A stretch of 35,096 nucleotides of DNA from Marinibacterium profundimaris (GTDB lineage: Bacteria > Pseudomonadota > Alphaproteobacteria > Rhodobacterales > Rhodobacteraceae), in contig NZ_AQQR01000031.1 of NCBI RefSeq assembly GCF_002210095.1, positions 1 to 35,096 of the forward strand, written 5' to 3'. The translations under genes and the position numbers were made by a program. The notes under the pieces are model-generated. The model had not been told where the DNA came from. It searched no databases and saw only the letters and a list, made by a program, of their open reading frames with translations. Shown one piece after another: positions 1 to 35,096 of this stretch (position 1 is its first letter; every line of letters begins with the position of its first letter).

Positions 1-43
1 ACCACACAAAGTGAGGCAGAGCCCAATTAAGGGCTACGCGACA
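1..43 (+). mobile_element. Right terminal end of a second ISL3-type element (partial)
   Basis: Bases 2-43 are nearly identical to the right terminal inverted repeat of the complete ISL3 element that ends at 5619, differing only in a few bases near position 9-13. The orientation is the same as in the complete copy. The rest of this element lies outside the window. The differences show it is a related but not identical copy. Confidence 0.8.
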
Positions 44-430
44 GGCATGTTCATGCCGCTGCCCGGCCGGGCACATGGCTTGGCGAGATGCTGACGCGCA
101 AGCCGCCGATGCTGGTGCGGGTCGCGCTGGCGAACAAAATGGCGCGGATCGTCTGGGCGCTGATGGCCCGAGGCGGCGCCTACCAGTCTCCGACCGCTGC
201 GGCGTAAGCCGTCACTGGTCGCGAGGACGTCGGAGCGGAAGAGGGCAAGGAGACGTTTGGCGCACGGTCGTGAGACGGGATCGGGAGAACCAGAGCGCAA
301 CAGAGTGCCATCGAGCACGCGGCTTTGATCTGGACCCGACCTGCGAACACCATACGGGCCCGCGGCGTGATGATGGCCGCAACAGAGGCCGGATACATGT
401 CAGCACCCGACACCGCGCGAAACTGATCCA
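44..430 (+). pseudogene. IS110-family transposase, 3' fragment plus non-coding tail
   Basis: The frame ending with TAA at 205-207 encodes about 43 residues of an IS110/IS116-type transposase C-terminus (motif KPPMLVRVALANKMARIVWAL from about 106). The catalytic N-terminal domain is missing because the sequence joins an ISL3 end at 43. Bases 208 to about 430 resemble the usual non-coding 3' tail of IS110 elements (a stretch like 'gatctggacccgacctgcg' at about 327). No other gene is visible in this stretch. The exact IS110 end was not determined. Confidence 0.7.
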
Positions 431-451
431 GAAACCCTCTTGCGCAAGGGG

Positions 452-1505
452 CGGTTATACATGTTGCGCAAATGCTGTGAAGGTTTCACCTTGCGAATCC
501 AGTCTGTTAGTCAGGCTGCATGAGCAGACCCATACCCCCGACCTACAAGACCAGGAACTGGCCAGCCTACAATGAAGCAGTCAAGCGCCGGGGCTCGCTG
601 ACGATCTGGTTTGACCCCGAGATGAGCTGGGATGCCGCGCCGACAGGCAGGCGTGGCCGCCAGCAGACCTACAGCGATGCCGCTATCCAGACGTGCCTCT
701 CGATGAAAGTGCTGTTCGGCATGGCGCTCCGGCAGACGACCGGGTTCGTCGAGAGCCTGCTACGGCTGGTCGGCCTGAACTGGACGGTGCCCGACTTCAG
801 CACGCTATCTCGCCGCCAGAAGACCTTGGCCGTGAACATCCCCTACCGCGGCTCCAAGGGGCCGTTGCACCTGCTGATCGACAGCACCGGGATCAAGGTC
901 GAAGGTGAAGGCGAGTGGCACGCACGCAAGCATGGCGGCCCGAAACGGCGCGTCTGGCGCAAGCTCCACCTTGGGATCGATGAAGAAACGTTGGAGATCC
1001 GGGCCGTCGAAGTCACCGGGAGCCACATCGGTGATGCGCCCATCCTACCCACCTTCTCGACCAAATCCCGCAGGACCAGGAAATCGGTAGCGTTACGGCT
1101 GATGGCGCCTACGACACGCGCAAATGCCACGATGCGATTGCAGATCGCGGTGCCCATGCCGTCATCCCGCCCCGCAAGAACGCGAAGCCCTGGAAGACGA
1201 TCACCGCCGGAGCCGTGGCGCGAAATGAGGCCCTGCGCGCGGCGAAATACCTGGGCCGCGCGCTCTGGCGACGATGGAGTGGATACCACCGCCGAAGCCG
1301 CGTCGAGACAAAGATGCATTGTATCAAGTTGCTGGGCCAGCGGCTCATGGCACGGGACTTCGATCGACAGGTCGCCGAACTCCAGGTCCGCATCGCCGTC
1401 CTGAACGGCTACACCGCGCTCGGAATACCCGTCACGGAAGCTGTGGGATAAGTCCGTCCGGGGAAAGGGGAACCTCGGCCTTAAGCCGATTTGTGCATCA
1501 GAGCC
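452..1505 (+). mobile_element. IS5-family (IS903-like) insertion sequence
   Basis: The right terminal repeat is clear at about 1483-1505: on the minus strand it begins GGCTCTGATGCACAAATCGG, typical of IS903-type ends. The left end is less certain. A degenerate match with the core ATGTTGCGCAAATG lies at about 454-475. The element carries one transposase gene with a frameshift. Its right end lies one base upstream of the -35 box of the downstream esterase promoter. No convincing target duplication was identified. Confidence 0.65.
520..1451 (+). pseudogene. IS5-family transposase, broken by a -1 frameshift
   Basis: The frame from ATG 520 encodes a typical IS5-family DDE transposase start (MSRPIPPTYKTRNWPAYNEA) and the first catalytic aspartate in LLIDSTGIKV. 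At about 1050 one base appears to be missing. Downstream homology (DQIPQDQEIGSVTADGAYDT with the second Asp, then RRSRVETKM with the catalytic Glu) continues in the next frame to the TAA at 1449-1451. The combined length of about 310 residues is normal. The gene is probably inactive unless a programmed frameshift rescues it, and I see no slippery sequence. Confidence 0.8.
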
Positions 1506-1506
1506 C

Positions 1507-1534
1507 TTGACACTAATAATTAGCTATCTATGTT
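1507..1534 (+). promoter_or_regulatory. Promoter with TTAG-N4-CTAT operator for the esterase gene
   Basis: A perfect -35 TTGACA (1507-1512), a 16-base spacer and a -10-like TATGTT (1529-1534) precede the esterase start by about 70 bases. TTAG (1520-1523), four bases, then CTAT (1528-1531) fill the end of the spacer. The same arrangement is found at four other minus-strand promoters in the window, so this is probably an operator of a shared repressor. Confidence 0.65.
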
Positions 1535-1600
1535 TTTCCCGGCGATGGTTCCCCGGAAGAGGAGCCGGATTTCATCGCTGCATCAAACTGGAGGAAATTC

Positions 1601-3040
1601 ATGTCACGGACAGCCAATTTGGCCGGCCCGCGTTCGCGGACCGGAATGGTGGTGCTTTGCCTCGCTCTGACCGCGGGCTTCGCCCCGCTCGCGTCGGCGC
1701 AGGAGCAGCCCGCCTTCAACGAACATGCGGGAACCCTGCCGGACGGGACGGCATGGCTGATCCGCGTGCCCGAGAACTGGAATGGTCGACTACTCAGGGA
1801 TCTGGATTTCGCCAGCAACGTTTCGGTCGCGTCAGCGGTCCAGCGGTATGACGACCTGCTCGGTCGTGGCTATGCCTTCGCCGGGCTCGCCCGGCACCCG
1901 CTGCGCCTGTGGCAATACGATCCGCAGCGTGAAATCCTGAATCTACAAGCTGTTCAGGACATTTTCACGGACCTGGAGCGCGCTCCTGACATGGTGCTGC
2001 AATACGGCTGTTCTGGCGGAGGGCTCGACAGCCTCGCTTCGGCCGAGGATTACCCGGACAGGATCGACGGTGCCGCCGTGCTTGCCGCCCATACGCCGGT
2101 CTGGATCATGAGCAGTTTCCTGGATGGCTGGTTCGCCATGCAGACCCTGCTGGGCGAAAGCTATGAGGCCGCTGGGCACGGTCCGGCCAGCGATCTCGCC
2201 ATCGTCGGCCTGCCCAATGCCGGAGCGGGTGGCGAGCGCAGCCTTGACGCGATCCGTGCGTCCTGGATGGCCGCCATCGAAACGGCGGGCGAAAGCCCGG
2301 AGGGCCGCGCGCGGCTGGCGCTTGCCTTCGCCATCGGACAGTGGTCGCCGTGGATGGTCGAGGGGACCGAACTACCCGACACCGCGGATGCCGGCGCCAT
2401 GGCCGACATGATCGTGGCCTCGGCGCTGCGCATCGGCGGTAATGTTGGCGGGTCCTCGCGGCTTCTGTTCGAAAACGCCGCATCGGGGCAGCAACTTTCC
2501 GGGAACGAGGGGGTCGACTATGCCGCCTTCTACCAGAATGCCGCACCCGCGATGGCGCGGACGGTTGAGGCGCTCTACGAACAGGCCGGTTTGGACCTTC
2601 AGGCCGACATTGCCAGGATCGACGCCGCCCCCCGCATCGCGGCCTCGGATTATGCGCGCGATTTCTGGGCCGCAGACGGGCGCACGACGACCGGCGATCT
2701 GCAGGTTCCGGCGATCCGCATCCACATGCTGGGCGACTGGGCCATTCCCTACACGCTGATGGAAGGCTACGGCGCGCTGGTGCAGGAGCAGGGTACCGGC
2801 GATCTGTATCGGCAGTCGCTGGTCCAGGGCACGGGCCATTGCGAGTTCACGGCTGCCGAAAGCACGGCCATCGTCGAGACCCTGGTCGAACGGATCGAAA
2901 CGGGCGCCTGGCCCGAGACATCGCCCGAGGCGCTGAACGCCGCAGCCGAGGCGCTGGAAACCGGGAGCGCCCCCCGGTTCATCGAACACGGTGATTGGCG
3001 CGTGGCAGCCTATAACCGGCCCTGGGTTCCGGCAGAATGA
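1601..3040 (+). CDS. Exported tannase/feruloyl-esterase-like alpha/beta hydrolase, possible phthalate-ester hydrolase
   Basis: 479 residues. The start is set by the Shine-Dalgarno GGAGG about 6 bases upstream. An N-terminal signal peptide (hydrophobic residues about 16-30, probable cleavage after ASA at 33) predicts export. The hydrolase core has a nucleophile elbow GCSGGG (Ser138), a likely acid Asp379 in LGDW, and His413 in GTGHC. Cysteines directly next to Ser138 and His413 (Cys137, Cys414) form the CS-D-HC pattern known from tannases, feruloyl esterases and MHETase-like enzymes, in which a disulfide joins the nucleophile and histidine loops. The substrate cannot be read from the sequence. 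The shared operator with the phthalate genes argues for release of an aromatic acid from an ester, for example a phthalate ester. It lies between IS elements and is transcribed alone. Confidence 0.8.
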   Translation: MSRTANLAGPRSRTGMVVLCLALTAGFAPLASAQEQPAFNEHAGTLPDGTAWLIRVPENWNGRLLRDLDFASNVSVASAVQRYDDLLGRGYAFAGLARHPLRLWQYDPQREILNLQAVQDIFTDLERAPDMVLQYGCSGGGLDSLASAEDYPDRIDGAAVLAAHTPVWIMSSFLDGWFAMQTLLGESYEAAGHGPASDLAIVGLPNAGAGGERSLDAIRASWMAAIETAGESPEGRARLALAFAIGQWSPWMVEGTELPDTADAGAMADMIVASALRIGGNVGGSSRLLFENAASGQQLSGNEGVDYAAFYQNAAPAMARTVEALYEQAGLDLQADIARIDAAPRIAASDYARDFWAADGRTTTGDLQVPAIRIHMLGDWAIPYTLMEGYGALVQEQGTGDLYRQSLVQGTGHCEFTAAESTAIVETLVERIETGAWPETSPEALNAAAEALETGSAPRFIEHGDWRVAAYNRPWVPAE

Positions 3041-3386
3041 GCCGATGGGGAACTGGCGCTGCGCCGGTTCCCCCACAGGTCCGGTGGCGCAAGTCATTGG
3101 TGGACCGTCGCCAACGCGCAGTGGGCATCTCTGGCGAGGGCAAGTGTTCCCATGTCTGGACGACCCCTGCTGCGCAAGCTGGGAATTGACGCGCCTATGC
3201 CGAAAGCAGTCATGTCTACGGCCTTTGTGGTGCGGTCTAGCCGCTGGCCCAGATGAAGTCCGCGGATCGGGTCCCAATCAAAATTGCGCGCTTTCTGCGC
3301 CTTGACCCCCTGGGGTGTCCCGATCCCCGGTTCGACCGGTTTGTCATCTCTTCTCAGCTTCACGCATTCCGTCAGCGGTTCCGCGC
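3041..3386. other. Gene-free stretch with IS110 3' non-coding tail
   Basis: No credible gene is seen. The part from about 3150 to 3386, read on the minus strand, is the probable 3' untranslated tail of the IS110 element whose truncated transposase ends at 3387. It contains an IS110-tail-like 'gattgggacccgatccgcgg'. The esterase stop codon is at 3038-3040. No clear terminator was found for it. Confidence 0.5.
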
Positions 3387-3890
3387 TCAGGAGACAGGGG
3401 CCGCGTAGATCTCGTTGCGGCGCAGGAGCGCCCAAGCGATCCGGGCAGTCTTGTTGGCGAGCGCGACCGCAACGACTTTCGGTCGCTTGCGTGCTTTAAG
3501 CCCAAGCATCCAAGCCTTGCCGGCATCGCCCTGCCTTGCAAAGCGAAGCACCGCAGTCGCGCCGGAAACGAGCAGTCGCCGGATATATCCATCACCCTGC
3601 TTGCTGATCCCGGTCTGTCGATCCTTGCCACTGCTTGAGTTCGCCCGTGGCGTCAGGCCTAGCCAGGCCGCGAACTGTCGTGCCGAGCGGAACAGGCTCG
3701 GATCCGGAACATTTGCAGCAATTGCGCTGGCGGTGATCGGTCCGATACCGGGAATGGTCGCCAGTCGCCGGCTCGTCTCGTGCGTCCGGTGCCACTCGAG
3801 GATCCGTTTCTCCAGGGCCTCAGCCTGATCGGCAATCGCCTCCGCTTGGCAGATCAACGCATGGATGGCAGCCGCAGCATGGTCAGGCAA
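3387..3890 (-). pseudogene. IS110-family transposase, C-terminal half (5' end removed at the ISL3 junction)
   Basis: About 167 residues of the C-terminal Transposase_20 (IS116/IS110/IS902) domain are present, including the helix-hairpin-helix-like segment LATIPGIGPITASAIAA and the family end VALANKTARIAWALL. The N-terminal RuvC-like DEDD catalytic domain is absent because the frame runs directly into the left end of the ISL3 element at 3892. The missing half is not found on the other side of ISL3 (after 5619), so a deletion or rearrangement followed the insertion. The fragment cannot transpose by itself. Confidence 0.85.
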
Positions 3891-3891
3891 C

Positions 3892-3935
3892 TGTCGCGTT
3901 GCCCTTAAATCGGTTCTGCCTCACTTTGTGTGGCG
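3892..3935. repeat. ISL3 left terminal inverted repeat
   Basis: Imperfect partner of the repeat at 5576-5619. Most positions match over 44 bases. The outermost eight bases are TGTCGCGT on both ends. Confidence 0.85.
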
Positions 3936-3973
3936 CAACTATCCTGAAACTGGAAAATTCAGGAGGTATAGTT

Positions 3974-5590
3974 GTGAGTTCGAAGAAGCACTGGTCGCCC
4001 GGGAGCGATGTTGCCGTTCAAAGCGTTGAGCGAAGTGAAAGAGGCGGGTGGATTGTATCTGGCGTCTTGGCTCCCAACGGCATTTGCCCAGACTGTGGAT
4101 TGCATTCACGCCGACGTCACGGCTGGCGGCGTCGGCGGCTGCAGGATTATCCCGCGCATGGAGACGAGGTAACGGTTGATCTCGCAATTTGCCGTTGGCG
4201 ATGTCAGGCACCCGCTTGCCCACGCCGGACATTCTCAGACCAAATCGCCTCGATTGCGCGTCCATTTGCACGTCGTACTTCGCGTGTCGGGGAGATTGTC
4301 ACCCATCTTGGGCATGCGACCGGCGGACGGCCAGCCGAGCGGTTGTTGCATCGTTTGGGCCTTGGAGTCAGCGATGACACGGTGCTTAGGCAGCTGAAGA
4401 ACCGTGCCCAAGACAGTGGCGAGTCGCCGACAGTCATCGGGATCGACGACTGGAGTTGGCGGAAATCGCAAACCTACGGCACGATCATTGTGGATCTGGA
4501 GCGTCGCGTGGTGATCGACATTCTTGAGGATCGAGATGTCGTCAGCTGCACCAACTGGCTGAAGCGACACCCCGAGGTGGAAGTGATCAGCAGAGATCGC
4601 TGCGGTCTCTACGCCCAGGCAGCACGGCAAGGGGCACCGCAGGCGAAGCAGGTCGCTGACCGGTTCCATATCGTACAAAACCTGCGGCAGGCCATCGAGG
4701 AGCAAATGAACCTTCACGGCCGTGCGACCGGCAGGGCGCTGCTGTCCGACGCCGACAACATCACCGCAGCCGGCAGCCTTCTGAAGTCACGCCTGGCGCA
4801 TAGGACGTCTCGGGAAGAGATTTTCGCCACCATTCATGCGCTCCGAAATCAGGGGCTTTCATGCAGCGAGATCGGGCGGCGAACAGGGTTCCCGCGTCGC
4901 AGCATCGCGAAATGGCTGCAGTTCGAGACACCACCGGACCGCAGGCGGGCCGCTTTGAAGCCGACATCGCCGTGGTACTTTGAAGAGTTCCTGAGCCAAA
5001 GCTGGAAGGAGGGCATTCGAACTGGCAGCGCCCTGTTCCGTCTGATCCGAGAGCGCGGTTACGAGGGGAGTCAGTCGCATTTGCAGCGTCTGTTGGCGGG
5101 CTGGCGAAAAGCAGAACAGCAAGGGAGCGACTCCAAGGTAGAGCACGAAATCCTTAAGCCAGTCCGGGACCCGGAAACGGGGCACGCGATTTCCCCGGTC
5201 ATCGCAGCCGCGCTGTGCATCAAACCCCGCGGAAAGCTCACCCCGGATCAAGCGCGGAAAGTCGACGCGCTCAAGGCCGGTTCTCCCGCCTTCGCAACGA
5301 TGCGAAGTCTCGCCATGCGGTTCAACGGTATCCTGCGCAGCCGCCAAGCAGACCCGCTCCCAGCATGGATCGACAACGCGATCGAAACCGATCTGGCGCC
5401 CATCGTGCGCTTTGCCCGCACATTGAACCGGGACTTCGATGCAGTCAAAAACGCCATCGAGATGCCATGGAGCAACGGCCAAGCAGAAGGTCAGATCAAT
5501 CGCCTGAAGACGCTCAAACGCGCCATGTACGGTCGAGCCGGTCCAGAATTGTTGCGGGCGAGAATGCTACCGTTCCGCCACACAGATTGA
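3974..5590 (+). CDS. ISL3-family transposase
   Basis: 538 residues from GTG 3974. That start is chosen because a strong AGGAGGT (3961-3967) lies six bases upstream; an upstream reading to 3899 would run into the terminal repeat. Near the N-terminus is the zf-ISL3 zinc-binding region (CPDCGLHSRRRHG, then CRWRC and CPRRTF). The DDE catalytic domain shows Asp in VIGIDDWSW, Asp in SRDRCGLYA followed by QVADRFHIVQN, and Glu in SNGQAEGQINRLK. All key residues are present and there is no frameshift, so the element may be active. It mediates cut-and-paste transposition of its own element. Confidence 0.92.
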   Translation: MSSKKHWSPGSDVAVQSVERSERGGWIVSGVLAPNGICPDCGLHSRRRHGWRRRRLQDYPAHGDEVTVDLAICRWRCQAPACPRRTFSDQIASIARPFARRTSRVGEIVTHLGHATGGRPAERLLHRLGLGVSDDTVLRQLKNRAQDSGESPTVIGIDDWSWRKSQTYGTIIVDLERRVVIDILEDRDVVSCTNWLKRHPEVEVISRDRCGLYAQAARQGAPQAKQVADRFHIVQNLRQAIEEQMNLHGRATGRALLSDADNITAAGSLLKSRLAHRTSREEIFATIHALRNQGLSCSEIGRRTGFPRRSIAKWLQFETPPDRRRAALKPTSPWYFEEFLSQSWKEGIRTGSALFRLIRERGYEGSQSHLQRLLAGWRKAEQQGSDSKVEHEILKPVRDPETGHAISPVIAAALCIKPRGKLTPDQARKVDALKAGSPAFATMRSLAMRFNGILRSRQADPLPAWIDNAIETDLAPIVRFARTLNRDFDAVKNAIEMPWSNGQAEGQINRLKTLKRAMYGRAGPELLRARMLPFRHTD

Positions 5591-5619
5591 GGCAGAGCCC
5601 AATTAAGGGCTACGCGACA
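5576..5619. repeat. ISL3 right terminal inverted repeat
   Basis: Matches the inverted left end at 3892-3935 and, in direct orientation, bases 2-43 of the window. Confidence 0.85.
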
Positions 5620-5640
5620 CCTGTTGTGCCATTTCGCATC

Positions 5641-5672
5641 GGAAAAGGGCGCGGAATACGCCCTATCCGCGC
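5641..5672 (-). terminator. Probable rho-independent terminator after the dehydrogenase gene
   Basis: On the minus strand, GCGCGGA (5672-5666) pairs with TCCGCGC (5655-5649) and is followed by CCTTTTCC. It lies directly downstream of the dehydrogenase stop codon at 5682. Confidence 0.5.
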
Positions 5673-5727
5673 TTTCCTACTTTACGTTTTTCTGAGTTTG
5701 TCTTGCCATGTTTTCTGGATTTCCGGG
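5673..5727. repeat. 55-bp direct repeat, copy A
   Basis: Matches 34410-34465 in the same orientation, with a single one-base difference in a T run (five versus six T). It covers the last codons of the dehydrogenase gene (residues PEIQKTWQDKLRK) and 13 bases beyond. The two copies bracket about 28.7 kb that contains nearly all catabolic genes. Confidence 0.9.
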
Positions 5728-6707
5728 TTACGTGTGTATTTGGGGAGTTTGCCTTGCATGATGCGGGTTGCGTTTTCGACGAGGACCTCGGGCATGACCG
5801 AGTAGAGGTCGACCGTGTGGCCCAGGATATGCGGCGTCAGGACGACCCGGTCGATCTCGCGCAGCGGGTGGTCGGCGGGCATCGGTTCGGTTTCCGTCAC
5901 ATCCAGCCCCGCCCCCGCAAGGTGCCCCTCGGTCATCACCCGCGCCAGCGCGGCCTCGTCGATCAGCCCGCCGCGCGAGGTGTTGATCAGGATCGCATCC
6001 GGCTTCATCGCCCGCAGTTCGGCCTCCCCGATCAGGCCCCGGGTCCCGGCATTGAGCGGCACGTGCAGGCTGATCACGTCGGCCTGCGCCAGCAGTTCCT
6101 CGCGTGCCACCAGCCGCACGCCTTCCGGCGCGGTCTGCGGCGTCAGGAACGGGTCATGCACCAGGATCTCCGCCGGCTCGAAGGCCTGCAGGCGGTCGAT
6201 CACCCCGCCGCCGATCCGACCCGACCCGATCAGCCCGATGCGCCGCCCGCACAGCATCCGCGCGTACATCTGCTGCGGGCGCCCCGCGTTCTCACGCAAA
6301 AGGCGCTCGGACCGGTGCAGCCGGTAGAGCAGCACCAGCATCAGCATCACCGTCGCCTCGGACATCGCCAGGAAGTTCTCGGGCGTCGCGCCATTGGCCA
6401 CGATCAGCCCGCGCTCCGCGCAGGCCTCCAGATCGACCGCATCGACCCCGATCGTCGGGAACACCAGCCCCCGCAGCCGCGGCGAGGCGTCGAGATCCTC
6501 CTCGCCCAGCCGCGAGCGCGAGCTGGCCACGATGATATCGACATCCCCCAGCAGCGCCTGCCGCTGATCCGGCGTCAGCCGCAGCGGCACCCCCGGCGTG
6601 ATCGCCGGGCCGCGCACCACCTCCCAGCCCTGGTCCTCCAGCCGCGCCGAGGCGCGCTCCAGAACCTCGTCCAGAACCGGGTCTTGTGCTATGTAGATCC
6701 TGGGCAT
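5682..6707 (-). CDS. D-isomer-specific 2-hydroxyacid dehydrogenase (NAD-dependent)
   Basis: 341 residues from ATG 6707, three bases after the stop of the ThDP-enzyme gene, so the two are co-transcribed. It has the phosphoglycerate-dehydrogenase-type fold: the nucleotide-binding motif GLIGSGRIGGG in the middle, the catalytic Arg in the INTSRGGLIDEAAL block, and the catalytic His in LTPHILGHT. Such enzymes interconvert a 2-oxoacid and a D-2-hydroxyacid with NAD(P)H. Next to a 2-oxoacid decarboxylase-like enzyme it could supply or compete for the same 2-oxoacid; that is inference. The last 14 codons lie inside the 55-bp direct repeat shared with 34410-34465. This pair of genes seems richer in GC than the phthalate and Rieske operons. 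Confidence 0.88.
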   Translation of the reverse strand: MPRIYIAQDPVLDEVLERASARLEDQGWEVVRGPAITPGVPLRLTPDQRQALLGDVDIIVASSRSRLGEEDLDASPRLRGLVFPTIGVDAVDLEACAERGLIVANGATPENFLAMSEATVMLMLVLLYRLHRSERLLRENAGRPQQMYARMLCGRRIGLIGSGRIGGGVIDRLQAFEPAEILVHDPFLTPQTAPEGVRLVAREELLAQADVISLHVPLNAGTRGLIGEAELRAMKPDAILINTSRGGLIDEAALARVMTEGHLAGAGLDVTETEPMPADHPLREIDRVVLTPHILGHTVDLYSVMPEVLVENATRIMQGKLPKYTRNPEIQKTWQDKLRKT

Positions 6708-6709
6708 GC

Positions 6710-8479
6710 TCAGTCGCTCCGCGTCAGGCCGGCGACCATGTTGGGGTTGTAGCCCGGCCGGACCCGCGCGTCGATCACCACGCTCTTGCCCTCGCGCACC
6801 ATCTCCAGGCCTTTCTTCACCGCCTCGACAAGCTCGCCGGCGGTCTCCACCGGCCCGATCCCCTCGCAGCCCTGCGCCCGGGCGACACCGGCAATGTCGA
6901 TATCCGGGTCGCCGATCCGCTGGCCGATCCACTTGTTCTCCACCGGGCGGTTGCGGGCCACCGCGACGCGCTCCTGGTGGACCTCGTCATTGTAGAACGA
7001 GCGGTTGTTCGACACCACCGCGAGGAACGGCGTGCCGTAATGCGCCGCCGTCCAGAAGGCCGAGGCCGCCATCATGAAGTCCCCGTCGCCCAGCACCGCG
7101 ACCGGCATCCGCCCGCTGTCCTTCAGCGCCAGCGCCGCGCCGATCAGCATCCCCGGACCCGAGCCGATCCCGGCACCGCCGTCCGAGCCCAGGAAATCCA
7201 GCGGGTGGCGGAAGTGCCAGGCCTCCCCGGCCCAGCCCAGCGGCAGGCGCACGATGCTGGCGCAGACCCCGTCCAGCCCCTCGCCGAGCGCCCCGGCCAG
7301 CGTCATGATGTCGAGCGGCGTCTCCGGCGCGGGCGCCTCCAGCGCCGGCTTGACCGGCAGGGCCTCCGGCGCCGCGCCCGCACCCACCTCCAGCGCATCC
7401 GCGATGGCATGCATCGCCCGGTCCGGCGCGCAGGCCAGGTGCAGGTCGAGCGCCGGCAGGGCCTGGTGTTCCATGCCCCAGCCGTTGTGCAACTGGTAAT
7501 CCTGCGAGGCCTGGATGACCTTCGCCGTCACCTCGCCCGCCAGCTTCAGCGTCCCGGCAAGGTCCAGCCAGTCGAGGCTCAGGATCACGTCCGCCTCGCG
7601 CAGCACCTCGCCCGCCGCATCGTCGATGAAGAAGGCCGGCTTGCCGCGATGCTGCGGATGGTCCGTCGGGAAGGACGCCCCGATCCGGATATCCGTCAGG
7701 ACCCTCGCGCCCAGCGCCTCCACCAGCGCCACCCGCCGCGCCCAGTCCGCCGGGTCGCGCGATACCCGCCCCGCCAGGACCACGGGGGCCTTCGCCCCCT
7801 TCAGCAGCTCTGCCGCTCGTGCCACCCCTTCGGCGGCAGGCTCGGCCGGCAGCGGCGGCTGGTAGCGCGAGAAATCCGGCAGCGCCGGCGCCGCCTCGTG
7901 CCGCTTCTCCTGGATCGACACGTCGAAATTGACATAAGTGGGCCCCATCGGCTCGCTCCGCGCGATCACATCCGCGCGCAGCATCGACTCAAGCGCCGCC
8001 TCCATCGAGGCAGGCTGGTCGTCCCACTTCACATAATGGCGGATCATCGAGGCCTGGTCCCGGCAGGTGTGCAGCCAGTCGATCCACGGCCGCCGCATCG
8101 CCGCATCCACCGGCCCCGTCGCCCCGTAGATCAGCACCGGCACACGGTCGCACCAGGCGTTGAAGATCGCCATCGTGCCATGCATCAGGCCCACGTTGCT
8201 GTGCAGGATCACCGCAAGCGGCTCCCCCGTCACCTTCGCATAACCATGCGCAATCGCCACCGCATGCTCCTCGTGCAGGCACAAAAGCATCTGCGGATCC
8301 GCGTTCCCAAGGTGATTGACAAGACTGTCATGCAACCCCCGGAAACTCGACCCGGGGTTCAGCGCAACATACTTAACACCCAAGCCACGAAGCATATCCG
8401 CAAATACATCACTACCCCATACACCAGTACCCGCCGAAGGCACAGGCGTCTCAACGCGTGAAGGTTTTTGATCAGTCAT
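6710..8479 (-). CDS. Thiamine-diphosphate-dependent 2-oxoacid decarboxylase-like enzyme (benzoylformate decarboxylase type)
   Basis: 589 residues from ATG 8479; an upstream ATG at 8509 is less likely. It has the three-domain ThDP fold. The N-terminal pyrimidine domain has NPGSSFRG (about 41-48), the cofactor-activating Glu70 in LHEEHAVAIAHGYA and His93 in ILHSN. The C-terminal cofactor domain has GDGDFMM followed by VSNN. The NPGS serine and the LHS histidine match the positions of catalytic residues Ser26 and His70 known in benzoylformate decarboxylase. A role in decarboxylating a 2-oxoacid to an aldehyde therefore fits better than acetolactate synthesis. The aldehyde dehydrogenase gene upstream and hydroxyacid dehydrogenase downstream support this. 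Exact substrate unknown. Confidence 0.82.
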   Translation of the reverse strand: MTDQKPSRVETPVPSAGTGVWGSDVFADMLRGLGVKYVALNPGSSFRGLHDSLVNHLGNADPQMLLCLHEEHAVAIAHGYAKVTGEPLAVILHSNVGLMHGTMAIFNAWCDRVPVLIYGATGPVDAAMRRPWIDWLHTCRDQASMIRHYVKWDDQPASMEAALESMLRADVIARSEPMGPTYVNFDVSIQEKRHEAAPALPDFSRYQPPLPAEPAAEGVARAAELLKGAKAPVVLAGRVSRDPADWARRVALVEALGARVLTDIRIGASFPTDHPQHRGKPAFFIDDAAGEVLREADVILSLDWLDLAGTLKLAGEVTAKVIQASQDYQLHNGWGMEHQALPALDLHLACAPDRAMHAIADALEVGAGAAPEALPVKPALEAPAPETPLDIMTLAGALGEGLDGVCASIVRLPLGWAGEAWHFRHPLDFLGSDGGAGIGSGPGMLIGAALALKDSGRMPVAVLGDGDFMMAASAFWTAAHYGTPFLAVVSNNRSFYNDEVHQERVAVARNRPVENKWIGQRIGDPDIDIAGVARAQGCEGIGPVETAGELVEAVKKGLEMVREGKSVVIDARVRPGYNPNMVAGLTRSD

Positions 8480-8642
8480 GTTTCCATCCAACTTTCTGTT
8501 TCTTTTCATTCAGCCGCACCTGCACACCGGCGGCGCCGCCGTTTTCTTTCTTGATCGCCGCCCGGATGATCGGCGTTAAGGGAAGATCGGGGCAGGTGAT
8601 TGCCGGCCTTTCAGCCCGCGTCGCCTCCCCCCGGCCAGCCGC
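8480..8642 (-). other. Intergenic stretch with an open minus frame, possible gene remnant
   Basis: After the aldehyde dehydrogenase TAA the same minus frame stays open for about 54 codons and ends with a TGA that overlaps the ATG at 8479. Its last part (about LNEKKQKVGWKHD) reads like a natural C-terminus, but no convincing start codon with a ribosome site is seen. It may be the 3' end of a gene removed by rearrangement, or chance. A palindrome CGGCGGCGCCGCCG lies at about 8529-8542. Confidence 0.3.
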
Positions 8643-10121
8643 TTATTGCCCGGCGAGGTTGATGTGAACGTTCTTCTCGTGGGTGAAGGAAATCAGTTCA
8701 CCGATGCCTTCCTCGCGTCCGATACCGGATTGCTTGACCCCGCCGAAAGGCGCCCCGAGGAAATGGCGACCGACCTCGTTGACCCAGACGAACCCTGCCT
8801 CGACACTCGCCGCCGTTCGGTGCGCGGTGACAAGGTCGCGGGTCCATATCGCGCAGGTCAGGCCAAGTTCGAGCGCATTGACCTCGCTCAGCATCTCGTC
8901 TTCGTCCGACCACTTGCGAACGGCGAGCACCGGGCCAAAGATCTCTTCCCGCGCAATCCGCATTTCCGGAGTCACGTCGGCAAAGATCGTCGGCGCGATG
9001 AAATAGCCATCGGCCAAGGCGCCATCGGTCACGGCATGCCCGCCCGTAACGGCCTGTGCGCCTTCGCTCTTGGCGGAGTCGATGAAGCTCATCACGCGGT
9101 CGAACTGCGCCTGGCTGACGATGGCCCCCATGGTGGTTTCCGGATCGGTCGGCACGCCGGGTTGATACCGCGCGACGGCCTCGGCCAGATGGGAGATCAC
9201 CTCATCGTGAATATCCTGATGCAGGAAAGCCCGGCTTGTCGAGCCGCAGGACTGTCCGCACCAGCCGAAGTTCATCCCGGCGACAATCGCATCTGCAATC
9301 TTTTTCGGGTCGCTGTCGGGATAGGCGATCAGGGCGTTCTTGCCACCGAGTTCCAGCAGGACGGGCTTGACCGTGTCGCTGGCACTGCGCATCACCGCGC
9401 GCCCGGCGGGAACCGACCCGATCAGCGTCACCTTGGCCACGTCGGGATGCTCGGCCAGCCCGGCACCGGCTTCGACCCCGCCGGGCAGAACGCTGAACGT
9501 GCCTTTCGGCATCAGGCCATCGACGAGTTCGGCAAGACGCAGGGCCGAAAGGGGCGCCTGCACCGGGGGTTTGATGATAACGGCATTGCCCGCCGCCAGC
9601 GGCGCGGCCATCTTGCCGCCGCAGAACATGAAAGGATGGTTGAAGGCGAGAATCCGGGCAACGACGCCGAGCGGCTGGCGCAATGTCATGTTGACGCGGT
9701 CCGGCCCCATCGGGATCGTGTCACCCTTCATTTCGGTCACGAGACCCGCGAAAAATTCCATCTGGGCTGCGGCAATCGCGGCATCACCGCGCATTTCCGT
9801 GTAGGGATTGCCGCAGTTCGCGGCATCCATCATCGCCAGTTCATCGCCATGTTTGCGCAACAGCGCCGCGATTTCCTTGAGGATGCGGGCCCGTTCCAGC
9901 GGCGCGACATCGCGCCATTCCTCGAAACCCTTCCCCGCCGCGGCAACCGCGGCGTCCACGTCGGCGCGGCCCGCCGTGGCAACCGTTCCGATCGGCTGCC
10001 CGGTGCCCGGATTCAGGGTTTCTTCGTAAAGTCCTTCGATGGGTGGAACCCATGCCCCTCCGTAATACAGGTCTGCTTTTTTCGAAAGAGTCAGGTTCGC
10101 GTCCAGTTTCAAGATGTCCAT
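8643..10121 (-). CDS. NAD(P)-dependent aldehyde dehydrogenase
   Basis: 492 residues from ATG 10121, chosen for the strong GGGGAGG seven to eight bases upstream. All hallmarks of the superfamily are present: the nucleotide-binding lysine in NAVIIKPPVQAP, the general base Glu in LELGGKNALIAY, the catalytic Cys in GQSCGSTSR, and EEIFGPVLAV near the C-terminus. It oxidises an aldehyde to the acid in the cytoplasm. It is preceded by a promoter with the shared TTAG-N4-CTAA element, so it belongs to the putative phthalate regulon. It may oxidise the aromatic aldehyde made by the ThDP enzyme, or aldehydes from the alcohol part of hydrolysed esters. Both are inference. GC and codon use differ from the two genes downstream. 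Confidence 0.93.
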   Translation of the reverse strand: MDILKLDANLTLSKKADLYYGGAWVPPIEGLYEETLNPGTGQPIGTVATAGRADVDAAVAAAGKGFEEWRDVAPLERARILKEIAALLRKHGDELAMMDAANCGNPYTEMRGDAAIAAAQMEFFAGLVTEMKGDTIPMGPDRVNMTLRQPLGVVARILAFNHPFMFCGGKMAAPLAAGNAVIIKPPVQAPLSALRLAELVDGLMPKGTFSVLPGGVEAGAGLAEHPDVAKVTLIGSVPAGRAVMRSASDTVKPVLLELGGKNALIAYPDSDPKKIADAIVAGMNFGWCGQSCGSTSRAFLHQDIHDEVISHLAEAVARYQPGVPTDPETTMGAIVSQAQFDRVMSFIDSAKSEGAQAVTGGHAVTDGALADGYFIAPTIFADVTPEMRIAREEIFGPVLAVRKWSDEDEMLSEVNALELGLTCAIWTRDLVTAHRTAASVEAGFVWVNEVGRHFLGAPFGGVKQSGIGREEGIGELISFTHEKNVHINLAGQ

Positions 10122-10148
10122 CAGATGTTTCCTCCCCACGTTGACACC

Positions 10149-10177
10149 TGTTAACTTAGACCTCTAAATATTGTCAA
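10149..10177 (-). promoter_or_regulatory. Promoter with TTAG-N4-CTAA operator for the aldehyde dehydrogenase
   Basis: On the minus strand: -35 TTGACA (10177-10172), a 17-base spacer and a weak -10 TTAACA (10154-10149). TTAG (10156-10159), ACCT, CTAA (10164-10167) fill the spacer. The -35 lies immediately after the stop codon of the IclR gene. Confidence 0.6.
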
Positions 10178-10936
10178 TCAAAGAACTCGGCCCATGGCCG
10201 ACTGGAGGCGCAACAGGTGGGGCAGATACTCATCGACGGTGGCCTCGGGGGGGGCGTCCGTCGCGGGCAGGCCGATGTTGAGCGCCGCGACGACCGTGCC
10301 GTGCCGCCCCATGAGCGGGACGGCGATGGACCGCAATCCAAGCTCGACCTCCTGGTTCACCAGCGCAAACCCTTTGTCGCGCGCGTCGTCGATGCGCGTC
10401 ATGATATCCTTGGGTTCGACGAGTGAAAACCGGGTGCGCGGCGTGAGGTCGGACCTTTCGACCAGCCCTGCGGCCTCCTCTCGCGGTAACGCGGCCAGAA
10501 GGACACGCCCAAGCGAGGTGCAATGCGCAGGCAGGCGCGACCCGGGCATAAGCCCGACGGACATCACCCGTTTTTGCGCCGCACGAGCGATATAGACGAT
10601 ATCGCTTTCATCCAGCAGCGCCACCGAACAGCTTTGCCCGATTCTCTCGGACAATTGATTCAGCCAAGGTTGCACGATCTGCGACAAGGGCAACGAGGCC
10701 AGCGCCGCCATGCCAAGACGCAGAATACGCGGCGTCAGTGTAAAGAACTTGCCGTCGTAATCGGCATAACCCTCGCGGTTGAGCGTCAGCAAAACACGCC
10801 GCGTCGTGGCGCGGTCAAGCCCGCTTGCCGCTGCCGCCTCGGTGATCGAGAGGCGCGGCGTATTCGCGCCGAAGGCTTCGATGACGCGCAGCCCCTTGGC
10901 CAAGGAGGCGACATAGTCGGTCGGTTTGTTCAACAT
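10178..10936 (-). CDS. IclR-family transcriptional regulator (PcaR/PcaU/PobR type)
   Basis: 252 residues from ATG 10936 (an upstream TTG at 10972 is possible). The N-terminal winged helix-turn-helix is visible (LAKGLRVIEAF, then LSITEAAAASGLDRATTRRVLLTL, and the wing). It is followed by the IclR effector domain with VYIARA, LPAHCTSLGRVLLA and RSIAVPLMGRHGTVVAALNI. This subfamily often senses protocatechuate, beta-ketoadipate or hydroxybenzoate. The gene is divergent from pcaIJF with a 106-base gap, so control of pcaIJF is likely. It also precedes the aldehyde dehydrogenase gene on the same strand. Confidence 0.88.
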   Translation of the reverse strand: MLNKPTDYVASLAKGLRVIEAFGANTPRLSITEAAAASGLDRATTRRVLLTLNREGYADYDGKFFTLTPRILRLGMAALASLPLSQIVQPWLNQLSERIGQSCSVALLDESDIVYIARAAQKRVMSVGLMPGSRLPAHCTSLGRVLLAALPREEAAGLVERSDLTPRTRFSLVEPKDIMTRIDDARDKGFALVNQEVELGLRSIAVPLMGRHGTVVAALNIGLPATDAPPEATVDEYLPHLLRLQSAMGRVL

Positions 10937-11042
10937 GCGAACAGCGATAGCAACATAATGAACAAATCTCAATAATTGACCAAATCATCTCGCCTGCCGC
11001 AGCGGCGCAGGCTATGGCTACGGCCAGAAACGGAGGGTCCTC

Positions 11043-11762
11043 ATGAACAAAGTCTCGCTTTCTGTGGCCGATGCCGTCGCGGATATCCCCGACGGAGCGA
11101 AAGTCATGATCGGCGGTTTCGGCGGCTCCGGCGCGCCGATCGAACTGATCCATGCGCTGATCGACAGGTTCCGCGCAACCGGCAGCCCGAAAAACCTGAC
11201 GGTGATCAACAACAATGCGGGCAACGGTGCCATCGGCATCGCCGCCATGATCAAGGCCGGCATGGTCGCGAAAATGATCTGCTCTTTCCCGCGCTCATCC
11301 AATGCCGAAGCCTTCAACGAGAAATATCTGTCGGGCCAGATCGCGCTTGAGCTTGTGCCGCAAGGTACGCTGGCCGAGCGTATCCGCGCCGCAGGTGCGG
11401 GCATCCCGGCCTTTTACACGCCGTCCAGCTACGGAACCGAACTGGCCGAGGGCAAACCGACCGAGGAATTCGACGGCAAGATGTATGTCCGCGAAGGTTG
11501 GCTGCGCGCCGATTTCGCACTGATCAAGGGGCAGCTGGGCGATACCCTCGGCAACCTGACCTATCGCCTGGCAGGGCGCAATTTCAACCCGCTCATGGCC
11601 ATGGCCGCCGACAAGACCATCGCCCAGGTATCGAGCCTGAGCGAACCCGGCTCTATCGACCCCGAGCAGGTGGTTACGCCGGGCATCTTCGTCGACACCA
11701 TTGTCGAAGTGCCCGACCCGCAACAGGAAGAAGTGCTTGTCCGCACGGGAGTGGTTTACTGA
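11043..11762 (+). CDS. pcaI: 3-oxoadipate CoA-transferase subunit A
   Basis: 239 residues, ATG preceded by GGAGGG. It has the CoA-transferase family I alpha fold with DGAKVMIGGFGGSGAP near the N-terminus and NNNAGNG. With PcaJ it transfers CoA from succinyl-CoA to beta-ketoadipate in the cytoplasm. Its stop overlaps the start of pcaJ by one base (TGATG), so they are translationally coupled. First gene of the pcaIJF operon, divergent from the IclR regulator. Confidence 0.93.
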   Translation: MNKVSLSVADAVADIPDGAKVMIGGFGGSGAPIELIHALIDRFRATGSPKNLTVINNNAGNGAIGIAAMIKAGMVAKMICSFPRSSNAEAFNEKYLSGQIALELVPQGTLAERIRAAGAGIPAFYTPSSYGTELAEGKPTEEFDGKMYVREGWLRADFALIKGQLGDTLGNLTYRLAGRNFNPLMAMAADKTIAQVSSLSEPGSIDPEQVVTPGIFVDTIVEVPDPQQEEVLVRTGVVY

Positions 11763-12453
11763 TGTCCGATTTCAACCTCATGGAAGACAAGCTGACGAAT
11801 GCCCAGATCGCGTGGCGTGCCGCGCAGGATCTCGAAGACGGCTCCTATGTGAACCTTGGCATCGGCTTTCCCGAAATGATCGCCACCTTCCAACCCGAAG
11901 GGCGCGACGTAACCTATCACACCGAAAACGGCGTGCTGGGCTTTGGCAAAGCGCCCAAGGAGGGCGAAGAGGATTGGGACCTGATCAACGCGGGCAAGAA
12001 AGCGATCATGCTGAAGCCCGGGGCCTCGTTCTTCCATCATGCCGACAGTTTCTCGATGGTGCGTGGCGGGCACCTCGACCTGGCCGTTCTCGGGGCCTAC
12101 CAGGTTGCACAGAACGGCGATCTGGCGAACTGGCGGGTCGGCTCCAAGGGGGTTCCCGCCGTGGGCGGTGCGATGGACCTGGTCCATGGGGCCAAGGCCG
12201 TTGCGGTGGTCACCGATCACGTGACCAAGGATGGCCAGCCCAAGCTGGTCGAAGCCTGCACCTTCCCTTTGACGGGGGTTGGCTGTGTGACCCGCGTTTA
12301 TACGTCCCTGGCGGTTCTCGACATCGAGGATGGCAAGTTCAACCTGCGTGAGAAACTGCCCGCCATTTCGATGGAAGAACTCCAGGCCGTTACCGGCGCC
12401 ACATTGCACACCGATGGCCCCGTCGGCGACCTGATCGTACCGGAGGATATCTG

Positions 12454-12454
<1 letters not shown>
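11762..12454 (+). CDS. pcaJ: 3-oxoadipate CoA-transferase subunit B
   Basis: 230 residues from ATG 11762. The catalytic glutamate of family I CoA-transferases lies in YHTENGVLGFG, followed by NAGKKAIMLKPGASFF and VRGGHLDLAVLGAYQV. It forms the beta subunit with PcaI. Its stop overlaps the pcaF start by one base (TGATG). Length is normal for the family. Confidence 0.93.
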
Positions 12455-13653
<1,199 letters not shown>

Positions 13654-14571
13654 TCACGCGTCGCGGGCCATTTCCCCGGCTCGCCTGTGCAGCAGCCTCG
13701 CCAGTAAATCGGCGGGGCTGTTTTCGTTGAAGGCGAACTTGCGTGTGATCCCGACCGCGCCCGACATATAACCCGATTTCAGGTTCACCTCGGCAAGGGT
13801 GCCCCGCTGCAACTCGCGTTCGACCACCCCGCGCGAGATGAACCACAGCATGTCGGATCGTTCGATCAGGGAGAGGGCAACCGGCAGGGCAACCGTTTCG
13901 AAGGCAGGCACGAGGCCGCTCAGCCCCTGCGCGGCCAGATATTGATCCACGGTCTGGCGAATGATCGCCCCGGGGTTGGGGGCAATCAGCGGATACATCG
14001 CCAGCGCCTCTGGCGCAGGCAGGGCCAGTGCCGGGTGATCCGCCCGCGCCACCAAAAGCACCGGTTCGTCGTAAAGATGCTCGAAGGACAGGCCGGGCAT
14101 ATCCTTGGCCGATGGCATCCGCCCGACCATCAGGTCGATCCCGCCCGAGCGCAGCATGTCGAGCAAATAGCGATTCGGCCCGGTGATGATCCCGATCCGC
14201 GCTTGCTGCTGCGTGCGATGATAATCCAGCGCGACAGACGGGAAAAATCCGCCCGCAACGGTAGGCAGCACCCCGACCTTGACCAGCCCCGGCGCGGCTT
14301 TGCCCGACAGATCGCGCACCCCCGCTTCGAGGCTTTGCACCGCAACCAGCGCATGGGCGCGAAAGCCCTCCCCCGCCGGGGTCAGGACCGCGCGCCTGCC
14401 GGTCCGCTCAAACAATGCTGTGCCTAAAAAGGTCTCAAGCTCGCCAATGGTCTTGGACAATGCGGGCTGCGAAACATTGCGCGCCCGCGCTGCGGCCGAG
14501 ATCGTGCCATTCTGCGCGACCGCCAGAAACGCCTCGATATGGCGGAGTTTCAAACCGGGTGGTATATTCAT
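13654..14571 (-). CDS. pcaQ: LysR-family regulator of protocatechuate catabolism
   Basis: 305 residues from ATG 14571 (an upstream start at 14592 is less likely). The N-terminal LysR helix-turn-helix reads LRHIEAFLAVAQNGTISAAARARNVSQ (two overlapping blocks) and is followed by the effector-binding domain. It is transcribed divergently from pcaDCHGB, as PcaQ is in alphaproteobacteria, where it activates that operon in response to gamma-carboxymuconolactone or beta-carboxymuconate. The shared intergenic region (14572-14647) has a GGTTAT sequence at 14574-14579, which may be half of a PcaQ site. Confidence 0.88.
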   Translation of the reverse strand: MNIPPGLKLRHIEAFLAVAQNGTISAAARARNVSQPALSKTIGELETFLGTALFERTGRRAVLTPAGEGFRAHALVAVQSLEAGVRDLSGKAAPGLVKVGVLPTVAGGFFPSVALDYHRTQQQARIGIITGPNRYLLDMLRSGGIDLMVGRMPSAKDMPGLSFEHLYDEPVLLVARADHPALALPAPEALAMYPLIAPNPGAIIRQTVDQYLAAQGLSGLVPAFETVALPVALSLIERSDMLWFISRGVVERELQRGTLAEVNLKSGYMSGAVGITRKFAFNENSPADLLARLLHRRAGEMARDA

Positions 14572-14647
14572 TTGGTTATACTTTTGACGCAAGATTGTAT
14601 TTTTTCAAGGGAAAATATTATGCAAAGGTCTGAGTCAGGAGGTACCA

Positions 14648-15430
14648 ATGCAAGCAATCACACGCGACTGGGGCATAATGCACGTCGATCACCGGGCTGG
14701 CAGCGGTGTGCCGTTGGTCTTTGTCAACTCTCTCGGCACGGATTTGCGGATGTGGGACGCGGTTATCGCGGCCCTGCCCGAGGACCGCGCCTGCCTTCGC
14801 ATGGACAAACGCGGACATGGATTATCGGAAACCGCCCCACAGGGTTATGGGATTCCCGATCTGGCCGAAGATGTTCTGGCCGCGATGACCGGGACCGGGA
14901 TAGACCGCGCGATCATCGTTGGCTGCTCGATCGGCGGGTTGATCGCGCAGCACGTCGCACTGATGGCACCCGAGCGCGTTGCCGGCCTTGTCCTGTCCAA
15001 TACCGCCTCCATGCTGGGGGCCGCCGAAGGCTGGCACACGCGCATCCAAGCCGTTCGTGAAAATGGCATGGCGGCAATGGCGGAAGGCATCATGCCACGG
15101 TGGTTCGGACCCAAGATGCTTGCGGACAGGACCGCGCCCTTGTGGCGGACGCTTTTGGCACGAACCGATCAAGAGGGGTATATCGCCACCTGTGCCGCGA
15201 TTGCCGGAACAGACATTACCGAGCGCTTGGGCGAAATCACTCAGTCCGCGCTCGTACTCGGCGGAAAGCACGATCTGGCCACCCCGCCCGACATGGTCGA
15301 AGCACTGGCCCGCGTGCTGCCGCGTGCCGATCTGGTCATGTTCGAAGACACCGGGCACCTGCCCGCGATCGAGGCGCCGGAAGCCTTTACCAGGGCATTG
15401 ATGACATTTGTGGAAAGGATCAGCGCATGA
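14648..15430 (+). CDS. pcaD: 3-oxoadipate enol-lactone hydrolase
   Basis: 260 residues, preceded by CAGGAGGT. It has an alpha/beta hydrolase fold with the nucleophile in IVGCSIGGLIAQ, the acid in LVLGGKHDLATP and the histidine in DTGHLPAIEAP. It hydrolyses beta-ketoadipate enol-lactone to beta-ketoadipate in the cytoplasm. First gene of the pcaDCHGB operon. Its stop overlaps the pcaC start as ATGA. Confidence 0.92.
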   Translation: MQAITRDWGIMHVDHRAGSGVPLVFVNSLGTDLRMWDAVIAALPEDRACLRMDKRGHGLSETAPQGYGIPDLAEDVLAAMTGTGIDRAIIVGCSIGGLIAQHVALMAPERVAGLVLSNTASMLGAAEGWHTRIQAVRENGMAAMAEGIMPRWFGPKMLADRTAPLWRTLLARTDQEGYIATCAAIAGTDITERLGEITQSALVLGGKHDLATPPDMVEALARVLPRADLVMFEDTGHLPAIEAPEAFTRALMTFVERISA

Positions 15431-15813
15431 GCCAAAAATTCGATCAGGGCATGAAGACCCGGCGCGAGGTTCTGGGCGATGCCCACGTGGACCGCGCCGA
15501 GGCGGCAAAAACCGAATTCGACCTGCCCTTTCAATCGCTCATCACCGAGAGCGCCTGGGGCACGGTATGGTCCTCGGATAAGATTTCGCGCCGGGAACGG
15601 TCGATGCTGACCATTGCGCTTCTGGCGGCGACGGGAAACTTCGAAGAAATCCCGATGCACATCCGCGCCACGCTGCGCACGGGTGCGTCGAAAGACGACA
15701 TCGCGGAGGCCCTGCAGCATGTGGCGATATATGCGGGGGTACCGAAGGCGAACCACGCCCTGAAACTCGCCAAACAGACCTTTGCGGAAATGGAGGAACG
15801 TGAAAATGACTGA
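15427..15813 (+). CDS. pcaC: 4-carboxymuconolactone decarboxylase
   Basis: 128 residues from ATG 15427. It belongs to the CMD/AhpD-like family, with SRRERSMLTIALLAA and the conserved HIRATLRTGASKDDIAEAL block. It removes CO2 from gamma-carboxymuconolactone to give the enol-lactone used by PcaD. It is a separate gene here, not fused to pcaD as in actinobacterial pcaL. It overlaps pcaH by eight bases. Confidence 0.94.
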   Translation: MSQKFDQGMKTRREVLGDAHVDRAEAAKTEFDLPFQSLITESAWGTVWSSDKISRRERSMLTIALLAATGNFEEIPMHIRATLRTGASKDDIAEALQHVAIYAGVPKANHALKLAKQTFAEMEEREND

Positions 15814-16549
15814 CCGATTGAACGTGGATCAGGGACCGCTGATCCCCCGAAACCGCGCGATCCATCCCGACCCCTACAATCCGGGGTACAAGACCAGCGT
15901 TGCACGCTCGCCGAACCTGCCGCTTCTGTCGATGGAAAGCACCCCTTCGGAAGAGACCGGCCCGACCTTCGGGCATGGGAAGCTCGGCGCGCTCGACAAC
16001 AACCTGATCCTGAACTGGACCAAGGGCAAGGCCCCAGCCGTGGGGGAGCGCATCCTGATGCACGGGCGGGTTCTGGACGAGATGGGCCGCCCCGTCCCCA
16101 ATACGCTGATCGAGATCTGGCAGGCCAACGCGGGCGGTCGTTACCGTCACAAGAAGGATACCTATTTCGCACCGCTCGATCCGAATTTCGGCGGCTGCGG
16201 GCGGACCATCACCGACGAGAACGGGTATTACGAATTCCTGACCGTGCGCCCCGGCGCTTATCCCTGGCCCAACCGCGGCAATGACTGGCGGCCCATGCAT
16301 ATCCATGTGTCCGTCTATGGCCACAGCTTCGGTCAGCGCCTGATCACCCAGATGTATTTCGAGGGTGACCCGCTGATCAACCATTGCCCGATCGCCGCGA
16401 CGATCAAGGAGCGCAGCCAGCTCGACCGCCTGGTCGCGCCACTCGATTTCTCGAAGTCGCGCCCGCTCGATTTCCTTGCCTATAAATTCGACATCGTTCT
16501 GCGCGGGCGCCGCCAGACCATGTTCGAGAACAAGCTGGAGGGTATGTAA
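15806..16549 (+). CDS. pcaH: Protocatechuate 3,4-dioxygenase beta subunit
   Basis: 247 residues from ATG 15806 (GGAGG eight bases upstream). The four ligands of the non-heme Fe(III) site are visible: Tyr113 in GGRYRHKKD, Tyr152 in PGAYPWPN, and His165/His167 in MHIHVSVYG. With PcaG it performs intradiol cleavage of protocatechuate to beta-carboxy-cis,cis-muconate. This is the ring-opening step of the window. Confidence 0.96.
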   Translation: MTDRLNVDQGPLIPRNRAIHPDPYNPGYKTSVARSPNLPLLSMESTPSEETGPTFGHGKLGALDNNLILNWTKGKAPAVGERILMHGRVLDEMGRPVPNTLIEIWQANAGGRYRHKKDTYFAPLDPNFGGCGRTITDENGYYEFLTVRPGAYPWPNRGNDWRPMHIHVSVYGHSFGQRLITQMYFEGDPLINHCPIAATIKERSQLDRLVAPLDFSKSRPLDFLAYKFDIVLRGRRQTMFENKLEGM

Positions 16550-16551
16550 TC

Positions 16552-17157
16552 ATGGTCCAGAAACTCGACACTCTGCAAGAAAGCCCGTCGCAAACAGCGG
16601 GTCCTTATGTCCACATCGGATTGATGCCAACCTACGCCGGGAATGCCGGGTATTACGACGAAGAGATCGGCACCACCCCCTTCATCGACGAAAGCAAGGC
16701 ACAAGGCGAGATCATCGAGATCGTTGGCTCCGTGTACGATGGCACCGGCTGGGCGATGCGCGATGCCCTGATCGAAAGCTGGCAATGCGACGCAAGCGGC
16801 ATCTTCCCGGGGGCCGAGGGCGCCGATCCGGCCGTTACCGGCCATTGCCGCTTTGCCGCCGATGCGGAAACCGGTGAATTCACGCTGCGCACCGTGAAGC
16901 CCGGCCCCTACAAGGGCCGTGGCGGGGTAGACAGCGCGCCGCATATCTCGCTTTGGGTGGTGTCCCGCGGAATCAACATCGGTCTCAATACCCGGATCTA
17001 TTTCGAGGATGAAGACAATGAAAACGATCCGCTTCTGAACCGGGTCGAACAGCGCCCGCGCGTGGACACGCTTATCGCCAAGAAAACCGGCGAGGGGAAA
17101 TATCGCTTCGATATCCGCCTTCAGGGCGAGGGCGAAACGGTTTTCCTCGATATTTGA
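16552..17157 (+). CDS. pcaG: Protocatechuate 3,4-dioxygenase alpha subunit
   Basis: 201 residues, starting two bases after the pcaH stop. It has the family start SPSQTAGPYVHIGLMPT and the intradiol dioxygenase core (GTGWAMRDALIESWQ, FTLRTVKPGPYKG, PHISLWVVSRGINI). The alpha subunit lacks the iron ligands, as expected, and completes the active site of PcaH. Followed by a hairpin with a T run before pcaB. Confidence 0.95.
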   Translation: MVQKLDTLQESPSQTAGPYVHIGLMPTYAGNAGYYDEEIGTTPFIDESKAQGEIIEIVGSVYDGTGWAMRDALIESWQCDASGIFPGAEGADPAVTGHCRFAADAETGEFTLRTVKPGPYKGRGGVDSAPHISLWVVSRGINIGLNTRIYFEDEDNENDPLLNRVEQRPRVDTLIAKKTGEGKYRFDIRLQGEGETVFLDI

Positions 17158-17174
17158 GCCGAAACAAGTCATTC

Positions 17175-17202
17175 AAAAGGGGCGGCAACGACCGCCCTTT
17201 TT
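17175..17202 (+). terminator. Terminator-like hairpin between pcaG and pcaB
   Basis: GGGGCGG/CCGCCC stem (about 17179-17185 and 17192-17197) with loop CAACGA, an A run before it and TTTTT after it. pcaB follows with only 69 bases from pcaG and no obvious own promoter. The hairpin probably attenuates rather than fully ends transcription. Confidence 0.7.
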
Positions 17203-17226
17203 GCCTTTCAGCGAGGACGTAGCCCG

Positions 17227-18279
17227 ATGAACATCTCGGTTTTCGATCACCCTTGGCTTTCCGGTCTTTTCGGCGATGCGGAGATGGCCGGGATTCTTTC
17301 CGCCGAACGGCAAATGTCGCATATGCTCGCCTTCGAAGCGGCATGGTCACGCGCCTGCGGCAAGGCCGGATTGTTCGACACGGCAAAGGCGGAAGAGGCC
17401 GCGCGGGCGATCGAGACCGCAACGATCGACTTTGCCGATATCGCCACAGGCATGGGGCAAGATGGCGTACCGATCCCGCGTCTTGTGAAACAATTGAAGG
17501 CGATTGCACCCGCCGACGCCGTACACAAGGGTGCCACGTCGCAGGATGTCGTGGATACCGCGATGGTCCTTGCACTGCGCGAGGCATCCATCCTGATCGA
17601 GGGCCGCTTGAAAACCCTTGAAACAGAATTCGAAGCCCTCGAAAAGCGGTTCGGTGACGTCCCCCTCATGGGCCGCACGCGGATGCAGGCAGCCACGCAA
17701 ATCACCGTTCGGGACCGTCTGCTTGCCTGGCGCTTACCACTGTCCGATCATCTCACGGCCATCGGCCAAAAGCGTGCGACTATCGAAAAGGTGCAGATCG
17801 GCGGGGCTTCGGGCGACCGCAAGGCCCTTGGCGACAAGGCCGGGATGGTCGTGGACGAAGTGGCGAAAACCCTTGGCCTTGCCCCGACGCAAAAGAGTTG
17901 GCAGACCATGCGCCACGGCATCGCGGATTATGCCTCCTGTCTCTCATTGATTTCGGGAACTCTCGGAAAGTTCGGGCAGGACGTCGCATTGATGACCCAG
18001 CAAGGCCTCGAAGACATCACCCTGTCTGGCGGTGGCGGGTCTTCGGCCATGCCGCACAAGCAAAACCCGGTTTCCGCCGAACTGCTCATCACCCTGGCAC
18101 GCTTCAACGCCACGCAGGTCTCGGCCATGCATCATGCCTTGATCCATGAACAGGAACGCTCGGGCGCGGCCTGGTCTCTTGAATGGATGGTGCTACCGCA
18201 AATGCTGATGGCCACGGGCAAGGCCTTGGATGTCGGGTGCGCCCTTTGCAAATCCATTACGGGGCTTGGCAAGGCTTAA
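17227..18279 (+). CDS. pcaB: 3-carboxy-cis,cis-muconate cycloisomerase
   Basis: 350 residues, GAGG upstream. It belongs to the fumarase/aspartase superfamily, with the signature GGGGSSAMPHKQNPVSAELL (about 260-280) and PLMGRTRMQAATQITV. It converts beta-carboxymuconate to gamma-carboxymuconolactone. Length is that of short bacterial PcaB proteins. Last gene of pcaDCHGB, separated from pcaG by a terminator-like hairpin, so its expression may be lower. Confidence 0.93.
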   Translation: MNISVFDHPWLSGLFGDAEMAGILSAERQMSHMLAFEAAWSRACGKAGLFDTAKAEEAARAIETATIDFADIATGMGQDGVPIPRLVKQLKAIAPADAVHKGATSQDVVDTAMVLALREASILIEGRLKTLETEFEALEKRFGDVPLMGRTRMQAATQITVRDRLLAWRLPLSDHLTAIGQKRATIEKVQIGGASGDRKALGDKAGMVVDEVAKTLGLAPTQKSWQTMRHGIADYASCLSLISGTLGKFGQDVALMTQQGLEDITLSGGGGSSAMPHKQNPVSAELLITLARFNATQVSAMHHALIHEQERSGAAWSLEWMVLPQMLMATGKALDVGCALCKSITGLGKA

Positions 18280-18282
18280 AGT

Positions 18283-18321
18283 GTTTCGCCCTTGGCCCGG
18301 CACATCGGCGAAAGGCGAAAC
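18283..18321. terminator. Inverted repeat between convergent pcaB and usp genes
   Basis: GTTTCGCC (18283-18290) and GGCGAAAC (18314-18321) form a perfect 8-bp stem with a 23-base loop, in the 45-base gap between convergent genes. There is no T run, so a terminator role is uncertain. Confidence 0.35.
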
Positions 18322-18324
18322 GCA

Positions 18325-19149
18325 TTAGTGCGACATGAATACCGGCACCTTCGTCGACCGGATCACCTCGTGGGTCACGCCGCCGAAAAGGTCCTGTGAA
18401 AACTTGCTGTGTTCATAGGCACCCATGATAATCAGCTTGGCATCCAGTTCCGCGGCTGTTTCCTGAATGGTACTGGCGATGCTTTTCCCGGATCTCGCCC
18501 GCTCTATGTGTTTGGCGTGAACTCCATGGCGCTCCAGATGCGTCAGGATATCGTTCCCTTCCGGCATGTCAGGCAGGCCGCCACCGACGGTCACGATAGA
18601 GACCTTGCGCGGCTTTTCCTCCAGAATATACATGGCGTCGTTGAGGGCCCGGGCCGCCGAACGCTTGCCATCCCACGCGACAAGAGCATGGGCCGCAGGT
18701 TTATCGGCTTCGTATTCATCGGGCACAACCAGGACCGGGCGACCGCTTTCAAGTGCCATCAGGTCCGGGCTTACGGCGCGAAATTCGTCTGACGGCAACT
18801 TGGGCTGATAGCCCGTTACGATAAAATCGAAGTTGCGGGCGACCTGTGTAATGCTGAGCTTTCCGATCTCATCGGGCATCAGGAAACGGGCGCGATCACC
18901 AAGACCCGCAGCCGCCGTCACTTCCATGAACAATTCCCGCGATGCCGCGATTTTCTCACGTCTCACGTGCCCGAGCTTTTCAAGCAATTCTTCGGTCAGC
19001 CCCAGCACTTGTTCGAAGTACGAGGTCGAACTGCCATAAACTCCGGTCAACCATGCCTCGTGGGTTGCGGCAATTCTTGCCGCATGCCGCAAACTGTTGG
19101 GAAAACCAGAACTGCCGGAATGTGCAAGCAGGATGTTTTTTATACTCAT
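18325..19149 (-). CDS. Tandem universal stress protein (UspA domains)
   Basis: 274 residues from ATG 19149 (GAGGCGAAA just upstream). Two Usp-like halves are seen. The first starts MSIKNILLAHSGSSG. The second starts at about ALVAWDGKRSAARAL and ends with IIMGAYEHSKFSQDLFGG and STKVPVFMSH. Such proteins act in cytoplasmic stress tolerance, often by binding ATP. Its promoter has the shared TTAG-type element, which suggests co-induction with the aromatic pathway, perhaps to cope with toxic intermediates. Confidence 0.88.
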   Translation of the reverse strand: MSIKNILLAHSGSSGFPNSLRHAARIAATHEAWLTGVYGSSTSYFEQVLGLTEELLEKLGHVRREKIAASRELFMEVTAAAGLGDRARFLMPDEIGKLSITQVARNFDFIVTGYQPKLPSDEFRAVSPDLMALESGRPVLVVPDEYEADKPAAHALVAWDGKRSAARALNDAMYILEEKPRKVSIVTVGGGLPDMPEGNDILTHLERHGVHAKHIERARSGKSIASTIQETAAELDAKLIIMGAYEHSKFSQDLFGGVTHEVIRSTKVPVFMSH

Positions 19150-19190
19150 TTTCGCCTCGCAGTTCGATCTTTCCAAATCCGATTACCAGA

Positions 19191-19218
19191 CTTATACTTA
19201 GATGTCTATGGTTGTGAA
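19191..19218 (-). promoter_or_regulatory. Promoter with TTAG-N4-CTAT operator for the stress protein
   Basis: On the minus strand: -35 TTCACA (19218-19213), a 16-base spacer and a strong -10 TATAAG (19196-19191). The spacer contains the element TTAG (19198-19201), ATGT, CTAT (19206-19209) in + strand reading, placed as in the other regulon promoters. Confidence 0.6.
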
Positions 19219-19388
19219 TTTGGGATCGCCGGGGTTATCGGTGCAACCTTTGGCCGAATGGCCATGATCCTCGCCTATTCCGGAATGCCCGAGGTCGGCA
19301 AACATATGGCATGGTGATCGGCGCAGCCTTTGCCGCGACCCCACGGAATACCCCGATGAACGCGGCCTTTCATGGGGACAGGACATCA

Positions 19389-19417
19389 TGCGCGGCCCGG
19401 CAAGACCAGGCCGCGCA
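19389..19417 (-). terminator. Hairpin after the amidohydrolase gene
   Basis: TGCGCGGCC (19389-19397) and GGCCGCGCA (19409-19417) form a perfect 9-bp stem with an 11-base loop, ten bases past the amidohydrolase stop. No T run follows on the minus strand, so termination efficiency is uncertain. Confidence 0.45.
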
Positions 19418-19426
19418 ATTATTGCA

Positions 19427-20665
19427 TCAGCCCTGCTTGCGGGCTTCAAGCTTCCACTCGGACATTACCGGATCGAGGTTGAACAGCTTTTGCGCGTTCC
19501 CACCGAGAATGTTCCGTTTTGCCGTTTCATCAAGGAACGGAATGTCGTGGATCGTGCTGGGCAGGTCCATATCCCAGTGCGGATAGTCGGACGAGTACAG
19601 CAATTGCGACTCCGCGTTCATCATCTTGAACGTGACTTCCAGGGCTTCCTTGTTGTCCACCAGTTCGATCGGCTGAGAAGAATAGAACATCTCGCGCATG
19701 TAATCGCTCGGCTTCTTCTTGAGAAGCGGCGCGTCCGAGGTGCGCATCATGTATTCATTGTCCAAACGCTGCATCAGGAACGGAACCCAGGCAAGGCCGC
19801 TTTCGATCCACATGGTGTTCAGCTTCGGGAACCGCTCGGGCATACCGTTCAGAACCCAGTTCGTCATGTGGATGATGTTACAGAAGCTGAACCCGAGGGC
19901 ATGAACCGAAATGAACTTGTTCAGCTGCGCCAGGGACGTATCTGCCCAGTGATAGGCCGCGTGGAAACCAAGCGGCATACCGTGTTCTTCCAGCTTGGCA
20001 TAGATGCGCATGTTCACACTGTCATGCACCGGTCGCTTGAGGTAGCCCGTCGACAGGAAGCCGACGACGCCTTTTTTCTCGGCGAACTCGTCAATCATCT
20101 TTTCCGCTTCATGCGGTTCGTTCATCGGAAGATAGACCATCGACACGATGCGCTTGTCTTCTTCCAGGATACGTTCGCACAGCCAGCGGTTATAAGCCCG
20201 CGCCATCGCCACCTCGACCTCGACTTGCGGATGGGTTGCAAGCAGCAGCATCGGGGTCGGGAAAAGGCAGGCCATGTCGACCCCCATCGCGTCCATCCAG
20301 CGCCGGGTCAGCGTGATGTCGCGATGCGGTTTCTCGGGGACCACTTCCTTGTTACGACCGGCATAGCGCGTCACGCGCCCGGCCATGTCCTGAGAGCCGA
20401 TTGCCTGCGGGATCAGGCCGGCACGCCCCACGTTCCCCGCCGACAGACCGAGATGCCGCATGACCGGGTCATCCATGTACTGCAGGATTTCGGGCAGGGC
20501 CTCGGTTTCATAGTGGTGGCTGTCCACGTCGCAAATGAAGAAATCCTTGTAGTTCCGGTCTTCTGCCTGTTTGCGCGCGTTTTTCAGAAGTTTGGTGGTA
20601 TTGAACTCCTTGATCGCCGGATCATTATCCGTGCTGAAGTTCATCGTATTCCCAGTAAGAGACAT
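19427..20665 (-). CDS. Amidohydrolase-superfamily metalloenzyme (ACMSD-like), possibly a Rieske-ferredoxin-dependent oxygenase
   Basis: 412 residues from ATG 20665 (AAGGGAG nine bases upstream). TIM-barrel amidohydrolase_2 type. The strand-1 metal motif is replaced by ICDVDSHHYE (Asp46, Asp48, His50, His51). Other candidate ligands are His235/His239 in GFHAAYHWAD, His266, Glu288 and Asp360 in LLYSSDYPHWD. Most relatives are non-oxidative decarboxylases or hydrolases. However, this gene is the third in an operon with a free Rieske ferredoxin and a 99-residue protein. That partner set recalls amidohydrolase-fold binuclear monooxygenases such as isobutyrate hydroxylase AibH1H2, which receive electrons through a Rieske ferredoxin. 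The oxidative role is inference; the superfamily assignment is firm. Confidence 0.78.
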   Translation of the reverse strand: MSLTGNTMNFSTDNDPAIKEFNTTKLLKNARKQAEDRNYKDFFICDVDSHHYETEALPEILQYMDDPVMRHLGLSAGNVGRAGLIPQAIGSQDMAGRVTRYAGRNKEVVPEKPHRDITLTRRWMDAMGVDMACLFPTPMLLLATHPQVEVEVAMARAYNRWLCERILEEDKRIVSMVYLPMNEPHEAEKMIDEFAEKKGVVGFLSTGYLKRPVHDSVNMRIYAKLEEHGMPLGFHAAYHWADTSLAQLNKFISVHALGFSFCNIIHMTNWVLNGMPERFPKLNTMWIESGLAWVPFLMQRLDNEYMMRTSDAPLLKKKPSDYMREMFYSSQPIELVDNKEALEVTFKMMNAESQLLYSSDYPHWDMDLPSTIHDIPFLDETAKRNILGGNAQKLFNLDPVMSEWKLEARKQG

Positions 20666-20686
20666 ATTATCTCGCTCCCTTGATCG

Positions 20687-20986
20687 TTATTGTTTCAGCG
20701 TCTGCCACATACCGAGTTCGAATACCGCCACATCGGCAGCATCGAGAATCCCGGTTGCGGCAACTGCAACATCCGTCGCTGAAACGTTGTTGTTGTCTGG
20801 AAAGGCAGGGAACTCCTTGTCGCTTTCCCGATACTTGGCAAACGCGGTCACAACCTCGGCGAACACCGCCTGGAATTGTGCCGGGTTCAACCCGCTGGTT
20901 TCCGGCTCGCGCAGGGCTTGCAAAACGGCGTTAACCGATGCGTCCAACCCGGTGGCTTCAGCAGTCATTTTCTCAAATTTCGACAT
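20687..20986 (-). CDS. Small orphan protein between Rieske ferredoxin and amidohydrolase genes
   Basis: 99 residues from ATG 20986, set by GGAGAGG three bases upstream; a second ATG at 20968 is possible. It overlaps the Rieske gene by 14 bases, so translation is coupled. It is predicted mostly helical, acidic, without signal peptide or membrane segment. Recognisable blocks are LNPAQFQAVFAEVVTAF and ATDVAVAATGILDAADVAVF. I do not recognise a family. Its fixed place between an electron carrier and a metalloenzyme suggests a coupling or auxiliary subunit, which is inference. Confidence 0.8.
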   Translation of the reverse strand: MSKFEKMTAEATGLDASVNAVLQALREPETSGLNPAQFQAVFAEVVTAFAKYRESDKEFPAFPDNNNVSATDVAVAATGILDAADVAVFELGMWQTLKQ

Positions 20987-21338
20987 AGACCTCTCCATCC
21001 CGTTCGGTCACCTTGTATCGCTTGAGGCGAATTTTCGGATCGCCCACGGCTTCTCCGGTTTCCATTTTGAATTCCCAGCCGTGCCAGGGGCACACGAAGT
21101 GCATCTCGCTTTCGTCGAAGTTCTGTTGGAGCGCGCGCTGCTGGTCGTCGAATTCGACACAAACCCGGGGCATCCTCAGGCCTTCGCAAACTGGTCCGCC
21201 CTGGTGAGGGCATACGTTCTTGTATGCGACGACATCCCCGTTGTGACGTATAATGCCGATCTCAACTCCGTCGACCTCGCAGATTTTCACGGTCGTATCG
21301 CTGAGGTCGGACGAAGCACATAATAGTTTTTCCGGCAT
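20973..21338 (-). CDS. Rieske-type [2Fe-2S] ferredoxin
   Basis: 121 residues. The Rieske motifs are complete: CPHQGGPV (Cys43, His45) and CPWHGWEF (Cys83, His86), separated by a longer than usual loop (about 38 residues, with CEGLRMPRVCVEFDDQQ). No catalytic domain, so it is a free electron carrier. The phthalate dioxygenase reductase in this window already has its own plant-type ferredoxin domain, so this protein is more likely the partner of the amidohydrolase encoded in the same operon. No dedicated reductase is next to it; the phthalate reductase or a host enzyme may supply electrons. It is divergent from the MarR gene at 21461. Confidence 0.92.
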   Translation of the reverse strand: MPEKLLCASSDLSDTTVKICEVDGVEIGIIRHNGDVVAYKNVCPHQGGPVCEGLRMPRVCVEFDDQQRALQQNFDESEMHFVCPWHGWEFKMETGEAVGDPKIRLKRYKVTERDGEVYVEI

Positions 21339-21371
21339 AAAAGCTCCTCCGTTTATTGCCTGGCTTGGTCA

Positions 21372-21402
21372 TACCAATTGGTAAGATTGTCTTACTATAA
21401 GA
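21372..21402. promoter_or_regulatory. Operator array in the Rieske-operon / marR divergent region
   Basis: Three alternating half-sites TAAGA (21382-21386), TCTTA (21390-21394) and TAAGA (21398-21402) are separated by TTG and CTA. The first two extend to the perfect inverted repeat GTAAGA-TTG-TCTTAC. A 12-base palindrome TACCAATTGGTA (21372-21383) overlaps the left edge. The position between the divergent genes fits a MarR-type binding site controlling both. Confidence 0.6.
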
Positions 21403-21460
21403 TATGCTCTAGAATTGTCAATAAAATAAGAAATCTAATCTAAGGCATTACGATATCGGC

Positions 21461-21895
21461 TTGAATCACTCCCCTTCCCGCAAACGCGGTCTCGGAGCAT
21501 CGCTTCGTCTGTCCCACCATCTCTATGGCAAGCTGTTGCAGAAACAGCTGATCGATTCTGATCTGAGCATGGCGCAGTACATCCACCTCAGAAGCCTGCG
21601 GGAGGAAGGCGCGCTCAGCCAATCCGAGCTTTCAGCGATTCTCGGTATTGAAAAGGCTTCTTCCACGCGCGTTCTGGACGAGCTTGAGCAGCGGCAGCTG
21701 ATCCTGCGTGAACGTAACCGCGAAGACAGGCGCGTGGTCGTTGTCAGCCTCTCCGATCAAGGCCGGAAAAAGATTGACCAGGCCATGAAAGCGGCGCGCA
21801 CTGCGGCTGATCGTGCGTCAAGGGGCTTCGAAGAAGATGAGCTTTTGCAGCTTTTTGCCGCGATGGACAAACTGATCGGGAATCTCTCCTCCTGA
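21461..21895 (+). CDS. MarR-family transcriptional regulator
   Basis: 144 residues from a TTG at 21461; no ATG start with a clear ribosome site is seen upstream, so the start is uncertain. The winged helix-turn-helix is clear: GALSQSELSAILGIEKASSTRVLDELE, then the wing with RNREDRRVVVVSLSDQGRKK. Dimerisation helices lie at both ends. It is divergent from the Rieske/amidohydrolase operon, with an array of inverted half-sites between them. It probably represses that operon and itself until a phenolic or aromatic-acid ligand binds. It is convergent with the transporter gene, 15 bases away. Confidence 0.88.
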   Translation: MNHSPSRKRGLGASLRLSHHLYGKLLQKQLIDSDLSMAQYIHLRSLREEGALSQSELSAILGIEKASSTRVLDELEQRQLILRERNREDRRVVVVSLSDQGRKKIDQAMKAARTAADRASRGFEEDELLQLFAAMDKLIGNLSS

Positions 21896-21910
21896 CGCGG
21901 ACAGGTCCGA

Positions 21911-22846
21911 TCATGCAAGGCCCGGTGCGACGGCCAACAGAACAACCCCGGAACCGGCAAGAGTCGCGGCAATATAGAATTTCCGCCCCGGGCGCCGTTC
22001 GGTCTTGAAGACATGCCCGGCCAACCATGCCGCGAAAAACATTTCGACCGACGATATGATCGCCACCACGGTGACACTGGTAAACATCAGCGAAAAGAAC
22101 AGGGCAACTTGCCCAATGGTCATGGCCCCACCCGCAAGCAATTGCCAGCCACTTGGCCTTTCAATCCGCAATGGGGCCACGGAGCCATTGCGCAGACGCA
22201 CCCCCGCGGAGGCAGCGAACCACAGCAATCCGGTCATTGCACCGATGAAAACACCGGCAAGCGGATCGGGCAGGGTCTGCATCGCCAGCTTCCGGGAAAC
22301 GAACGATGCCCCGTATCCCGCCGCCGAACTAAAGGCCATGACGCGGCCCTTGTTCTTTTCCTTCGGCGCGAAATCCCCCACGGCCATGGCCGTGGCTGTT
22401 TTAAGGTTTGTGCGCGTCATCATGATCAGCACCCCGCCCGTCACGAGAAGGAAGGCGATCACGATTGTCGGCGTGATGAGTTCACCGAGGAACAAGAATG
22501 CAAAGACCGCGGCAAAGACGGGAATCAATCGCCGGATGAATCCCGTTTCGATGGCCCCGGCCAATTCGACGGACCGGAAAAGAGTGAGCCGGCCGAGTAC
22601 ATTGCCCAGCAACCCCGCAACAACGAAATAAACGATGCCGATCAGGACGGCGTTGCCATAGACAGGCAGTTCCGGCCCCAGCAGCAGCCAAAGCACGCCG
22701 GAGGCCACGGCCGTCATGAGAACGGAAATGAACACATCATTTCCGCGGCCCTGGGCGGACTGGGAACTTTTGGCAATGGCGACCGAACCCAGCGCATAAC
22801 AAAATGCGCCGAGCATGGCGAGAAGGCCGCCAAAGCCAGCGGTCAT
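21911..22846 (-). CDS. EamA/DMT-superfamily transporter
   Basis: 311 residues, about ten membrane segments in two repeats, for example LLAMLGAFCYALGSVAIA at the start and FYIAATLAGSGVVLLAVAPGLA at the end. Typical EamA length. It is the last gene of the phthalate operon, 24 bases after the orphan 147-aa gene. Direction and substrate cannot be read from the sequence; import or efflux of an aromatic acid is likely from context. Confidence 0.85.
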   Translation of the reverse strand: MTAGFGGLLAMLGAFCYALGSVAIAKSSQSAQGRGNDVFISVLMTAVASGVLWLLLGPELPVYGNAVLIGIVYFVVAGLLGNVLGRLTLFRSVELAGAIETGFIRRLIPVFAAVFAFLFLGELITPTIVIAFLLVTGGVLIMMTRTNLKTATAMAVGDFAPKEKNKGRVMAFSSAAGYGASFVSRKLAMQTLPDPLAGVFIGAMTGLLWFAASAGVRLRNGSVAPLRIERPSGWQLLAGGAMTIGQVALFFSLMFTSVTVVAIISSVEMFFAAWLAGHVFKTERRPGRKFYIAATLAGSGVVLLAVAPGLA

Positions 22847-22870
22847 CGGGAATGTTCCGACAGCACGAAG

Positions 22871-23314
22871 CTACCTGGCATCAGCAACAAGCTGCTCAAG
22901 GAAGCGGTCAGAGGACATGACCTCGCGCATCGGCAGCTTTTCTTGCGTCTCCATGAGTTCGGTCGAGAAGGTCAGGCCTTGCCCATCCCAGAACCACCAA
23001 TAGATGATTTCGCCTTTCTTTCCCCGAATAGGCATTCTGAATGTCGGGAATTTCCGTTCCCCACGCGGGATTTCGACATTCTCGACACGGGAATGCTTCA
23101 ACCCGAGTTTCTTCAGAACGCCCGATAGCGGAACCATCGCCATGGGGGACTCTTCGGTTGCCAGGACAGTGACATTCTCGGGTCGGCTTTTGTACGGACC
23201 CGAGAGAAATTTGACCACCGGCGGATAGCTCGGGTGGGTATGCGTCAACTGAACATAGGCCAGCCCCTTGGGCGTTTCGACCTCGACAATATCGCCGGGC
23301 TGATACTCTTCCAT
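22871..23314 (-). CDS. Conserved-looking hypothetical protein in the phthalate operon
   Basis: 147 residues from ATG 23314. The start follows AGGAG presented in a hairpin loop. The protein starts MEEYQPGDIVEVETPKGLAY, a small beta-rich fold reminiscent of Imm26-like or RNA-binding SH3-like barrels, and has a tryptophan-rich IIYWWFWDGQG segment. No signal peptide, membrane helix or cofactor motif. Longer upstream frames overlap pht5 and are unlikely. I do not recognise a function. Its place between the decarboxylase and transporter genes ties it to phthalate use. Confidence 0.75.
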   Translation of the reverse strand: MEEYQPGDIVEVETPKGLAYVQLTHTHPSYPPVVKFLSGPYKSRPENVTVLATEESPMAMVPLSGVLKKLGLKHSRVENVEIPRGERKFPTFRMPIRGKKGEIIYWWFWDGQGLTFSTELMETQEKLPMREVMSSDRFLEQLVADAR

Positions 23315-23332
23315 TTTAACACTCCTGTTAAA
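23315..23332 (-). promoter_or_regulatory. Hairpin presenting the ribosome-binding site in its loop
   Basis: TTTAAC (23332-23327 on the minus strand) and GTTAAA (23320-23315) can form a 6-bp stem whose six-base loop is AGGAGT. The stem also contains the pht5 stop codon and abuts the ATG at 23314. It may tune translation of the hypothetical gene or couple it to pht5. Confidence 0.45.
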
Positions 23333-24320
23333 GGCTGTAGGCTTCCAAAGTCGATGGGTGGAATAATTCCTCGATTCCGACACGGCGCGGCGAAAGGCCC
23401 TGGCTCGCGTGGTAATCAAGGAACTTGTCCAGCACATGGGCGTTCGCGCCAACCCCGTAACTCCACGGGTCATCCCCCATCAGGGTGTGAACCCGGTTGA
23501 GGGTATCCTCGACAAACGGCATCGTGACCTTGGTGGCCGACGTGTCTGACAGCGCCTCTTCGGCCAGCCGCTTTGACTGAGTAAACGCCTTGAGCAACGC
23601 AGCGGGCAGGAAAGGATATTCCTCGGCAAGGCTTCGGCGGACACCCAGAACATGCATGATCGGGAAAATCTTGGTCCGCTCGAAATAATCCTCCGCGGCA
23701 GAGATGCTGTCGGAAAACAGCCGCCCGACATGCGGGTGCCCCTCGGCGAAGCAACGCGGCCAGCGCGGACCGACAAAGCCGTCGATCTCACCGGCTGCCA
23801 GCATCCCGTTCAGGGTGCTGCCTTCGGGGGCCTCTTCCATCGTGATGTCGTCCGGCAACTGAACCTTGATCTTCTCCGGCCGGCCCGGTGTATCCATACC
23901 GCCCCGCACCCAGACGATATCCGAAGATTTCACGCCGTATTCCTCTTCCAGAATACCGCGCACCCAGACATTGGCGGAAAGCTGATACTCGGCGATACCG
24001 ATGCGCTTGCCCTTCAGATCCTCGGGCTTCTCAATGCCCTTGTCCGTGCGGATATAAACCGACGTGTGCCGGAACGCACGGCTCAGGAAAACCGGGATGG
24101 CCACATAATGCGGATCACCGCGGGCAACCGAGATCGAATAGGACGACAGCGAAAGCTCGCTGATATCAAAGGCTTGATGCCGGAAAGCCCGGAAGAACAT
24201 TTCTTCCGGCGACAACAGCATCGGAATGGGATCGACCCCGTCGATCTGTACCCGTCCATCCACGATTGCCCGTGTCCGGTCGTAGTTTCCCATTGCAAGT
24301 GATAGATTTAGATTGCTCAT
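23328..24320 (-). CDS. pht5: 4,5-dihydroxyphthalate decarboxylase
   Basis: 330 residues. The start ATG overlaps the pht4 stop by four bases (ATGA). It has the periplasmic-binding-protein-like fold typical of this unusual decarboxylase (starts with YDRTRAIVDGRVQIDGVDPIPML; blocks FDISELSLSSYSISVARGD, GKRIGIAEYQLSANVWVRGIL and GEIDGFVGPRWP). There is no signal peptide, so it is cytoplasmic and not a transporter receptor. It converts 4,5-dihydroxyphthalate to protocatechuate, which feeds the pca genes. A related substrate cannot be excluded. Confidence 0.9.
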   Translation of the reverse strand: MSNLNLSLAMGNYDRTRAIVDGRVQIDGVDPIPMLLSPEEMFFRAFRHQAFDISELSLSSYSISVARGDPHYVAIPVFLSRAFRHTSVYIRTDKGIEKPEDLKGKRIGIAEYQLSANVWVRGILEEEYGVKSSDIVWVRGGMDTPGRPEKIKVQLPDDITMEEAPEGSTLNGMLAAGEIDGFVGPRWPRCFAEGHPHVGRLFSDSISAAEDYFERTKIFPIMHVLGVRRSLAEEYPFLPAALLKAFTQSKRLAEEALSDTSATKVTMPFVEDTLNRVHTLMGDDPWSYGVGANAHVLDKFLDYHASQGLSPRRVGIEELFHPSTLEAYSL

Positions 24321-25504
24321 TGCGTCCCCTCCCTGTGTTTTGTTCTGTACTGCCGCTGTAGCTCGACCGGCTGGCCGGTGTCAGCGGACTGCAAGATCGC
24401 ATGGCAGACCTCAAGGCTCGCAAGGCCCCACTCCCCTGTCTGGACAGGGGGCTCATCCTCACGAACTGCGGCCACCAGTGCATCGATAACGGTCCTGCGC
24501 GGCGCAGGACCGAATTTCGCTTCGATAAAGCTGCGTTCGGTATCCCCGAACACCTCGATACCGTCCGGCGTGAGTTTCAGGTCGGCACGATCGCAAAGTG
24601 CGATGACCGGCCCGAAATGTTCATTGTGTTTGGCGTCGACCGTCTTGCCGCCGCCGAAAGTCCGCGTCGTCTTGAGCCGGGCTTCCTCCTCGGGGTCGAG
24701 GTCCATCAGGGCGCGGCGCGCCCCGCCATAGGCACCGGGCTGTTTCCGCTGCCCCAGCTCTCCGACGTCGTTCATCCAGATATCGCTGTCGAAATGGGCG
24801 TACCCCGAATAGGTCAGGTTGGCGATACAGCCCGTCTCAAAGTTCATGAGCGCGGTAAACGCACCCTCTGTCGGGCGTTTCGGGTCCCATGCGCCGGTCA
24901 TGGCATAGATATTCTTGGCCATGCCCCCCGCCAACCGGCGAACGACATCGATCTGGTGAATGGCCTGGCTGAAAAGAACGCCTCCGCCCTCTTCGGTGCG
25001 AAGCTCTTCGGGGCGCCGGGGGCGATACAGGAAATCCGTGTAGTTCAGCGCCTGGATCATCCGCAACTGACCGAACTCACCGCTTTCGATCAACTGCGCG
25101 GCAAGGTCCACGGGCGGATCGAAGCTGTGGCTCGGGCCAACGATCATATGCACCCCGGCCTCGCGGACAGCCGCAACCATCTTGTCGGCATCTTCCATCG
25201 AGATCGCCAGGGGCTTTTCGACAAGAATATGCTTACCGGCACGCGCCGCTGCCAGAACATGATCGACATGCATCTGGTGCGGGGTCGCGATATAGATCGC
25301 CTCGACCGAGGGATCGGCGCAGAGGTCTTCGATAGCCGCATACCCCGTGCCGCCGTATTCCTTTTCAAAGGCGTTACGGCTTTCTTCCCTGGGGGCGGCG
25401 GCGGCGGTCAGCTTCACGCGGGAATCGGCGTCGAAAGTCGGCACCATGAGCATGAACGCACGCCCAAGTCCCGCAACGCCGAGGCGAACGGGATCAGAGG
25501 TCAA
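24317..25504 (-). CDS. pht4: Gfo/Idh/MocA dehydrogenase, cis-4,5-dihydrodiol phthalate dehydrogenase
   Basis: 395 residues. I place the start at TTG 25504: it is preceded by GGGGAGG at good spacing, begins MTSDPVRLGVAGLGRAF, and overlaps the reductase stop by 11 bases. The N-terminal Rossmann motif is GVAGLG. Other blocks are ATPHQMHVDHVLAAARAGKHI and VEKPLAIS (conserved EKP lysine), and VLFSQAIHQIDVVRRL with the catalytic-region histidine. In phthalate clusters this family oxidises the dihydrodiol from the dioxygenase to 4,5-dihydroxyphthalate with NAD(P)+. Position between reductase and decarboxylase supports that. Confidence 0.88.
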   Translation of the reverse strand: MTSDPVRLGVAGLGRAFMLMVPTFDADSRVKLTAAAAPREESRNAFEKEYGGTGYAAIEDLCADPSVEAIYIATPHQMHVDHVLAAARAGKHILVEKPLAISMEDADKMVAAVREAGVHMIVGPSHSFDPPVDLAAQLIESGEFGQLRMIQALNYTDFLYRPRRPEELRTEEGGGVLFSQAIHQIDVVRRLAGGMAKNIYAMTGAWDPKRPTEGAFTALMNFETGCIANLTYSGYAHFDSDIWMNDVGELGQRKQPGAYGGARRALMDLDPEEEARLKTTRTFGGGKTVDAKHNEHFGPVIALCDRADLKLTPDGIEVFGDTERSFIEAKFGPAPRRTVIDALVAAVREDEPPVQTGEWGLASLEVCHAILQSADTGQPVELQRQYRTKHREGTQ

Positions 25505-26432
25505 GAACAAGCCTCCCCGACTTGGCCCGCGACACACAGATCATGATGTGATCGCCCTTTTCCTCTTCCATCAGAACCATGTCGCGATGATCGGCCTCAC
25601 CGCTCAACAGGCGGGTCTTGCAGGTGCCGCAAGTGCCGCTCTCACACGAGCTTGACGTGGCATGGCCCGCATCTCGCAGCGCTTCGAGAATCGAGCGATC
25701 CTCCGGAACCGTCACCACCTCACCGCTTTTCTTCAGTTCCACTTCAAAGGCCGTATCGTCTTCGCGCACCACATCGACGGGTTTGAAATCCTCGAAGTGA
25801 ATGCGTCCTTCCGGCCAGTGTCCGGACACGGCCTTGATCTCTTCCATCAAGGGCTTGGGGCCACAGCAAAAGACATGCGTTGCCCGCGGCGTCACCAGAT
25901 CGTCCCAGAAGTCATAAACAGCATTCGGATCACCATTGTCATGGTGGACGATGATACGCCCGTCGAAATCCTTCATCAGCTCATCCAGATAGGCCGACTC
26001 TTCTGCACTGCGGCTCACGTAGATGATCCGCAGCATCTTGCCTTTCTTATCGAGGAACCGCGCCATCGAATAGATCGGCGTGATACCGATGCCACCGGCG
26101 ATCAGCAGGTATTTCTGCACATCGGTCAGCGGGAAATCGTTCTCGGGCACCTCGATTGTAAGTTCGGTCCCGACAGTCGCATCATCATGCATCGACGCGG
26201 ACCCGCCTCGCGATTCCGGCTCACGCTTGATGGCCACGACATATTCCTTGGGGTCCTCGCCGTCATTGACAAGCGAGTAGCGGCGCATCGCGCCCGAAGG
26301 CGTTTCGACAGTGACATGCGCACCGGGATCGAAACTTGGCAGTTTGTCGTCGCCGACCGGCGCCAAAGTGAATTCTACGATACTCGGAGTCAAATCGCGC
26401 CTGTTTTCGACGCGCATTCTGATCTGCTCCAT
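25494..26432 (-). CDS. pht2: Phthalate 4,5-dioxygenase reductase
   Basis: 312 residues. Domain order as in phthalate dioxygenase reductase: FMN-binding barrel with RRYSLVND (50-57), NADH-binding domain with AGGIGITPI (112-120) and CCGP (189-192), and C-terminal plant-type [2Fe-2S] domain with Cys263, Cys268, Cys271 and Cys299. It passes electrons from NADH to the Rieske oxygenase. First gene of a pht2-pht4-pht5-orf-EamA operon with its own TTAG-type promoter. The oxygenase gene is separate, one gene and two control regions upstream. Confidence 0.94.
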   Translation of the reverse strand: MEQIRMRVENRRDLTPSIVEFTLAPVGDDKLPSFDPGAHVTVETPSGAMRRYSLVNDGEDPKEYVVAIKREPESRGGSASMHDDATVGTELTIEVPENDFPLTDVQKYLLIAGGIGITPIYSMARFLDKKGKMLRIIYVSRSAEESAYLDELMKDFDGRIIVHHDNGDPNAVYDFWDDLVTPRATHVFCCGPKPLMEEIKAVSGHWPEGRIHFEDFKPVDVVREDDTAFEVELKKSGEVVTVPEDRSILEALRDAGHATSSSCESGTCGTCKTRLLSGEADHRDMVLMEEEKGDHIMICVSRAKSGRLVLDL

Positions 26433-26463
26433 GAAGTCCTCCCGGTCTGTTCGCGATGTGAAA

Positions 26464-26492
26464 TAATTAGATAGCTAAGTTCGTGATGTCAA
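26464..26492 (-). promoter_or_regulatory. Promoter with TTAG-N4-CTAA operator for the reductase operon
   Basis: On the minus strand: -35 TTGACA (26492-26487), a 17-base spacer and -10-like TAATTA (26469-26464). TTAG (26467-26470), ATAG, CTAA (26475-26478) lie between and partly over the -10. It sits 32 bases upstream of the reductase ATG. Confidence 0.65.
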
Positions 26493-26553
26493 CCGCTCGC
26501 CGCGGCGGCTTCGGGGCGGGTATGCCCGCATTTCATTCATTCCGTTCGGGCGT

Positions 26554-27717
26554 TTAGCCGGGGCCCGCCACCCCTGTTTTCATTGCTGCGATATGCTGCG
26601 CGCCCAGGTCCCGTACCGATTGGCAGCCGACGAAAATCATCGTTCTGCGCAATTCATCCTCCAGAATCGAAAGCGCTTGCGCAACACCCTCGCGGCCATG
26701 CGCCGCCAGGCCGTAAAGTGGTGCCCGGCCAAGCAGAACGCCATGCGCCCCCAAGGCCAGCGCCTTGACGGTATCGCTACCCCGGCGGATTCCGCCGTCC
26801 AGCAGGATTTTCGCGTCCTTGTCCAGTTGCCCGGCGATATCCCCGATCACATCGATAGTCGCCGGCGCACCGTCGAGTTGCCGGCCTCCGTGGTTCGACA
26901 CGATGACACCATCGGCCCCTTCCTGCCGGGCGCGCAGGGCGTCCTCGGCACACATGATTCCCTTGATCAGAAGCGGCCCGTTCCACTGCTTGCGGATGCG
27001 CCGGACATCCTCCCAGGAAAAATGCGGATTGCGCTGAGAGCGGGTGAAATCTGCCAGTTCCTTGTCGCTGGCTCTCTCCCCAAGGAAAGCCACGAGGTTT
27101 TGCAATCGTGGCCTGTTATTGCTGAGCCAGACGGATTTCAGCCATCCGGGGTGCATCAACCCATCAAGAACGATGGGCGCACTCATGGTGATCTCATGCG
27201 CGAACCCGTGCCGCAAATCCCGCTCGCGCTTCCCCCCGACCAGCGAATCGACCGTAATGATCAATGCCGAATAGCCAGCCTCGGAGGCGCGGTCGATCAG
27301 CGCCCGGGAAAAGGCCTCCTTCCCCCATGGGTAAAGCTGGAACCAAAGTGGCCCGCCCGACCGTTGTGCGATCTCTTCCATTGAAGAGTTGGAGGCCGTC
27401 GAAACGGCAAAACCGATGCCTGCATCTTCGGCAGCACCGGCCAGATGCAAATCGCCTTTCGGCCAGTAAATCCCGTTCAAACCCGTCGGGCCGATCATGA
27501 AAGGCGATGCGAACTTCTGGCCGAACAGGTCGATTGAAAGATCAACCGTGCCACCTTTCAGGATTCTGGGCGTGAGCCGGATATCCTCGTAAGCTTGGCG
27601 GTTTCTGCGAAGGGTCACTTCGTCTTCCGCCCCTCCATCAAGAAAATCGAACACGACGCGCGGCAGCCGCCGCCGGGCCCGGCGGCGCAAGTCGTCGATG
27701 TTAACGGTTCGGGTCAT
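26554..27717 (-). CDS. FMN-dependent alpha-hydroxyacid dehydrogenase ((S)-mandelate dehydrogenase / L-lactate dehydrogenase type)
   Basis: 387 residues from ATG 27717 (MTRTVNIDDLRRRARRRLP); a GTG at 27819 in the same frame would add 34 unlike residues. Signature of the family: SNHGGRQLDGAPATID with catalytic His and Arg, WFQLYPWG, IITVDSLVGGKRERDLR, and ILLDGGIRRGSDTVKALALGA. Such enzymes oxidise L-2-hydroxyacids (mandelate, lactate, glycolate) to 2-oxoacids. With the benzoylformate-decarboxylase-type and aldehyde dehydrogenase genes at 6710-10121 it would complete a mandelate-like route, although it lies inside the phthalate genes. Substrate is not determined by sequence. Confidence 0.88.
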   Translation of the reverse strand: MTRTVNIDDLRRRARRRLPRVVFDFLDGGAEDEVTLRRNRQAYEDIRLTPRILKGGTVDLSIDLFGQKFASPFMIGPTGLNGIYWPKGDLHLAGAAEDAGIGFAVSTASNSSMEEIAQRSGGPLWFQLYPWGKEAFSRALIDRASEAGYSALIITVDSLVGGKRERDLRHGFAHEITMSAPIVLDGLMHPGWLKSVWLSNNRPRLQNLVAFLGERASDKELADFTRSQRNPHFSWEDVRRIRKQWNGPLLIKGIMCAEDALRARQEGADGVIVSNHGGRQLDGAPATIDVIGDIAGQLDKDAKILLDGGIRRGSDTVKALALGAHGVLLGRAPLYGLAAHGREGVAQALSILEDELRRTMIFVGCQSVRDLGAQHIAAMKTGVAGPG

Positions 27718-27800
27718 CTTGCTCGTCGGTGTCCTGCGATACGCCTCTGCCCCCGTCAGGGACAGGGCGTTTTCCACAAGCGGCAAACAGCCATCCCCCC

Positions 27801-27819
27801 GTGTCAGGCAGGCTGACAC
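27801..27819. promoter_or_regulatory. Perfect inverted repeat upstream of the hydroxyacid dehydrogenase
   Basis: GTGTCAG (27801-27807) and CTGACAC (27813-27819) form a 7-bp perfect inverted repeat with a five-base centre, about 84 bases before the ATG. It looks like an operator and differs from the TTAG-type element. If the GTG at 27819 were the start, it would be coding instead. Confidence 0.4.
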
Positions 27820-27821
27820 CT

Positions 27822-27864
27822 ACAAAACGATCCGCCCAAGACCATGCTCGGTTTCGGGCGGATC
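27822..27864 (-). terminator. Rho-independent terminator after the oxygenase gene
   Basis: GATCCGCCC (27864-27856 on the minus strand's partner) and GGGCGGATC give a perfect 9-bp stem (27829-27837 with 27856-27864), with a further ACC/GGT pairing inside, followed on the minus strand by GTTTTGT. It separates the oxygenase from the hydroxyacid dehydrogenase gene. Confidence 0.75.
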
Positions 27865-27887
27865 AGGGAGGATAAATGTAGACCGGC

Positions 27888-29168
27888 TTATTCTGCCGCT
27901 GCGGTTTTACCCGAGGTATCGACGAGGGTGCGCCAATCGGTCTCTTTCGGATAAACACCCTCATGAGAGGCGATCACGCCCTGCGGGATATCGGAATCGG
28001 TGCCGATGGCCCGACCGCCTTCTGCAACCTTCTTGGCCGCATCGGCCATCAGCCGCCGGAACTCGACGATTGCCAGGTCAGAGGCCCCGAGAACGTCAGT
28101 GTGACGCTGAACCCGGCTTCCCATCGAAACCCACATCACGATATCTTCGTTCGGGATGCCATCCACACCAGTGAAGTGACCTTCCTTCATTCTCTCGCGG
28201 TCCTGCAGGAAGTCGTTCTCCAGCGTCCGGACCGGACGCCACTTGTCATCCAGATCTTCCCCCGGCACAGCAAAGGTAAACTTGCGCCATTCCTCGGTCG
28301 AAGGAACGTTCGGACCACCGAAGGCAAGGAAGTGGAAGGCCGTTTCATCATCGTTAATCGGCACGATAACGCTTGCCACCCGGTAATTGTTGTTGGGCGG
28401 AATCAGCGAATAATAAGGCGCGATGAATTCGGTGATGCGCAAATAGTTATGGGTCTGCGCATTCTTGATCGGCTTGCGAATCGCCGCGTAGTGGAAACCG
28501 TAACTCGTGGTTTCGGTCTGCATGCGGGGCGATTTGTCGGTCGACGGACGGTACCACGATTTTTCGTCGGCCGCGGCCCCTTCCACCCGGGCAGGAACCA
28601 TGGTGGAGGAATGGAGCGACGACGAATGCGCGCTGTCGATCTGACCTTCGTGGATCTGTGCCCAGTTGGCAGGCACCCGAATCTTCAGGATCGCAACCGG
28701 CGTATCCTCGGTCGGCGCGAAGGCGGGCGGCTGGAACTCCGGCATGTCTTCTTTTTCACCAAGCCAAGCCCAGACGAATCCGCCCCACTCACGCACCGGG
28801 TAGGACCGGTGCTTGACCTTGTCCATCAGGGGGCTGCCTTCGGGCTCGGACGACATGGCAACGACGTTACCGTCAACGTCCATCTTCCAGCCGTGATAAA
28901 GGCAGCGCAGGCCGCATTCCTCATTCCGGCCATAGACCAGCGATGCCTTACGGTGCGGGCAAAGCTCATCCAGCAAACCCAGACGCCCCTTCGAATCGCG
29001 GAACGCCACGTAACTTTCACCAAGAACCTCAACACGAAGCGGCTTGCCGTCGGGTTCTTCGACTTCTTCCATCAGGCACACGGGTGTCCAGTGCTGACGC
29101 ATCAACTTGGCCATCGGGGCATCCCCGGTCACGCGGGTCAGCAGTTCATTCTCTTCAGGTGTAAGCAT
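27888..29168 (-). CDS. pht3: Phthalate 4,5-dioxygenase oxygenase component (Rieske non-heme iron)
   Basis: 426 residues, start MLTPEENELLTRVTGDAPM as in phthalate 4,5-dioxygenases. The Rieske centre is CPHR (Cys70, His72) and CLYHGW (Cys89, His92). The mononuclear iron site is in NWAQIHEGQIDSAHSSSLH (Asp178, His181, His186; the third ligand is a later Asp). It adds O2 to phthalate to give the 4,5-cis-dihydrodiol, taking electrons from Pht2. Homomeric alpha-only type: no beta subunit gene is present, as known for this subfamily. It is a single-gene transcript with its own promoter and terminator. Related ring-carboxylate substrates remain possible. Confidence 0.92.
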   Translation of the reverse strand: MLTPEENELLTRVTGDAPMAKLMRQHWTPVCLMEEVEEPDGKPLRVEVLGESYVAFRDSKGRLGLLDELCPHRKASLVYGRNEECGLRCLYHGWKMDVDGNVVAMSSEPEGSPLMDKVKHRSYPVREWGGFVWAWLGEKEDMPEFQPPAFAPTEDTPVAILKIRVPANWAQIHEGQIDSAHSSSLHSSTMVPARVEGAAADEKSWYRPSTDKSPRMQTETTSYGFHYAAIRKPIKNAQTHNYLRITEFIAPYYSLIPPNNNYRVASVIVPINDDETAFHFLAFGGPNVPSTEEWRKFTFAVPGEDLDDKWRPVRTLENDFLQDRERMKEGHFTGVDGIPNEDIVMWVSMGSRVQRHTDVLGASDLAIVEFRRLMADAAKKVAEGGRAIGTDSDIPQGVIASHEGVYPKETDWRTLVDTSGKTAAAE

Positions 29169-29229
29169 TAGATCTCCTCCACGGACTGCCGCATTAAAGC
29201 TAAATGCGCGGCTTATGTTTCCTGTATTA

Positions 29230-29258
29230 TTCTTAGCTTTCTAAGTTTAGTCTGTCAA
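29230..29258 (-). promoter_or_regulatory. Promoter with perfect CTTAG-N4-CTAAG operator for the oxygenase
   Basis: On the minus strand: -35 TTGACA (29258-29253), a 17-base spacer and -10-like TAAGAA (29235-29230). The spacer holds CTTAG (29232-29236), CTTT, CTAAG (29241-29245), the best copy of the shared element. The rest of the 286-base gap (29259-29454) shows no other clear feature. Confidence 0.7.
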
Positions 29259-29454
29259 CGGGCTGTCCCATATTTTTCACCAGTCTGTTACCGGGTCTCG
29301 AACCCCTGATATTTCAAGGTATTAAGCACGCCAGCCCCGGCCTTCCCCTGTCCATACCAACAGGTTCTCAAGGCAGCACCGGAGGCCCCAAAAGCATCAT
29401 ACCAGACCACTTAAGACCCCACATGCCGCCTGCACGTTCCGGGTTTACACCTTT

Positions 29455-30009
29455 CTAACGGGCGAACCAGAATTGCATTTTCCGCGCCAGGAACGGCATC
29501 ACGTACCGGCCATTGAGACCCGTCAAAACAAGCGCCACCAGGAACAGCGATACCGGCACGGGCAGGCCTTCCGTCACCGGCCTCAAGGCGTAAAAGATCA
29601 TGATCAGCAAGGGATAGACACCCAGCATACTGACCGCCCAACGCTTCCAGAAAGCAGGCTCTTTCTGGCTTCCTGCAGGTGGCGCAACCGCCACGGTATC
29701 ACAACGAATCTCTGCCGCGGACCCGTTCAGCCGCTGCTTGATTTCCCGGTTGATCATCTCGGGCAGGTCCTTGTCGTTCGATGCCAGTTGGTCATCGAAT
29801 TTAAAGGAAAGCGTAAACTCACCCCGGGTCCGGTCCTGTTCCTGCAAATCATTTTCCGGCACACCCTCCACCGCAATAAAACTGGCGGTGATATCGTGAA
29901 TTGCCTGCGTTACATCTGTGGCATGTTCAGGCGGCGCGCTTACGGTAAACATCAGGCCCGAAGTCTTGTTTTCTGGCGGGGACGACTGACCCGTCTTGAA
30001 AGTTGTCAT
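29455..30009 (-). CDS. Membrane protein with antibiotic-biosynthesis-monooxygenase-like (ABM) domain
   Basis: 184 residues from ATG 30009 (AGGTGA upstream). The N-terminal half resembles a dimeric alpha-beta barrel ABM domain (MFTVSAPPEHATDVTQAIHD). The C-terminal part has two membrane segments (WAVSMLGVYPLLIMIFYAL and PVSLFLVALVLTGLNGRYV), followed by a positive end. This matches the general plan of the COG3224-type ABM membrane proteins, whose function is unknown. It is located between the TRAP operon, behind a strong terminator, and the oxygenase gene, so a link with uptake or processing of the aromatic acid is only contextual. Confidence 0.7.
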   Translation of the reverse strand: MTTFKTGQSSPPENKTSGLMFTVSAPPEHATDVTQAIHDITASFIAVEGVPENDLQEQDRTRGEFTLSFKFDDQLASNDKDLPEMINREIKQRLNGSAAEIRCDTVAVAPPAGSQKEPAFWKRWAVSMLGVYPLLIMIFYALRPVTEGLPVPVSLFLVALVLTGLNGRYVMPFLARKMQFWFAR

Positions 30010-30080
30010 GAGTAGGTCACCTATTGGTTTCAACGAGCCCCTGCATGCCGGTTCAGCAACTCGTAATTCTTCAAAACAGC

Positions 30081-30108
30081 AAGTGACCACCCCGTAAGGT
30101 GGTCACTT
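30081..30108 (-). terminator. Strong hairpin terminator after the TRAP permease gene
   Basis: AAGTGACCACC (30081-30091) and GGTGGTCACTT (30098-30108) form a perfect 11-bp stem with six-base loop CCGTAA. On the minus strand GCTGTTTTG follows. A T run on the other side (ACTTTC) is short. It ends the TAXI-TRAP transcript. Confidence 0.75.
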
Positions 30109-30138
30109 TCGGTATCGCATTCAGTGTATATCGGAAGG

Positions 30139-32043
30139 CTATACCTTGTTTACCCGTCCCTCGCTTGCGGTGAACACGATCTGGCGCGCGATCAACCCGA
30201 CAATCAGCAGGATGCACAAGCTGGCCACCAGAAGGTACGGGCTTACCGCCCCCACTGCCGCAAGTGGCAGAACAACCCTTTCCCAGCCCTGCAATTGGGT
30301 TTTGATCAACCCCTCCATGGAGGCGGCAATCGCGATTGCACCGGCAAATGCACCGACCACGGCGATAGCATTGGCCAGGGCGCCAAGTTCCAGAAGGATA
30401 CCCGGGTTCCAGACAAAGGCGAAGGGCAGCAGGAAGCCGACGATCGCAAGCCTGACAGCCGAGAACGCGATCTTGAACGGGTCTTCATCGGCAATCGCGG
30501 ATGCCGCTATGGCCGCCACCGCAATCGGAGGCGTCAAGGCTGACAGAATCGCGTAGTAAAGCAGGAACATCTGGCTGGGCAGCACCGGGAAGCCGAGTTT
30601 TGCAAGCGCCGGCCCGACAAGTACAGCCGCAAGGATATAGGCACTCGGGGTCGGCATACCCAGCCCCAGGATGATCGTCACGATCGCGGCGATAACCAGC
30701 GTCAGGAACGGTTCGGCATTACTGATGTTCAGAATGACATTCGCCGATTTCATCCCGAGACCGGTCATCGACAACCCGCCAATCACCAGGCCCGCCGCAG
30801 CACATGCCCCGGCCACCGGCAGGATCTGCAACGTGGTTGTCCCGAAACCTTCCACCATCTGCCACAGCGAAAGCCGCGTTTCTTTCAGGATCATCGACGC
30901 AAGGACCGTCACAAGAACCCCGACACCCGCCGTAAAGGTCGGCGAATAACCAAGGACAAGTGCCGTGACGATGCCGATGATCGGCAACAGGAACACCCAG
31001 CCGGTCCTGAAGGTTTCCTTGGCGCTCGGAACCTCTTCTTCCGAAGGGCGAAGGTCATATTTCACCGAACGCAGGTGAACCTGGGCGAAGACACCCGTGT
31101 AGTACAACAAGGCGGGAACAAGCGCGGCCAGCACGATCGAGTTGTACGAAATACCCGAATACTCCGCCATGATGAACGCCGCCGACCCCATGATCGGGGG
31201 CATCGCGCTGCCGCCGGTGGAGGCCGCGACCTCAACCGCCCCCGCGAAACGGGCACGATACCCAAGCCGCTTCATGACGGGGATCGTGATCGACCCGGTC
31301 GCGACGACATCGGACGTGGGGCTACCGGACATCGTGCCGTACAAACCCGACGAGATGATGGCGATCTTGGCAGGGCCACCCCGCGCGCGCCCGGTAATCA
31401 GGGCCGCAAGGTTAAAGAAGAAGTCACCGCCGCCCGCTTTTGCCAGGAACGTCCCGAACATCACGAACAGGAACACGTAGCTGGCCACAACCTGGATCGG
31501 AACGCCGAACAGCCCATCGGTTGTAAACACCAGGATATCCAGCAGGTAACTGAACTCGCTGACCCGATGCCCGAACGGCGGCGGCAACAGGTAGCCGAAA
31601 AGATTGTAGATCAGGAAAAGCATGACAACGCCCGTAAGCCCAAGGCCAGTGGTCCGTCGCGTCGCCTCGATGGTCAGGAACAGAAGTGCCGACCCAAAGA
31701 ACATCTGGTCAGCGGTGAACGTGTCCAGAAGACTGATCCGGTCCGCAATCGCATCCGACGTCATGTAGAAATAAACGCCGCACGCAAGACTGAGAGCCGT
31801 CAGGAACCAATCGTAAAATGGAATCCGGTCTGGCGCCCTGGAGGTCGCCCCAATCGCCATGAAGAGAATAGTGAATATTCCCGAGATGAACAAAATACCC
31901 TGGATCAGGGGGTCCGCGATAACGAACAGGTTCGAATGGACCACCCATATCGCGAAAGCTGCCGACAGCACCATGACGACGGTTCGCATGGTCGGCTCCA
32001 GCTTTCTGCGACGGCCAGTTTCTGTAAGTGAAGGGAATTTCAT
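30139..32043 (-). CDS. TAXI-type TRAP transporter fused permease (DctQM fusion)
   Basis: 634 residues, almost entirely membrane segments: an N-terminal four-helix DctQ-like part and a C-terminal DctM-like part with GGGDFFFNLAALITGRARGG, SGSPTSDVVATGSITIPVMK, PPIMGSAAFIMAEYSG and GLGMPTPSAYILAAVLVGPA. Such permeases import organic acids with a sodium or proton gradient, using a TAXI-family receptor. That receptor is encoded just upstream (161-base gap with a hairpin). It is the likely uptake system for phthalate or the related acid, by context. Confidence 0.92.
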   Translation of the reverse strand: MKFPSLTETGRRRKLEPTMRTVVMVLSAAFAIWVVHSNLFVIADPLIQGILFISGIFTILFMAIGATSRAPDRIPFYDWFLTALSLACGVYFYMTSDAIADRISLLDTFTADQMFFGSALLFLTIEATRRTTGLGLTGVVMLFLIYNLFGYLLPPPFGHRVSEFSYLLDILVFTTDGLFGVPIQVVASYVFLFVMFGTFLAKAGGGDFFFNLAALITGRARGGPAKIAIISSGLYGTMSGSPTSDVVATGSITIPVMKRLGYRARFAGAVEVAASTGGSAMPPIMGSAAFIMAEYSGISYNSIVLAALVPALLYYTGVFAQVHLRSVKYDLRPSEEEVPSAKETFRTGWVFLLPIIGIVTALVLGYSPTFTAGVGVLVTVLASMILKETRLSLWQMVEGFGTTTLQILPVAGACAAAGLVIGGLSMTGLGMKSANVILNISNAEPFLTLVIAAIVTIILGLGMPTPSAYILAAVLVGPALAKLGFPVLPSQMFLLYYAILSALTPPIAVAAIAASAIADEDPFKIAFSAVRLAIVGFLLPFAFVWNPGILLELGALANAIAVVGAFAGAIAIAASMEGLIKTQLQGWERVVLPLAAVGAVSPYLLVASLCILLIVGLIARQIVFTASEGRVNKV

Positions 32044-32158
32044 GCCAGCACCGTTTCACGTGTTGTTGGTTTGAATTTGAATTGCGGATGCGCGGCACGT
32101 CCGCCTGTAGCGACACAGGGGCAGCCCGCAAATATTGTATCCGGCGACGGATGCGAAA

Positions 32159-32183
32159 CCGGCGCGCTGTTCTCGCGCGCCGG
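32159..32183 (-). terminator. Perfect hairpin between TRAP receptor and permease genes
   Basis: CCGGCGCGC (32159-32167) and GCGCGCCGG (32175-32183) form a 9-bp GC stem with a seven-base loop, 22 bases past the receptor stop. Only TTTC follows on the minus strand. It probably stabilises receptor mRNA or attenuates, giving more receptor than permease. Confidence 0.55.
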
Positions 32184-32204
32184 TGAAGTTACTCGTACAG
32201 GACT

Positions 32205-33194
32205 TTACTCGATCAACCCGAGTTCCTTGTAGGCGCGCTCTGCACCGGGATGGAACGGAAGCGTCGTCTGCGACACCAGAAGCTCGGGCGTCAACTCCTG
32301 CATCGCGTTGTGTACACCGCGGATCTCGTCGATGTTCGACGCGATACCCTTGGCAAGGGTATATCCGGTTTCCTCCGGCAGCGCATCCGAGGTGACGACC
32401 ATCGCGCCCAATGCGAGCGTCACGATATCTTCGGCCTGGTTGGAATAGCTTCCGCCAGGAATCGTGTAGTCGCGCGTACCGAACCGCTCATTGGTCTTTT
32501 CGATGATCTCCTGCGGCACACTCAGCAGCACCACATCATTGCTTTTATCAACCTTGCGGAAAGACGAATGCCCGACGAAAATACCGTTGATCACCATGTC
32601 GGTACGACCATCCGTGATCAGGTCGGCCTGCTGCGACGACCCGCCGCGAACCAGAACCCCGCCATTGGCTTCGATCGTGGCCTCGTCAAACCCGGCTTCG
32701 TCAAGCATGAAGGTCGTGATATTCGCGGTGATGTTGCCCCGGTTGTTGTTTGCAACGCGGATCGCCACACCCGATTCGGCCAGATCGTCGATACTGTCGA
32801 TTCCGTGTTCGTCGGCGATGGATTTCCTCAGGAAAAAGTGCATCGGCGCCCAGTTATACATATACCCGATGGCCTGAAGATTCTCGATCGGTGCATTGAA
32901 CGGCTCATCCCCGGCAAGGGCGATCTTCAACTCGGCATCATGCGCCAGCCCAAGGTCCGTCCGGCCCGCAGCCAGCAAACCGATATTCGCGAACCCGCCG
33001 CCAGTTGCCTGATATGTCACGACACTGCTGGAATCGTCTGCCTTCACAGCCCGGTCGACACCGGCCCCCAGAAGCGACCACAGACCCGATGGGTTCCCGC
33101 CGGACAGCGTCACGTTGATGCTCTCCGCCATTGCGCCGCTTCCAAGCACGCACAGACCCACAGCCGCAGCAACGGCCCTAAAACTCTTGTTCAT
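32205..33194 (-). CDS. TAXI-family TRAP solute receptor (periplasmic)
   Basis: 329 residues from ATG 33194, chosen for AAGGGAGGAA just upstream; the ATG-like start at 33224 lacks this. A signal peptide (hydrophobic about 6-18, cleavage after AMA at 23) exports it to the periplasm. Family blocks are VTLSGGNPSGLWSLLGAGV, VTYQATGGGFANIGLLAAGR and DLGLAHDAELK. It binds the substrate and hands it to the fused permease encoded downstream. Substrate by context is phthalate or another aromatic acid. Confidence 0.92.
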   Translation of the reverse strand: MNKSFRAVAAAVGLCVLGSGAMAESINVTLSGGNPSGLWSLLGAGVDRAVKADDSSSVVTYQATGGGFANIGLLAAGRTDLGLAHDAELKIALAGDEPFNAPIENLQAIGYMYNWAPMHFFLRKSIADEHGIDSIDDLAESGVAIRVANNNRGNITANITTFMLDEAGFDEATIEANGGVLVRGGSSQQADLITDGRTDMVINGIFVGHSSFRKVDKSNDVVLLSVPQEIIEKTNERFGTRDYTIPGGSYSNQAEDIVTLALGAMVVTSDALPEETGYTLAKGIASNIDEIRGVHNAMQELTPELLVSQTTLPFHPGAERAYKELGLIE

Positions 33195-33216
33195 TGTTTC
33201 CTCCCTTATGACAGTC

Positions 33217-33242
33217 ATAGACATCTAATTTTAGATATCTAT
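33217..33242 (-). promoter_or_regulatory. Two adjacent TTAG-type operators upstream of the TRAP receptor
   Basis: In + strand reading, ATAG-ACAT-CTAA (33217-33228) and TTAG-ATAT-CTAT (33231-33242) lie two bases apart, centred 14 bp apart, 23-48 bases before the receptor ATG. They are the same element as at the five other regulon promoters, here doubled. A -35-like TTGATA (33247-33242, minus) is present; the -10 is not clear. Confidence 0.6.
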
Positions 33243-33665
33243 CAAATACACCTTTAATGGATAGAAAACCCTCCGTCAACTGCGATCCAAGGCAACAATC
33301 AAAGGCAAATTACCCCTGAATTTACAAAACTTTACGCAATCGCCCCGACCGAAAAGAGGCTGCCATGACCACACATATTCATAGTACAGCAGCCAAAAGC
33401 ACCTCAATTTATCATATCACAGGATGGGGGTATTCGGGTGCAAAAGGTCGGGCCGCCTGCGCCAATGCCCTGGGCAGCACCCGGCACCGTGCCTGATATC
33501 GCCCGGGCGATCCCCTCTTGGCGCAGCAGTTCTCAAAGCCCCTCGAAGGCTTGGGCAAAAAAGCCATCAGCCCCAACAGGCATGGCACGATGGCGCGCCT
33601 GACAGCATCGGAACGCATGGAACCGCGGACAACACCCCGGCCCCTCTCGCCTGCCTTCGAATATC
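33243..33665. other. Gene-free stretch between TRAP receptor and marR genes
   Basis: About 420 bases with no credible gene. The left part (33243-33420) is AT-rich. The right part is GC-rich and contains only short frames without ribosome sites. I see no IS end or RNA gene in it. Confidence 0.5.
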
Positions 33666-33681
33666 TTAAGACGCCGGGGTG
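33633..33681 (-). terminator. Inverted repeat around the stop of the second marR gene
   Basis: CACCCCGGC (33633-33641) and GCCGGGGTG (33673-33681) can pair as a 9-bp stem with a 31-base loop. The inner arm lies in the last codons. TTGTCC follows on the minus strand. Weak terminator candidate. Confidence 0.35.
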
Positions 33682-34193
33682 CCCTTGGTCGGCGGCACAC
33701 GAATGCCGCGGGACGCGGCGTTTCGCTCATCTTCGTCAAGATTCCGAATCATCAGGGTCAGGGCTTTCCTCAGAACATTCTGCTCGTTCTCCGAAAGGCC
33801 CGAAAGCGCCATGTCGTTGGCTTCAAGCGCAAGCGGCTCAAGCAGATCGCGAAGCCTTTGGCCCTTCGCGGTCAGGAAGGCGTGCTGCCGGCGCTTGTTG
33901 CCCTCCACGTTGCGCCGAACGATATAGCCCAGTTCCTCCATTCGGATAAGCGCAGTATGCGCTGTCGGTTCCGTAAGATGCGCCCTGTCGCTCAACTCAC
34001 GTTGCGACAACCCATCTTCCTGCCAAAGGATACGAAGGAATATCCATTGGCCGAACGTGACATTTTCCGTTTGCAACCGAAGCTGAAGCGCACGGTTGAA
34101 TCCGCGTGCCGCAAGGCGGACAAGCCGCGCGATACGCTCATTGCTCGGATCGCCGGCGCAACCCGCCGGTTTGGTATCTATCGTTTCACTCAT
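33666..34193 (-). CDS. MarR-family transcriptional regulator
   Basis: 175 residues. Winged helix-turn-helix with DGLSQRELSDRAHLTEPTAHTALIRMEELG and wing (RRNVEGNKRRQHAFLTAKGQRL), flanked by dimerisation helices. It stands at the end of the catabolic region, divergent to nothing. The other MarR gene has its own distinct operator array, so this protein is the best candidate to bind the TTAG-N4-CTAA elements found at six promoters. That assignment is inference. No copy of the element is obvious at its own promoter; a -10-like TATACT lies about 20 bases upstream. Confidence 0.87.
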   Translation of the reverse strand: MSETIDTKPAGCAGDPSNERIARLVRLAARGFNRALQLRLQTENVTFGQWIFLRILWQEDGLSQRELSDRAHLTEPTAHTALIRMEELGYIVRRNVEGNKRRQHAFLTAKGQRLRDLLEPLALEANDMALSGLSENEQNVLRKALTLMIRNLDEDERNAASRGIRVPPTKGTPAS

Positions 34194-34352
34194 CGCCTGA
34201 CTAGACCAGTATAATTTCCACTTGCCAAGCGTCCGTTAGACGCACGGAGGTTTCCAACACGAAAAATTATCTCTGGCTGTCCGGCTCGATGCAACCCTTC
34301 GCAAGGCGGTCACTCTCGCACCTTCAATCGAGGTGGGTCAAGAGCGAAGACA

Positions 34353-34391
34353 AAGGTGCCTGCCGTTTCTGCTCCGGATGGCAGGCACCTT
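34353..34391. terminator. Long perfect hairpin next to direct repeat copy B
   Basis: AAGGTGCCTGCC (34353-34364) and GGCAGGCACCTT (34380-34391) form a perfect 12-bp stem with a 15-base loop. On the minus strand it follows the stop of the broken gene at 34414 and is followed by TTTG. It may be its terminator or a mobile-element end. Confidence 0.5.
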
Positions 34392-34409
34392 GGGTCCCGT
34401 TACCTGTCT

Positions 34410-34465
34410 TTTCCTACTTTACGTTTTTTCTGAGTTTGTCTTGCCATGTTTTCTGGATTTCCGGG
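34410..34465. repeat. 56-bp direct repeat, copy B
   Basis: Same orientation and sequence as 5673-5727 except for one extra T. On the minus strand it encodes the C-terminal residues PEIQKTWQDKLRKNVK of the broken gene; the extra base changes the last residues compared with copy A. Confidence 0.9.
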
Positions 34466-34818
34466 CCGGTGGCTTTTGCAGACTGCATGGCACTATCCGG
34501 CTTCCCTTTCGCCTCCAAAGCAAAAACGAGATAACGTAGGGCATCTTCATCGCCGTTTCGCGCAGCCGTGATAACCGCGTCAGAGCGGGTCTGATCAGCG
34601 GCACGCCATTTTCGAAAGGCAGCATTGGGTTGATTGGCCGCCATGTCTTCCCCACCCTTCTCAACCAGGCGACGGACAAGTGCCATTATCTGAGATGTCG
34701 AAGTGTGCAGTTTCGGAATAGCCTCGTCGAGAATGATCTGAACATCGAAGAAGCGCGAACCAGAAAGGTTATCCAAGAGGTCTTCATCATCAGTTGTGAT
34801 CAAGGCCTCGTCGCTGTA
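34414..34818 (-). pseudogene. Broken gene of unknown function, interrupted by an IS5-family element
   Basis: The minus frame is open from about 34842 to the stop at 34414 and encodes about 130 residues, with ILDEAIPKLHTSTSQIMALV and AVITAARNGDEDALRYLVFA. I do not recognise the family. Translation seems to continue upstream of the TTG at 34803 (SDEALITTDDED) into the IS end at about 34819, so the true N-terminus is missing. The last 13-16 codons come from the 56-bp repeat shared with the hydroxyacid dehydrogenase gene, so the protein is probably chimeric. Confidence 0.55.
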
Positions 34819-35096
34819 GGCGCTCTGGACCCATTGATTTCAGACGCTCTGCGTGATTCACGGCACCGAAAACGGAGCGGTGACATGTCTGATCCCTTCT
34901 GGCTGAGCGACGCGCAGATGGCGCGTCTTTCCCCTTACTTCCCCAAGTCGCACGGCAAACCTCGTGTCGACGACAGACGCGTCTTGAGTGGTATTATCTT
35001 TATCAATCGCAATGGGTTACGCTGGCGGGATGCGCCAAAGGAATACGGCCCTCACAAGACATGGTATGATTGCGGCGGTCGCTCTCCGGGGGCGAA
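34819..35096 (+). mobile_element. IS5-family insertion sequence, left part (runs off the window)
   Basis: The probable left end starts GGCGCTCTGGACCCATTG right after a TA at 34817-34818, consistent with TA-target IS5-family (IS427 group) elements. It holds the first 70 codons of the transposase. The right end is outside the window. Confidence 0.65.
34885..35096 (+). CDS. IS5-family transposase, N-terminal part (partial at window edge)
   Basis: From ATG 34885 the frame encodes MSDPFWLSDAQMARLSPYFP, then RVDDRRVLSGIIFINRNGLR and WRDAPKEYGPHKTWYD, the DUF4096 N-terminal domain of IS427-group transposases. The last residues (CGGRSPG) do not follow the usual family sequence, so a mutation or the programmed frameshift region may begin there. 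The catalytic domain is outside the window. Confidence 0.85.
   Translation, partial: MSDPFWLSDAQMARLSPYFPKSHGKPRVDDRRVLSGIIFINRNGLRWRDAPKEYGPHKTWYDCGGRSPGA

Follow-up and report, generated by a model that had tools for sequence, protein, structure and literature searches.

The window analyzed here is a stretch of 35,096 nucleotides from Marinibacterium profundimaris, in which three adjacent genes, all on the minus strand, span positions 19427-21338. The first encodes a Rieske [2Fe-2S] ferredoxin of 121 aa (20973..21338; PF00355, E 3e-16), the presumed electron donor, whose CPH...CPWH sequence is the C-x-H/C-x2-H cluster motif. It is followed by an ORF for a 99-aa, predicted all-helical protein of an unnamed family (20687..20986) and by an amidohydrolase of 412 aa with a PF04909 TIM barrel (19427..20665; E 1e-24), predicted to be a terminal oxygenase. 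Mechanical ORF calling gave 103 aa for the middle gene; the 99-aa start was chosen and agrees with relatives. The ferredoxin gene and the 99-aa ORF overlap by 14 nt, and 21 nt separate the 99-aa stop from the amidohydrolase start. Judged from strand and spacing, the three genes form a tight operon in which the ferredoxin would share a transcription unit with the amidohydrolase; the cluster of overlapping or closely spaced genes described in an earlier sequence-only reading of this DNA is real. In front of the operon lies an inverted repeat, GTAAGA-TTG-TCTTAC (21381..21395), that was found again in each of ten aligned phthalate-type relatives and is a likely MarR operator, and a conserved TTGAC (21417..21421, minus strand) probably forms the -35 box of the operon's promoter. 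The divergent MarR-family regulator (21461..21895, plus strand) probably controls the operon.

Amidohydrolase-related dinuclear oxygenases (AROs) form a newly recognized class of C-H hydroxylases with an Mn/Fe or Fe/Fe site and mostly unknown natural substrates (PMC10811679). Sequence and model comparisons group the amidohydrolase with AROs such as SfbO and AibH2. Its closest solved relatives by PDB sequence search were 8sm7 (E 1.6e-34), 8sm6 (SfbO), 8sm9, 6m1w_B (AibH2) and 8sm8 (2.6e-22), followed by AibH1 chains. A single-chain model of the protein (pTM 0.87; all structure models were single chains) retrieved ARO or AibH1H2 chains at Foldseek ranks 1-20, with both AibH1H2 subunits represented, and fold alignments to SfbO and 8SM7-8SM9 showed 24-25% identity. 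ACMSD and the 5-carboxyvanillate and resorcylate decarboxylases share the PF04909 fold but come after SfbO, 8sm7-8sm9 and the two AibH1H2 subunits, the first of them in the sequence ranking being 5-carboxyvanillate decarboxylase at 1.3e-12; such decarboxylases have a mononuclear metal site or no metal (PMC10811679). PtmU3 (6omp), likewise an ARO and a PF04909 dinuclear hydroxylase (PMC10811679), matched at E 3.6e-11, farther by sequence than that one decarboxylase, and was absent among the 50 fold matches listed by Foldseek. Placement within the decarboxylases had been named as a check on the oxygenase proposal; by similarity ranking rather than phylogeny (our tree came from a quick search, in which the L044 and L045 rows carry locus labels), AROs and not decarboxylases are nearest among the solved structures.

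The predicted dinuclear site consists of three histidines and three carboxylates (D48, H50, H235, E288, D360 and H363) that line up with the ligands of AibH2, and all six positions are invariant in 84/84 aligned relatives. H363, likewise kept in 84/84, matches AibH2 H340, whose equivalent is missing from the ligand list given for the zinc subunit AibH1 (PMC7782822). The sequence DVDSHH (residues 46-51) had been taken for an unusual metal motif, an idea we dropped, as D-x-H is the motif of AibH2 and SfbO and usual for AROs. SfbO residues usable for comparison were R232, R235 and W341, with Y280 left out. In our own reading of the printed alignments, A256 and F259 stand where SfbO has its sulfate-binding R232 and R235, and F259 is invariant in 84/84 relatives.

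Coupling of the three genes extends beyond chance. Among 78 related loci, drawn from the 80 top-scoring relatives among 309 confirmed and so under-sampling distant ones, the ferredoxin gene lies just upstream of the amidohydrolase in 72 and a 99-aa homologue accompanies it in 49, so that both neighbors are kept beside most relatives. ARO kinship, the ligand set and the ferredoxin in 72/78 loci support the earlier proposal of an AibH2-kind oxygenase fed by a ferredoxin, with the correction that AibH1H2 acts on 2-aminoisobutyrate (PMC7782822) and is not an isobutyrate hydroxylase. The amidohydrolase sits inside a phthalate cluster and PF04909 includes many aromatic-acid decarboxylases, as would be expected if it were a conventional phthalate-pathway enzyme, a non-oxidative decarboxylase or hydrolase, and the ferredoxin served the neighboring phthalate dioxygenase. 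However, within the stretches fetched, a phthalate dioxygenase homologue was found in 0/37 three-gene loci outside phthalate clusters and in 0/29 loci without the 99-aa gene. Persistence of the ferredoxin-amidohydrolase pairing in such loci counts against the ferredoxin belonging to that dioxygenase. Moreover, the cluster already has its own 4,5-dihydroxyphthalate decarboxylase (23328..24320, minus strand; PDB 9jp7, E 2e-129) and a PDR/VanB-type reductase carrying a 2Fe-2S domain of its own (25494..26432, minus strand), probably the phthalate dioxygenase reductase. Together with the ARO kinship, these observations make a conventional phthalate-pathway role very unlikely. The operon contains no dedicated reductase gene, and the VanB-type reductase is a possible electron source for the ferredoxin.

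An ARO paired with a ferredoxin is already known in kind; the 99-aa protein is the new element of the system. Separate searches with the 99-aa and oxygenase profiles matched the same 17/385 alphaproteobacterial genomes and the same 3/398 genomes of a phylum sample, both samples including the source genome and sharing some close relatives. Of 24 matches to the 99-aa profile, all had a ferredoxin match in their 1.5-kb flanks and 23 an oxygenase match, the remaining one having its oxygenase ~6 kb off on the same contig. Gene order of the three varies among genomes. The family had no convincing Pfam or NCBIfam relative (41 members; best 6e-4, to DUF7854, in 3 members), and neither a PDB sequence search nor Foldseek with the model (best E 3.5) returned one. 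The model itself is all-helical with moderate confidence (pLDDT 79, pTM 0.62). One conserved helix bears the motif FELxxW, with W94 as its tryptophan. MmoB/T4moD-type effectors are alpha/beta proteins, and none was matched by PDB sequence, Foldseek, Pfam or NCBIfam searches. The window's 99-aa protein has no Cys and no His, and any one column of the family alignment has Cys in at most 17/47 rows and His in at most 8/47. An Fe-S cluster or a metal site built from His or Cys is thus not expected in this protein. We found no published description of a gene set with this partner, a term search of the review PMC13040137 gave no match, and passages of PMC12746152 had no bearing on it.

Twenty-nine of the 78 related loci lack an adjacent 99-aa gene, and their oxygenases still keep the six ligands; 25 of these loci have the ferredoxin, whereas four (L028, L055, L057 and L083) have neither partner within 2.5 kb. 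An early assumption that the corresponding genomes have no 99-aa gene was ruled out, since 26 of the 27 genomes involved hold one elsewhere. Such copies could act in trans, or be part of another system. Of 49 99-aa matches listed, 20 were fetched, and an oxygenase match accompanied 20/20 and a ferredoxin 18/20, the other two lying at contig ends. In neither of two haloarchaeal ARO-ferredoxin pairs examined was the 99-aa gene present.

Two other roles for the 99-aa protein were weighed. As an assembly factor, acting for example in metal loading or TIM-barrel folding, it would stand outside the working oxygenase. Its small size, predicted helical fold and tight linkage fit this role, as do the paralogous oxygenases without an adjacent copy, which the copies held by 26/27 such genomes might serve in trans. 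Absence of conserved Cys or His in the family speaks against metal loading, although a carboxylate metal site or a pure chaperone would still be compatible, and on balance we consider an assembly factor unlikely. The sequence-only reading had instead suggested the 99-aa protein as a stand-in for a second, AibH1-like amidohydrolase subunit. The source genome has a single close amidohydrolase homologue and no second AibH1H2-type subunit at E<=1e-80; its five other PF04909 matches lie on other contigs and showed no match when scored with the oxygenase profile. Yet the 99-aa protein is not of an amidohydrolase's size or predicted fold class, it is still encoded at loci that carry two to five amidohydrolase genes, and SfbO-type AROs have been studied as single proteins (PMC10811679). 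Substitution for a missing subunit is therefore highly improbable. Rather, we take the 99-aa protein to be a third component with an effector-like or structural role, by analogy with MmoB-type effectors.

Genes around the operon offer a hint to the substrate. Minus-strand genes include a Gfo/Idh/MocA dehydrogenase (24317..25537), which by position we read as probably the phthalate dihydrodiol dehydrogenase, and a phthalate dioxygenase-like Rieske oxygenase (27888..29168; PDB 7fjl, E 1.6e-176; 7fhr, a putative phthalate 4,5-dioxygenase, 1.3e-59). Between them and on the same strand lies an FMN alpha-hydroxy-acid oxidase/dehydrogenase (26554..27819), whose best PDB matches are 7f22, an L-lactate oxidase (1.8e-104), and 6bfg, an (S)-mandelate dehydrogenase (5e-97); its best NCBIfam model, L-lactate dehydrogenase, is below cut-off, and lactate enzymes take the top scores. 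Farther away, also on the minus strand, are a thiamine-diphosphate (TPP) enzyme (6710..8509) and an aldehyde dehydrogenase (8643..10139). The best PDB match of the TPP enzyme is benzoylformate decarboxylase 4q9d (1.2e-27), and its NCBIfam matches, PRK08327 (1.8e-65) and then benzoylformate decarboxylase (4.9e-39), are both below cut-off. At this genome's size of 6.15 Mb, E<=1e-20 yields two such TPP genes and four such oxidases.

With neighbor genes called by a crude longest-ORF method and some neighbor clusters named by our own reading, the 37 three-gene loci outside phthalate clusters included a TPP enzyme in 7, an aldehyde dehydrogenase in 12, a hydroxy-acid oxidase in 4 and UbiD in 8, versus 1, 0, 0 and 2 of the 29 loci without the 99-aa gene. 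Merging at >=80% oxygenase identity left 13 three-gene clusters (3, 6, 3 and 6, in the same order) and 10 without the gene (1, 0, 0 and 1); merging at 70% left seven of each, with 1, 3, 2 and 1 against 1, 0, 0 and 1. The unmerged counts thus overstate the substrate hint. In two Pseudolabrys loci (L036 and L039), the three genes are followed downstream by consecutive genes for oxidase, aldehyde dehydrogenase and TPP enzyme. Oxidases at related loci are 34-40% identical to that of the window, whose same-genome paralogues, at 37-38%, are no farther. Within the stretch fetched, 0/12 phthalate-type loci had a TPP enzyme, which both the window and L087 carry at a greater distance. Collectively, a hydroxy-acid oxidase, a TPP decarboxylase and an aldehyde dehydrogenase near phthalate genes hint at hydroxylation beside a carboxylate, for example that of homophthalate; the ester-breakdown product proposed earlier is neither favored nor disfavored. 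That the substrate is such an arylacetate-type acid, processed to phthalate and then protocatechuate, is a tentative suggestion with the odds against it.

Known systems resemble the operon in part. SfbO (8SM7-8SM9 likewise) has the same PF04909 TIM barrel and DxDxH...H...E...DxxH ligands, and SfbO-type AROs have a small Rieske ferredoxin gene nearby and a single amidohydrolase protein, SfbO and three other candidates having been expressed as such; in contrast, the main text of PMC10811679 was not found to mention a 99-aa partner. The 2-aminoisobutyrate monooxygenase AibH1H2-AibG-AibF shares all six AibH2 ligands and the Rieske ferredoxin partner, but has two amidohydrolase subunits and the dedicated reductase AibF, and the parts of PMC7782822 used here name no small helical protein as a component. 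Soluble methane and toluene monooxygenases (sMMO with MmoB, T4MO with T4moD) also combine a hydroxylase with a small regulatory protein and, in T4MO, a Rieske ferredoxin (PMC7782822); the likeness is one of analogy. Their hydroxylase is a four-helix-bundle diiron protein.

Given the gene arrangement, the ARO relationship, the six ligand positions and the co-occurrence of 99-aa protein and oxygenase established here, we put at roughly three in four the probability that the products of the three genes make up a multicomponent monooxygenase of ferredoxin, ARO and a 99-aa effector or structural subunit. Electrons would pass from the ferredoxin to the amidohydrolase-fold protein, where a presumed Fe/Fe or Mn/Fe site would activate O2 and hydroxylate a C-H bond, and the 99-aa protein may serve the oxygenase or the ferredoxin-oxygenase pair. 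An arylacetate-type acid might be hydroxylated next to its carboxylate, and the resulting hydroxy acid turned into phthalate by, in succession, the hydroxy-acid oxidase, benzoylformate-decarboxylase-like enzyme and aldehyde dehydrogenase; the neighboring genes would take the phthalate on to protocatechuate. That the 99-aa family is a dedicated effector or regulatory component of this ARO branch is, by itself, a proposition a little short of even odds. The wider view, in which it is the first dedicated effector of TIM-barrel dinuclear oxygenases, evolved apart from methane and toluene monooxygenases, and arylacetate alpha-hydroxylation feeds phthalate catabolism by a mandelate-like route, is unlikely. 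If the extra conserved component is genuine, enzymes of this ARO branch would need it for reconstitution, and dinuclear oxygenases would have gained an effector-type partner for a second time, unrelated to the first. The neighborhood, in turn, offers concrete candidate substrates and a possible connection to the breakdown of phthalate by Rhodobacterales and their relatives.

The sequence-only reading had called a Rieske ferredoxin, a 99-aa ORF and an amidohydrolase here, and all three were found on the minus strand, at 20973-21338, 20687-20986 and 19427-20665, respectively. The 3' end of the ferredoxin gene overlaps the 5' end of the 99-aa ORF by 14 nt, and 21 nt separate the 99-aa stop from the start of the PF04909 amidohydrolase. 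A divergent MarR gene lies at 21461-21895. Upstream-region alignment of the window with ten relatives in phthalate clusters revealed a common TTGAC box and a common repeat of the form GTAAGnCAATCTTAC, the window version of which (GTAAGA-TTG-TCTTAC; 21381-21395, plus strand) falls within repeat I1. Two Pseudolabrys loci (L036 and L039) among six aligned rows from other contexts have a similar GTAAG/CTTAC repeat with different spacing. We infer that the operon is under MarR control.

By sequence, the closest solved relatives of the amidohydrolase were 8sm7, 8sm6 (SfbO), 8sm9, 6m1w_B (AibH2) and 8sm8 (E 1.6e-34 to 2.6e-22), the only chains to pass 1e-20 with the amidohydrolase family profile. AibH1 chains followed (E about 5e-19), and behind these came the first decarboxylase (E 1.3e-12) and then PtmU3 (E 3.6e-11). 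Structures 8sm6 to 8sm9 were picked as candidate amidohydrolase-related dinuclear oxygenases (AROs) by Liu et al. 2024 because a small Rieske gene lies nearby (PMC10811679). Foldseek with an AlphaFold2 model (pLDDT 85, pTM 0.87) returned ARO or AibH1H2 chains at ranks 1-20 and ACMSD from rank 21; PtmU3 was absent among the 50 matches listed.

The metal ligands of AibH2, D25, H27, H211, E265, D337 and H340 (PMC7782822), correspond to D48, H50, H235, E288, D360 and H363 of the window protein, which are invariant in 84/84 aligned relatives. AibH2 H340 has no equivalent among the ligands given for AibH1, the zinc subunit. The DVDSHH motif, earlier regarded as unusual, is ordinary for AROs, since SfbO carries DCDVHH and 8sm7 DVDVHN at this place. 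SfbO W341 is matched by W364, present in 82/84 aligned relatives. Two arginines with which SfbO binds sulfate, R232 and R235 (PMC10811679), align with A256 and F259; judged from these replacements, the natural substrate should differ from that of SfbO.

Conservation of the partners was surveyed at 78 related loci, taken from the top 80 among 309 confirmed relatives. Of these loci, 72 have a ferredoxin gene upstream and 49 a 99-aa homologue. Two of the six ferredoxin-less loci (L053, L071) start near a contig end, and L028, L055, L057 and L083 have neither gene within 2.5 kb. To avoid the bias of choosing loci by amidohydrolase, the 99-aa profile was also used alone on 385 alphaproteobacterial genomes, where it gave 24 matches in 17 genomes, including that of the window. 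Flanks of 1.5 kb held a ferredoxin match in 24/24 cases and an oxygenase match in 23/24, with the oxygenase of the remaining genome on the same contig about 6 kb off. An oxygenase profile (E <= 1e-80) matched the identical 17 genomes. Both profiles matched the same 3/398 genomes, all of one class, in a phylum-wide sample, and a search with the window's own 99-aa protein alone matched 2/196 genomes of the order, both holding all three genes. Co-occurrence of the three genes elsewhere, which the sequence-only reading had left to such a survey, is borne out in most relatives. Their order varies: ferredoxin-99aa-oxygenase is commonest, oxygenase-ferredoxin-99aa occurs in L112-L115, ferredoxin-oxygenase-99aa in L096 and L110, and oxygenase-99aa-ferredoxin, then an FAD oxidoreductase, in Aminobacter. 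This variation favours a functional unit rather than a block that is simply inherited.

Two uncultured Rhodospirillales loci carry tandem amidohydrolase paralogues after one ferredoxin and one 99-aa gene, five in L044 (7992-14213) and four in L045 (8013-13008). A contig (L009) of MAG OFTM102, labelled Gammaproteobacteria, has genes 100% identical to those of the window; a binning or label error, or the same organism as the window's, is the probable reason.

The window also encodes a phthalate dioxygenase-like enzyme (7fjl, 1.6e-176; 7fhr, a putative phthalate 4,5-dioxygenase, 1.3e-59), a 4,5-dihydroxyphthalate decarboxylase (9jp7, 2e-129), a VanB-type reductase, a 3-oxoadipyl-CoA thiolase, a PcaR-type regulator and, by our reading of the ORFs, protocatechuate dioxygenase subunits (15782-17157). 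The nearest group comprises 12 loci, including one with 100% identity to the window; the dioxygenase, the decarboxylase and the reductase are retained in 12/12 and a hydroxy-acid oxidase in 11/12. Phthalate-type relatives also keep a protein encoded at 22871-23473 (minus strand), between the decarboxylase and an EamA transporter; it has no Pfam or NCBIfam match, and its L087 counterpart is a 147-aa protein annotated hypothetical. An ISL3-family transposase and a further ORF that we read as transposase-like occupy 3390-5587, near one end of the contig, all of which the window covers. Copies of the cluster reside on a Phaeobacter plasmid typed conjugative and a Thioclava plasmid typed non-mobilizable; a Thioclava plasmid with a cluster copy (L088, NZ_CP123976.1) has a predicted BKC-1 beta-lactamase feature in PLSDB (20521-20733; 100% identity), located right where that record begins.

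The window hydroxy-acid oxidase best matches L-lactate oxidase (1.8e-104) and (S)-mandelate dehydrogenase (5e-97), its thiamine-diphosphate (TPP) enzyme best matches benzoylformate decarboxylase in the PDB (1.2e-27), and an aldehyde dehydrogenase is also encoded. Oxidase, TPP enzyme and aldehyde dehydrogenase accompany 4/37, 7/37 and 12/37 three-gene loci outside phthalate clusters, versus 0/29, 1/29 and 0/29 loci without the 99-aa gene. With close relatives merged, the contrast weakened: in the order oxidase, TPP enzyme, aldehyde dehydrogenase, the comparison gave 3, 3 and 6 of 13 clusters versus 0, 1 and 0 of 10 at 80% identity, and 2, 1 and 3 of 7 versus 0, 1 and 0 of 7 at 70%. The clearest non-phthalate case is L036 and L039, with consecutive genes for oxidase, aldehyde dehydrogenase and TPP enzyme. 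Because this set resembles a mandelate route, the oxygenase might hydroxylate beside a carboxylate, with homophthalate the first candidate here, a proposal we give roughly one chance in four. UbiD neighbours, seen at 8/37 three-gene loci outside phthalate clusters (6/13 clusters after merging), suggest that substrates vary among branches. Varying combinations of second PF04909, CoxG-like, UbiD/UbiX and tripartite tricarboxylate transporter genes at L033, L037, L047, L049, L054, L060 and L070 suggest another aromatic-acid pathway.

The 99-aa protein matched nothing in Pfam or NCBIfam, 41 members of its family had no convincing match there, and no PDB relative was found by sequence. Its predicted model is all-helical, of moderate confidence, and had no fold match in a structure search. 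W94 is invariant in 47/47 family rows, and T71, L81, F89, E90 and L91 are conserved in at least 90%. The window protein lacks both Cys and His, and no alignment column is dominated by either (Cys at most 17/47, His at most 8/47), which rules out an Fe-S carrier or a His/Cys metal site. By elimination, we favour an effector or structural subunit of the oxygenase system, the main rival being an assembly factor. Bacterial multicomponent monooxygenases have small regulatory proteins (PMC7782822) that would be analogous to, though not homologous with, such a subunit. Homologues at L147, L149, L153-L155, L159, L160, L164 and L165 sit inside longer open frames, measuring about 190-240 aa between stops, most matching the profile in two separated stretches; an insertion, or merely open frame upstream, is possible. 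The three genes form a real system, of a kind already described as far as the ARO and its ferredoxin go; for the third component, no description was found in searches of an open-access library.

Of the 78 related loci, 29 lack an adjacent 99-aa gene. Most of these fall in a single clade of Beijerinckiaceae plus other Hyphomicrobiales; Acidobacteria and scattered other taxa also contribute. On a quick tree the presence/absence label changed 6 times, versus 24 in shuffles. The gene was found elsewhere in 26/27 genomes with such loci, and 20 of the 49 listed sites, when inspected, had an oxygenase within the stretch in 20/20 and a ferredoxin in 18/20. Two haloarchaeal plasmids bearing an ARO-ferredoxin pair have no 99-aa gene. 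Thus, the 99-aa protein is the mark of one ARO branch rather than of all AROs, and some oxygenase copies inside that branch lack it.
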